A DNA stretch of 37,155 nt. It comes from a virus. The notes under the pieces are model-generated. The model searched no databases and was not told where the DNA came from. It worked only from the letters and a program-made list of their open reading frames with translations. This document shows positions 1 through 37,155 of the stretch, in pieces. The position numbers and the translations under genes were made by a program. The stretch's first letter is position 1. Every line of letters starts with the position of its first letter. The stretch is from positions 1 to 37,155 of IMG/VR virus record IMGVR_UViG_3300047321_000528; one strand, written 5' to 3'.

Positions 1-1
1 A

Positions 2-553
2 TGCAGCGTCGGGAAGAAAGTCTGTCACCACTGCGACACGGACTTCGACAGGATGGATCCGTGGAAAGGTGGCGGATCTCTCACGCTGACCGCTCTCGTA
101 GACTGGGCGAAGGCCAATGAACTCGTTCACGTCTGCTTTACGGGCGGTGAGCCATTCGACCAGCCTCACCTTGAGAACCTCGCCGAAGCCTTCATCCAGG
201 ACGACTTCCAGATCCACATCGAAACGTCCGGCACTATCAAACTGCCTGACTGGGCGTCGCACGACCAAATCTGGATTACGATGAGTCCGAAACCCGGCTG
301 GCTCAAAGAGAACGTCACCCCCTGCAAGGAAGTCAAGGTGATTGTCGGCGGCCTCGGCAACGGTCCAGGCTGGCCAACGATCGACGACGCACTCTACTTC
401 GCGAATGAGTGTGCCAAACCCACCTTCCTCCAACCGTGCAACAAGAAGTACGAAGTTGACTTCGAAGCCCTGAAAGTCGTCCAGGACCTCCAGCGTCAAC
501 ACCCTGAACTCCGCCTCAGTGTGCAGATGCACAAGCTTCTGAAAGTGCGATAA
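2..553 (+). CDS. queE: 7-carboxy-7-deazaguanine synthase QueE (5' end outside window)
   Basis: Radical-SAM enzyme that converts 6-carboxytetrahydropterin to 7-carboxy-7-deazaguanine in the preQ0 pathway. The frame is open from base 2, so the true start lies upstream; the ATG at 53 is internal. Seen near the visible start: a Cys, then VCHHCDTDF, which carries the last two cluster cysteines (CxxC) followed by the QueE-typical DT. Further on are CFTGGEP (SAM-binding GGE motif), IHIETSGT, MSPKPG, FLQP and a C-terminal LSVQMHKLLKVR, the same order as in QueE. The spacing C-x6-C-x2-C differs from the canonical Cx3Cx2C, but QueE enzymes are known to vary here. The stop (TAA 551-553) shares one base with the ATG of the next small gene. 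FolE follows directly, which supports the pathway assignment. Another radical-SAM activase is possible but less likely. Confidence 0.9.
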   Translation, partial: CSVGKKVCHHCDTDFDRMDPWKGGGSLTLTALVDWAKANELVHVCFTGGEPFDQPHLENLAEAFIQDDFQIHIETSGTIKLPDWASHDQIWITMSPKPGWLKENVTPCKEVKVIVGGLGNGPGWPTIDDALYFANECAKPTFLQPCNKKYEVDFEALKVVQDLQRQHPELRLSVQMHKLLKVR

Positions 554-648
554 TGCCGGACGGAGCCTTGATGGCAGACTGGGGATATTACCTCATCCTC
601 GCCGCCTGGGCTCTCATCCTGCTCCTCATCGCCTGGAGAAAACGATGA
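553..648 (+). CDS. Tiny single-pass membrane protein between queE and folE
   Basis: Open frame of 31 codons if started at ATG 553 (TAATG overlap with the queE stop), or 25 aa if started at ATG 571. The 571 start is preceded by GGAG at 562-565 with a 5-base spacer, so it may be the real one. The product is MADWGYY followed by about 15 hydrophobic residues rich in Leu, Ile and Ala, and ends WRKR, which fits a single N-out/C-in transmembrane helix with a positive-inside tail. Its stop overlaps the folE start as ATGA (645-648), the junction style used throughout this operon. I do not recognise a family. It may be a small membrane-active phage protein. Confidence 0.55.
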   Translation: MPDGALMADWGYYLILAAWALILLLIAWRKR

Positions 649-1205
649 CCAAGAAACGCAGTCGCTTTAACACCGCCAAAATGGAGCAAGGCGTTACGCT
701 CCTCCTACAAGGAATGGGAATCGATGTCGAAAACGACAACTACAAAGAGACGCCGAAACGCGTCGCCAGCCTCTTCAAAGAAATGCTCTCCCCAGCCGCA
801 TCTAACTGGAAGACTTTTCCCACATCGTACCGGGGCGCCGTCCTCCTTCGGAACCACGAAGTCATCGGCCTCTGTCCGCATCACTTGCAGCCGGTTCCAA
901 TGCGAGTACACGTTGCGTATATTCCCAAGAAAAAGGCTCTGGGCCTATCTAAACTGGCTCGAGCAGTTGAAGAGCGACTGTCCATGCCCGTCCTGCAGGA
1001 GCAACTTACACAAGATGTTGCAGATGCTCTCGAAGCACACCTCGAGCCTATCGGGTGCTGTGTTATCATCACCGGCCGGCACGGATGCATGCAGTTTCGA
1101 GGCATACGTTCCGACGCTGACGTCGTCACTTCCGCGATGCGAGGAGCCTTCTTTGTTGATTCGAAGGCCCGTGAAGAAATCATGATGCTGATCGGGAGGC
1201 CGTAG
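645..1205 (+). CDS. folE: GTP cyclohydrolase I (FolE)
   Basis: Converts GTP to 7,8-dihydroneopterin triphosphate, the first step toward folate and, in this context, toward 7-deazaguanines. The 186-aa length is typical of bacterial FolE. Visible signatures are GLCPHHLQPVPMRVHVAYIP (zinc Cys and catalytic His region), ALGLSKLARAVE, MPVLQEQLTQDVADAL and GRHGCMQFRGI (second zinc Cys and RG loop), all in family order. The start is ATG 645 with GGAGA at 635-639. It overlaps the preceding small gene as ATGA, and its TAG (1203-1205) overlaps the GTG start of the polymerase gene. Its position beside QueE argues for a preQ0 role rather than host folate supply. QueD and QueC are not in the window and would have to come from elsewhere in the genome or from the host. 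Confidence 0.95.
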   Translation: MTKKRSRFNTAKMEQGVTLLLQGMGIDVENDNYKETPKRVASLFKEMLSPAASNWKTFPTSYRGAVLLRNHEVIGLCPHHLQPVPMRVHVAYIPKKKALGLSKLARAVEERLSMPVLQEQLTQDVADALEAHLEPIGCCVIITGRHGCMQFRGIRSDADVVTSAMRGAFFVDSKAREEIMMLIGRP

Positions 1206-3565
1206 TGGAGGAAGAAGATCATGGCGCAGGAAAACCGTCATTCTGTCAGCAATGTCCTCTATACCACGCACCGGGCCCCGTATTCGGCGAAGGACCCGCC
1301 AACGCAAGAATTATGGTTGTCGGTGAGGCGCCGGGAGAAGAAGAAGCCCGATATCGTCGTCCTTTCATCGGTGGAAGTGGCCAGGTTCTTACAGTACTTC
1401 TCGCGAAGGCTGGGATTAGTCGTAAGGACGTATTCGTCACGAATGCCGTTAAGTGCCGTCCTCCAGGCAACAGAAAACCCACGGGAGAAGAGATTACGTG
1501 TTGCTCAACTATCCTCACGCAGGAGATCCAAGACGTCAAGCCCAACGTCGTAGCGGCGATGGGGGATACCCCTCTCAATGCCCTGACGTACAAAACGGGG
1601 ATCTTTCTGCATCGAGGTGTTCCGCTGCCGGGGCTGGAGGGTGTGAAAGTTGTTGGAACACTCCACCCCGCCTACGTAATGAGGGATCAAGGCGCGTTTG
1701 CCTATCCAATCTTCGATCTTCAGCGGGTCCTCGGGGAGAGTGCCTTTCCTGAGATTCGTCGCGTTCCCACTGCCTACGTGAGAGACGGGAGTGTGCAGGA
1801 AGCGAGAGACCTTCACGCTCTCGCACTTGAGCACGGCTACGTAGTCTACGACCTTGAGACGACGAACCTAGACCCTCGTAACAGCGACATCATTTGCAAT
1901 GGCTTGGGAGTCCTCCCTGGCCAAAGCACGTGCTTCCGCTGGCACCCTGAGATGAGGAAAGTCCACGCGGAGATCATGCTCGACGGTCGCGTTGCGAAAG
2001 TCGGGCAGAATTCTGAGTCTTTCGACCAACCCTTCCTCGAGTACAAAGGTGTTCACTTCAACGGTCCCACCTGGGACACGATGTTGATGTTTCACCTCAT
2101 CAACTCGGACATGAAGAAGGACCTTGCCACTGTCGCCTCGTTCTACACAGACATGCCGTATTGGAAGGACGAGGCGAAGAAGGGCGATCTCTTCACGTAT
2201 AACTGTAAGGACATCGACAGCACGACGCGCGCCTTCCTCGAGATGAAGAAGGAGCTACGCTCTCTCGACATGCTCGACCTCTACACGAAACACGTTGCGC
2301 CTGTCCAGCCGATCCTTCGTCGCATGTCCGCGAAGGGCCTGAAGAAGGACGTGGACAAGGCGATCATGTGGTCGTTCGTCATGAGGAAGAGGGCGATGGA
2401 AATCGAAGCCGTCCTGAAGGAAGGTTTCGGTGATCAAACGCTCAACCTCGACAGTCCGAAACAACTGATGAAAGTCCTCTACGAAGACCTCGGTCTTCCC
2501 GTGCAATACGTACGGGATCGAAATCGTGGTCAGCGTCCTACCGCAAATGAGGAGGCGTTAGAAAACCTTGCCCAAATCTCGGACAATCCCGTTTTCCTCC
2601 AAATCATCGAAAGGCGCAGCCTTCTCAAAGCTGACAGTACCTTCGTCAGCGTGGAGACTGACTCCTCCAATTATATTCACCCTCGCTTTGGCACGGCGAA
2701 GGCTGCAACTGGTCGACTTAACTCGTGGGAACCCAACGCTCAGAACATCCCGCTGGAGCTTCGGGAGATTTACATCCCGGACACTCCGGAGCACGTTTTC
2801 TTCTCCGCCGATTGGAGTCAAGTTGAGTGGAGACTTGCAATGGTTCTCTCAGGAGACAAGGTGGGATTGGATCTTCTCGCCTCGGGAGTCGACCAGCACT
2901 ACGGAATTGCTGCCGAAACCTCTGGTAAGCGAATCGAGGACGTTACTAAGGATGAACGTTACGATTCTAAGTTTATCGTTTACGGTCTCTCTTACGGACG
3001 AGGCATTCCGTCCATCGTCAAGCAGTTGATGAAGACGCCTTCGTATCAGGGGCTGACGTATCAACAGGCGACTGTCAGGGTGACGACCTTCGTTAGCAAG
3101 TTCGCCAAGCGTTTCGAAACGTTCTGGAAGTGGAGAGAACGCAACGTCAAGTTCGTCGAGAAGAACGGCTACCTCAAGAATCCGTGGAACAGACGGAGAT
3201 GGTGGTTCTCCAGGCAAGTAACGGAAGTCTACAACTTCCCTCAGCAGAGCACCGCCGCAGACATGATGTACGATGCGATCATCGACATTGACGGAGACCT
3301 ACCCGCAGGAGCTTCTCTCCGCTTAAGCGTCCATGACGAAGTCGTAGGCGTCACACCAAAGGACCTGGCGAAGCAAGTGAAGGAGTGTGTCGACACTCAC
3401 ATGAATCGAAAGTGGCCCCAGATTGTCGAGGCGAGTGCGAATCCCGACATGATCAGGGTGTACTATCCGCAGGGCTGGAGCTGTCCCGCTGAGACAGTTT
3501 TCGGCCTCAATTGGAAAGAGGCGAAGGAAGGTAACGCCTCCCTCACGAAGGAGTTGCTCGGATGA
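1205..3565 (+). CDS. Family-A DNA polymerase with N-terminal Fe-S uracil-DNA-glycosylase-like domain
   Basis: A 786-aa replicative polymerase. The start is GTG 1205, supported by GGGAGG at 1195-1200 and the lack of another in-frame start. Residues 1-180 resemble family 4/5 UDG: C14 and C17, VVGEAPGEEE (38-47), C84 (KCRPPGNR), C99/C100, and the HP motif in GTLHPAYVMR (151-160), so four candidate Fe-S ligands are present. The 3'-5' exonuclease follows: DLETT (D216, E218), N269/D274 and Y332/D336. The polymerase core shows TGRL with PNAQNIP (502-516), motif A ADWSQVEWRL (D536), O-helix R585/K589/Y593 with YG 597-598, and motif C SVHDEVV (708-714). The key catalytic residues of exonuclease and polymerase appear intact. 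Tyr at the O-helix aromatic position is as in T7 polymerase. The stop overlaps the next start as ATGA. A UDG-like N terminus is known on SPO1-type phage polymerases; whether this one cuts uracil is unknown. Confidence 0.93.
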   Translation: MEEEDHGAGKPSFCQQCPLYHAPGPVFGEGPANARIMVVGEAPGEEEARYRRPFIGGSGQVLTVLLAKAGISRKDVFVTNAVKCRPPGNRKPTGEEITCCSTILTQEIQDVKPNVVAAMGDTPLNALTYKTGIFLHRGVPLPGLEGVKVVGTLHPAYVMRDQGAFAYPIFDLQRVLGESAFPEIRRVPTAYVRDGSVQEARDLHALALEHGYVVYDLETTNLDPRNSDIICNGLGVLPGQSTCFRWHPEMRKVHAEIMLDGRVAKVGQNSESFDQPFLEYKGVHFNGPTWDTMLMFHLINSDMKKDLATVASFYTDMPYWKDEAKKGDLFTYNCKDIDSTTRAFLEMKKELRSLDMLDLYTKHVAPVQPILRRMSAKGLKKDVDKAIMWSFVMRKRAMEIEAVLKEGFGDQTLNLDSPKQLMKVLYEDLGLPVQYVRDRNRGQRPTANEEALENLAQISDNPVFLQIIERRSLLKADSTFVSVETDSSNYIHPRFGTAKAATGRLNSWEPNAQNIPLELREIYIPDTPEHVFFSADWSQVEWRLAMVLSGDKVGLDLLASGVDQHYGIAAETSGKRIEDVTKDERYDSKFIVYGLSYGRGIPSIVKQLMKTPSYQGLTYQQATVRVTTFVSKFAKRFETFWKWRERNVKFVEKNGYLKNPWNRRRWWFSRQVTEVYNFPQQSTAADMMYDAIIDIDGDLPAGASLRLSVHDEVVGVTPKDLAKQVKECVDTHMNRKWPQIVEASANPDMIRVYYPQGWSCPAETVFGLNWKEAKEGNASLTKELLG

Positions 3566-4287
3566 AGCTAGGAATGGAAATTCCAAAGTCACACGCAGAG
3601 GAGTTGAGTCGCCTGACGGACTTCGACTTCGCCATAGCACACAGGATTGTCGGAGACAGGGAGTATAGAGACTTCTTCGTCGGTCAACGTGAGAAGGGAA
3701 GAACGATCATTCTCGACAACGGCTTCCACGAACTCGGGCATATGGCGAAGAGGGAAGACATCGTCATCGCACAATCGATCATCGCGGCGGACATCGTGAT
3801 TAGCCCTGACCGCATCGACGACGTAGAGTTCACTCGGAACAACCTCGAATGGTGCTTGGAGCAGTTCAACCTTCGTACTGCGGCAGTGATCGTCGGAGAC
3901 GATGAAGGTGATAGAATGGGCCTGCTCGAGCTCTACCGAATGATGTACGTACCGACGATCTGCTTCCCCTATCGAAGAGATCGTCAAGCGTGGATAGCGG
4001 AGTTCGATATCCACCACAAAGGCTGGGACCTCGGGAAGCAAGTACATTTCCTCGGAATGCAGGACCTCTCCGAGGCGAGGAGAGCAGCAACACGTTTTCC
4101 GAAAGGGACGTTCGACACCTCGAAGCCGTTGAAGTGGGGATATAAAGTAGAGCGCCTGGACAACGTGACGACCACTCACGGTGCCTGGCCTCACTACGAC
4201 AGCTTCCTCGACGCGCCTGAAATGGAACTTGACCAGATGGCCACTGCCCTCTATAACGTGGCATGCCTTCGGAGGTTTCTCGCGTGA
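3562..4287 (+). CDS. TGT/DpdA-like putative 7-deazaguanine DNA transglycosylase
   Basis: A 241-aa protein that looks like a short member of the tRNA-guanine transglycosylase superfamily. Family-like features in order are IILDNGFHELG (D52-N53-G54), IVISPDRIDD (78-87, compare the PD..gD segment of TGT-like barrels), VHFLGMQD (161-168, compare H-LG) and FDTSKP (184-189, a possible second catalytic Asp). The C-terminal zinc-binding Cys cluster of true bacterial TGT is absent, as expected for DpdA-type DNA enzymes. Phage DpdA swaps guanine in DNA for preQ0 or a derivative. Linkage with queE and folE makes that role the best reading, but the assignment rests on short motifs and context. The start overlaps the polymerase stop (ATGA). 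The 3' end overlaps the next gene. Confidence 0.65.
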   Translation: MKLGMEIPKSHAEELSRLTDFDFAIAHRIVGDREYRDFFVGQREKGRTIILDNGFHELGHMAKREDIVIAQSIIAADIVISPDRIDDVEFTRNNLEWCLEQFNLRTAAVIVGDDEGDRMGLLELYRMMYVPTICFPYRRDRQAWIAEFDIHHKGWDLGKQVHFLGMQDLSEARRAATRFPKGTFDTSKPLKWGYKVERLDNVTTTHGAWPHYDSFLDAPEMELDQMATALYNVACLRRFLA

Positions 4288-5660
4288 AGGACCTTGAGCT
4301 CTCCACCCAGATTCACAAGCTGATGGATGCGCTCAATACGATGACCGATATCGCACCCGAGTCGAAGACGAAAATCTTCTCTTGGGTGCGAGACGTATCA
4401 CCGGCGGCACGTCCTGAGGAGCTGTACTCGAGTCTCGCTCGAGTCTTCCACATGACAATTGAGGACGTTAGGAGGGAAGTTGATCCATCAGCAACTCGCC
4501 CGAATGACTTTGACGACCTCGTCCCACGGAGCGGCTGGATAGCTGACTACGTGAGATACACGCGGAATACCGAGCCTCCTACGGTCTTCCACTTCTTTGC
4601 GGGGATGATGGCGATATCGTCAGCCCTCTCCCGCAATCTCTTCTACGACATGGGCCCGTATCAGCTTTTTCCGAATCTCTGCGTCGTCATCGTGGCGCCG
4701 AGCGGCCGCTGCAAAAAGACGTCCGCATGTCAAATCGCCGTGAACATGATGAACGGAATAGGTCTCAATGTCCTCGCCGACAAGCTCACGCCAGAAGTCC
4801 TCGTTGAATCTCTCAAGGATAAGAATCCGGCAACTGGCCTCCTCTATGCTCCAGAGCTCGCTGCCTTTCTCGGAAAGCAGAAGTACCAAGAGGGCATGGT
4901 TCCGATGCTCACCCGACTTATGGATTGTCCTGACGTTTGGAAATCAGCGACGATCATGCGTGGTGATGCAGAATTGCGGAACGTGGCCCTTACGTTTCTG
5001 GGGGCGAGTACACTGGACTGGATTCAGACGGAAATCCCCAAAAGCGCGTTTGGAGGTGGCTTCATATCGAGGCTACTGTTCGTCGTGCAAGAAGACACAC
5101 CACGTTCATTTCCTCTACCACCTGAAATGGATAAGGAGCAGAAGTTCGCTCTGATGGAGAGGCTACGCCTTCTCACGCAGATCCGCGGGAAGGTGATGAT
5201 GTCGTCGGACTGCCGGGACTGGTACATGTCGTGGTATACGACTAACCAGCGACAGCGTCACGAGAACAAACAATTCAGCGGGTATTACGAAAGAAAACCC
5301 GATCACGCAATGCGGCTCGCCATGCTACTAAACGTCAGCGAGGGCGGCAATCACTTGGAGATGCAGCGATGCCACCTACAACACGCCGTCCGTATTCTCG
5401 ACTGGATCGAAGCATGGTTACCAGGGACTTTCGACAGTCTGCAGGAGTCACAACAAGGAGCAGCGCTCGGCGGACTGATCAAACAGCTCAAAGGAAGACA
5501 GGGTGGAGCAGGGCACAGCGAGTTGCTTCGCCTCAACAGCAAGAAGATGAACGCACTGACGTTCAAACAGACCATCGAGACCGGAGTACAGGCCGGTCTC
5601 ATCATCAAAGACACGAAGAGTGGGAAGTATCTGCTTACGGCAGAGGGTTGGAAACAATGA
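4284..5660 (+). CDS. DUF3987-like P-loop ATPase, putative replicative helicase/primase-associated protein
   Basis: A 458-aa protein. I choose GTG 4284 because GGAGG lies at 4271-4275 and the start forms a GTGA overlap with the previous stop; an upstream in-frame ATG at 4263 would add seven residues. The central region carries VVIVAPSGRCKKTSACQIAV, a P-loop-like motif in which the usual G-x4-GK[ST] is altered (PSGRCKKT). It is followed by an acidic YAPELAAFL segment in the Walker B position and by FLGASTLDWIQTEI, a sensor-like strand. This arrangement is typical of DUF3987-type phage ATPases found near polymerases. The C-terminal 60 residues look like a small winged-helix. It probably acts at the replication fork as the helicase partner of the polymerase. 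The altered P-loop leaves ATPase activity uncertain. Confidence 0.6.
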   Translation: MKDLELSTQIHKLMDALNTMTDIAPESKTKIFSWVRDVSPAARPEELYSSLARVFHMTIEDVRREVDPSATRPNDFDDLVPRSGWIADYVRYTRNTEPPTVFHFFAGMMAISSALSRNLFYDMGPYQLFPNLCVVIVAPSGRCKKTSACQIAVNMMNGIGLNVLADKLTPEVLVESLKDKNPATGLLYAPELAAFLGKQKYQEGMVPMLTRLMDCPDVWKSATIMRGDAELRNVALTFLGASTLDWIQTEIPKSAFGGGFISRLLFVVQEDTPRSFPLPPEMDKEQKFALMERLRLLTQIRGKVMMSSDCRDWYMSWYTTNQRQRHENKQFSGYYERKPDHAMRLAMLLNVSEGGNHLEMQRCHLQHAVRILDWIEAWLPGTFDSLQESQQGAALGGLIKQLKGRQGGAGHSELLRLNSKKMNALTFKQTIETGVQAGLIIKDTKSGKYLLTAEGWKQ

Positions 5661-6079
5661 TCGATTGGCCGAAAATTGCGAAGGAGCGCGGCTTCACGGA
5701 TCCGACAGGTGAGACAGGTATTCCGAAGCTGATGCTCGAAGTGATGTACAAGGAGCACAAGTCGATCGAGGGCATCGCCAACGAGCTAATGATCTCGCGG
5801 CACACGGTGAGGCTCGCGTTCGAACGGTTCCAGATCGAAGTCAAGACGCAAGGAGGTGCCCAGTACGTCAAGTTCGACGTGACTGAGGACCTCCTGGATG
5901 AGATTGAAGCTACGGGAGTGACGGCGGTTGCGCGTCGCCTGGGCGTCGACTACACTTCCGTGTACAAGAGGACTAAAGACGCTCGGCGTAAGCGTCGAGA
6001 GCAGAGAGAAGAGCCTGAGCAGCCATGTGCTGAACCCCAGGACGAGAAAGGAACTCCGCCTCATGGCGAAGATCAATAA
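5657..6079 (+). CDS. Double helix-turn-helix DNA-binding protein
   Basis: A 140-aa protein starting at ATG 5657, overlapping the previous stop as ATGA; a longer reading frame upstream lies inside the ATPase gene and is not credible. Two helix-turn-helix-like segments are visible: residues 36-58 (SIEGIANELMISRHTVRLAF) and 87-107 (GVTAVARRLGVDYTSVYKRT). A very basic stretch (KRTKDARRKRREQRE) and an acidic, Pro-rich tail of about 20 residues follow. It is the last gene of the plus-strand operon. Its final 107 bases overlap the 3' end of the convergent endolysin gene. It could be a transcriptional switch protein or a replication accessory factor. The sequence does not decide between them. Confidence 0.7.
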   Translation: MIDWPKIAKERGFTDPTGETGIPKLMLEVMYKEHKSIEGIANELMISRHTVRLAFERFQIEVKTQGGAQYVKFDVTEDLLDEIEATGVTAVARRLGVDYTSVYKRTKDARRKRREQREEPEQPCAEPQDEKGTPPHGEDQ

Positions 6080-6524
6080 ACCCAAGCTCGACTACAGCTG
6101 CTGGCACCGTGGCACGCTTGAGTATGTCAAGCTGTTCAGAGTGGCGAACCCCCTTCCAGGGATACCCCTCGAAGGTATCGAAGAGCCTCTCGTGCAACAG
6201 CTGTCCCAAGGCACGGTTCCTCTGATGACCTGGGTTGACCCAAACTTCTGCTCCGCGCCACTCTGGCGTATAGTCCTGTGGGTCGGCGTAGAGGTGGATG
6301 GAGAGAATTACGTCGCAGTTCTCTCCATCCGCAATGCTGAGGCGCTCGTCGAGCAGCACGTCCTGATCGAGCACCCGCGTGAGAACCGGAGTATGTTTTC
6401 CTTCGGCCTTCATAAGGGACTCGAGTTGACGTACGACCGCGAGCGTGATATCTTTCTCGCGGTACCTCTTGAAGGGGTAGCCGATGTCCTTGCCTCCATG
6501 CCCAGCGTCAAGACATACTTTCAC
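5973..6524 (-). CDS. N-acetylmuramoyl-L-alanine amidase (Amidase_3), endolysin
   Basis: A 183-aa single-domain cell-wall amidase that cleaves the bond between N-acetylmuramic acid and the stem peptide. Visible signatures are CLDAGHGGKD (zinc His), YREKDITLAV (zinc Glu), ILSIHLYAD (second zinc His in the SIHxNA position) and PAAVVELGFID (catalytic Glu). No signal peptide or separate wall-binding domain is visible, so release depends on a holin or similar. The start is a GTG (6524-6522) sharing one base with the TAG of the giant virion protein (TAGTG). It is the last gene of the minus-strand late operon. Its 3' end overlaps the convergent helix-turn-helix gene by 107 bases. Confidence 0.92.
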   Translation of the reverse strand: MKVCLDAGHGGKDIGYPFKRYREKDITLAVVRQLESLMKAEGKHTPVLTRVLDQDVLLDERLSIADGENCDVILSIHLYADPQDYTPEWRGAEVWVNPGHQRNRALGQLLHERLFDTFEGYPWKGVRHSEQLDILKRATVPAAVVELGFIDLRHEAEFLSRPGVQHMAAQALLSALDAYAERL

Positions 6525-9500
6525 TAGTGTTTCCTCTTGTCCGTGGAGGGTAAGCCGAGGGCCTTCTTAACGCCTTCGGCATACTCTCCATCCATGAGGT
6601 CTCCTGCCGCGCCCGCGACGCCTCTCGCTGCAACCGTCGGGAACGGAACGAGCTGCTTCCAAGCGTTGCCTAGGCGCTTTGCCTGGATGCGTGCGACTGG
6701 ATCGTCATCCCCTGACGTCTTCGCAGCGAACGTGGCCATGCCCTCCTGCGCGATCTGGGCGAGTGGTCCACCCTGATAAGAGAGCGGCGCGAAGAACGTC
6801 CACCGTGCAAAGTCCACGCCGAAGACTTCAGACATGCCGTAGTAGAGAGTGGCGTTGACACCGGCCCAGCGTGCGATGTTCTTGAGGTTCTCTTCTTTCG
6901 ATCCTCGTCGAAACATCATGTTGTTCCCGACCCACTCCACATACCAAGCTGGCCACGTGCCGTACTGAAAGAGGAGGCGGCCGACGGTCCCCTGCATGGC
7001 GGCAGGAGCATTGCCCCGGCTGTAGAGGAACTGCGACTCCTTCGCGAAGTCCAGTGCCATAACGTGTGCAGCTGTGGCCGGCTTGCCCTCCGCCAGAAGA
7101 TTCTTCACGTTCGTCATCAAGGGACCATCAACCATCATCCCGGTCTGTGGATCCTTGATTCGGATGTCCCTCATCTGCAACTTGCTGTCGACGAGGAACT
7201 TCTCCCAGTTCCCCTTCTCCAGAAACTCCTTCGCGGCCTTCTCAGCATGGAAGTACTGCGCGTGATACGCCGCGACCTTATTGAAGTCGTCCGCCGACTG
7301 ATACATCGCCACGCCCTTGCTCATCAAGTCGGAGATCTGTCCCAGAGGCTTCGCCACGTGAGAGAGTGTGTCGGACTCCAAGACGGCCTTCTGGATGTTC
7401 GAGAGGCCCTGCAGCATCGTGTCGGTGTTAACGATGTCCAGCGCCTCCATCGACTTGCGCAACGCGGGATCCCTCTTCCACTCCAAGGCCTTCTTAATGC
7501 CGTAGGACGTTGCCTTCGACCCCATTACAGGGAAGACCGTCTGCAACGTCTGGAGGTAGTTGCGTGCAGTCACGCCGACGTTGAATGCGAGGTTGGCGAA
7601 GTAGTTCGCCCCTGCAAACGTGTTGATGATGTCCTGAGACTGCTCCAGGGTGAGATCCATCTTCAACCGCTTCGCCACGTTCTGAATGCCGATGGCCATG
7701 CCGTAGCCCATACGGTCCTGAGCGTGCATGGCTTCCGCCCGGTGCCTGTTGAACAGCTGAAGCATGTGCTCGGTGGCGGGATCGGAGGTCGTTCCCATCA
7801 ACTCGCCCATCGTCTTGTTCATCGCTTCCCACTGCGGTGCGAGGAACTTCTCGTGGGCAATGGCCGTGGCGTAGCGCTTCATCGTTGAGGAGAAGTCGTA
7901 CTCCCTCTCGTCAAAGGCAAGGTCCTCCATGAACCCGGAAGACTTCCTTGTGATGGGAGAAGGCGGCCGCCCACTCTCATACGGACGCATTTCCTTCTCC
8001 GTTATGTTGTGCTTACGGAAGAAGGGAAGTTCGGCAAGTTCCTTGTCGGGATCCAAATCCATGTCCGTGAGGAACTTCCTCATCGTGCTATCGAGGAGCT
8101 TCTCACCCTTCTGCGCGAGTTCGGAGAACTGCGAGTAGTCTCCTTGTATCCGGGCAAAGTGCGTCGGGTCGGAGTAGCGAAGTTCGAAGAGCTGCCCTAC
8201 CTGCTGTCGCTCTGCAGCCTTGATCCCTCGCGTCAGCGCGTGAATCTGGTTGAACACAGGGTTCGTGAAGCGAGTGACCTGCGTACGACCGTGATCGATC
8301 TCTTCCCACCAGCGATAGAAGGGAATGCCCGTCGCCGCCTGATACTCCTTGAAGAGTTGCATCGGGACGCGGAAGATGTCGAGGAACTTGTAGCCGCGAG
8401 TGTTCGGGATGATCTTCTCAACTTGCTCGTGCATGTCGGGCGTCAGCTCGAGGAGCGGAGGACGCTCGTCTCCGCTCCCTCCGCCGATCGGACTGAGAAG
8501 ATCGCCGATGTCGTGAAGTTCGTCCGGCACGCCTTCATCTCCTGGGCCCGGAGCACGATCCATCGGCTCGGAAAGTTTCGTCGTGACCTTCTTCCCGCCA
8601 ATGTTAATCGTTTCCGGTCCCTGAGGCATACCGCGCAGCCGCTGCGTTAGAGCGGGGTCGTAGGAGTTGAGAGGAGGCTTGGCGGCGAGCTGAGCACCGA
8701 TCTTCTCTCGGAGTTCGGGGCCATACGTGCGGAACGCTCCATGCGCATCGTCGCGAATGCCGCCGAGTCTGAAAAGACTGGGCTTGTTCCACTGCCGCAG
8801 CTGTGCGTAGAGAAGGGCGTCGCCTGCATCTCGATTGCCGAAGAGGAAGTCAATGCCCCTTCCCTTCCCATACTGCGAGAGCTGGAAGAGGATGTTCTGA
8901 GTTGACTTCGACAGGTCGATGCCCATCTTCTTCAACGTCTTTTGCTGCTGGAGGAGCTTCGCCCTGACGGAGTTCTCCTCGTATACGATGAAGCGTGAAG
9001 GTTCCGGAACAGTGTCCTTCGCGCCAGGCTTGTGCGGGATGTCCGCAGGAGGCAACGTGGTCTCCGCCTCAGTCGCACCCGCTTGAAGAACTTTATTCTT
9101 TCCCTTCCCTACGACCGTAGAGACCTTCCCTGTACGCTCCGGCATGACGACAGGGTCGAGGTTCAAGATTTCGAACCTTCCCCCGACGTTCTGAGACTTC
9201 GCAAGGCCTTGCACAGCCGCTCGAAGCGACTCTTCGTCACGCGAGGAGATGAGTGTTGCAGGACTCCTTCCCCCGACGACTTCGTTGATGGACGACTCCT
9301 GAACCTTGACTGCACGGTAGCGGGCGGTGTCGATCGGATGATCTGTTGCTCTCTCGGCCCCGCCTGCTGCCCAAGCTTCGAGGAGGTCCTTCTCCAGAAC
9401 GGGAGAGTACTTCTTCATGCGGGGCTCGCGAGTGAGGAAGGACAAAGCCTCCTCGCCCGAAGGGAAGCGGGTCGTGCGCCCTGCGCTCCTCAGGAGGACC

Positions 9501-12500
9501 TCGTAGCCGTTAGGAATCGCTTGGTAGCCACGGCTCTGTGCGACTGCCGTCAGGCTATGCCAAGCGACAGGTCGGAAGCGCTGCGTGGAAAGCTCTCCCA
9601 GGGACCATTCGAAGGGCGCGTGAAGATCGTCCCACTGACCTCCGCTAATCGTGATACGGACTTTCGTCGAGGGATCCGCACCTTCCTCGATCATCACCTT
9701 GGCCATACGTTTGGCCGACGCCATCTCGAGATGCTGGGACGCAGTCTCTTTCGAAATTGCGAAGGAGGGCGGACGCTCGACGATGTCTCCAGGCTCAAGT
9801 TCGTTGGGAGTGCGTTCGAGAGTTCGAGGATGCGTCTCGCTGGTGAAGTCTCCTGCCCCGTAGTCCGTTGCCTTCGACGAAGAGAAGCCTGCATCGAACT
9901 TCGGGGCAGCTTCGAACTCGTCCGCTTGAGAAGCGAACGTCTCATACTGATTCCCGAGCGACGTCTTCTTGCGGAGAGTTTCGCCTCGCCCAGGGACTTC
10001 CGTCTCCGTCCAGGCGCGACGAGAACGCAGGCGTCCCGAGACTTCGTCACCCGCAGTAATCCCTCCCTTGACGCGAACTGTTCGATTGGAGAAGGTATAC
10101 TCCTTGTCCTGAAGGGCCTTCTCTCGCTGGAACAGTCCGAAACGCCTGGTGATAGAGTCTTCCTGCCGATACCCAAGATCTGCAGCACCCGTAGTCGTAT
10201 ATATCTTTTGCGGATGCTGATAGGCTGCGATCGAGTCGATCGGTCCTACATCCGTGACCTTTGCTTCGTACCCGAGGACGGGATGCCTATTCTCCATCTT
10301 CCAGTCGCCACGCAGAGGATCGTACTGCTGCGTGTTGGCAATGGAGAACGTCACACCTTCGTTGTGGAGGAAGATTCGAGGTTGATGCCCGACAAGGTGA
10401 TCATCGTCCACGATAATCTTCATCGCGGGGTTCTCCCACTCCTTCGAGGGATTGTCGAACGCTTCCAGCTCGACCTTCCCTCCCTGGAGATCGATTACTC
10501 CATGACGCACCTCCCCAGTCGAGTGAGGCTTCAGCCCCATCTGTCCCTTCATCCCTGCATACTCGAGAACGGTATGCACGGGAGTAAGCTGCGCAAGCGT
10601 CCTGCGTTCAACCTTCCCGCCGTCCGTGCGAACTTGCACCTCGAACGGGCTGTAGGAGGGAGAGTATGGATTGTCCTTGTTCAGCTCGACGTTCTTCGCG
10701 AGAGACGCACGAGCCTCCGCTAGCTTCTCAGCTGCACCTTTCGGTCGGCCTGCGGCCTCGTCAGAGAGCGTCGACTGATCCTTCGAATACGCGTGAGCAT
10801 CGTCCCGGATCTTCTGCATGCGCGTGCGACGGTCTCCGCCCTTCTCCGCTCTGCGCTTGACAACCGCTTCAGCTTCAGGCGTGAGCTGTCCGGCAGCCAT
10901 GCGTCTTTCAACTTCCCTCAGCGTATTCTCCCGCTTAGCGGCGTTCATCAGCCTGACAAGCGTGTTCTCCCCGCTGCGCCGCTGAAAACCGCCCACGCCC
11001 ATTTCATTCGTACTTCGGCTTCCGCTGGACTCATCCCACTTAAACAGCGGACCCTGGATGCCTTTTGGCGTCGATAGATCTTGCGCCTGGGAACCTGGCT
11101 TACGGAAGTCTTCTCGAACGAGGCGCTCTGCGCGAGGCTTCGCCATCGTGTCGATCTCTGCCTGAGAATACCCTCTCGTAAGAAGCTCCGCCTCTGTCTC
11201 AGGCGAGATCATATTCTCGGCCTTAAGAGTGTTACCGAGCGCCTTAACTCTTGCGGCAGTCCTTTCCGAAAGCTCCGCACCGATGACCTTCATCTGATCG
11301 AGGTCTTTTGACTCGCGAGCAGCTGCAAGCGCCTCTAGAAGATCGCCTCTCGAGGCATGTTTCAGCGCCGTCGTAATCTCCTCACCCTTCAACACATCAT
11401 CTGCGGAGGCAGGATCAATCACGCTGACGATCTTCCCAGTCACGTCATCTCGAACGCTCTGCCCGTGAGTCGGCCTGACGGACGTCGCGGCAAACGTGCC
11501 CTTCTTCACATCCGTAAAGACCGGCTTCGGAGCGTCCTGCCCGTAGAAGATGTTGGAGAACCGTGTCCATGCCCCGCGATGCTGGACTTCCGCGTGAGCC
11601 ATCTTCACTTCGAAGCCTGCACGCTTCATCTGATCGACTTGCGTGCGCAGCGTCGTTGTGTCTGCCTCGAACTTCGAAATCACATGAGAGCCTTCGGTCT
11701 TCGGCCTGTCCGCTGGATCACTCTGGAACCAGAACGGGATCTGCTGCGTTTCGCCCGTAGTCGGATTCCTCTGTTCGATGATCCCTCGAATTCCGAAGTT
11801 CGGACTCTCCGCGCGAAGATTCGGATTTACATTTACGTCCGACGGGAGGACGCTGTGGAACCAATCTGCCTTGGCCTTGCTGACGATCGCTCCAAGCGGG
11901 CTTGCTGCAGCCGTTGAGTTCTTTCGGAGCTCCTCTTCAAGCTTGTTGACAACCCGAATGTCTGCTCCAACGCCTCCTGCTCTGAGCGCGTCAATGTGTG
12001 TTGCGACGATGTCAGAGGACGTTCCGAGGTCCCGCGCAATCTTTTCTGTGGCATCTCGTGCTACTTTCTCCCCGATCTCCGCGGTCCAGGCTTTCCGCAT
12101 AAGAGGCATGCCGACGACTTCAAACATGCCTCCGACGACAAAGTCCTTCGCCATGTGAGCAAAGCGACTTTCCCCGTTGTCGATCTGTGCCATGGAAGAG
12201 AGCGACGCGGCCGAGAGTCCCGCCGCACCGACGCTACGTATGGCCTTGCCTGTGATCGAGAGAGCTTTCGCCGTGCCTGTGACTTCTCCGCCCAGGCCAT
12301 ACGTCACGACGTTCGCAGGAAGCCCTCCAATCATCTCTCCGATGACTTCGGGGGCCATAGCGACAGTATCGCGGACCGAGCCGTCGATTGTTCCGCGAGA
12401 GTCAAGCTCCTGGATAAGGTTACGACGATGGATGTCACCTTCTCTTTGGAGCCTTGCCCAGTCGTCCGCGAAGAAGGAAGAAACTGGATAGAGCAAACCT

Positions 12501-13066
12501 CGCTTGATACCGCTTTTCGCGGCTTCGGTTGCTTCTCGCCAGAGACGGCCGGTTTCCGGAGTCGTAATCGGAGCCCCCGTAGGAACCTTCGATAGCTGTT
12601 TTGAATGCCCGGCATGGACGATTTCCGTGTTGAATTCGTTACCGTCTTCGTCCTGGAGCACCGCGAGAGCGCGACCGTACTTATCTTCGGTATCGCCCCG
12701 CTGGAGCTTTACAGTGACCCATTTCCCGTTTGCCATCTTCTTCGTGAACGCCGAGGCCTCAGGTCCACCCTTCTGCACGCCCAGGCGCGGATGTACGGTC
12801 TCAGGCGTGTTGATCCCGGCAAGACGTACGCGACCAAAGCCTGCAAGATCGAGAGTGTCACCGTCGACGACATTCTCAACTTTGAACTTCCGTCCAGGCT
12901 TGTCGGTGCTCGCACCTGAGAGATACGCGTTCATCTCGTCCATGAAGGTGACAGGGCGACCCTTGTCAAGCTGTGCCTGACTCGTCTCGACAAGCGCTTT
13001 CTTCTCGTCCGCCTTCTTCTTCTCAGCGTCGAGATACGCTTGCATGCCTCCGAGGAAGCTACTCAT
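6524..13066 (-). CDS. Giant (2180 aa) internal virion / ejection-type protein with N-terminal SNase-like nuclease domain
   Basis: By size and position this is the last of three consecutive large virion genes, the place of T7-type internal or ejected proteins. Residues 4-13 and 41-50 carry a repeated short helix motif (FLGGMQAYLD, FMDEMNAYLS). Residues about 62-192 match staphylococcal nuclease closely: VVDGDTL (D70), RLAGINTPE (R81, N86, E89), GGPEASAFTKKM and DKYGRALA (R132). The Ca-ligand Asp40 of SNase is Asn here. Residues about 235-325 are small-residue-rich and hydrophobic and could contact membrane. The rest is long, mostly polar and unrecognised, with helical segments in the C-terminal third. 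No lytic transglycosylase motif is visible. The start overlaps the upstream stop (ATGA at 13063-13066). A polyvalent-type injected protein is the likely class; virion location is inferred from context. Confidence 0.8.
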   Translation of the reverse strand: MSSFLGGMQAYLDAEKKKADEKKALVETSQAQLDKGRPVTFMDEMNAYLSGASTDKPGRKFKVENVVDGDTLDLAGFGRVRLAGINTPETVHPRLGVQKGGPEASAFTKKMANGKWVTVKLQRGDTEDKYGRALAVLQDEDGNEFNTEIVHAGHSKQLSKVPTGAPITTPETGRLWREATEAAKSGIKRGLLYPVSSFFADDWARLQREGDIHRRNLIQELDSRGTIDGSVRDTVAMAPEVIGEMIGGLPANVVTYGLGGEVTGTAKALSITGKAIRSVGAAGLSAASLSSMAQIDNGESRFAHMAKDFVVGGMFEVVGMPLMRKAWTAEIGEKVARDATEKIARDLGTSSDIVATHIDALRAGGVGADIRVVNKLEEELRKNSTAAASPLGAIVSKAKADWFHSVLPSDVNVNPNLRAESPNFGIRGIIEQRNPTTGETQQIPFWFQSDPADRPKTEGSHVISKFEADTTTLRTQVDQMKRAGFEVKMAHAEVQHRGAWTRFSNIFYGQDAPKPVFTDVKKGTFAATSVRPTHGQSVRDDVTGKIVSVIDPASADDVLKGEEITTALKHASRGDLLEALAAARESKDLDQMKVIGAELSERTAARVKALGNTLKAENMISPETEAELLTRGYSQAEIDTMAKPRAERLVREDFRKPGSQAQDLSTPKGIQGPLFKWDESSGSRSTNEMGVGGFQRRSGENTLVRLMNAAKRENTLREVERRMAAGQLTPEAEAVVKRRAEKGGDRRTRMQKIRDDAHAYSKDQSTLSDEAAGRPKGAAEKLAEARASLAKNVELNKDNPYSPSYSPFEVQVRTDGGKVERRTLAQLTPVHTVLEYAGMKGQMGLKPHSTGEVRHGVIDLQGGKVELEAFDNPSKEWENPAMKIIVDDDHLVGHQPRIFLHNEGVTFSIANTQQYDPLRGDWKMENRHPVLGYEAKVTDVGPIDSIAAYQHPQKIYTTTGAADLGYRQEDSITRRFGLFQREKALQDKEYTFSNRTVRVKGGITAGDEVSGRLRSRRAWTETEVPGRGETLRKKTSLGNQYETFASQADEFEAAPKFDAGFSSSKATDYGAGDFTSETHPRTLERTPNELEPGDIVERPPSFAISKETASQHLEMASAKRMAKVMIEEGADPSTKVRITISGGQWDDLHAPFEWSLGELSTQRFRPVAWHSLTAVAQSRGYQAIPNGYEVLLRSAGRTTRFPSGEEALSFLTREPRMKKYSPVLEKDLLEAWAAGGAERATDHPIDTARYRAVKVQESSINEVVGGRSPATLISSRDEESLRAAVQGLAKSQNVGGRFEILNLDPVVMPERTGKVSTVVGKGKNKVLQAGATEAETTLPPADIPHKPGAKDTVPEPSRFIVYEENSVRAKLLQQQKTLKKMGIDLSKSTQNILFQLSQYGKGRGIDFLFGNRDAGDALLYAQLRQWNKPSLFRLGGIRDDAHGAFRTYGPELREKIGAQLAAKPPLNSYDPALTQRLRGMPQGPETINIGGKKVTTKLSEPMDRAPGPGDEGVPDELHDIGDLLSPIGGGSGDERPPLLELTPDMHEQVEKIIPNTRGYKFLDIFRVPMQLFKEYQAATGIPFYRWWEEIDHGRTQVTRFTNPVFNQIHALTRGIKAAERQQVGQLFELRYSDPTHFARIQGDYSQFSELAQKGEKLLDSTMRKFLTDMDLDPDKELAELPFFRKHNITEKEMRPYESGRPPSPITRKSSGFMEDLAFDEREYDFSSTMKRYATAIAHEKFLAPQWEAMNKTMGELMGTTSDPATEHMLQLFNRHRAEAMHAQDRMGYGMAIGIQNVAKRLKMDLTLEQSQDIINTFAGANYFANLAFNVGVTARNYLQTLQTVFPVMGSKATSYGIKKALEWKRDPALRKSMEALDIVNTDTMLQGLSNIQKAVLESDTLSHVAKPLGQISDLMSKGVAMYQSADDFNKVAAYHAQYFHAEKAAKEFLEKGNWEKFLVDSKLQMRDIRIKDPQTGMMVDGPLMTNVKNLLAEGKPATAAHVMALDFAKESQFLYSRGNAPAAMQGTVGRLLFQYGTWPAWYVEWVGNNMMFRRGSKEENLKNIARWAGVNATLYYGMSEVFGVDFARWTFFAPLSYQGGPLAQIAQEGMATFAAKTSGDDDPVARIQAKRLGNAWKQLVPFPTVAARGVAGAAGDLMDGEYAEGVKKALGLPSTDKRKH

Positions 13067-14892
13067 TTGACCCCCATCCCTTCGAGGACCTTCATGATCT
13101 CTCTCATCTTCATGTGGCGGTCATCCTTGACCATCGGATCGTTCGATGCTTCCGCCTCGACCTTATACTGAGCGAGGACCGCCTTGAGATTCTCTTGATA
13201 CGCAACGCGGAACCCAGGCACTGCCTTCATCGCGCTCTGCAGCTTGTTCCCGAGCTCCGTTCCACTCAAGGAGAAGAGCGTGCTCTGTCCTTCAGGGTCA
13301 GTGACGACGTTGAAGACCTGGTTGAGAATCTTTCCGAGGTCGGCGTACTGCTCGCCTTCCATGTCCTGGCCTGTGGCAAGGCGCTGGATGTTCTCCTGAC
13401 CGAGAGTGTGCCGCGCGACCGAGGCGATCACGTCCTTCGCGATTGCGCCGCTCACACTGACGTTCGACTTCGCTGCGTCGGTTGCGGCTGCAGCACTAAG
13501 CTGCCCTACGCCCATCGACGACTTCGCTGCGTTCCAAATGGCATCCCGCCAGAAGTTTCCGTTCGAGGCAGAGAGGTCAATGCCGAGATCGGCAGCTTCC
13601 TTCTTGATGAGCTCGTCCTTGACCGCGATCATCTGGGTCTCGAGGGCTTTCCCTCCCAGCTCCTTGTGCATGTCGATCAGCGTCTTCAACGACGAGCGCA
13701 GCCCTTCGCGCGCTTCCGACTGAGCCTTGCCCTGCTTGATCTGCAGTTCGTAGTAGGCTGTCGCCGCGGCAGACTGCTGAGTCGCCTCGACTGAACCTTT
13801 CCACTTCTCAACTTCCTTCACCGCCTCAGGAGACATCGGAGCAACCTTATCACCGTACGCAGTCTTCCTCACGTACTGCTTCGCGGTGTCCATGCCTAAC
13901 GTCCAGCCCGACCCGTTCACGAGGTTCTGTGCCTGGCTCTCGATGAAATGCGTCTCCGTCTGTGCGATGCGTTCCTTCTCCAACGCAAGCCGTTGACCTT
14001 CTTGGTCGAGTTGCGCCATCGCGAAAGTCTTCATCGACGGCTTCAGCGCGCGGATCTTGTCGTACTTGCCGTCGTACATCGCCTCCGTGTAGGCTTCCGC
14101 ATATGCGTTAGCATCGCGCCAGTCAGGAAACATCTTCCGGGCGTCCATCAGATTCTTCTGCGCGCCCAGCTCCTTAGCGTGAGGACCGAAGTTGAACGTC
14201 TCCTGGTCACGGAGCCCCGCGGCATCAGGATACTTGTCCCGAAGCTGTTGCTCCTGCACTGCGGCGACAGGCTGTCCGAGTGCGACTGCCATGTAGAGAG
14301 GGATGCCCGAGTCGAGATACCTCTGCTTCGTCGCACGGTCTTCTGTCTCTGCCGAAAGGAGAAAGTTTCCTCTCTTCAGATCCAGAGACATCTGAGCGAC
14401 CTGGGCCTCTTTCATCTGCATGTCGAGGTTGCCGGCCTTAGCCGCATTCGCCACGATCACCTTATTCGTCTCGTTCGCAGCGAGCTCATCAAGGCGGTAG
14501 TCCCTCACGGCATCCTTGCGTAGCACCCAGTTCTTCTTGAACGGGCCCTTGCCGGTCGAATACTGCTTCACGTCCGCTTGGAGAGGTGTGTCTCCCTGCT
14601 CAACCGGGCCCTGCGGAATGACTGCGTCGCTTGCCGGCACGACAAGGCCGAGGTCCACGAGGTCCTGAGCAGTCAGCTTGGCAATCTTCTCCTTCTGCTG
14701 TTCAGGCGAGAGTCGGTCGTAGGCCTCACGTTCCTGGCGACGATTCTGCCTTCGTACTTCCTCATGATCCTTCATCGACTGGGCAATTTGCATTCCCTGC
14801 ACGAAGGACTGGGCGAAGGCGTCTACCTGCCCACCTACCCCGTAGTCGTAGTAGGGATGGCCTTGGCGGTTGTACTTAATTTGCGCGGGCAT
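13063..14892 (-). CDS. Putative internal virion protein (609 aa)
   Basis: A largely helical, Gln-, Ala-, Lys- and Glu-rich protein without a family I can name. It starts MPAQIKYNRQGHPYYDYG, continues with long charged helices (for example VRRQNRRQEREAYDRLSPEQ) and has Ala-rich stretches in its second half. No signal peptide or clear transmembrane helix is seen. The start is ATG 14892 with AAGGAG seven bases upstream. It overlaps the previous gene by 17 bases and the giant protein gene by 4. Sitting between the S74-domain protein and the nuclease-tipped giant, it fits the middle member of a podoviral ejection-protein set. That role is inferred from order, size and helical character. Confidence 0.7.
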   Translation of the reverse strand: MPAQIKYNRQGHPYYDYGVGGQVDAFAQSFVQGMQIAQSMKDHEEVRRQNRRQEREAYDRLSPEQQKEKIAKLTAQDLVDLGLVVPASDAVIPQGPVEQGDTPLQADVKQYSTGKGPFKKNWVLRKDAVRDYRLDELAANETNKVIVANAAKAGNLDMQMKEAQVAQMSLDLKRGNFLLSAETEDRATKQRYLDSGIPLYMAVALGQPVAAVQEQQLRDKYPDAAGLRDQETFNFGPHAKELGAQKNLMDARKMFPDWRDANAYAEAYTEAMYDGKYDKIRALKPSMKTFAMAQLDQEGQRLALEKERIAQTETHFIESQAQNLVNGSGWTLGMDTAKQYVRKTAYGDKVAPMSPEAVKEVEKWKGSVEATQQSAAATAYYELQIKQGKAQSEAREGLRSSLKTLIDMHKELGGKALETQMIAVKDELIKKEAADLGIDLSASNGNFWRDAIWNAAKSSMGVGQLSAAAATDAAKSNVSVSGAIAKDVIASVARHTLGQENIQRLATGQDMEGEQYADLGKILNQVFNVVTDPEGQSTLFSLSGTELGNKLQSAMKAVPGFRVAYQENLKAVLAQYKVEAEASNDPMVKDDRHMKMREIMKVLEGMGVK

Positions 14893-16978
14893 CTGCCAGC
14901 TCCTTCACTCCGCCCATGATCACGGAGAGCATATCACCGAAGTGAATCGTAGTTCCGTTACCGATGCCGAATGTCTTCTGGAAGTCCTGAGCCATCGGCC
15001 CAATGTGCTTCACGGGATCACCCTTATACCGCCACGTGAACATTGGCAACGTCTTCAACTTCTCCAGGAAGCCTTGTGCCGGATCGATGTCTTCCTTCAA
15101 GTCGCGCGAAGAGAACCACTGTGACCAAGGCATAGCGCCTGTCGCAGCACCTGCAACCGTCCCAAGCACATTCATCCAGGGATGCTGCTGAGGCTGTGCC
15201 TGATTCAGATTGTTGTAGTTCCCTGCGTAGCCACTCGCTGCCTGGAGAATGGGCGGACCCATCGCATACCGCAGTTGCTCGTTATACCACCTGTCCATGT
15301 TCGATTCCGCATTTTGCTGTGCGGCGTTCGGATACATGCCCAGGCCTGGCGTCAGCTGCCCCATGTTCGAGGCGTAAGGGTTGTTCGTATAGGCCCCTGC
15401 GATGCCTGCCTGCGTCTGCGTGAAGTCCTGCCCAAGCTGCGCATTGCCGAGGAGGCCCGTCTGCCCAGCACCTATCAGGCTTCCCATTCCCGACATCGCA
15501 CCGAGAGAGCGATTCTGTGCATCGTTCCACAGCTGGCCTTGCCCCAGGTAGGAATTACTGATCATATTGCCGGCGTTCATCGCTTGATCGTTCGTACTGA
15601 GATTCAGCTGCCCTTGCCCCATCATCTGGCTGTTCCAGGCGCCCTGCTCCATGCCACCGGCCTGCAGCATTCGTCCCTGTGCGGCCTGGTCAGCGTTGTA
15701 GGAGAGTTCGCTCTGCTGCCTGATGATGTCAGCGATGCCTTTCGAAGCTCCCGTGCCTAAGGCCATCGAGACGTCGCTGCCTGCGCCCAAGCCCATAGCG
15801 CCGTACTGCTCCTTGATCTGGGCCAGCTGATCCTGCAGTGCGAGCATGCCCTGAGACTGGATCGCCTGCAACTGCGGATTGATGTCCTGACGACCGCCCG
15901 TCAGTGCCTGGTTCTGCAACGCAGTCATGCCGATCCCGCCCTGAGCCTTCATGCGGGAGTACTGATCGATCGCCGACGGGCCGCTCGCAACGCGGTTCAT
16001 GGCGCTCATGCCCATACCGTTGCGGATCTGATTCTGATAGTCGGCGCTGAAGTTCCCGTTGTTCTGGAACATCCCCATCATCGCGTTGCCAGCACCCAGG
16101 CCCATGTTCTGCCAAGGACTGAGGTCCGCTTGAGAAGGGCCCTGATTGTACACGTCCTTCATCATGCCCAAGCCTGTGGCTGTCGTATCGTTCGACAGAC
16201 CCAGTTGCTTGTACATAGCGTCGTTCAAGGTGCTCCACGACGGGTCGAGAGGCACAGTCAGGTCTTCTCGGGAGAAGTACGGGTCGAAGCGTCCTCCGCT
16301 CCCCGTCATGTTCATCGCGCCGAGGTAGTAGTTCTGCATGTACTCACGCAGTGTCGCCAGGTCCTGCGGAATGCTGTCGCTGTTCACGCCGCCATTCGGT
16401 ACGCGGGGAACGCTCGCGCCAACCTCGGCAGGTCCCTGTCCTACAACTCCCGCACCGGCCCCGTTGGCATACGCGGAGTGCCAGTCTCCGATGTTCCCAC
16501 GATCCTGCCACTGGCCCGTACTGCCCCAGCTGCCTAAGTCAACAGTCGTCCCGTCCGGCAGAAGAATGCGAGGGCGGAGATCTCCTCTCCCCTCATTCTG
16601 AACGTGGATGCCCGCCGCATTCAAACTGGGCAAAGCCGCCTGCAACGACTGCGGGGTCACCGGCCCAGGAATCATCCCCTGAATCTGTGATTGCGACGGC
16701 ATGTTCCCCGTCGGCGTGTAGGACATCAACGACGCCTGCGGTGCAGCGTTTGAGGTCTTTGGCCCATTCAAGGCTGCGCCTTGGAACATGTTGCTCCAGC
16801 CCGCAGGCATGTTCGCAGCGACTTGAGGCTGGCCTTGAGACGTCGCGGAGTACTGTGCAGCCTGCGTACGTGCAGTGTCCTGCGCCATCGAATGGACAGG
16901 AGCGTACTGCGCTGCCTTCGGGTTCGCACCCGCCATGCCTACGCCAAAGAAATCGTCGGTCGAATTGGAAGCTGCCAT
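14876..16978 (-). CDS. Virion protein (700 aa) with C-terminal S74 intramolecular chaperone-like domain
   Basis: Residues 1 to about 610 are low in charge and rich in Gln, Met, Asn, Gly and Ala, with many MG/QG/NM turns. The C-terminal 79 residues resemble the endosialidase-type intramolecular chaperone (Peptidase_S74): SSRDLKEDI (from residue 623), FLEKLKTLPMFTWRYKGD, HIGPMAQDFQKTFG and FGDMLSVIMGGVKEL. In S74 domains the Ser near the start and the Lys of the LK pair drive self-cleavage after trimerisation; here the usual SDxRLK reads SSRDLK. The long terminal helix common in the family is cut short. The start is ATG 16978 with GAGAGGA seven bases upstream, inside the end of the GNAT gene. 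Position suggests the first of three internal virion proteins; a tail appendage is the alternative. Confidence 0.75.
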   Translation of the reverse strand: MAASNSTDDFFGVGMAGANPKAAQYAPVHSMAQDTARTQAAQYSATSQGQPQVAANMPAGWSNMFQGAALNGPKTSNAAPQASLMSYTPTGNMPSQSQIQGMIPGPVTPQSLQAALPSLNAAGIHVQNEGRGDLRPRILLPDGTTVDLGSWGSTGQWQDRGNIGDWHSAYANGAGAGVVGQGPAEVGASVPRVPNGGVNSDSIPQDLATLREYMQNYYLGAMNMTGSGGRFDPYFSREDLTVPLDPSWSTLNDAMYKQLGLSNDTTATGLGMMKDVYNQGPSQADLSPWQNMGLGAGNAMMGMFQNNGNFSADYQNQIRNGMGMSAMNRVASGPSAIDQYSRMKAQGGIGMTALQNQALTGGRQDINPQLQAIQSQGMLALQDQLAQIKEQYGAMGLGAGSDVSMALGTGASKGIADIIRQQSELSYNADQAAQGRMLQAGGMEQGAWNSQMMGQGQLNLSTNDQAMNAGNMISNSYLGQGQLWNDAQNRSLGAMSGMGSLIGAGQTGLLGNAQLGQDFTQTQAGIAGAYTNNPYASNMGQLTPGLGMYPNAAQQNAESNMDRWYNEQLRYAMGPPILQAASGYAGNYNNLNQAQPQQHPWMNVLGTVAGAATGAMPWSQWFSSRDLKEDIDPAQGFLEKLKTLPMFTWRYKGDPVKHIGPMAQDFQKTFGIGNGTTIHFGDMLSVIMGGVKELADARAN

Positions 16979-17526
16979 TCAAGTTCCTCTCGGAGTAGGC
17001 CGAGCACGTGCATGTCTTGGGGAGGTGAGGATGACCACATGCGGCGGAGACATCCTTCCATGACGAAACCAATCTTCCGGTAGAAGCTGCGCAGCGGGAT
17101 GTTCGAGACTGGCACGCTCGCATTGATCTTCTGCAGTTCGAACTTCTCACACGCTTCGAAGAGAACCGTCTTCACGGCCTCCTGACGATTACGGTGAAGC
17201 TTACTGTCCCAGAACGACACGTTCAGTTGCCCGCAGAAGCCTGGGATGATCGAGGTGAGATAGATAAGGCCAATCTCTCCCGCCTCCACGAAGAAGGCAT
17301 CCGTCGAAAGCAGCGCCTGTGCGAAGACGCGTTCGTGCGACTTCGGCATCTTCAGGCCGGCGTACAGCGTGACCAATCGTTCAAAGTCCTTTGGCGTCTG
17401 AAGGCGAAGCGGCCGTAGGTCTTCCGGTCGAAGCTGTGTTACTCCGTCACGGGTGGTGCTAAGACGAATATCGTGAACCACTGATTGGTCTGGCTGCACT
17501 GAAGGTAGAGATGTGACTTTGTCCAT
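16939..17526 (-). CDS. GNAT-family N-acetyltransferase-like protein
   Basis: A 195-aa protein. I choose ATG 17526 because AGAGGA lies eight bases upstream; longer in-frame starts run through the previous gene. The core resembles Gcn5-related acetyltransferases. LRLQTPKDFERLVTLYAG forms the first strand and helix. FVEAGEIGLIYLTSIIPGF and NVSFWDSKLHRNRQEAV occupy the acetyl-CoA loop region. VSNIPLRSFYRKIGFVMEG and CLRRM match the C-terminal N..s..FY.k.GF..EG.lR signature. The R/QxxGxG/A pyrophosphate loop is degenerate (HRNRQEA), so activity is uncertain. It overlaps the upstream small gene by 88 bases and the downstream 700-aa gene by 40. It may modify a virion or host protein; the substrate is unknown. 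Confidence 0.72.
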   Translation of the reverse strand: MDKVTSLPSVQPDQSVVHDIRLSTTRDGVTQLRPEDLRPLRLQTPKDFERLVTLYAGLKMPKSHERVFAQALLSTDAFFVEAGEIGLIYLTSIIPGFCGQLNVSFWDSKLHRNRQEAVKTVLFEACEKFELQKINASVPVSNIPLRSFYRKIGFVMEGCLRRMWSSSPPQDMHVLGLLREELEWQLPIRPTISLA

Positions 17527-17834
17527 GCTGTATTTCCTCTGCTCACGTACGCACCTACGGGAGGGACCATCAAGATGAAGCCCGGCGGCGTGACTCCAAG
17601 CTGGTGAGTGACCGATATCTCGGTCCCAGCGGGGATACCGACAGTGGAGACTGTACGCCACTCTCCCTTGATATTATCGAAGTCTGTACCATTACCAAAG
17701 GTAATCTGCCCGTTAATAAGCTGAGAAAGGGAGTCCAGTAAGCGGCCAATATAGGACGTGATTCTGACCGCCCATTGCTGCCATGACTCAGTCTTCTCGG
17801 GTCGAAACGGGTTCCACTGGGCATTGAACTTCAT
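17439..17834 (-). CDS. Small structural protein (131 aa), tail-associated
   Basis: The start is ATG 17834, overlapping the nozzle-like gene's stop as ATGA, with AGGGAG about 10 bases upstream. The first half looks helical (SWQQWAVRITSYIGRLLDSL); the second half is beta-rich with conserved-looking turns (IPAGTEISVTHQLGVTPPGF, YLQCSQTNQWFTIFVLAPP). Similar small beta proteins occur in fibre regions of podoviruses, but I cannot name a family. Its 3' end lies inside the GNAT gene for 88 bases, which is unusual for this compact but mostly minimally overlapping operon. A structural role at the tail is inferred from the neighbours. Confidence 0.7.
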   Translation of the reverse strand: MKFNAQWNPFRPEKTESWQQWAVRITSYIGRLLDSLSQLINGQITFGNGTDFDNIKGEWRTVSTVGIPAGTEISVTHQLGVTPPGFILMVPPVGAYVSRGNTAWTKSHLYLQCSQTNQWFTIFVLAPPVTE

Positions 17835-19429
17835 GTGTGGATGGGCTCCCTAAGTTCGAGAACCGGATTGAACTCGACAATCTGAAACGCTTCCGTATCG
17901 CTGTTGTGCTCGAACTTGAAACGGACTCGCTCTCCCGTGACTTGCACGTGAAGATGAGCTTCTCTCACGCCACCTGGGGTGCTCGATTCCAAAAGCACGT
18001 TATACGGACCAGTCCAAGTTCCTCCCCCGTTATTGCTGAAGTAGACTTGGATGTTCGCGCTGCTCCCATTGTCATAGTACTTAATGCCAAGGCTGCGCAG
18101 CGTGACATACGCAGGAGGCTGATTCGGGGCAATCTGATCCGACTCGAGGTCTTGCGACGTCCACCGACAGAAGATCGGCTTCCCGTCGTCCGAGGAATAC
18201 TGCGTACCCCACTTGCACATCTTCCCGTTGATGTTTCCCGTGATCATCGAGGGATAGGCGGATGCCAGAAGACGACTGTCATACTCCCAGTTCTGCTGGT
18301 CCATCGTTCCGATGAGTTCGTCGATTGTCGTCGTGTCATCGTTCCGACAGAGCGTTGCGGAAGTCGCACCCTCGATCGCCCACGGATACCAGATCGAGCG
18401 CCCGTAGTTAAACACCCAGGCTGCATTTGGCGTGGTCGCCCCACCCTGAGCACAGAAGAGGAGGTACTCCTGCGTGTCGCTCATCACAATGCCGAAGTTC
18501 GATCGGATGGAAGATGGCGTCACCTGATTGAAGATATAGTCTCGAATGGGATGTGCGATGCCTCTCTCTTGCGAGCCGTTGAAGACATACACGTCATCGT
18601 TCCCCATGAAGATATGCCCGGAGGATCCGGGCAGGGGCTGAAGCGACCTCTCCGCATAGAGCCCTACGCCTTCCGTCTTCACGCGGAGCGTGTAGGGAGC
18701 GAGCGCTTGACCCGTTCTCTCTGCGAGGTGAATGGAACGTTCGGTGTAGACGCACATGCCTTCACCGATCTTTCGAATCCCTCGAAGGTGATACGGATAC
18801 TCCGTCTGGTCGACGAAACCGCTTCCTGGACCATTCCAGTCTCGATGATCACTGGCGACAGGACGACGCGTGCGGAAGGGTTTCGAGATGCCTTCTTCCG
18901 TCGTATACGCAGCGCAAAGACGGTCGGCAAAGCGGGTGATGTAGCGGGTGATCGGTGCCTCGTCCGAGAGGATGTCGTATGTCGTCGAAAGGACGGAGAT
19001 ATCATGCCGCATGATCTGATCGACGCCCTGCGTGAAGACGATCGAGTTCTGCGAGTTCTCAAACTGATACCACTGTGTGTCGCCGGACGTGAGAACGGGC
19101 CCCGTGAGCTGCAGCCAGTTTCTCGTGGCGAAGTCGTACTTCCAGAAGCCTGTCATCGTGACAGCGACAAGGTGAGTGTTATTCTCCTCATCCTGCGTGC
19201 CGAAGCAGCCCATGATCTGACTGCCGATGATGTTCAGACCGAACTGACGAAAGCCTGGCCGCTTGCACAGCCTGCCTTCCAAAACGAAACAGTTGAGCAT
19301 GTCCGGAGACGCAGTGGGAGGAATGTCCTCTTCCACGTCATACTTGAACATCCCCCCAACCGGCCGTATAGGCAAGTTGAAGAACTGGGGATATTGAGCA
19401 TTCCTACTGCGTCTCCGGGTCTCAATCAT
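17831..19429 (-). CDS. Tail nozzle / DNA-stabilisation-like beta-propeller protein
   Basis: A 532-aa protein. I choose ATG 19429 because AGAAGG lies about 9 bases upstream and the previous stop is one base away; a longer frame runs back through that gene. Features typical of podoviral tail nozzle or packaged-DNA stabilisation proteins (T7 gp12 / P22 gp10 type) are an N-terminal PDMLNCFVLEGRLCKRPGFRQ segment, repeated strand-rich blades with WQ/WY and D-x-VYVFNG (GHIFMGNDDVYVFNG), IAHPIRDYIFNQV, and AWVFNYGRSIWYPW. The C terminus (NIQVYFSNNGGGTW) is also beta-rich. No signal peptide or enzyme motif is seen. Together with the 209-aa tube/adaptor protein it would make the short tail. Confidence 0.72.
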   Translation of the reverse strand: MIETRRRSRNAQYPQFFNLPIRPVGGMFKYDVEEDIPPTASPDMLNCFVLEGRLCKRPGFRQFGLNIIGSQIMGCFGTQDEENNTHLVAVTMTGFWKYDFATRNWLQLTGPVLTSGDTQWYQFENSQNSIVFTQGVDQIMRHDISVLSTTYDILSDEAPITRYITRFADRLCAAYTTEEGISKPFRTRRPVASDHRDWNGPGSGFVDQTEYPYHLRGIRKIGEGMCVYTERSIHLAERTGQALAPYTLRVKTEGVGLYAERSLQPLPGSSGHIFMGNDDVYVFNGSQERGIAHPIRDYIFNQVTPSSIRSNFGIVMSDTQEYLLFCAQGGATTPNAAWVFNYGRSIWYPWAIEGATSATLCRNDDTTTIDELIGTMDQQNWEYDSRLLASAYPSMITGNINGKMCKWGTQYSSDDGKPIFCRWTSQDLESDQIAPNQPPAYVTLRSLGIKYYDNGSSANIQVYFSNNGGGTWTGPYNVLLESSTPGGVREAHLHVQVTGERVRFKFEHNSDTEAFQIVEFNPVLELREPIHT

Positions 19430-19430
19430 C

Positions 19431-19796
19431 TCAGTCGCCTTCTTCTGAAGTCGCCGCGTCGAGAGCGTCAAACATGTCGGCGACTTCCTCTGCACCAGAC
19501 GTGAGCCACTCAACGTTGTTGAGGTACTCGTTGACCATCTTGAATTCGTCGGCGGTGAACCGTAGCTTCTGAGGCCCTTCTTTCATCACGCGAGGAACGG
19601 ACGTAGGAGAAGGCGTGGGCACTGCCTCACTGATCTCCTTCATCTTCACCGTGATGCGTCGTTCGAGCCGAGCAACGACGCCTGCGGAGCCGTAGGACTT
19701 CTTTCGTTCGCCAGCGTGATTACCGCCTCCGATAAAGCCCATGTAGAGATTCCGAAAGACTTCCCCGTTCGAGATTTCGACCACCTTATACATCAT
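19431..19796 (-). CDS. Small hypothetical protein (about 121 aa) before the nozzle gene
   Basis: Begins MMYKVVEISNGEVF if started at 19796, which has AGGAG ten bases upstream. Starts at 19805 and 19832 are possible but have poorer ribosome sites. The N-terminal half has Gly-rich and basic segments (GFIGGGNHAGERKKSYGSAG, ARLERRITVKM). The C-terminal half is acidic and helical (FTADEFKMVNEYLNNVEWL, AEEVADMFDALDAA). The family is not recognised. It ends one base before the start of the nozzle-like gene, so the two are probably translated together. Confidence 0.6.
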   Translation of the reverse strand: MMYKVVEISNGEVFRNLYMGFIGGGNHAGERKKSYGSAGVVARLERRITVKMKEISEAVPTPSPTSVPRVMKEGPQKLRFTADEFKMVNEYLNNVEWLTSGAEEVADMFDALDAATSEEGD

Positions 19797-19835
19797 ATTC
19801 TTCATGCTCCTAAATGCCTTGACTGTGCCCATGTC

Positions 19836-20615
19836 CTATGCCACGAAAATCGCCACTGCTCCCGCGTTATACCCTGCCCTGCCAGGAGTCGGGCCGCCGC
19901 TTATGGGGTTGTTATTTGCAGATGCTCCCCCGCCGCCGCCTGCTCCAATGGCAAAGCCTCTCCACCCAATTCCTGTACCGCCTGTGCCGCCTGCTCCCGG
20001 TGGGCCATGACCCGGATCCTGTGGAGGATCACCACTGCCAGGTCTACCACCGCCATCGCCACCGTGACCCAGAGAAGCACCTCCACCGCAACCTCCGCCT
20101 CCTCCGCTGCCTGGAGAGTAGGCCCCGGAGTACGTGCCAGAATCGCCGTCCGGTGCGACAGTTACGAACTGTCCTCCCTGCCCTCCTATCCGACCAGGAA
20201 AGACGAGAGCTCCAATGTTCGTCGGGACGGGTGCGTTACGATTGCCTGTCCCTCCCGCCGCAACAATCGCCGGACCGCCTAACACCGCAATGAAAGAGTT
20301 TCCGTTGACGTTCGCGCCCTGCAGGCCTAGGTGATACGTAGTCCCAGGAACGAGAACGACGTTGCCGCTGCGCACTTCTCCACAGCCTCCTCCGTTGCCT
20401 CCATTCGCGTCAATGCCACCGTTCCCTCCATAAGCGCCATTCCCGCAGATCTCCCAGGAGAGCGTGATTTCTCCTTGCACGGTGATCATGTAAGTCCCTG
20501 GCGCCGCAACGAAGTATAGAACGGGATTCGCCTTCATGTCCTGAGTGCCGTTCGTCGGCCCAGTCCACGTGAGGAGAGGCGGCCCGTATGCCTTGCCTAG
20601 CTTCAATCCAATCAT
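19836..20615 (-). CDS. Glycine-rich receptor-binding / fibre-tip protein (259 aa)
   Basis: An N-terminal beta segment (PVLYFVAAPGTYMITVQGEI) leads into a long glycine-rich region with many GG, GNGG and GGGG tracts (for example GGNGGIDANGGNGGGCG and SPGSGGGGGCGGGASLGHGG). It closes with AGYNAGAVAIFVA. This is the pattern of phage glycine-rich tip proteins that fold into a polyglycine-type sandwich and contact the receptor. Its start overlaps the preceding fibre gene as ATGA (20612-20615), which suits a fibre plus tip pair. It is related in style to the N-terminal third of the 755-aa protein upstream in the operon. Receptor binding is inferred. Confidence 0.75.
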   Translation of the reverse strand: MIGLKLGKAYGPPLLTWTGPTNGTQDMKANPVLYFVAAPGTYMITVQGEITLSWEICGNGAYGGNGGIDANGGNGGGCGEVRSGNVVLVPGTTYHLGLQGANVNGNSFIAVLGGPAIVAAGGTGNRNAPVPTNIGALVFPGRIGGQGGQFVTVAPDGDSGTYSGAYSPGSGGGGGCGGGASLGHGGDGGGRPGSGDPPQDPGHGPPGAGGTGGTGIGWRGFAIGAGGGGGASANNNPISGGPTPGRAGYNAGAVAIFVA

Positions 20616-21751
20616 GGCGCGTAGTTCTGACCCACGACACTTCCGTGCCAGGTCGCTCCACCGTTCCGAGTGAAGAAGAAGTACTTGTCAATGCGCCCGC
20701 CGGCCGCCGTGATGACTGGAGCTCCGCCGCCTGGCCAGTGGACAATGGAAGTGAACCACGGCCACGAGAACGATCCCGCAGTGTTGATGATCAGACAGAA
20801 GCTGCCATACTTGCCGGAGACAGGAACGCTCGTCACGACCGTATTACCAATGGCCTGGTTATACGTAAACTCGAACACGCTGCCTAAGGCCATGTCGATG
20901 GTCAGGCCGCCGCCAATGATCGCAATCGCGGTGTGCTCTTCGGAGTATGCCGTGAAGTCCTGTCTCGAGGCCCAGGCGTTCGGAGACCCGAGCAACCCCA
21001 CGCCAGTCATGTAGACGCCGGTCGTGTCCTGGAAGTACGCAGGGTGAACCGCGGGAATCCTACCGTCAGGCTGAATGAGGGGAACGCTGGCTGACCCCGT
21101 ATACACCGTATTCTTCAACGTCGTATAACGGTCGACGACAAGGTCTCCCGTGATATGCATGCTGTCCGCTGTGATCTGTCCCGACACCGTCGAGTTGAAA
21201 ACCACAGGGCCGTTGAAGGTGACGCCGCCTGCGAAAGTGGCAGAGCCCGCGATAAGGGTCGCGATGTAGGCCTGGGCCCAGCGCAGCGCCGGAGCACCCA
21301 AGTTGTACGTGTTGTCCGTCTGCGGAACGATGTGTCCTGAAGCCGTCGACTTCGCGAAGAAGACTCCGTCCTTCGAAAGGGAAGACTGTACGACACCGTT
21401 GACGAGGAACTCGAAGATCTTCGATGTAGGCGCGGACGCGGTGTCCGTGATGTTCATCCAGATCGCAGAAGGCTCTCCCGTGGTGTTCCACGTCGTCTCC
21501 AACTCGATCATTCCGGCGTCGCTGTCGCCCGTAATCGAATTCGCCTGATGCGTGTAGATGAACGGAAGATTGTCCAACGCACGGAAGGGCAGGGAGACAG
21601 GATACCCATCCCAATCCTGTGACGTGTTCCAGATGAAGGCGACTGACATCCTCTCGGACACGTCAATCTTCATCGCCCTCATGTGATTGTCGATCGAAGA
21701 AGCAAACTCCGAGCCGAGAGGCGAGCCATTATTCCAGGCATTCGTGAGCAT
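20612..21751 (-). CDS. Tail fibre protein (379 aa)
   Basis: Contains the common fibre shaft block VPQTDNTYNLGAPALRWAQA around mid-protein, followed by short repeats (SATFAGGVTFNGPVVFNSTV, SMHITGDLVVDRYTTL) typical of trimeric beta-helical shafts. The C-terminal domain holds beta segments ending GKYGSFCLIINTAGSFSWPW and an aromatic tail. The N terminus (MLTNAWNNGSPLGSEFASS) is a plausible attachment segment. The start shares one base with the stop of the tube/adaptor gene (TAATG). Its stop overlaps the start of the glycine-rich tip protein. The fibre assignment is good; what it binds is unknown. Confidence 0.82.
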   Translation of the reverse strand: MLTNAWNNGSPLGSEFASSIDNHMRAMKIDVSERMSVAFIWNTSQDWDGYPVSLPFRALDNLPFIYTHQANSITGDSDAGMIELETTWNTTGEPSAIWMNITDTASAPTSKIFEFLVNGVVQSSLSKDGVFFAKSTASGHIVPQTDNTYNLGAPALRWAQAYIATLIAGSATFAGGVTFNGPVVFNSTVSGQITADSMHITGDLVVDRYTTLKNTVYTGSASVPLIQPDGRIPAVHPAYFQDTTGVYMTGVGLLGSPNAWASRQDFTAYSEEHTAIAIIGGGLTIDMALGSVFEFTYNQAIGNTVVTSVPVSGKYGSFCLIINTAGSFSWPWFTSIVHWPGGGAPVITAAGGRIDKYFFFTRNGGATWHGSVVGQNYAP

Positions 21752-22380
21752 TACTTATGCCACCTGTCCCCAGCTTGAAGGCCGGTCTTGTAATCGTTCA
21801 ACTTCTCTGCCCGCTTCGGCAGGTTCATGTCCGACACGTAGGCTTTCGCCTCTCTCGCGGCAAGCTCTGCCTTGTCGAACTCTCGGAGGAAGTTCAGTGC
21901 GTTCTCCGATGAGTACAACTCCAGGATGAGATCGTAGGCCTTCGCGAGGACGGAGATTCCCGTAGTCCACTCGGCGGGCAACCGCCGATACCAGATCTTA
22001 ATGGGGATGTCCGCGTTCGCGGTGGAGTCGAAGTAGAAGCGATTGTTCCACCAGTAGAACCGTGAAGGAGGCCCAGGAGTCTTCGTAATGCCCTGCTCAA
22101 GACGTTCGCGGTCAGCGGGACGACAGATTGCGCCCGAGGCACTGTTCTTCACCATGACAGGCCACCAGAGATCGGTGACGGTGATAGGGAAGATGGAATC
22201 TGTCCCCGTGACAAGCGTCTCGATGCAAATGCCTTCCATCTCGGGATGCTCGTATTCGTTAGAGCACCGGAGGAGTGCATCGTTAATCCACTCACTCCGC
22301 ATGATCGGAGAGACGTCAGTACGATTCCCCACGCGCAGCGCGAGATTCGCATCGATCCGTTCGAAGGTGCGTCTTGCCAT
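21751..22380 (-). CDS. Tail tube / head-tail adaptor-like protein (209 aa)
   Basis: Resembles podoviral tube or adaptor proteins (T7 gp11 / P22 gp4 functional type) in size and layout. It opens with a helical segment containing RSEWINDALLRCSNEYEHPE, continues with a strand-rich centre (SIFPITVTDLWWPVMVKN, SRFYWWNNRFYFDS, IPIKIWYRRLPAEW), and ends with helices (LAKAYDLILELYSSENAL). The start follows the previous stop directly (TAGATG). It shares one base with the next gene. No catalytic motif is seen. The assignment rests on overall pattern and on its position in the tail block. Confidence 0.6.
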   Translation of the reverse strand: MARRTFERIDANLALRVGNRTDVSPIMRSEWINDALLRCSNEYEHPEMEGICIETLVTGTDSIFPITVTDLWWPVMVKNSASGAICRPADRERLEQGITKTPGPPSRFYWWNNRFYFDSTANADIPIKIWYRRLPAEWTTGISVLAKAYDLILELYSSENALNFLREFDKAELAAREAKAYVSDMNLPKRAEKLNDYKTGLQAGDRWHK

Positions 22381-22617
22381 CTACAGATCCTCATCCACTG
22401 CGGGAAGCGGCTCAGGAGTCTCCTCGTAGCCGAATTCGACGTCTCGATAGTGAGCCTGATACCCTGGCTCTTCCCAACAGTTATGCGTGCCAATTCCTCG
22501 GCAGCGCGTCCGGCCGTTCTGCATGCCAACGAGACGGCGAGGGTAGTGAGTGCCACACATGTCGCACGTATACCACTCAGACCCTTCCCGCCAGCGTGCA
22601 GACTGGGTATCGCTCAT
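22381..22617 (-). CDS. Small zinc-ribbon-like protein (78 aa)
   Basis: Four cysteines in a ribbon-like arrangement are visible: WYTCDMCGTHYP (C18, C21) and RCRGIGTHNC (C39, C47), followed by a very acidic tail. It could bind one zinc ion. The start overlaps the preceding stop as ATGA (22614-22617), and its TAG abuts the tube/adaptor start. Small Cys-rich proteins occur in head-tail regions of other phages without a settled role. Structural or assembly functions are possible. Confidence 0.72.
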   Translation of the reverse strand: MSDTQSARWREGSEWYTCDMCGTHYPRRLVGMQNGRTRCRGIGTHNCWEEPGYQAHYRDVEFGYEETPEPLPAVDEDL

Positions 22618-22895
22618 TTCAATCGGGCGAGAAGGAAGTTAACGCCGCCGGGATCCGTTGCGTAACGCAATCCCTTGACGCGGATGCTGATCCCTCCGAG
22701 CAGGTCGATGTTCTGTGCGGGAGCCTCGACCACGCCCTCTGCGACGATGCTGTCATCGTTATCGACGACTTTGAAGTTGTTGCCAACGGTGCCTCCCACA
22801 ATGACGAGAGTGAGGCCGGACAGGTAGAGAACGTCGTCGACCTTGTCTCCAACAGACGTCATCCTGATGTGGCGTGAATCGCGAGTAATTGCCAT
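22614..22895 (-). CDS. Small beta-rich hypothetical protein (93 aa)
   Basis: I choose ATG 22895, preceded by GAGAGGT; the longer frame upstream covers the previous gene and is not credible. The protein starts MAITRDSRHIRMTSVGDKVD and then alternates hydrophobic strands with acidic turns (LTLVIVGGTVGNNFKVVDND, IDLLGGISIRVKGLRY), so it is probably all-beta. The type is common among small virion or decoration-like proteins in tail regions. The family is not recognised with certainty. Confidence 0.65.
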   Translation of the reverse strand: MAITRDSRHIRMTSVGDKVDDVLYLSGLTLVIVGGTVGNNFKVVDNDDSIVAEGVVEAPAQNIDLLGGISIRVKGLRYATDPGGVNFLLARLK

Positions 22896-22896
22896 G

Positions 22897-23136
22897 CTAA
22901 CCTCTCTCCATAGGTGGTTCCGTGTGACCATCCCACCGAGGTGCATCCGGCCAGTAAGTCGGCGGAGCAAACAACGGAGGGTTGAACGGAGGCATTGTCC
23001 GACCAAGTCTCCCCTCGGGGATGTCAAGGAGAGACTTCGTAGGAAGTACTTCCGACCAACGCAGCAGGAATTCCCCACTGTCATCGTGAACAAGGAGGTC
23101 AGCGTGATCGTGAAACGTGACAAAGGAAGCTGTCAT
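22897..23136 (-). CDS. Small hypothetical protein with proline-rich C terminus (79 aa)
   Basis: The ATG at 23136 has a near-perfect ribosome site (AAGGAGG five bases upstream). The N-terminal half is a mixed beta segment (FVTFHDHADLLVHDDSGEFL); the C-terminal half is Pro/aromatic-rich (MPPFNPPLFAPPTYWP) and ends TEPPMERG. No family is recognised. Its stop (TAG 22897-22899) lies one base before the next start, so the two genes are coupled. The strong ribosome site suggests high expression among these small tail-region genes. Confidence 0.65.
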   Translation of the reverse strand: MTASFVTFHDHADLLVHDDSGEFLLRWSEVLPTKSLLDIPEGRLGRTMPPFNPPLFAPPTYWPDAPRWDGHTEPPMERG

Positions 23137-23153
23137 CTTATCCTCCTTAGATA

Positions 23154-23201
23154 GGTGGGAAAGGGACCTGGACAAGATCCCCTCCCCTACCTTTCCGCAC
23201 C
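23154..23201. repeat. Imperfect inverted repeat / stem-loop between two small genes
   Basis: GGTGGGAAAGG (23154-23164) pairs with CCTTTCCGCACC (23190-23201), an 11-bp stem with one bulged base and a 25-base C-rich loop. On the minus-strand transcript it ends about ten bases before the AAGGAGG ribosome site of the gene starting at 23136. There is no run of U after it, so it does not look like an intrinsic terminator. It could be an RNA processing or translation-control element. The remaining intergenic sequence (23202-23253) shows nothing recognisable. Confidence 0.4.
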
Positions 23202-23253
23202 AGGCGTTGTACGCATTCCCGCCTGACGTGCAGGTGCTACGGTGCTGCCTGCA

Positions 23254-23538
23254 CTATGCAGATTTCTTTGCCTTTGGCGCGTCGGTCTTCGTCTTCTGGT
23301 CGACCTCCGCCGTCAGCAATGTCTGACCACCGATGGTCGTACCACCAGTGTTCCAGTTGAAACCGACAGCTTCGCACACGGCAGGTTCTGCCATGCGTAG
23401 CCCGCCCGCGGTATCGAACCACAACGCCCACTGGTTGCCGTTCGTATCGTCGAGATAGATCATTGACGGAGTGTTCACACCCGTCTGTTTCGCGTGGCCG
23501 GTGGCCCCGTACTGCGGACGTGTCGATTTCGATGGCAT
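23254..23538 (-). CDS. Stand-alone copy of tail-fibre N-terminal module (94 aa)
   Basis: The ATG at 23538 has AGGAGG just upstream. The sequence from RPQYGATG to FNWNTGGTTI aligns without gaps over 63 residues to the N terminus of the 686-aa fibre (RPRFGSTG to FNWNYDGNAI) at about 40% identity by my count, including shared TPS, WxLW and FNWN motifs. The C terminus is short and basic (KAKKSA). It is therefore a small paralogue of a fibre-attachment or capping module. It could occupy an equivalent virion site or assist fibre assembly. Those roles are inferred; the similarity itself is visible. Confidence 0.75.
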   Translation of the reverse strand: MPSKSTRPQYGATGHAKQTGVNTPSMIYLDDTNGNQWALWFDTAGGLRMAEPAVCEAVGFNWNTGGTTIGGQTLLTAEVDQKTKTDAPKAKKSA

Positions 23539-23546
23539 CTTTCCTC

Positions 23547-24173
23547 CTATTTAGGCTGGATTCCCAGCGCGACCTTGAGTTCCTTCAGGTGCTTCGCGAG
23601 AGCGTCTTCCTTCGTCATCCCGTCGCGGATGTCGTAGGCAGTACGCCCGCACCAGCGCAAGGACTTCTGATCGTTCGGATCGGGGTAGACACGCCCCGCA
23701 TCCGCGTAGAGCTGAGCGACGGCCTTGTCGAAGACCTGTCCCCACCAGCCGCCGTTCGGATCTTCCGAGGGATACGGCTGGACTTCTCCTGAGCCGCCGC
23801 CGCTGGTCGGAGGTGCGCCAGGCTTGACCCATGCGCCAGTCGACCCTTCCGCGTCCATCTGCGGATTCCAACCAGGCGTGGCATTCGGCGCGCCGGCACT
23901 GACGACGACGTCAACGACCCAGCAACGATCGCCTTCTGGCGTAGTCCCCGGACCTTCATCCGGATCGAGGATGTTAATTGCGTCGTCGGAGATGTCGTTG
24001 GGATCTCCGCGCTTTCCGTTCAGTCCGACGTTCGAGTCCTTCGCGTGAAGCTCCGCAGCGACGATTCGAATGAAATCTTCCGTGTGAGCGTTGCCCGTAT
24101 GGCAATTTGCGAATGCTTCGGGATTCTCCGAAGCAATGCGTGAAACGTCAGCTGCGTAATTTGGACATGCCAT
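23547..24173 (-). CDS. Hypothetical tail-region protein (208 aa)
   Basis: I choose ATG 24173 with AGGGAGA about eight bases upstream; in-frame upstream codons would run into the holin-like gene. The protein opens MACPNYAADVSRIASENPE, has an acidic segment (DDAINILDPDEGPG) and a strand (DRCWVVDVVVSAGAPN). A Gly/Pro linker (APPTSGGGSGEVQPYP) then leads to a C-terminal domain with GGWWGQVFDKAVAQLY and SLRWCGRTAYDIRDG. The two-domain layout with a flexible linker suggests an N-terminal cap plus a small binding domain. I do not recognise a family and see no catalytic motif. Confidence 0.68.
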   Translation of the reverse strand: MACPNYAADVSRIASENPEAFANCHTGNAHTEDFIRIVAAELHAKDSNVGLNGKRGDPNDISDDAINILDPDEGPGTTPEGDRCWVVDVVVSAGAPNATPGWNPQMDAEGSTGAWVKPGAPPTSGGGSGEVQPYPSEDPNGGWWGQVFDKAVAQLYADAGRVYPDPNDQKSLRWCGRTAYDIRDGMTKEDALAKHLKELKVALGIQPK

Positions 24174-24189
24174 GACTATGATCTCCCTT

Positions 24190-24363
24190 TCAGAGAACGT
24201 TCGGAACTCCGCCAAAACGGCGGAGGAGGTAGAGCAAGATGAGAATCAACGCGACGACCTGAATGACCACCCTCCAAGTCGGATCCATCGGTATCTTCGT
24301 AGTCAGCAGCCAAACAACAGCGCCGAGGATGCACAAGAAGAGAACGAGGAGGATTAGGTCCAT
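24190..24363 (-). CDS. Small two-helix membrane protein, possible holin
   Basis: A 57-aa protein starting at ATG 24363 (AGGAG upstream). It has two transmembrane segments: MDLILLVLFLCILGAVVWLL near the N terminus, then a short polar turn (TTKIPMDP), then VVIQVVALILILLYLL, and a basic end (RRFGG). This size and hairpin layout occur in small phage membrane proteins and class II-like holins. It lies about 18 kb from the endolysin in the same operon, so the holin role is inferred from topology only. The previous gene's stop is one base from its start. Confidence 0.6.
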   Translation of the reverse strand: MDLILLVLFLCILGAVVWLLTTKIPMDPTWRVVIQVVALILILLYLLRRFGGVPNVL

Positions 24364-24364
24364 T

Positions 24365-24697
24365 TTAGACTCCTGCGAGAACGTTCCACAGAGCCCCGAT
24401 CTGTGAAAGAATCTCTGCGTCCGTTGCCGATGTTTCAACTGCGAACGCTTCGAAGTTATACGTCGTGTTCGCCACGACAAGATTGGTCGAATTCGCGATA
24501 GTCGGCGCGAGTGCGGGGACCATGAATTGCGAGTTCGTCAAGATCTGCTGAGCGAGAATTCGCCTCTGAGTATGAAACTCAGTCGTCGGATCCTCGGCGG
24601 CAACAGCGCCCGCCTGCGCGAGAAGCAGGCCGGAGAGTCTTCGCTGGAAGTTCTGATCAAGTGCAAGTGCGCTCTGTGAACGAGGTGTAGTCGGCAT
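24365..24697 (-). CDS. Small hypothetical structural protein (110 aa)
   Basis: The ATG at 24697 is preceded by AAGGA. The N-terminal part is helical and Gln/Ala-rich (LDQNFQRRLSGLLLAQAGAV, QRRILAQQILTNSQF). The C-terminal part is more strand-like (NSTNLVVANTTYNFEAFAVE), then helical (DAEILSQIGALWNVLAGV). Similar small Ala/Gln-rich proteins are found between fibre genes in other podoviruses. No enzyme motif or family is recognised. It sits between the 755-aa adhesin and the holin-like gene. Confidence 0.65.
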   Translation of the reverse strand: MPTTPRSQSALALDQNFQRRLSGLLLAQAGAVAAEDPTTEFHTQRRILAQQILTNSQFMVPALAPTIANSTNLVVANTTYNFEAFAVETSATDAEILSQIGALWNVLAGV

Positions 24698-24719
24698 GCA
24701 ATTCCTTTCGAGAAAGTTG

Positions 24720-26987
24720 TTAGATGATCATCGCCACAGGCTGACCTGCGCTGAGCCATTTCAGATTGAACGTTCCGTGACTCTCTGATCGGTTATACCA
24801 CTGAGACGCGATACAAAGAATGTCAGTGCCGCCGAAGAGGTTAGCCGCGTCCCCAGCGACTGTAGGAGGAATCAGACCGTTCTGTCCAGGATACGCTTCA
24901 TACGCATAGCCTAGATTGGTCAGGCCTCCCCAGGGAGTAATCGAACAGGGATACTGGTGCCACGTATCACCTCCCTGCTCATCAGAGAGCAAGTAGTACG
25001 TATTCCCGGTGGTCAACGTGAAGAGTGGCACACTTCCGTAGTTAACCTGAGAATCGACTCCCTTACCGCCAGTAAAGTCGACCGTGGCAGTACGAACGAT
25101 CTGCCCCGCAGCGTCTTTGAGAAGGATACGATGTGAGAGGTTGTTTCCTGGATTCTTATACCGGCCCAGTGCAACAACTCCGTATGCACCCCCCGCAACG
25201 AACTTAATCCCGATAGAGTAGGAGTCCGAGCGCAGCGCGGAGAATGTCTCTTTGTACTGAACAGACGCAGTGACCAAATATCCGTCAATCGTCACGTTCC
25301 CATCCGGAGCGAGGGAAGAGACATTCGCCCAGCTATCCGGACCCCCACAGTGGTATAAGTCCGTCAGCATGTAGCCAGTGTTCGCCTTCAGCACGACAGG
25401 CGCGGGCAGTGGTGCATAGACCCACGTATCCACGGCACCGGGGCCGAGATCGACAACGACACGGGCGATGATCTGCCACTGATCGTTGAGAAGGGCCATT
25501 TCGTGCTGCTGAACACTGTCTGAAAACTTCCACCGCCCTAGGTGTGTAACGAGGCGATCCTTCGCACCTACGGTAAAGTGCATCCCGAGTGTTCCAGGAT
25601 GGTTGGTATGCCGCGTGCTGAGGATCTGATTTACGACCATCCCCGCAGTCGGCAACGAAGTCACAGGAATCACGGAGAAGACTCCGGTTCCTGACGTGCC
25701 ACTCGTAGTCGTGACTGAAACGTTCCAGTTTCCGACAGCTGTCCCCGTGAAGTCCGCCTGAACCTGCGTAGCGCTGTTCACGATGACGTTCGAAACAGTA
25801 ATGCCTCCGCTAACGTTCACCGTGACTGCGCCAGGGGCATCAAAGTTCGTCCCGTTGATATATACGACACGCCTAATGCCAAGAAAGCCCTGAGGAGCAG
25901 CCTCTGCCCAGCCAACAATGCTCGTAATGGTCGGCGCACCAGCAACGACTGTCAGCGTGACGCCTGCACTAGCTCCCACACCGTTGTTCACAGTGAGCGT
26001 GCGTGCGCCTAGTGCAGCACTAGCATCTGCTGTGATGTTTAGCGCAATAAGGGTGTCGGCACCATTCCATGCCGCGAATGGGGCGGTGACACCAGCACCA
26101 GACACGGTACCGTTGCTCCCGTTGAAGAGGTTCGAGCCGAAGACATGAGTGTATTGCGCACCGGCACCGCGAACAACAACGGCGTCATTCACCGCACCCG
26201 TAGTCGTATTGTCTACCTGCGTGATCGTCGGCAGTGGGTCCGCAAACGTGCTAAAATACGCGGTGCCGTAGAACGTGTGAATCCAGTAGCCACCCGACTG
26301 CGTGATCGATCCACCCGTGGCACGTTGAACAGGGCTGGCATAGCGGATGATGATGATCCCAGGCCAGCCATTAGACGGTCCCCATCCACCGGCTGAACCT
26401 CCACCACCACCCCCGTAGCACTGAGGCGCAGTCGCACCACTGTCGTTACCAGCGCCGTTCGCACCAGCAGGACCACCAATACCGCCTGGGCCACCGTCAA
26501 CTTTTCCGCCACCACCACCAGCGGCGTACCATATCGACGAGCCGTTAATCGCGGATCCAATACCCGTACCGCCGTTCGCCGCGACGGTCGAACCTCCGCC
26601 AGCACCGCCACCTCCGCCGCCAAAAATGTTGCCAGCACCTCCGCCTGAGTACCCGTAACCGGCTGTTCCAGCACCGCCGCCGCCGTCAGGCGACGAACCG
26701 CCACCTCCAGAGCCACCGGGACCACCCGTGCGTTGTGACTGATCTGAACCGCCACCGGCTCCACCGCCGCCGCCGGGCACCCAATTCGTAAAGTAATAGA
26801 TGGCGCTGTCACCACCCTTGCCACCAGCTGCGCCAACCGCGCAGTAGTAGTCGAACGACGGATTAGCTGTCGCCGTACCGGACTGGTAGCCTCCGCCTCC
26901 GCCGCCACCTCCGGCGCGACCGTTATTGGTGCAGTTGCCTCCGCCACCGCCACCAGCAACGACGAGGTATTCACAGGTGAGAGGCAT
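24720..26987 (-). CDS. Large adhesin / receptor-binding protein: glycine-rich domain, IPT/TIG-like domain, duplicated beta-sandwich
   Basis: A 755-aa protein. Residues 1 to about 220 form a glycine-rich domain with long GGGGGG runs, closing with GIIIIRYASP and the typical ATGGSITQSGGYWIHTF. The middle has beta domains of the IPT/TIG kind, with INGTNFDAPGAVTVNVSGG and VQADFTGTAVGNWNVSVTTT. The C-terminal part holds two related beta-sandwich repeats resembling DUF4082: one with GMHFTVGAKD, LGRWKF and VDLGPGAVDTWVY, the other with GIKFVAGGAY, LGRYKN and VDFTGGKGVDSQV. This is a modular surface-binding protein. The start shares one base with the preceding fibre stop (TAATG), so the two probably work together. 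The host receptor is unknown. Confidence 0.8.
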   Translation of the reverse strand: MPLTCEYLVVAGGGGGGNCTNNGRAGGGGGGGGYQSGTATANPSFDYYCAVGAAGGKGGDSAIYYFTNWVPGGGGGAGGGSDQSQRTGGPGGSGGGGSSPDGGGGAGTAGYGYSGGGAGNIFGGGGGGAGGGSTVAANGGTGIGSAINGSSIWYAAGGGGGKVDGGPGGIGGPAGANGAGNDSGATAPQCYGGGGGGSAGGWGPSNGWPGIIIIRYASPVQRATGGSITQSGGYWIHTFYGTAYFSTFADPLPTITQVDNTTTGAVNDAVVVRGAGAQYTHVFGSNLFNGSNGTVSGAGVTAPFAAWNGADTLIALNITADASAALGARTLTVNNGVGASAGVTLTVVAGAPTITSIVGWAEAAPQGFLGIRRVVYINGTNFDAPGAVTVNVSGGITVSNVIVNSATQVQADFTGTAVGNWNVSVTTTSGTSGTGVFSVIPVTSLPTAGMVVNQILSTRHTNHPGTLGMHFTVGAKDRLVTHLGRWKFSDSVQQHEMALLNDQWQIIARVVVDLGPGAVDTWVYAPLPAPVVLKANTGYMLTDLYHCGGPDSWANVSSLAPDGNVTIDGYLVTASVQYKETFSALRSDSYSIGIKFVAGGAYGVVALGRYKNPGNNLSHRILLKDAAGQIVRTATVDFTGGKGVDSQVNYGSVPLFTLTTGNTYYLLSDEQGGDTWHQYPCSITPWGGLTNLGYAYEAYPGQNGLIPPTVAGDAANLFGGTDILCIASQWYNRSESHGTFNLKWLSAGQPVAMII

Positions 26988-29047
26988 TACGGAGTAATCT
27001 CCACGATGAGAGAAACATTCAGATTAGTCGGTGAGCCGACCGTCGACGTGATATTTATCAACATCTCGTCTTCGTTGGTGATTGGAATGTTCACCGCGGT
27101 CGTAGTTCGAGTTGGAGTGATCGTATATGTCCCTGACGCCACGTCCGTGCGATAGAGGGTAAAGCCGACGCTCGTACCGGTGTGGATACGTCCACGAATT
27201 CCAACAATCCGGGCGGTCTGCGTACCGGTCAGCGGAATGTACGGTCCAGGAATGAACGTGTTGTTCAGGGAGGTAAGATCGCCAACCAACGACCACGTGA
27301 AAGACGTTCGGAAGGTCGTCGAGGCGACAGGAGAAGAAAGCACCGTGCCTGTCATCAACATTCCCGCGCCCAGGGTGATTTCCTGTACTGCACCTGCGCC
27401 TGAGTCTCCTCGGCCAAAGAGACGAGAAGCGGCCGTTAGTGCGAGAGCGTCTGCTCCTCCAGGCTCGTGGGTCGCGTGATGAGGGCCAGGGGTTGCAACG
27501 ACAGGAGAGAACGTTCCATCCGCACGAAGGTAGTTAACCGTGCCTCCTGGATAGCCGCCGGTATACCGTAGCACGTCCACAGAAAGCTTCGTGTTGGGAA
27601 TCGTCCCGGAGATGTTCGCGGGGTTGATCGGAGTTGTGTTCAACGATCCGAACGTTGCAGAAGGTGCGGTGATCGAGGAGACTGCCATCGCGCCCGTAAT
27701 CTGGTCTCCTCCTCCAACCTCATGTGCAGTTGCGTGCACCCGAGGAGGTCCATCGATTGACGTCGTCAGAACGATCATCTCACCCTGAGTCGCGTGGGCA
27801 CGTGTGACGATGCCTACTCTCTGGGCATAGTTCGGTGCCACAGGAATCGTCGTCGTCATATTCCCGGCGGTCGTGGGAGAGACAAAGAGACGATCGCCCT
27901 CGCTAAACGCCGAAGTGTTCAGCAGCTGCAGAGTGCCGCCAAGAAGCACACGGATGAAGGCGTTTGCATTTCCATTGTCCATCGCAATGCCGACACAAGG
28001 CAGCGTAGAGAGACTGTCCGCGCGAGCAAGGCTGGCAAGAGGATTTGCGCCGTTCGCACCCGAGATGTAGATTGCCTGACCTCGCGTGACCGAAACTCCC
28101 GAAACCTTCGCAACTAGCACGTTGTCTGAGGCAAGCCGAACAGCCTTCGATGCACCGTCTACAATCTCAACCTGGGTATACCCGTTCACGTCAATCGAGT
28201 AGAGACGTGCGGTATTCACCAAGGGATCTGGAGGAATCACGCCTTCAGGCAGATCCAGCCAGGGCGCTGCAAGACCCGTGGTCGAAGAGACAATCCCCGA
28301 GGCGGAGATCGAAGAGGATCCTGCAATCGCTCCTGCCACGTTCACGTCGCTGAGGAAGTTCGCAGCGTTCTGCACGGAAAGTGAGAAAGCGTTCAACGGA
28401 ACGAAGGTCGTGACTTCCGTCGAAGAGGCAGACAAACGCAGTTCCGCCGCAGCTGAGAAGCCTAAGACGCTCGACGCCACGAGATACATGCCCGTGTTCG
28501 GCGCCGAGGCGAAGCTATACGCAGGATTGAGGGCAGTTCCGTCCAGACCGAGAAACTCATCGCTGAAGGTAAGATTCCCCGTGAAGGAGATGTCCCCGTC
28601 CACAACCAGATCAGTGTTGATCGTCAACGCGAGAGGCGTGGCACTGATCTGGGTGTACCCGCCGAAGTCCAGGATGTACCCTGGCGATAGCTTCATGCGG
28701 ATGGTGTTGTAATCCCAACGAAGAATCCCGCCGGCTGAGAAGCCTTCATTGTTTGCGCCTACACGGAATTGCCCCGTGTCATTGTCGAGAGCGTAGGTGT
28801 AAGCGGGGAAGACGGCAGTACCGTCCGGACTCTCGCGGTATGCAATTGCATTCCCGTCATAATTCCAGTTGAACGAGGGATCTTCCGCGCGATCCGCACT
28901 CGCCCAACGAAACGTCCCATCCGTGGCAATCCACAGGTACCAATCCTGCATAGCCGTGTCCCGGAATACATGGGCAGAGGGCGTGATTCCGCCTCTCTCA
29001 CCGTGAAAACCGGTCGACCCGAACCGCGGTCGCTGTGTCTGTGTCAT
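26987..29047 (-). CDS. Tail fibre protein (686 aa)
   Basis: The N-terminal 65 residues (RPRFGSTG, WYLWIATDG, FNWNYDG) match the stand-alone 94-aa protein at 23254-23538. Repeated fibre-shaft units follow: tandem blocks with NPAYSFASAPNTGMYL, FRVGANNEGFSAGGILRW and LGFSAAAELRLSAS are diagnostic of trimeric fibres. A middle module (ARADSLSTLPCVGIAMDNGN, GGTLQLLNTSAFSEGDRLF, HATQGEMIVLTTS) resembles the beta-rich adapter seen in many phage fibres. The C-terminal part includes YLRADGTFSPV and HHATHEPGGADALAL, then a final beta domain. The ATG at 29047 has AAGGA seven bases upstream. It is the first gene after the capsid-module terminator. Confidence 0.88.
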   Translation of the reverse strand: MTQTQRPRFGSTGFHGERGGITPSAHVFRDTAMQDWYLWIATDGTFRWASADRAEDPSFNWNYDGNAIAYRESPDGTAVFPAYTYALDNDTGQFRVGANNEGFSAGGILRWDYNTIRMKLSPGYILDFGGYTQISATPLALTINTDLVVDGDISFTGNLTFSDEFLGLDGTALNPAYSFASAPNTGMYLVASSVLGFSAAAELRLSASSTEVTTFVPLNAFSLSVQNAANFLSDVNVAGAIAGSSSISASGIVSSTTGLAAPWLDLPEGVIPPDPLVNTARLYSIDVNGYTQVEIVDGASKAVRLASDNVLVAKVSGVSVTRGQAIYISGANGANPLASLARADSLSTLPCVGIAMDNGNANAFIRVLLGGTLQLLNTSAFSEGDRLFVSPTTAGNMTTTIPVAPNYAQRVGIVTRAHATQGEMIVLTTSIDGPPRVHATAHEVGGGDQITGAMAVSSITAPSATFGSLNTTPINPANISGTIPNTKLSVDVLRYTGGYPGGTVNYLRADGTFSPVVATPGPHHATHEPGGADALALTAASRLFGRGDSGAGAVQEITLGAGMLMTGTVLSSPVASTTFRTSFTWSLVGDLTSLNNTFIPGPYIPLTGTQTARIVGIRGRIHTGTSVGFTLYRTDVASGTYTITPTRTTTAVNIPITNEDEMLINITSTVGSPTNLNVSLIVEITP

Positions 29048-29081
29048 CGGAAGTCCTTAGCGTCTGTGTGCTTCGCCCACG

Positions 29082-29110
29082 AAAAGGGGGAGAGTGTCCT
29101 GCTCTCCCCC
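29082..29110 (-). terminator. Intrinsic terminator after the major capsid gene
   Basis: A perfect 9-bp GC-rich stem, GGGGGAGAG (29086-29094) with CTCTCCCCC (29102-29110), around a 7-base loop. On the minus-strand transcript it is followed by four U residues (AAAA at 29082-29085 on plus). It lies 8 bases after the capsid gene's stop and about 35 bases before the next gene. It would separate the head module from the fibre module and reduce readthrough into the tail genes. The rest of the 71-base gap shows no clear promoter. Confidence 0.85.
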
Positions 29111-29118
29111 GTATTGCG

Positions 29119-30021
29119 CTAGCCGCCTGAAGATCCGTACACGCCGCGCCATTCGGTGAAACCCTTGGCGTAGCGCGAGTAGATCTTATACAGTGCGTCT
29201 CCCGTGAGGAAGTCGTCGGCCTCGCCCGTCTCCGGCTTGACGCGCCAGAAGAAGTTGAGGTCGTGCTCGTCGCTCAGGACGAACCACGAATCGCTGTCCG
29301 TGAGATACCGCGACAGCAAGTAGTCCATCTTGCCGTCCGACCGCAGAACGTTGATTTCGTTGTTCGCCGTGTACGGCTTGTATTCCGACTCCAGGATTTC
29401 CTTCGCTGCCCATTCGAAGGAGGGGTCGATGATCAGGAGTGAAGGCGACATTACAACCGGACGCCCTCGCTCGTCGACCATCGTCTTGAAGTGGTCCAAA
29501 GCCGCCTGATACGCCGTGGCGGAGAAATCGACATCGACCGTCGGCTTGTTCGCCATCACTGCTCCGCCGTCCAAGCGGGTATGCGCAATGTGGAGAAGAG
29601 GCAGACCGTCCGAGCCGGTGAATGCGGGATTGAAGCCGTTGTTCAGGATGCTCCAGGCATCGACTTCAATCTTGTAAGACGCGGCGCGACCTAGCTCGCT
29701 CGCCATCTTATCCATGATGTGGTAGAGATCGTCATCCCACATCTCGCGGGTGATTCGGAAGCCCAGACCGTAGGACGAGGGCGTGTAGCGAACGCCTGCT
29801 CCCATGATCGGGACATCGAAGCTGATGGGGTCGCCTTCGGGCTTCGGAACCATCGAGCCCAACCCGGCAACCTTCGTGTCTTCTTCGTAAGCCTTCTTCA
29901 TGTCGTGGGTCTTCATGACACCGACCCACTGATTCGGCTGACGATTCAGCGTGTTGAACAACACACGCCAGAGGCCCTCTGCGAGTAGGGCGGAAAATCC
30001 GCCTGTAGAGACTCTTGACAT
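29119..30021 (-). CDS. Major capsid protein, HK97-fold, Mu gpT-like type
   Basis: A 300-aa protein with features of Mu-type/HK97-fold capsid proteins. The N terminus includes FNTLNRQPNQWVGVMKTHDM. The central part has GVRYTPSSYGLGFRITREMW (a typical E-loop or A-domain region), MASELGRAASYKIEVDAWSI, and the spine-like PTVDVDFSATAYQAALDHF. The C-terminal part has VVMSPSLLIIDPSFEWAAKE and SRYLTDSDSWFVLSDEHDLN. No cleaved delta domain is evident; a separate scaffold gene lies two genes upstream. The start is ATG 30021, one base after the previous stop, with GGTGG six bases upstream. A strong terminator follows directly, as expected for a highly expressed gene. Confidence 0.9.
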   Translation of the reverse strand: MSRVSTGGFSALLAEGLWRVLFNTLNRQPNQWVGVMKTHDMKKAYEEDTKVAGLGSMVPKPEGDPISFDVPIMGAGVRYTPSSYGLGFRITREMWDDDLYHIMDKMASELGRAASYKIEVDAWSILNNGFNPAFTGSDGLPLLHIAHTRLDGGAVMANKPTVDVDFSATAYQAALDHFKTMVDERGRPVVMSPSLLIIDPSFEWAAKEILESEYKPYTANNEINVLRSDGKMDYLLSRYLTDSDSWFVLSDEHDLNFFWRVKPETGEADDFLTGDALYKIYSRYAKGFTEWRGVYGSSGG

Positions 30022-30022
30022 G

Positions 30023-30541
30023 TTATGCCACCGCCGTTATGCTGCAGTACGGCGCAGCGAAGGAGAAGACGACCGGAGTGAGCGTGTCGCCCCAGGCGGG
30101 AGTCTTGGCGTCCATCGCCTGCTCCCAGACTTCCCAGATGGTAACGCGTTTCGCTGTGGTATCGCTCTTATTCACGAACCACTTGCCGCTGGCAGCGTTT
30201 TTCGCGATGCCATATGAGAGACCTCGATCGAGGGTGCTTGAGACGCCTGCGCCCTCAGCAGCTGCCGTATCGAGATATCCGAGAAAGAGAGTCGCCGGGT
30301 GGGCCAGGATGATATCCTGACGAGCCACGCCCGACGCCTTGTTCTGTCCGTCCTTAGTCGCAAGGCCCGTAATCATTACCGGATTTGCGCCACACTCTGC
30401 AATGAAACCTGCCACGAAAACAACGGGAGCACCTTGCTTGAAAACTTGATTGGTGCCCTCGGGCAGTTCGATTGAAGGGAGGCCAGGTCCCGAAAGATTA
30501 CGAACGGCGCGAAATGGGATTCGAGTCCACGTATTCGCCAC
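30023..30541 (-). CDS. Putative capsid decoration / head stabilisation protein (172 aa)
   Basis: The start is a GTG at 30541 with AAAGGA seven bases upstream. The protein is small and beta-rich, with SIELPEGTNQVFKQGAPVVF, ECGANPVMITGLATKDG, a self-assembly-like LAHPATLFLGYLDTA and WFVNKSDTTAKRVTIWEVWE. Its place immediately before the major capsid gene is the usual place of decoration proteins. The sequence itself carries no diagnostic motif I can name. The stop lies one base before the capsid start, so the two are coupled. Confidence 0.65.
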   Translation of the reverse strand: MANTWTRIPFRAVRNLSGPGLPSIELPEGTNQVFKQGAPVVFVAGFIAECGANPVMITGLATKDGQNKASGVARQDIILAHPATLFLGYLDTAAAEGAGVSSTLDRGLSYGIAKNAASGKWFVNKSDTTAKRVTIWEVWEQAMDAKTPAWGDTLTPVVFSFAAPYCSITAVA

Positions 30542-30553
30542 TGTTCATTCCTT

Positions 30554-30994
30554 TCAGCGGTTGCCGTCGAATCCGGGCTGATCGGACGTCGAAAATACGT
30601 GCGACTCTCGAATTTGAGAGTCTCGGTATCCCGCACGCCGAAGAGCCTTCTTCGCCTGCTCATCCGCCTGTCTTACCATTGTGTCGATTGACACGTTTTG
30701 CCTTTCGGCAGCCTGGCGTCTGGGTTTTTCAACCCTTTCTTCGTACACGTCCCTCGGGATCTTCATCAGGATGAGGTCCCCCCGCTTGCGGATTGTTCCT
30801 CCGGCCGGGTTCTCGACTGCTTGACCGGCAGGCAGCAAGTTCGGAAGTTCGTCTTTTCCGTCCTTGTCAACCTCCCAGCCAACGTTCATCTTCTGGAGCA
30901 TTGCGCGGTCGCGCTCGTTGCACCAGCGATAGCGGTAGTTCGGGTCAGGATCCCTGACAACGAACTGATCGTACACCTGCGGTCTATCGGTCAT
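30554..30994 (-). CDS. Capsid-module hypothetical protein (146 aa)
   Basis: The ATG at 30994 has ACGGAG six bases upstream and lies 11 bases inside the end of the putative scaffold gene. The N-terminal half resembles small proteins encoded beside phage capsid genes: FVVRDPDPNYRYRWCNERDR, MNVGWEVDK and AGGTIRKRGDLILMKIPRDV. The C-terminal half is highly charged and helical (EERVEKPRRQAAERQ, RQADEQAKKALRRAGY). It may be an assembly or head-completion factor. No enzymatic motif is seen. Confidence 0.68.
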   Translation of the reverse strand: MTDRPQVYDQFVVRDPDPNYRYRWCNERDRAMLQKMNVGWEVDKDGKDELPNLLPAGQAVENPAGGTIRKRGDLILMKIPRDVYEERVEKPRRQAAERQNVSIDTMVRQADEQAKKALRRAGYRDSQIRESHVFSTSDQPGFDGNR

Positions 30995-31766
30995 AAATAC
31001 TCCGTGGTCTGTTCGTGGGGTTGGTCCGTGCCGACGACGGCAGGCTCAAGTTGTTCAGCTGCTCTTGCGTGTAGCCCTGGGCTTCAAGGTGACCGAGATA
31101 CTCGTCGACGGTCATCGAGTAGCGCTCCGCAAGCGCAATTACTTTTGGCGTGGCCTTCAGTGTAGACTTAACCACAGCCGGAGGAGCAGCCGTGCTCCGG
31201 GGAGTCGGCTTCGCAACCGGCGAAGGAACAGACTTCGGAGTTGCCTTCGCAACAGGCGCTTTCGCTGGAGGGGCGACAGGTGCTGCCGGCGCTTCCTCTT
31301 CCTCAGAAACTGCAGGAACTTCAGCATCGGGCGGCTCCTCGACTACTCCAGGAGGAGGAATCGTTCCGAAGATAACCTTCTGCACTTCCGGATCGTCCAT
31401 ACGGACGTTCTGATAGATGAACTTGTGCACGCCTTGCTGCGCACGCTGATCGGGAGTCATGGTCTTCTTGACGTTCGCGATCTTCTCTTTATACTTGTCG
31501 TAGTCCGGGACGGTCTTCGAGAAATTGTCCTCGTCGATCCTCTCGAACTGCGCAAACGTGAAGGTGTTCATGGGATCAGTCCGAGCCTTAGCAGCAGCCG
31601 ACAAAGTCTCAGCAGGATTACGAGCCGGAGGTGGTTGCCCATGACCCTCAGCTTCTCGCTTAGACGCTGCCGACGCTTCTGCAAATTCAAAGACTTCCTC
31701 CGCCTTCAACCCAGCGAACGGTCCACTTCTCACGATCCCATGCTCATCAATATCCGGTAAGGCCAT
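30984..31766 (-). CDS. Putative capsid scaffolding protein (260 aa)
   Basis: I choose ATG 31766 with GGGGGAG about ten bases upstream, overlapping the previous small gene by 20 bases. The N-terminal part is acidic and helical (GLKAEEVFEFAEASAASK, FAQFERIDEDNF, YDKYKEKIANVKKTM). The middle is a long low-complexity Pro/Ala/Lys/Glu linker (EEEEAPAAPVAPPAK, SPVAKPTPRSTAAPP). A short C-terminal helix pair follows (IALAERYSMTVDEYLGHLEA) with a basic tail (RPRSIYDR). Acidic helices, a flexible linker and a basic C-terminal hook, placed between portal and capsid genes, are the usual form of a scaffold. The role is inferred from this. Confidence 0.6.
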   Translation of the reverse strand: MALPDIDEHGIVRSGPFAGLKAEEVFEFAEASAASKREAEGHGQPPPARNPAETLSAAAKARTDPMNTFTFAQFERIDEDNFSKTVPDYDKYKEKIANVKKTMTPDQRAQQGVHKFIYQNVRMDDPEVQKVIFGTIPPPGVVEEPPDAEVPAVSEEEEAPAAPVAPPAKAPVAKATPKSVPSPVAKPTPRSTAAPPAVVKSTLKATPKVIALAERYSMTVDEYLGHLEAQGYTQEQLNNLSLPSSARTNPTNRPRSIYDR

Positions 31767-31986
31767 TGGGTTTCTCCCCCTCTTTCCGTCCATCGACTTT
31801 CGTCGACTCTGTCGTTAGTGCTGTGATCCATCCGTACACGAATTGCGCCTTGCCCTGCAGCCTGAGCATGTCGTTCATATTACTGCACGTACGGAGCTGG
31901 CTGTGGAGGGACTGGAGCTCCTCCTGGAACACCTCCAGGACCTGACGGCGGACGTGCTCCGGGATTTTGTCCGTTCGGTATGCCAT
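31747..31986 (-). CDS. Small helical protein (79 aa) overlapping the portal gene's 3' end
   Basis: MAYRTDKIPEHVRRQVLEVF and the following segments predict a helical protein with a coiled-coil-like middle (EELQSLHSQLRTCSNMNDML) and a polar tail. Its first 107 bases lie in another frame inside the end of the portal gene, where the portal protein is Pro/Gly/Gln-rich and of low complexity. This makes it plausible that a second frame is coding there. The ribosome site is weak (CAGG about 10 bases upstream). It lies between portal and scaffold, overlapping the latter by 20 bases. The function is unknown. Confidence 0.6.
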   Translation of the reverse strand: MAYRTDKIPEHVRRQVLEVFQEELQSLHSQLRTCSNMNDMLRLQGKAQFVYGWITALTTESTKVDGRKEGEKPNGLTGY

Positions 31987-33820
31987 TTGCTTGTGCCTGT
32001 GGTGCTGCCTGCGGTGTCATCTGCGGTCCTGGTTGCTGACCCTGCTGCTGAGCACCCTGCAGAATCTGAAGGATGTTCGGGACGATTGTGTCGACGTTCT
32101 CCACCGAGAAGCGTTCGACGAAGCGTTTGACGATGTCGTGAGCGCTCTGCATGACTTGGATTGCGGCGCTCTTTTGTTCCTGTGGGAACTGTGGATTGAA
32201 GATCATCGCCGACGCGTTCATGATACGGGCGTAGTACTCGTTGAGAACTGCCATGAGGACTTGGAGGTTTTGCAGCTCCACGTCCTTATTCAGGGATTCC
32301 GACGCCATGTTCAGCTTCAGGCCGATAGCGGTACGCACGTCGCCCTGTGGGAAGACGATCATCCTGTCTTCCGTAATCTTCACGCCCTCCGGGCTCATCT
32401 GCTGCACGAGCTGAATCGTGAGGTAGAGGATCTCGACAAGCGCGTCACGCATATCATCGATGGAGACCCAGAATCTCTGGTTACCCTCGTTGATCAGGGC
32501 CGTAGTACCAGTTGCTGTAGCCTGACTGCCAACGATGGCGCTCTCCATGCCTAGATTATATGCGGACACGCCTGTCGAGGTCTCCGCAAGTCGAATGATC
32601 TGGGGGAGCATGTTTTGCAAAGTGCTGCTGGCTTCCGCAAGATGGAGGATCCTCACCTTATCCGGGTTCGGATCCACGATCGTTTTGCCAGGATGCACTC
32701 GCTCGCCTGCCCCGATGTTCGACTCGGGACTCGCAATCGTTATGCCGCCGTTGGCGGCAGTGGCTGCGTCGATAATTTGGTTGTGGACGGTGCTCGCTTG
32801 AATCTGAAAGGGAAGCGCTTGTTCTGCGGCACCAAGACCATGGACTTCGTGCGCCTGGACAAGGTAAGGGATTTTTCGAAGGAAGCGGGCACGACCAAAG
32901 AAGGGGTTGTAGACCTTCTTCACGAACTTCCGCGCCTCGAGGTTGTAGGTGAGAATGACCTCACACCACTTCGTCGTCTCCTTCGAAGGCTCGCCAGCAC
33001 CTGTTTCGTATGTCAGAGGAATTTCGAGGTAGCCCCACATCTCGTAGAGCGTGATGGGCCAGTCGGGGTTCTGAACTTCCCCTTCCTTATGCTGGACCTC
33101 CGCACTCATCTTATACCGAGCGTCGTCACGGGGCCGGGCATGTGAGACAATTTCCTCGATATTCTCATACCCGAGGTCTTCTGCGTCTCGGATGAGAACG
33201 CCTTTCGTATAACGCAGCCTCTCAGCGACCCAGGGCAACTCATCCCACTCATCAAAACCATGAGGATCGATGATGTCAGCAGGAGCCGGCGTATGCCAGA
33301 CCGGTCCTTCATAGTCCACGATCTCCTTCTCGACCATCTGCCCAGTCTGATCGTACTGGTGCATGACGCGTTTCTTCTCAACCCACATCGGCTTGACGAT
33401 GGCTTCACCGTAAAGCGCGAGGTCGTAAAAGATTCCGCGGAGACGATCGCGACTTCCGCTAACGCTGAAGAAGTGTTCGCACCAGTCCCGGATGTCCTTT
33501 TCCTTGGGCTCCCACTCCGGGCTCTTGACTTCGACCTCGAACTGCTGCTTGACGCCGAAGACGCTCTTCATCAGGCGGGCAACAATGGCATCCACGACGA
33601 TCTGAACGAGGGGCACAACGACGTTCGAGGCGCCTGGCCAAGGGAAGTCCTTCGAGGTGTGCTCAGGCACTCTCTTATACGCCTTCAGGAGCGAGGCAAG
33701 GTGATCTTCCCGGTGAGAATGGACGGTGAGAGCGTCCGTAAGCGCGGCGTGAACCTGCGCTTCTAACGCCTTCTCCTGCTCCTCGGTCAGCTCAATCTTT
33801 GGTGCGACGATCTGGGGCAT
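31880..33820 (-). CDS. Portal protein
   Basis: A 646-aa protein. I choose ATG 33820; in-frame codons upstream run into the preceding gene. The N-terminal region has DHLASLLKAYKRVPEHTS and DFPWPGASNVVVPLVQIVVD, a pattern typical of podoviral portals. Mid-protein segments include FYDLALYGEAIVKPMWVEKK, YVQAHEVHGLGAAEQALPFQ-type stem or wing segments, and NEGNQRFWVSIDDMRDALVE. The C-terminal 60 residues are Gln/Pro/Gly-rich and of low complexity, likely disordered barrel or tail. It overlaps the Lys-rich gene upstream by 29 bases. Position directly after the terminase supports the call. Confidence 0.85.
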   Translation of the reverse strand: MPQIVAPKIELTEEQEKALEAQVHAALTDALTVHSHREDHLASLLKAYKRVPEHTSKDFPWPGASNVVVPLVQIVVDAIVARLMKSVFGVKQQFEVEVKSPEWEPKEKDIRDWCEHFFSVSGSRDRLRGIFYDLALYGEAIVKPMWVEKKRVMHQYDQTGQMVEKEIVDYEGPVWHTPAPADIIDPHGFDEWDELPWVAERLRYTKGVLIRDAEDLGYENIEEIVSHARPRDDARYKMSAEVQHKEGEVQNPDWPITLYEMWGYLEIPLTYETGAGEPSKETTKWCEVILTYNLEARKFVKKVYNPFFGRARFLRKIPYLVQAHEVHGLGAAEQALPFQIQASTVHNQIIDAATAANGGITIASPESNIGAGERVHPGKTIVDPNPDKVRILHLAEASSTLQNMLPQIIRLAETSTGVSAYNLGMESAIVGSQATATGTTALINEGNQRFWVSIDDMRDALVEILYLTIQLVQQMSPEGVKITEDRMIVFPQGDVRTAIGLKLNMASESLNKDVELQNLQVLMAVLNEYYARIMNASAMIFNPQFPQEQKSAAIQVMQSAHDIVKRFVERFSVENVDTIVPNILQILQGAQQQGQQPGPQMTPQAAPQAQANGIPNGQNPGARPPSGPGGVPGGAPVPPQPAPYVQ

Positions 33821-34094
33821 GGTCTCTGAACCTCGACTCCGAATTGTTCTTCCGGTGCCACGGAGCATCCTTCTCCCATGACTGGCGCTCTGCCGCGGTC
33901 TTGATGATAATCCCGCCGACGCTCATCGGACGATCACTCTTCGCCTTCTTCGGAGCCTCTTCCTTCTTCGGCTTTGCCGCCGCTACGACCGCTTTGCGCT
34001 TTTTCGGGGCTTGCTTCCTCTTCGGCTTTTCTTGGGATTCGGCATCGTCCTTCTCCAGTTCTTCGTCATCGAGTTTCACTTGGCGTTTCGCCAT
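33792..34094 (-). CDS. Lys/Glu-rich small protein (100 aa)
   Basis: A highly charged protein starting at ATG 34094, one base after the terminase stop. The N-terminal half is a low-complexity run (KLDDEELEKDDAESQEKP, then KRKQAPKKRKAVVAAAKPKK) that would bind nucleic acid or stay disordered. A short motif follows (RPMSVGGIIIKTAAERQSWE), then a basic end. Its place between terminase and portal is conserved in style in many phages, which carry small charged proteins there. It may bridge terminase, portal and DNA. No fold or enzyme motif is recognised. Confidence 0.6.
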   Translation of the reverse strand: MAKRQVKLDDEELEKDDAESQEKPKRKQAPKKRKAVVAAAKPKKEEAPKKAKSDRPMSVGGIIIKTAAERQSWEKDAPWHRKNNSESRFRDHAPDRRTKD

Positions 34095-34095
34095 A

Positions 34096-35808
34096 TTAAT
34101 ACCCCGTCATTGGACTACGCGTTGAGAGCGCCTGGTCGTTCACTGCTTGAAGGTGTCGGTGATGTCGTGCTTGGAAGGGACTTGAAGCAGTCTGTTTAGC
34201 GTCTCCAGCTTTGCTGAGAACGGCAAGACAAGCTGCTGCTCCATCGACCAGGTCCTTGGTCGGGAAAACAGGAAATCCTCTAATCTCCTCAACAAAGTCC
34301 GTGAGCCCCCGTCGAATGAAAAGGTCGTGAGTCTCGACGTAGGGAATGAGGCTACGAATTCTAGCATCCTTATCTCCGATCGGCGGCTCACCCTCTACCG
34401 GGAAGTGGTAGTTCAACTCTTTCATTCGCTGGTAGAGAGGGAACTTGAGGATGCGCTGGAATCCGGCATCCTCAATAGCGGCCTTATGCACGCGATGCTT
34501 CTGGTGCAGGGAGATGAACTTCGAGAAGAGAAACCCGGGATTCTTATACTCCGCGTAAGCGTCGAGAATGAAGAGGCGACTGCGGTTGTCCCGCGCCATC
34601 ACAATCATCGCGTTGCGGCTGCGTTTCTTGAGCTCGCGTTCCGCAAGTGCAGGATCCCAGAACATGACACGAGTAAGGCTGTCGAAGGATACGGTGTCGA
34701 ACTTTGCGTTGTCCGTGTCCTCGATGACCAGGTTCCCTTCCTTGTCGAAAGAGAAGTAGCGAAGATCCGTCTCGCGAAATTCCGCCAGAGCCGGATCCCT
34801 TGGATTGTTCATATAGAGCATGCTGTACATGAACGATCCCTGCTTCCGTTTGATTCTCTCGCATGACTCCTCAGGAAAAAGCTTAGGGAAGAAATAGTAC
34901 GTCTTATTCTCTTCCGGAGCACTTTCCTCAGGGATCATGTCGTAGATAGGAGGCTTCCCTACTTCCTCCGCCTGACGAATGTCCCGCTTGAGATCTTCCT
35001 GAGTCCAGTGCAACGGCCGTGTGTAAAAGGCATATGTCCCACTCTCACTCTCCTTAATATCCGCGTAGAGGTCGTCAATTCCCCAACGAGTCCCGATGAG
35101 GATGTCTATCGACGTTTGCTCGTCGACGAAGAGCGCTTCCGCGCTTTTGTAGAAGGACTTGACCTTCTCTCGCACAGAGGGCTGTTCGAAGCTCTGCTTG
35201 TCTTCGAGGTCGTCCTTGATTTGGATGGTGTAATGTCGGCTGACAATATGGGAATCCACACCAGCAGCTTCGATTGTGTCTTCGCCATACATCCCGTCTC
35301 TCGGAAAGAGGAGGTTCGATTGCGTCCACGTCGTCCGGGAGAGATCTGGAATGATCTCGGGATACACCCACGAGAGGATTTGATTCCGCTCGACCTGCGT
35401 CTGAATCGACTTGATCTGCTTCATCGCGTTCGTGCTGGCGCTGCTGCAGAGGAGAATGCGATGCTCTCGACCGGGTATCCCTTCAAGCATCGGCTGGATG
35501 AGATACCAGAGAGGAAGAGACTTACTTCCGATGGTCGACTTGTAACAGTCTCGAGGGACGAGAAGTACTTTACGGAAGCGGGCGAGCGGAGGATCGTTCG
35601 GCGTCTGAATGAAGCTGCACATCGGAAGGTGAGGGTCTTCCTGAAGAAGGTCCCACTTCAAGATGGCGGTGGCGAAGAAGTAGAGCGACTTAATTCCATT
35701 CTCGCGCAGAAAGCCACGCAGCTCATCTCCCTGACTTGACGTCGGAGGGGAGATGAGAAGTTCCTCGCGGAAGAACTTATCGTGTGCTTTCTTCGAGAGT
35801 ATGTCCAT
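34096..35808 (-). CDS. Terminase large subunit
   Basis: A 570-aa packaging motor with ATPase and nuclease halves. The P-loop-like motif is KVLLVPRDCYKST (K90-S91-T92), with Cys-Tyr where Gly is usual. Walker B-like acidic residues lie in TIQIKDDLED (D199, D200). The coupling motif is ILIGTRWGIDDLY (237-247). The RNase H-type nuclease shows VMFWDPALAE (D384), AAIEDAGFQR (E445) and KDLVDGAAACLAVL near the C terminus with a third Asp. These are the standard terminase landmarks. The start is ATG 35808, 32 bases inside the end of the small terminase gene. It packages DNA into the prohead through the portal encoded just downstream. Confidence 0.9.
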   Translation of the reverse strand: MDILSKKAHDKFFREELLISPPTSSQGDELRGFLRENGIKSLYFFATAILKWDLLQEDPHLPMCSFIQTPNDPPLARFRKVLLVPRDCYKSTIGSKSLPLWYLIQPMLEGIPGREHRILLCSSASTNAMKQIKSIQTQVERNQILSWVYPEIIPDLSRTTWTQSNLLFPRDGMYGEDTIEAAGVDSHIVSRHYTIQIKDDLEDKQSFEQPSVREKVKSFYKSAEALFVDEQTSIDILIGTRWGIDDLYADIKESESGTYAFYTRPLHWTQEDLKRDIRQAEEVGKPPIYDMIPEESAPEENKTYYFFPKLFPEESCERIKRKQGSFMYSMLYMNNPRDPALAEFRETDLRYFSFDKEGNLVIEDTDNAKFDTVSFDSLTRVMFWDPALAERELKKRSRNAMIVMARDNRSRLFILDAYAEYKNPGFLFSKFISLHQKHRVHKAAIEDAGFQRILKFPLYQRMKELNYHFPVEGEPPIGDKDARIRSLIPYVETHDLFIRRGLTDFVEEIRGFPVFPTKDLVDGAAACLAVLSKAGDAKQTASSPFQARHHRHLQAVNDQALSTRSPMTGY

Positions 35809-36295
35809 CTATCGCAACCAATCCTGCTTCGAGTGCACGCCGCTGGAACATCTGCAGAACGTCATTCCCGAGATTGATAATGAGGGGACGAACGTTCTCA
35901 CGGTGCTTCGGAGCATGGCCTGCGCGGTCGAGGAGATCTTGCGCGATTTGCGCCGAGAGCTTCTCGTCGGAGGAAGTCTGGCAAATATCGATGAGTCGCT
36001 CGGCCATCTCCACTTCATACTCCGAGAAGACCTGCGCAACAGTCTTGCCTGGAAGGCTGGACGGCGGAAGCTCGTCGAGCTGCTTCTTGATGACGAAATT
36101 CTCATACCGCTGATACGCGGGATTGCGACTCCACGCCCGGACAGTGTGAGAAGCGTAGCCTAAGGCCTTCGCGATTTCCTTCACCGCAATGTCTGGCATA
36201 CGCAACCGAAGCTCTGCCATCATACGCCACTCGTGACGCACGGGATCAGGATACTCGACTGTCGGTGTGAGAGAATTGTCGCCTAAAGTGGCCAT
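35777..36295 (-). CDS. Terminase small subunit
   Basis: A 172-aa protein. I choose ATG 36295, the last in-frame start, with GGGGA about ten bases upstream; a longer frame would run across the candidate promoter. The N-terminal DNA-binding domain shows a helix-turn-helix, MPDIAVKEIAKALGYASHTV (33-52), with RAWSRNPAYQRY after it, as in small terminase subunits and related phage HTH proteins. Helical oligomerisation segments follow (SEYEVEMAERLIDICQTSSD). The C terminus ends VAIDGHTLEESTR. It would recognise the packaging site and recruit the large subunit. It is the first gene of the minus-strand late operon. Confidence 0.85.
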   Translation of the reverse strand: MATLGDNSLTPTVEYPDPVRHEWRMMAELRLRMPDIAVKEIAKALGYASHTVRAWSRNPAYQRYENFVIKKQLDELPPSSLPGKTVAQVFSEYEVEMAERLIDICQTSSDEKLSAQIAQDLLDRAGHAPKHRENVRPLIINLGNDVLQMFQRRALEAGLVAIDGHTLEESTR

Positions 36296-36338
36296 TTCGG
36301 CTGTCCCCGTGAAAGTGGGATTTAACGGATTACGTCTA

Positions 36339-36365
36339 AGTATACTGCCGCACGGAAGATTGCAA
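36339..36365 (-). promoter_or_regulatory. Candidate sigma-70-like promoter for the minus-strand late operon
   Basis: Reading on the minus strand, TTGCAA (36360-36365) is followed, after 15 bases, by TATACT (36339-36344), a five-of-six match to TATAAT. The spacer is shorter than the usual 16-18 bases, and the -35 match is four of six. The site lies about 45 bases upstream of the small terminase ATG and is the best promoter-like sequence in the gap. The operon would start near 36332. It is a weak-to-moderate prediction. Confidence 0.45.
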
Positions 36366-36381
36366 AACGAAAGTTTGAATG

Positions 36382-36451
36382 CCATGCCCCCAAAACATGG
36401 TAGGTTTGAGAAAGGTCCTAACCTAAAGTTGGAACTAAAGTTGTTTGGGGG
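36382..36451. repeat. Cluster of inverted and tandem repeats in the divergent control region
   Basis: CCATG (36382-36386) and CATGG (36396-36400) form a small inverted repeat around CCCCCAAAA. CCCCCAAA (36387-36394) is also the inverse of TTTGGGGG (36444-36451). Between them CTAAAGTTG occurs twice in tandem at 36423-36431 and 36435-36443. A near copy (CTAAAGTG) is at 36283-36290 near the terminase start. The arrangement is what one expects of an operator or of a folded RNA leader between two divergent operons. The 36296-36510 gap otherwise contains only the minus-strand promoter candidate and no convincing gene. A plus-strand -10-like TATACG at 36474-36479 has no good -35. Confidence 0.5.
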
Positions 36452-36510
36452 TGAGGGGTCGCGTAGTTGGATCTATACGCAAGAGAAGTGGTAGGATGTG
36501 AGGTGATAGA

Positions 36511-36672
36511 ATGCTGTTGAATATGCTCGTAGGATCATGCGTGTGTGTGCTGTGGGGAGTCATCTGGGTAGCTTGGACCGTGGAGAAGCGATCGTTCACG
36601 AAGCGCGTGGCGTATCGGCGTGCGCACTACATGAGCAGGATGTGGATGGAGAAGAAAGGGTATTGGTCATGA
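36511..36672 (+). CDS. Small single-pass membrane protein (53 aa)
   Basis: The ATG at 36511 is preceded by AGGTG. The product starts MLLNMLVGSCVCVLWGVIWV, a transmembrane helix, followed by a strongly basic, aromatic tail (VEKRSFTKRVAYRRAHY, MSRMWMEKKGYWS). This suggests an N-out/C-in membrane protein with the positive tail in the cytoplasm. Its TGA overlaps the next ATG (ATGA at 36669-36672), so the two are translated together. It is the first gene of the rightward operon at the right edge. No family is recognised. Confidence 0.65.
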   Translation: MLLNMLVGSCVCVLWGVIWVAWTVEKRSFTKRVAYRRAHYMSRMWMEKKGYWS

Positions 36673-37040
36673 ACGAGAACGTCGTATACATCGACGACAC
36701 AGACGTAGAGATCGACAATAGAGACCTAGGAGAGACCGAGCTTCGATACAAGGATCAGCCTGGAGTCGTGTATAGCGTTAGTATTCGGTTCGCGTTCGAG
36801 CTGGTGAAGAACGCGATCGAGAATCATCACGACGAGCTGAGCATCGAGACGACAGCGTTGGACGTTCTCGAGAGAGCGTTGGGATGCTTCGACGACGACT
36901 GCGAACCGGAGAGCCCGAAGACGGAAGTCCTGTGTAGCATTTGTAAGAAGCCGTTGTCGGAGAGAGAAGTCGCGATCAAGGTGTCGGCACATTGGATGTG
37001 CATCGTCAAGGATGCGTTCGGTACGAAGGAGACAGAGTGA
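36669..37040 (+). CDS. Small zinc-finger-like protein (123 aa)
   Basis: I choose ATG 36669, which overlaps the preceding stop; the longer frame starting upstream lies in the membrane-protein gene. The N-terminal 80 residues are acidic (YIDDTDVEIDNRDLGE, CFDDDCEPE). The C-terminal part has VLCSICKKPLSERE with C89 and C92, and AHWMC with H108 and C111, a CxxC...HxxC set that could bind zinc as in LIM-like half-sites. The stop shares one base with the start of the next gene (TGATG). It might be a host-takeover or regulatory protein. The role is not known. Confidence 0.65.
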   Translation: MNENVVYIDDTDVEIDNRDLGETELRYKDQPGVVYSVSIRFAFELVKNAIENHHDELSIETTALDVLERALGCFDDDCEPESPKTEVLCSICKKPLSEREVAIKVSAHWMCIVKDAFGTKETE

Positions 37041-37155
37041 TGAACGGAACGGTACGCCTGGAGCTACTCGAGCGTTGTCTGCAATATCTCATGGGAGTGA
37101 AGCAGTCACAAGAGATGGAACGTCGCCGTAGAGCAGCCGATAAGAGGTTGCTTCG
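37040..37155 (+). CDS. Start of a small helical protein (3' end outside window)
   Basis: The ATG at 37040 overlaps the previous TGA by one base. The 38 visible residues start MNGTVRLELLERCLQYL and continue with a basic stretch (EMERRRRAADKRLL), so the N terminus is helical and positively charged. The frame is open to the window's end. Too little is visible to suggest a family. It continues the rightward operon of small genes. Confidence 0.6.
   Translation, partial: MNGTVRLELLERCLQYLMGVKQSQEMERRRRAADKRLL

Follow-up and report, generated by a model that had tools for sequence, protein, structure and literature searches.

In phage phi29, the base domain of the protein gp8.5, which shares its fold with the lambda decoration protein gpD, touches the capsid and bears a spike (PMC7602432). 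Its free relative, gpD, sits in other phages, and the two are related by fold only. Decoration proteins such as lambda gpD, phage L Dec, T4 Soc, GP4 gp1 and the Pam1 cement protein are small, beta-rich and encoded near the gene for the major capsid protein (MCP). In GP4, gp1 is the cement protein and gp2 the MCP (PMC9698820); the DSL-LC04 record annotates a cement protein right after the MCP gene. T4 Hoc, T5 pb10 and SPP1 gp12 are capsid-surface proteins which serve adhesion, not stability (PMC7602432). Capsid-surface adhesion of this kind is proposed here for a fibre carrying a small N-terminal module. To our knowledge, T4 Hoc, T5 pb10 and SPP1 gp12 are one protein each, with no short free anchor paralogue in the same genome.

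The DNA analyzed, indicated as the window, is the whole stretch of 37,155 nucleotides of the virus record IMGVR_UViG_3300047321_000528. It codes for the same module twice, as a free protein of 94 aa and at the N-terminus of a 686-aa fibre. As in phi29 gp8.5, a small N-terminal base is followed by an elongated part, contact with the capsid being here a proposal. In contrast to phi29, the free and fused forms show sequence homology and occur together in one genome; the module, predicted to form a three-strand meander, has no significant match to solved decoration proteins, while the gp8.5 base has the gpD fold. The module resembles the decoration proteins listed above in being small, beta-rich and located near the MCP gene; its predicted fold, however, differs from the Ig-like fold of GP4 gp1. 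The preferred reading, to which a probability of about 0.6 is assigned, is that the module is a capsid-surface protein of the decoration type, duplicated in one branch of phages, where one copy became the base of a head fibre.

The features of the window relevant to this reading are the following:

20612..21751, minus strand: separate fibre gene (379 aa) in the tail region, with a different conserved N-terminus; matches tail-fibre PHROGs (E=1.5e-5)
21751..22380, minus strand: conserved 209-aa protein in the neck/tail region, before the 379-aa fibre gene
23254..23538, minus strand: free module protein (94 aa); residues about 3-72 are the module, residues 73-94 a Lys/Ala-rich tail
26987..29047, minus strand: 686-aa fibre; module, conserved stretch, variable shaft and tip
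28838..29047, minus strand: fused module, residues 1-70 of the fibre
29070..29118, minus strand: terminator-like hairpin and T-run, lying between the MCP stop and the fibre start (GGGGGAGAG-CAGGACA-CTCTCCCCC-TTTT)
29119..30021, minus strand: MCP, directly upstream of the fibre (Pfam PF25209, E=2e-18; PF10124, E=2.8e-11)
30023..30541, minus strand: 172-aa protein, directly upstream of the MCP; found in 50 hit loci, nearly all relatives

Homology and predicted structure of the two module copies

Both module genes lie on the minus strand; a plus-strand reading of the same coordinates was rejected, as its translation contains stops. Aligned by BLASTP, the 94-aa protein and the first 70 or so residues of the fibre share 25 of 67 residues, with no gap (45 bits, E=3e-11). 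The original prediction had counted about 25 identities by eye over 63 residues: the number is exact, while the alignment extends over 67 columns. The alignment score of 115 is well above those of 2000 shuffled sequences (mean 26, s.d. 4.9, maximum 55), and a profile-profile comparison of window-type free proteins with fibre N-termini is also significant (probability 98.6, E=1.2e-15). The homology supposed originally is therefore real. The module is present in exactly two copies in the whole record, and only 46% of their DNA is identical, which indicates an old divergence and not a recent copy. In the pairs tested, dN/dS values of 0.08-0.19 reveal purifying selection on both the free and the fused form. 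Beyond the module, the fibre features a conserved stretch, 'DTG..R.GANNEGFSAGG.LRWDYNT', reaching about residue 130.

Among relatives, the protein most similar to the 94-aa protein is the MCP-adjacent free protein of locus L004 (58% identity). For this free module, AlphaFold2 predicts a three-strand meander plus a short helix, with a loosely structured start of 25 residues (mean pLDDT 81; strands at 26-30, 36-41 and 47-51, helix at 52-55). The model of the fibre N-terminus, whose overall confidence is low (66), reaches 80-87 over the module core and features the same elements (strands at 25-29, 35-40 and 46-50, helix at 51-54). The free and fused forms, originally expected to share a fold, are thus predicted to have equal secondary structure; since both alignments contained free and fused rows, this is an agreement and not an independent test.

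No family in Pfam or PHROG matches the module. Foldseek found nothing at E<=0.001 in PDB and BFVD, solved decoration proteins included, and gave weak matches to many small phage proteins; the module and MCP sequences had no useful match in PDB. By tblastn, nothing significant was found for the module in 50,697 phage records, nor was it detected in eight annotated phages whose MCP neighbourhoods were listed. A relationship to the DSL-LC04 cement protein was considered and rejected, as the sequences do not match. A likeness to known decoration proteins in sequence or fold is hence not found in any of these sources. Literature searches found no paper on the module.

Distribution and gene arrangement in related phages

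The queries for scans of viral contigs were the free protein, the fibre, the MCP and two module alignments, the first of two rows and the second made later; one genome scan was added. The scans yielded loci L003-L059, and an iterated HMM identified the module in 43 open frames and, in a later round, in 57; for most of them by far, E was below 1e-19. Because many loci duplicate one another, counts are given per distinct phage.

In about 18 distinct uncultured phages (L004, L007, L009, L010, L012, L025, L027-L032, L034-L036, L038, L049, L055), here called free-type, the module is a single free protein of about 73 aa, following the MCP gene. Its start codon lies 1-11 nt past the MCP stop in 17 of the 18; in L049 a hairpin is found between the two genes. 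The free modules of L012 and L049 carry a C-terminal extension of about 130 residues. Each of six free-type records of 44-50 kb (G002, G004-G008) contains a single module copy, while fibre-type records contain two.

The fibre-type arrangement is restricted to one MCP branch, composed of the window, L006/L020, L021/L022, L024 and L019, where MCPs are 80-97% identical to that of the window. Other fibre genes starting with the module, for which a search had been proposed as a check, were indeed found in L006, L019, L021 and L024. The module-bearing fibres share the base-plus-fibre architecture, range from about 280 to 1090 residues, and adjoin the MCP gene or lie one or two small genes away. A second, downstream free copy is present in all four testable fibre-type phages (window, L006, L021, L024), and features a C-terminal extension in L021 and L024.

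The module is present in all relatives with an MCP at least 60% identical, wherever the contig covers enough sequence beyond the MCP gene. It is absent after the MCP in L044-L046, whose MCPs are about 40% identical, indicating that the module is a trait of one MCP branch. L058 carries a diverged module copy, split from the MCP gene by an open frame (9005-9616) resembling, by eye, a LAGLIDADG homing endonuclease.

A piece of the module, the core hairpin of about 30 residues (YYLWVDT.G.LRI), recurs in other proteins: two carry it near the C-terminus, L056 5302-7167 and L057 4418-7411, one a beta-helix spike and the other large and fibre-like, and it also occurs in L059 458-1171, from Omnitrophota.

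The module might be seen as a generic small beta-meander put to unrelated uses, whose sharing would say little about a shared site. The occurrence of the 30-residue piece in the unrelated fibre and spike proteins of L056 and L057, as well as in L059, fits this idea, as do the weak similarities that Foldseek gave to many small phage proteins. Within the MCP branch, in contrast, the full module of about 66 residues is conserved, and a copy is always found in or near the MCP slot; the idea is regarded as very improbable.

The original prediction took the module as primarily a tail-fibre N-terminus, with the stand-alone protein as its offshoot. The relatives point the opposite way, as the single copy observed in about 18 of them is free and located after the MCP gene. 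The free form, in single copy, occurs widely, and fusion is seen in one branch alone, together with a second free copy: the free form is therefore probably ancestral, and the fibre probably acquired a duplicate. In profile comparisons, the window-type free protein is nearer to MCP-adjacent free proteins (E=2.6e-22) than to fibre copies (E=1.2e-15); MCP-adjacent free proteins and fibre copies match with E=1e-19. In the module tree, fibre copies group with moderate support (82/90), together with one free copy of L024, and a separate group unites the window, L006 and L021 free copies; support for the tree as a whole is weak, 17 of its 25 inner branches being open and no grouping tried being rejected by AU tests. 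As judged from the sequences, a single duplication with fusion would be the likeliest history.

Proposed anchoring of the fibre and expression of the free protein

The 686-aa protein had originally been described as a tail fibre. Its gene, though, is not located in the tail cluster: it occupies the MCP-adjacent slot, held by the free module in relatives, behind the terminator-like hairpin, while the tail region contains the separate gene at 20612-21751, which matches tail-fibre families. The N-terminal 130 or so residues of this 379-aa fibre are kept in L034, L036 and L038, and occur in relatives of both types; it is the better candidate for a tail fibre. The MCP slot, along with a separate fibre gene in the tail region, makes a head fibre likelier than a tail fibre, and suggests that the 686-aa protein may stand on the virus head. 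The 209-aa protein encoded before the 379-aa fibre gene is conserved in many relatives read that far. Judged by position alone, it is a candidate adaptor; it has no family match, no useful PDB match and no profile match to annotated adaptors.

Alternatively, the module could attach to the neck, the portal vertex or the tail, with the free protein capping spare sites and the 686-aa protein being an ordinary tail or neck (collar) fibre. Podophages often have several receptor-binding proteins. Fibre homologues in L006, L021 and L024 match tail-fibre PHROGs, and that of L006 ends in a Peptidase_S74 chaperone domain, but it is the shaft and chaperone parts that match, and head fibres can have these too. 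Moreover, in 17 of the 18 free-type phages the free gene goes with the MCP gene and not with genes for the neck or tail. In addition, the tail region contains a second fibre gene, whose N-terminus is different and likewise conserved. This alternative is considered unlikely.

Linkage to the MCP gene, as expected for a decoration-type protein, is observed in the same 17 phages, and in the window the slot is held by the fused copy. The free copy of the window lies away from the capsid genes, which counts against a capsid role, and neighbouring genes are no proof of physical contact between their products. The 172-aa protein upstream of the MCP, with no useful match in family libraries or PDB, may be another capsid accessory protein, perhaps the main cement protein; if so, the module would be a second surface protein. 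The 172-aa protein was also considered as a relative of the DSL-LC04 cement protein and rejected, since the sequences do not match.

A GC-rich hairpin followed by a T-run is found just past the MCP gene in all five fibre-type phages, which are related and not independent cases; by the same criteria, about 5% of random positions reach such a score. In 8 of 17 free-type loci, a hairpin with a score of at least 6, or close, is located instead just past the free module (L009, L010, L025, L027, L030, L032, L038; weaker in L058). With hairpins so placed, the capsid expression unit would include the free module and exclude the fibre: the free protein would be co-expressed with the capsid protein, and less of the fibre would be made.

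Some phages have small assembly chaperones near fibre genes. The small size of the free protein and the tight coupling of its gene to the MCP gene would also suit a factor or chaperone that serves the fibre or the capsid during assembly and is no part of the virion, the fused copy then reflecting a once-needed partner. Yet in about 18 phages the free protein is found with no module-bearing fibre in the record read, so that it is not a dedicated chaperone of that fibre; in addition, N-terminal fusion of a chaperone to a structural fibre is not normal. Such a role appears quite improbable.

According to the preferred capsid-surface reading, the module would normally be free, and translated in step with the MCP. 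In one phage branch it would have been duplicated: one duplicate would have stayed free and moved downstream, giving the 94-aa protein, while the other would have joined the N-terminus of a fibre, keeping the position behind the capsid gene. Through the fused module the fibre would be fixed to the capsid, as a head fibre, and the free protein would occupy the remaining equivalent sites. Of the two roles originally envisaged for the small protein, sharing of one virion site by two complexes is the most economical explanation for free and fused forms in one genome, and the two forms may compete for that site; regulation of fibre attachment finds no support. A more specific proposal is put forward tentatively, as something rather less than probable: a new capsid-surface anchor family, in which the free form fills most sites, the fused form competes with it, and the hairpin after the capsid gene sets fibre number.

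If the capsid-surface reading is correct, an intermediate in the origin of head fibres is seen here, from a small capsid protein through duplication to its capture as the base of an adhesin, with all stages traceable by sequence among present-day relatives. The module would also be an annotation marker for head fibres, which may be mistaken for tail fibres, and the free and fused proteins would be a natural pair for studying how the number of fibres per virion is set.

Other genes of the window and its relatives

Two glycine-rich proteins are encoded on the minus strand of the window, at 24720-26987 and 19836-20615; that of 755 aa shows similarity to Gly_rich_2 and DUF4082, and L006 yielded no homologue of it. 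A probable ejection protein of 2180 aa (6524-13066, minus strand) features a staphylococcal-nuclease-like domain near its N-terminus (PF00565, E=3.1e-12).

On the plus strand, a 786-aa frame (1205-3565) fuses a uracil-DNA glycosylase (PF03167, E=1.5e-30) to a family A DNA polymerase (PF00476, E=2.5e-55). The region 53-4287, on the same strand, also includes a GTP cyclohydrolase I (PF01227, E=5e-44), a Radical SAM protein scoring below the Pfam cut-off and a 241-aa protein without match, similar by eye to queuosine-type transglycosylases; it is possibly a cluster for 7-deazaguanine DNA modification.

In L005, L007, L009, L010, L028, L031 and L055, genes resembling, by eye, methyltransferases, glycosyltransferases and sugar epimerases are located between the MCP and module genes and the tail genes, suggesting virion glycosylation in free-type phages.
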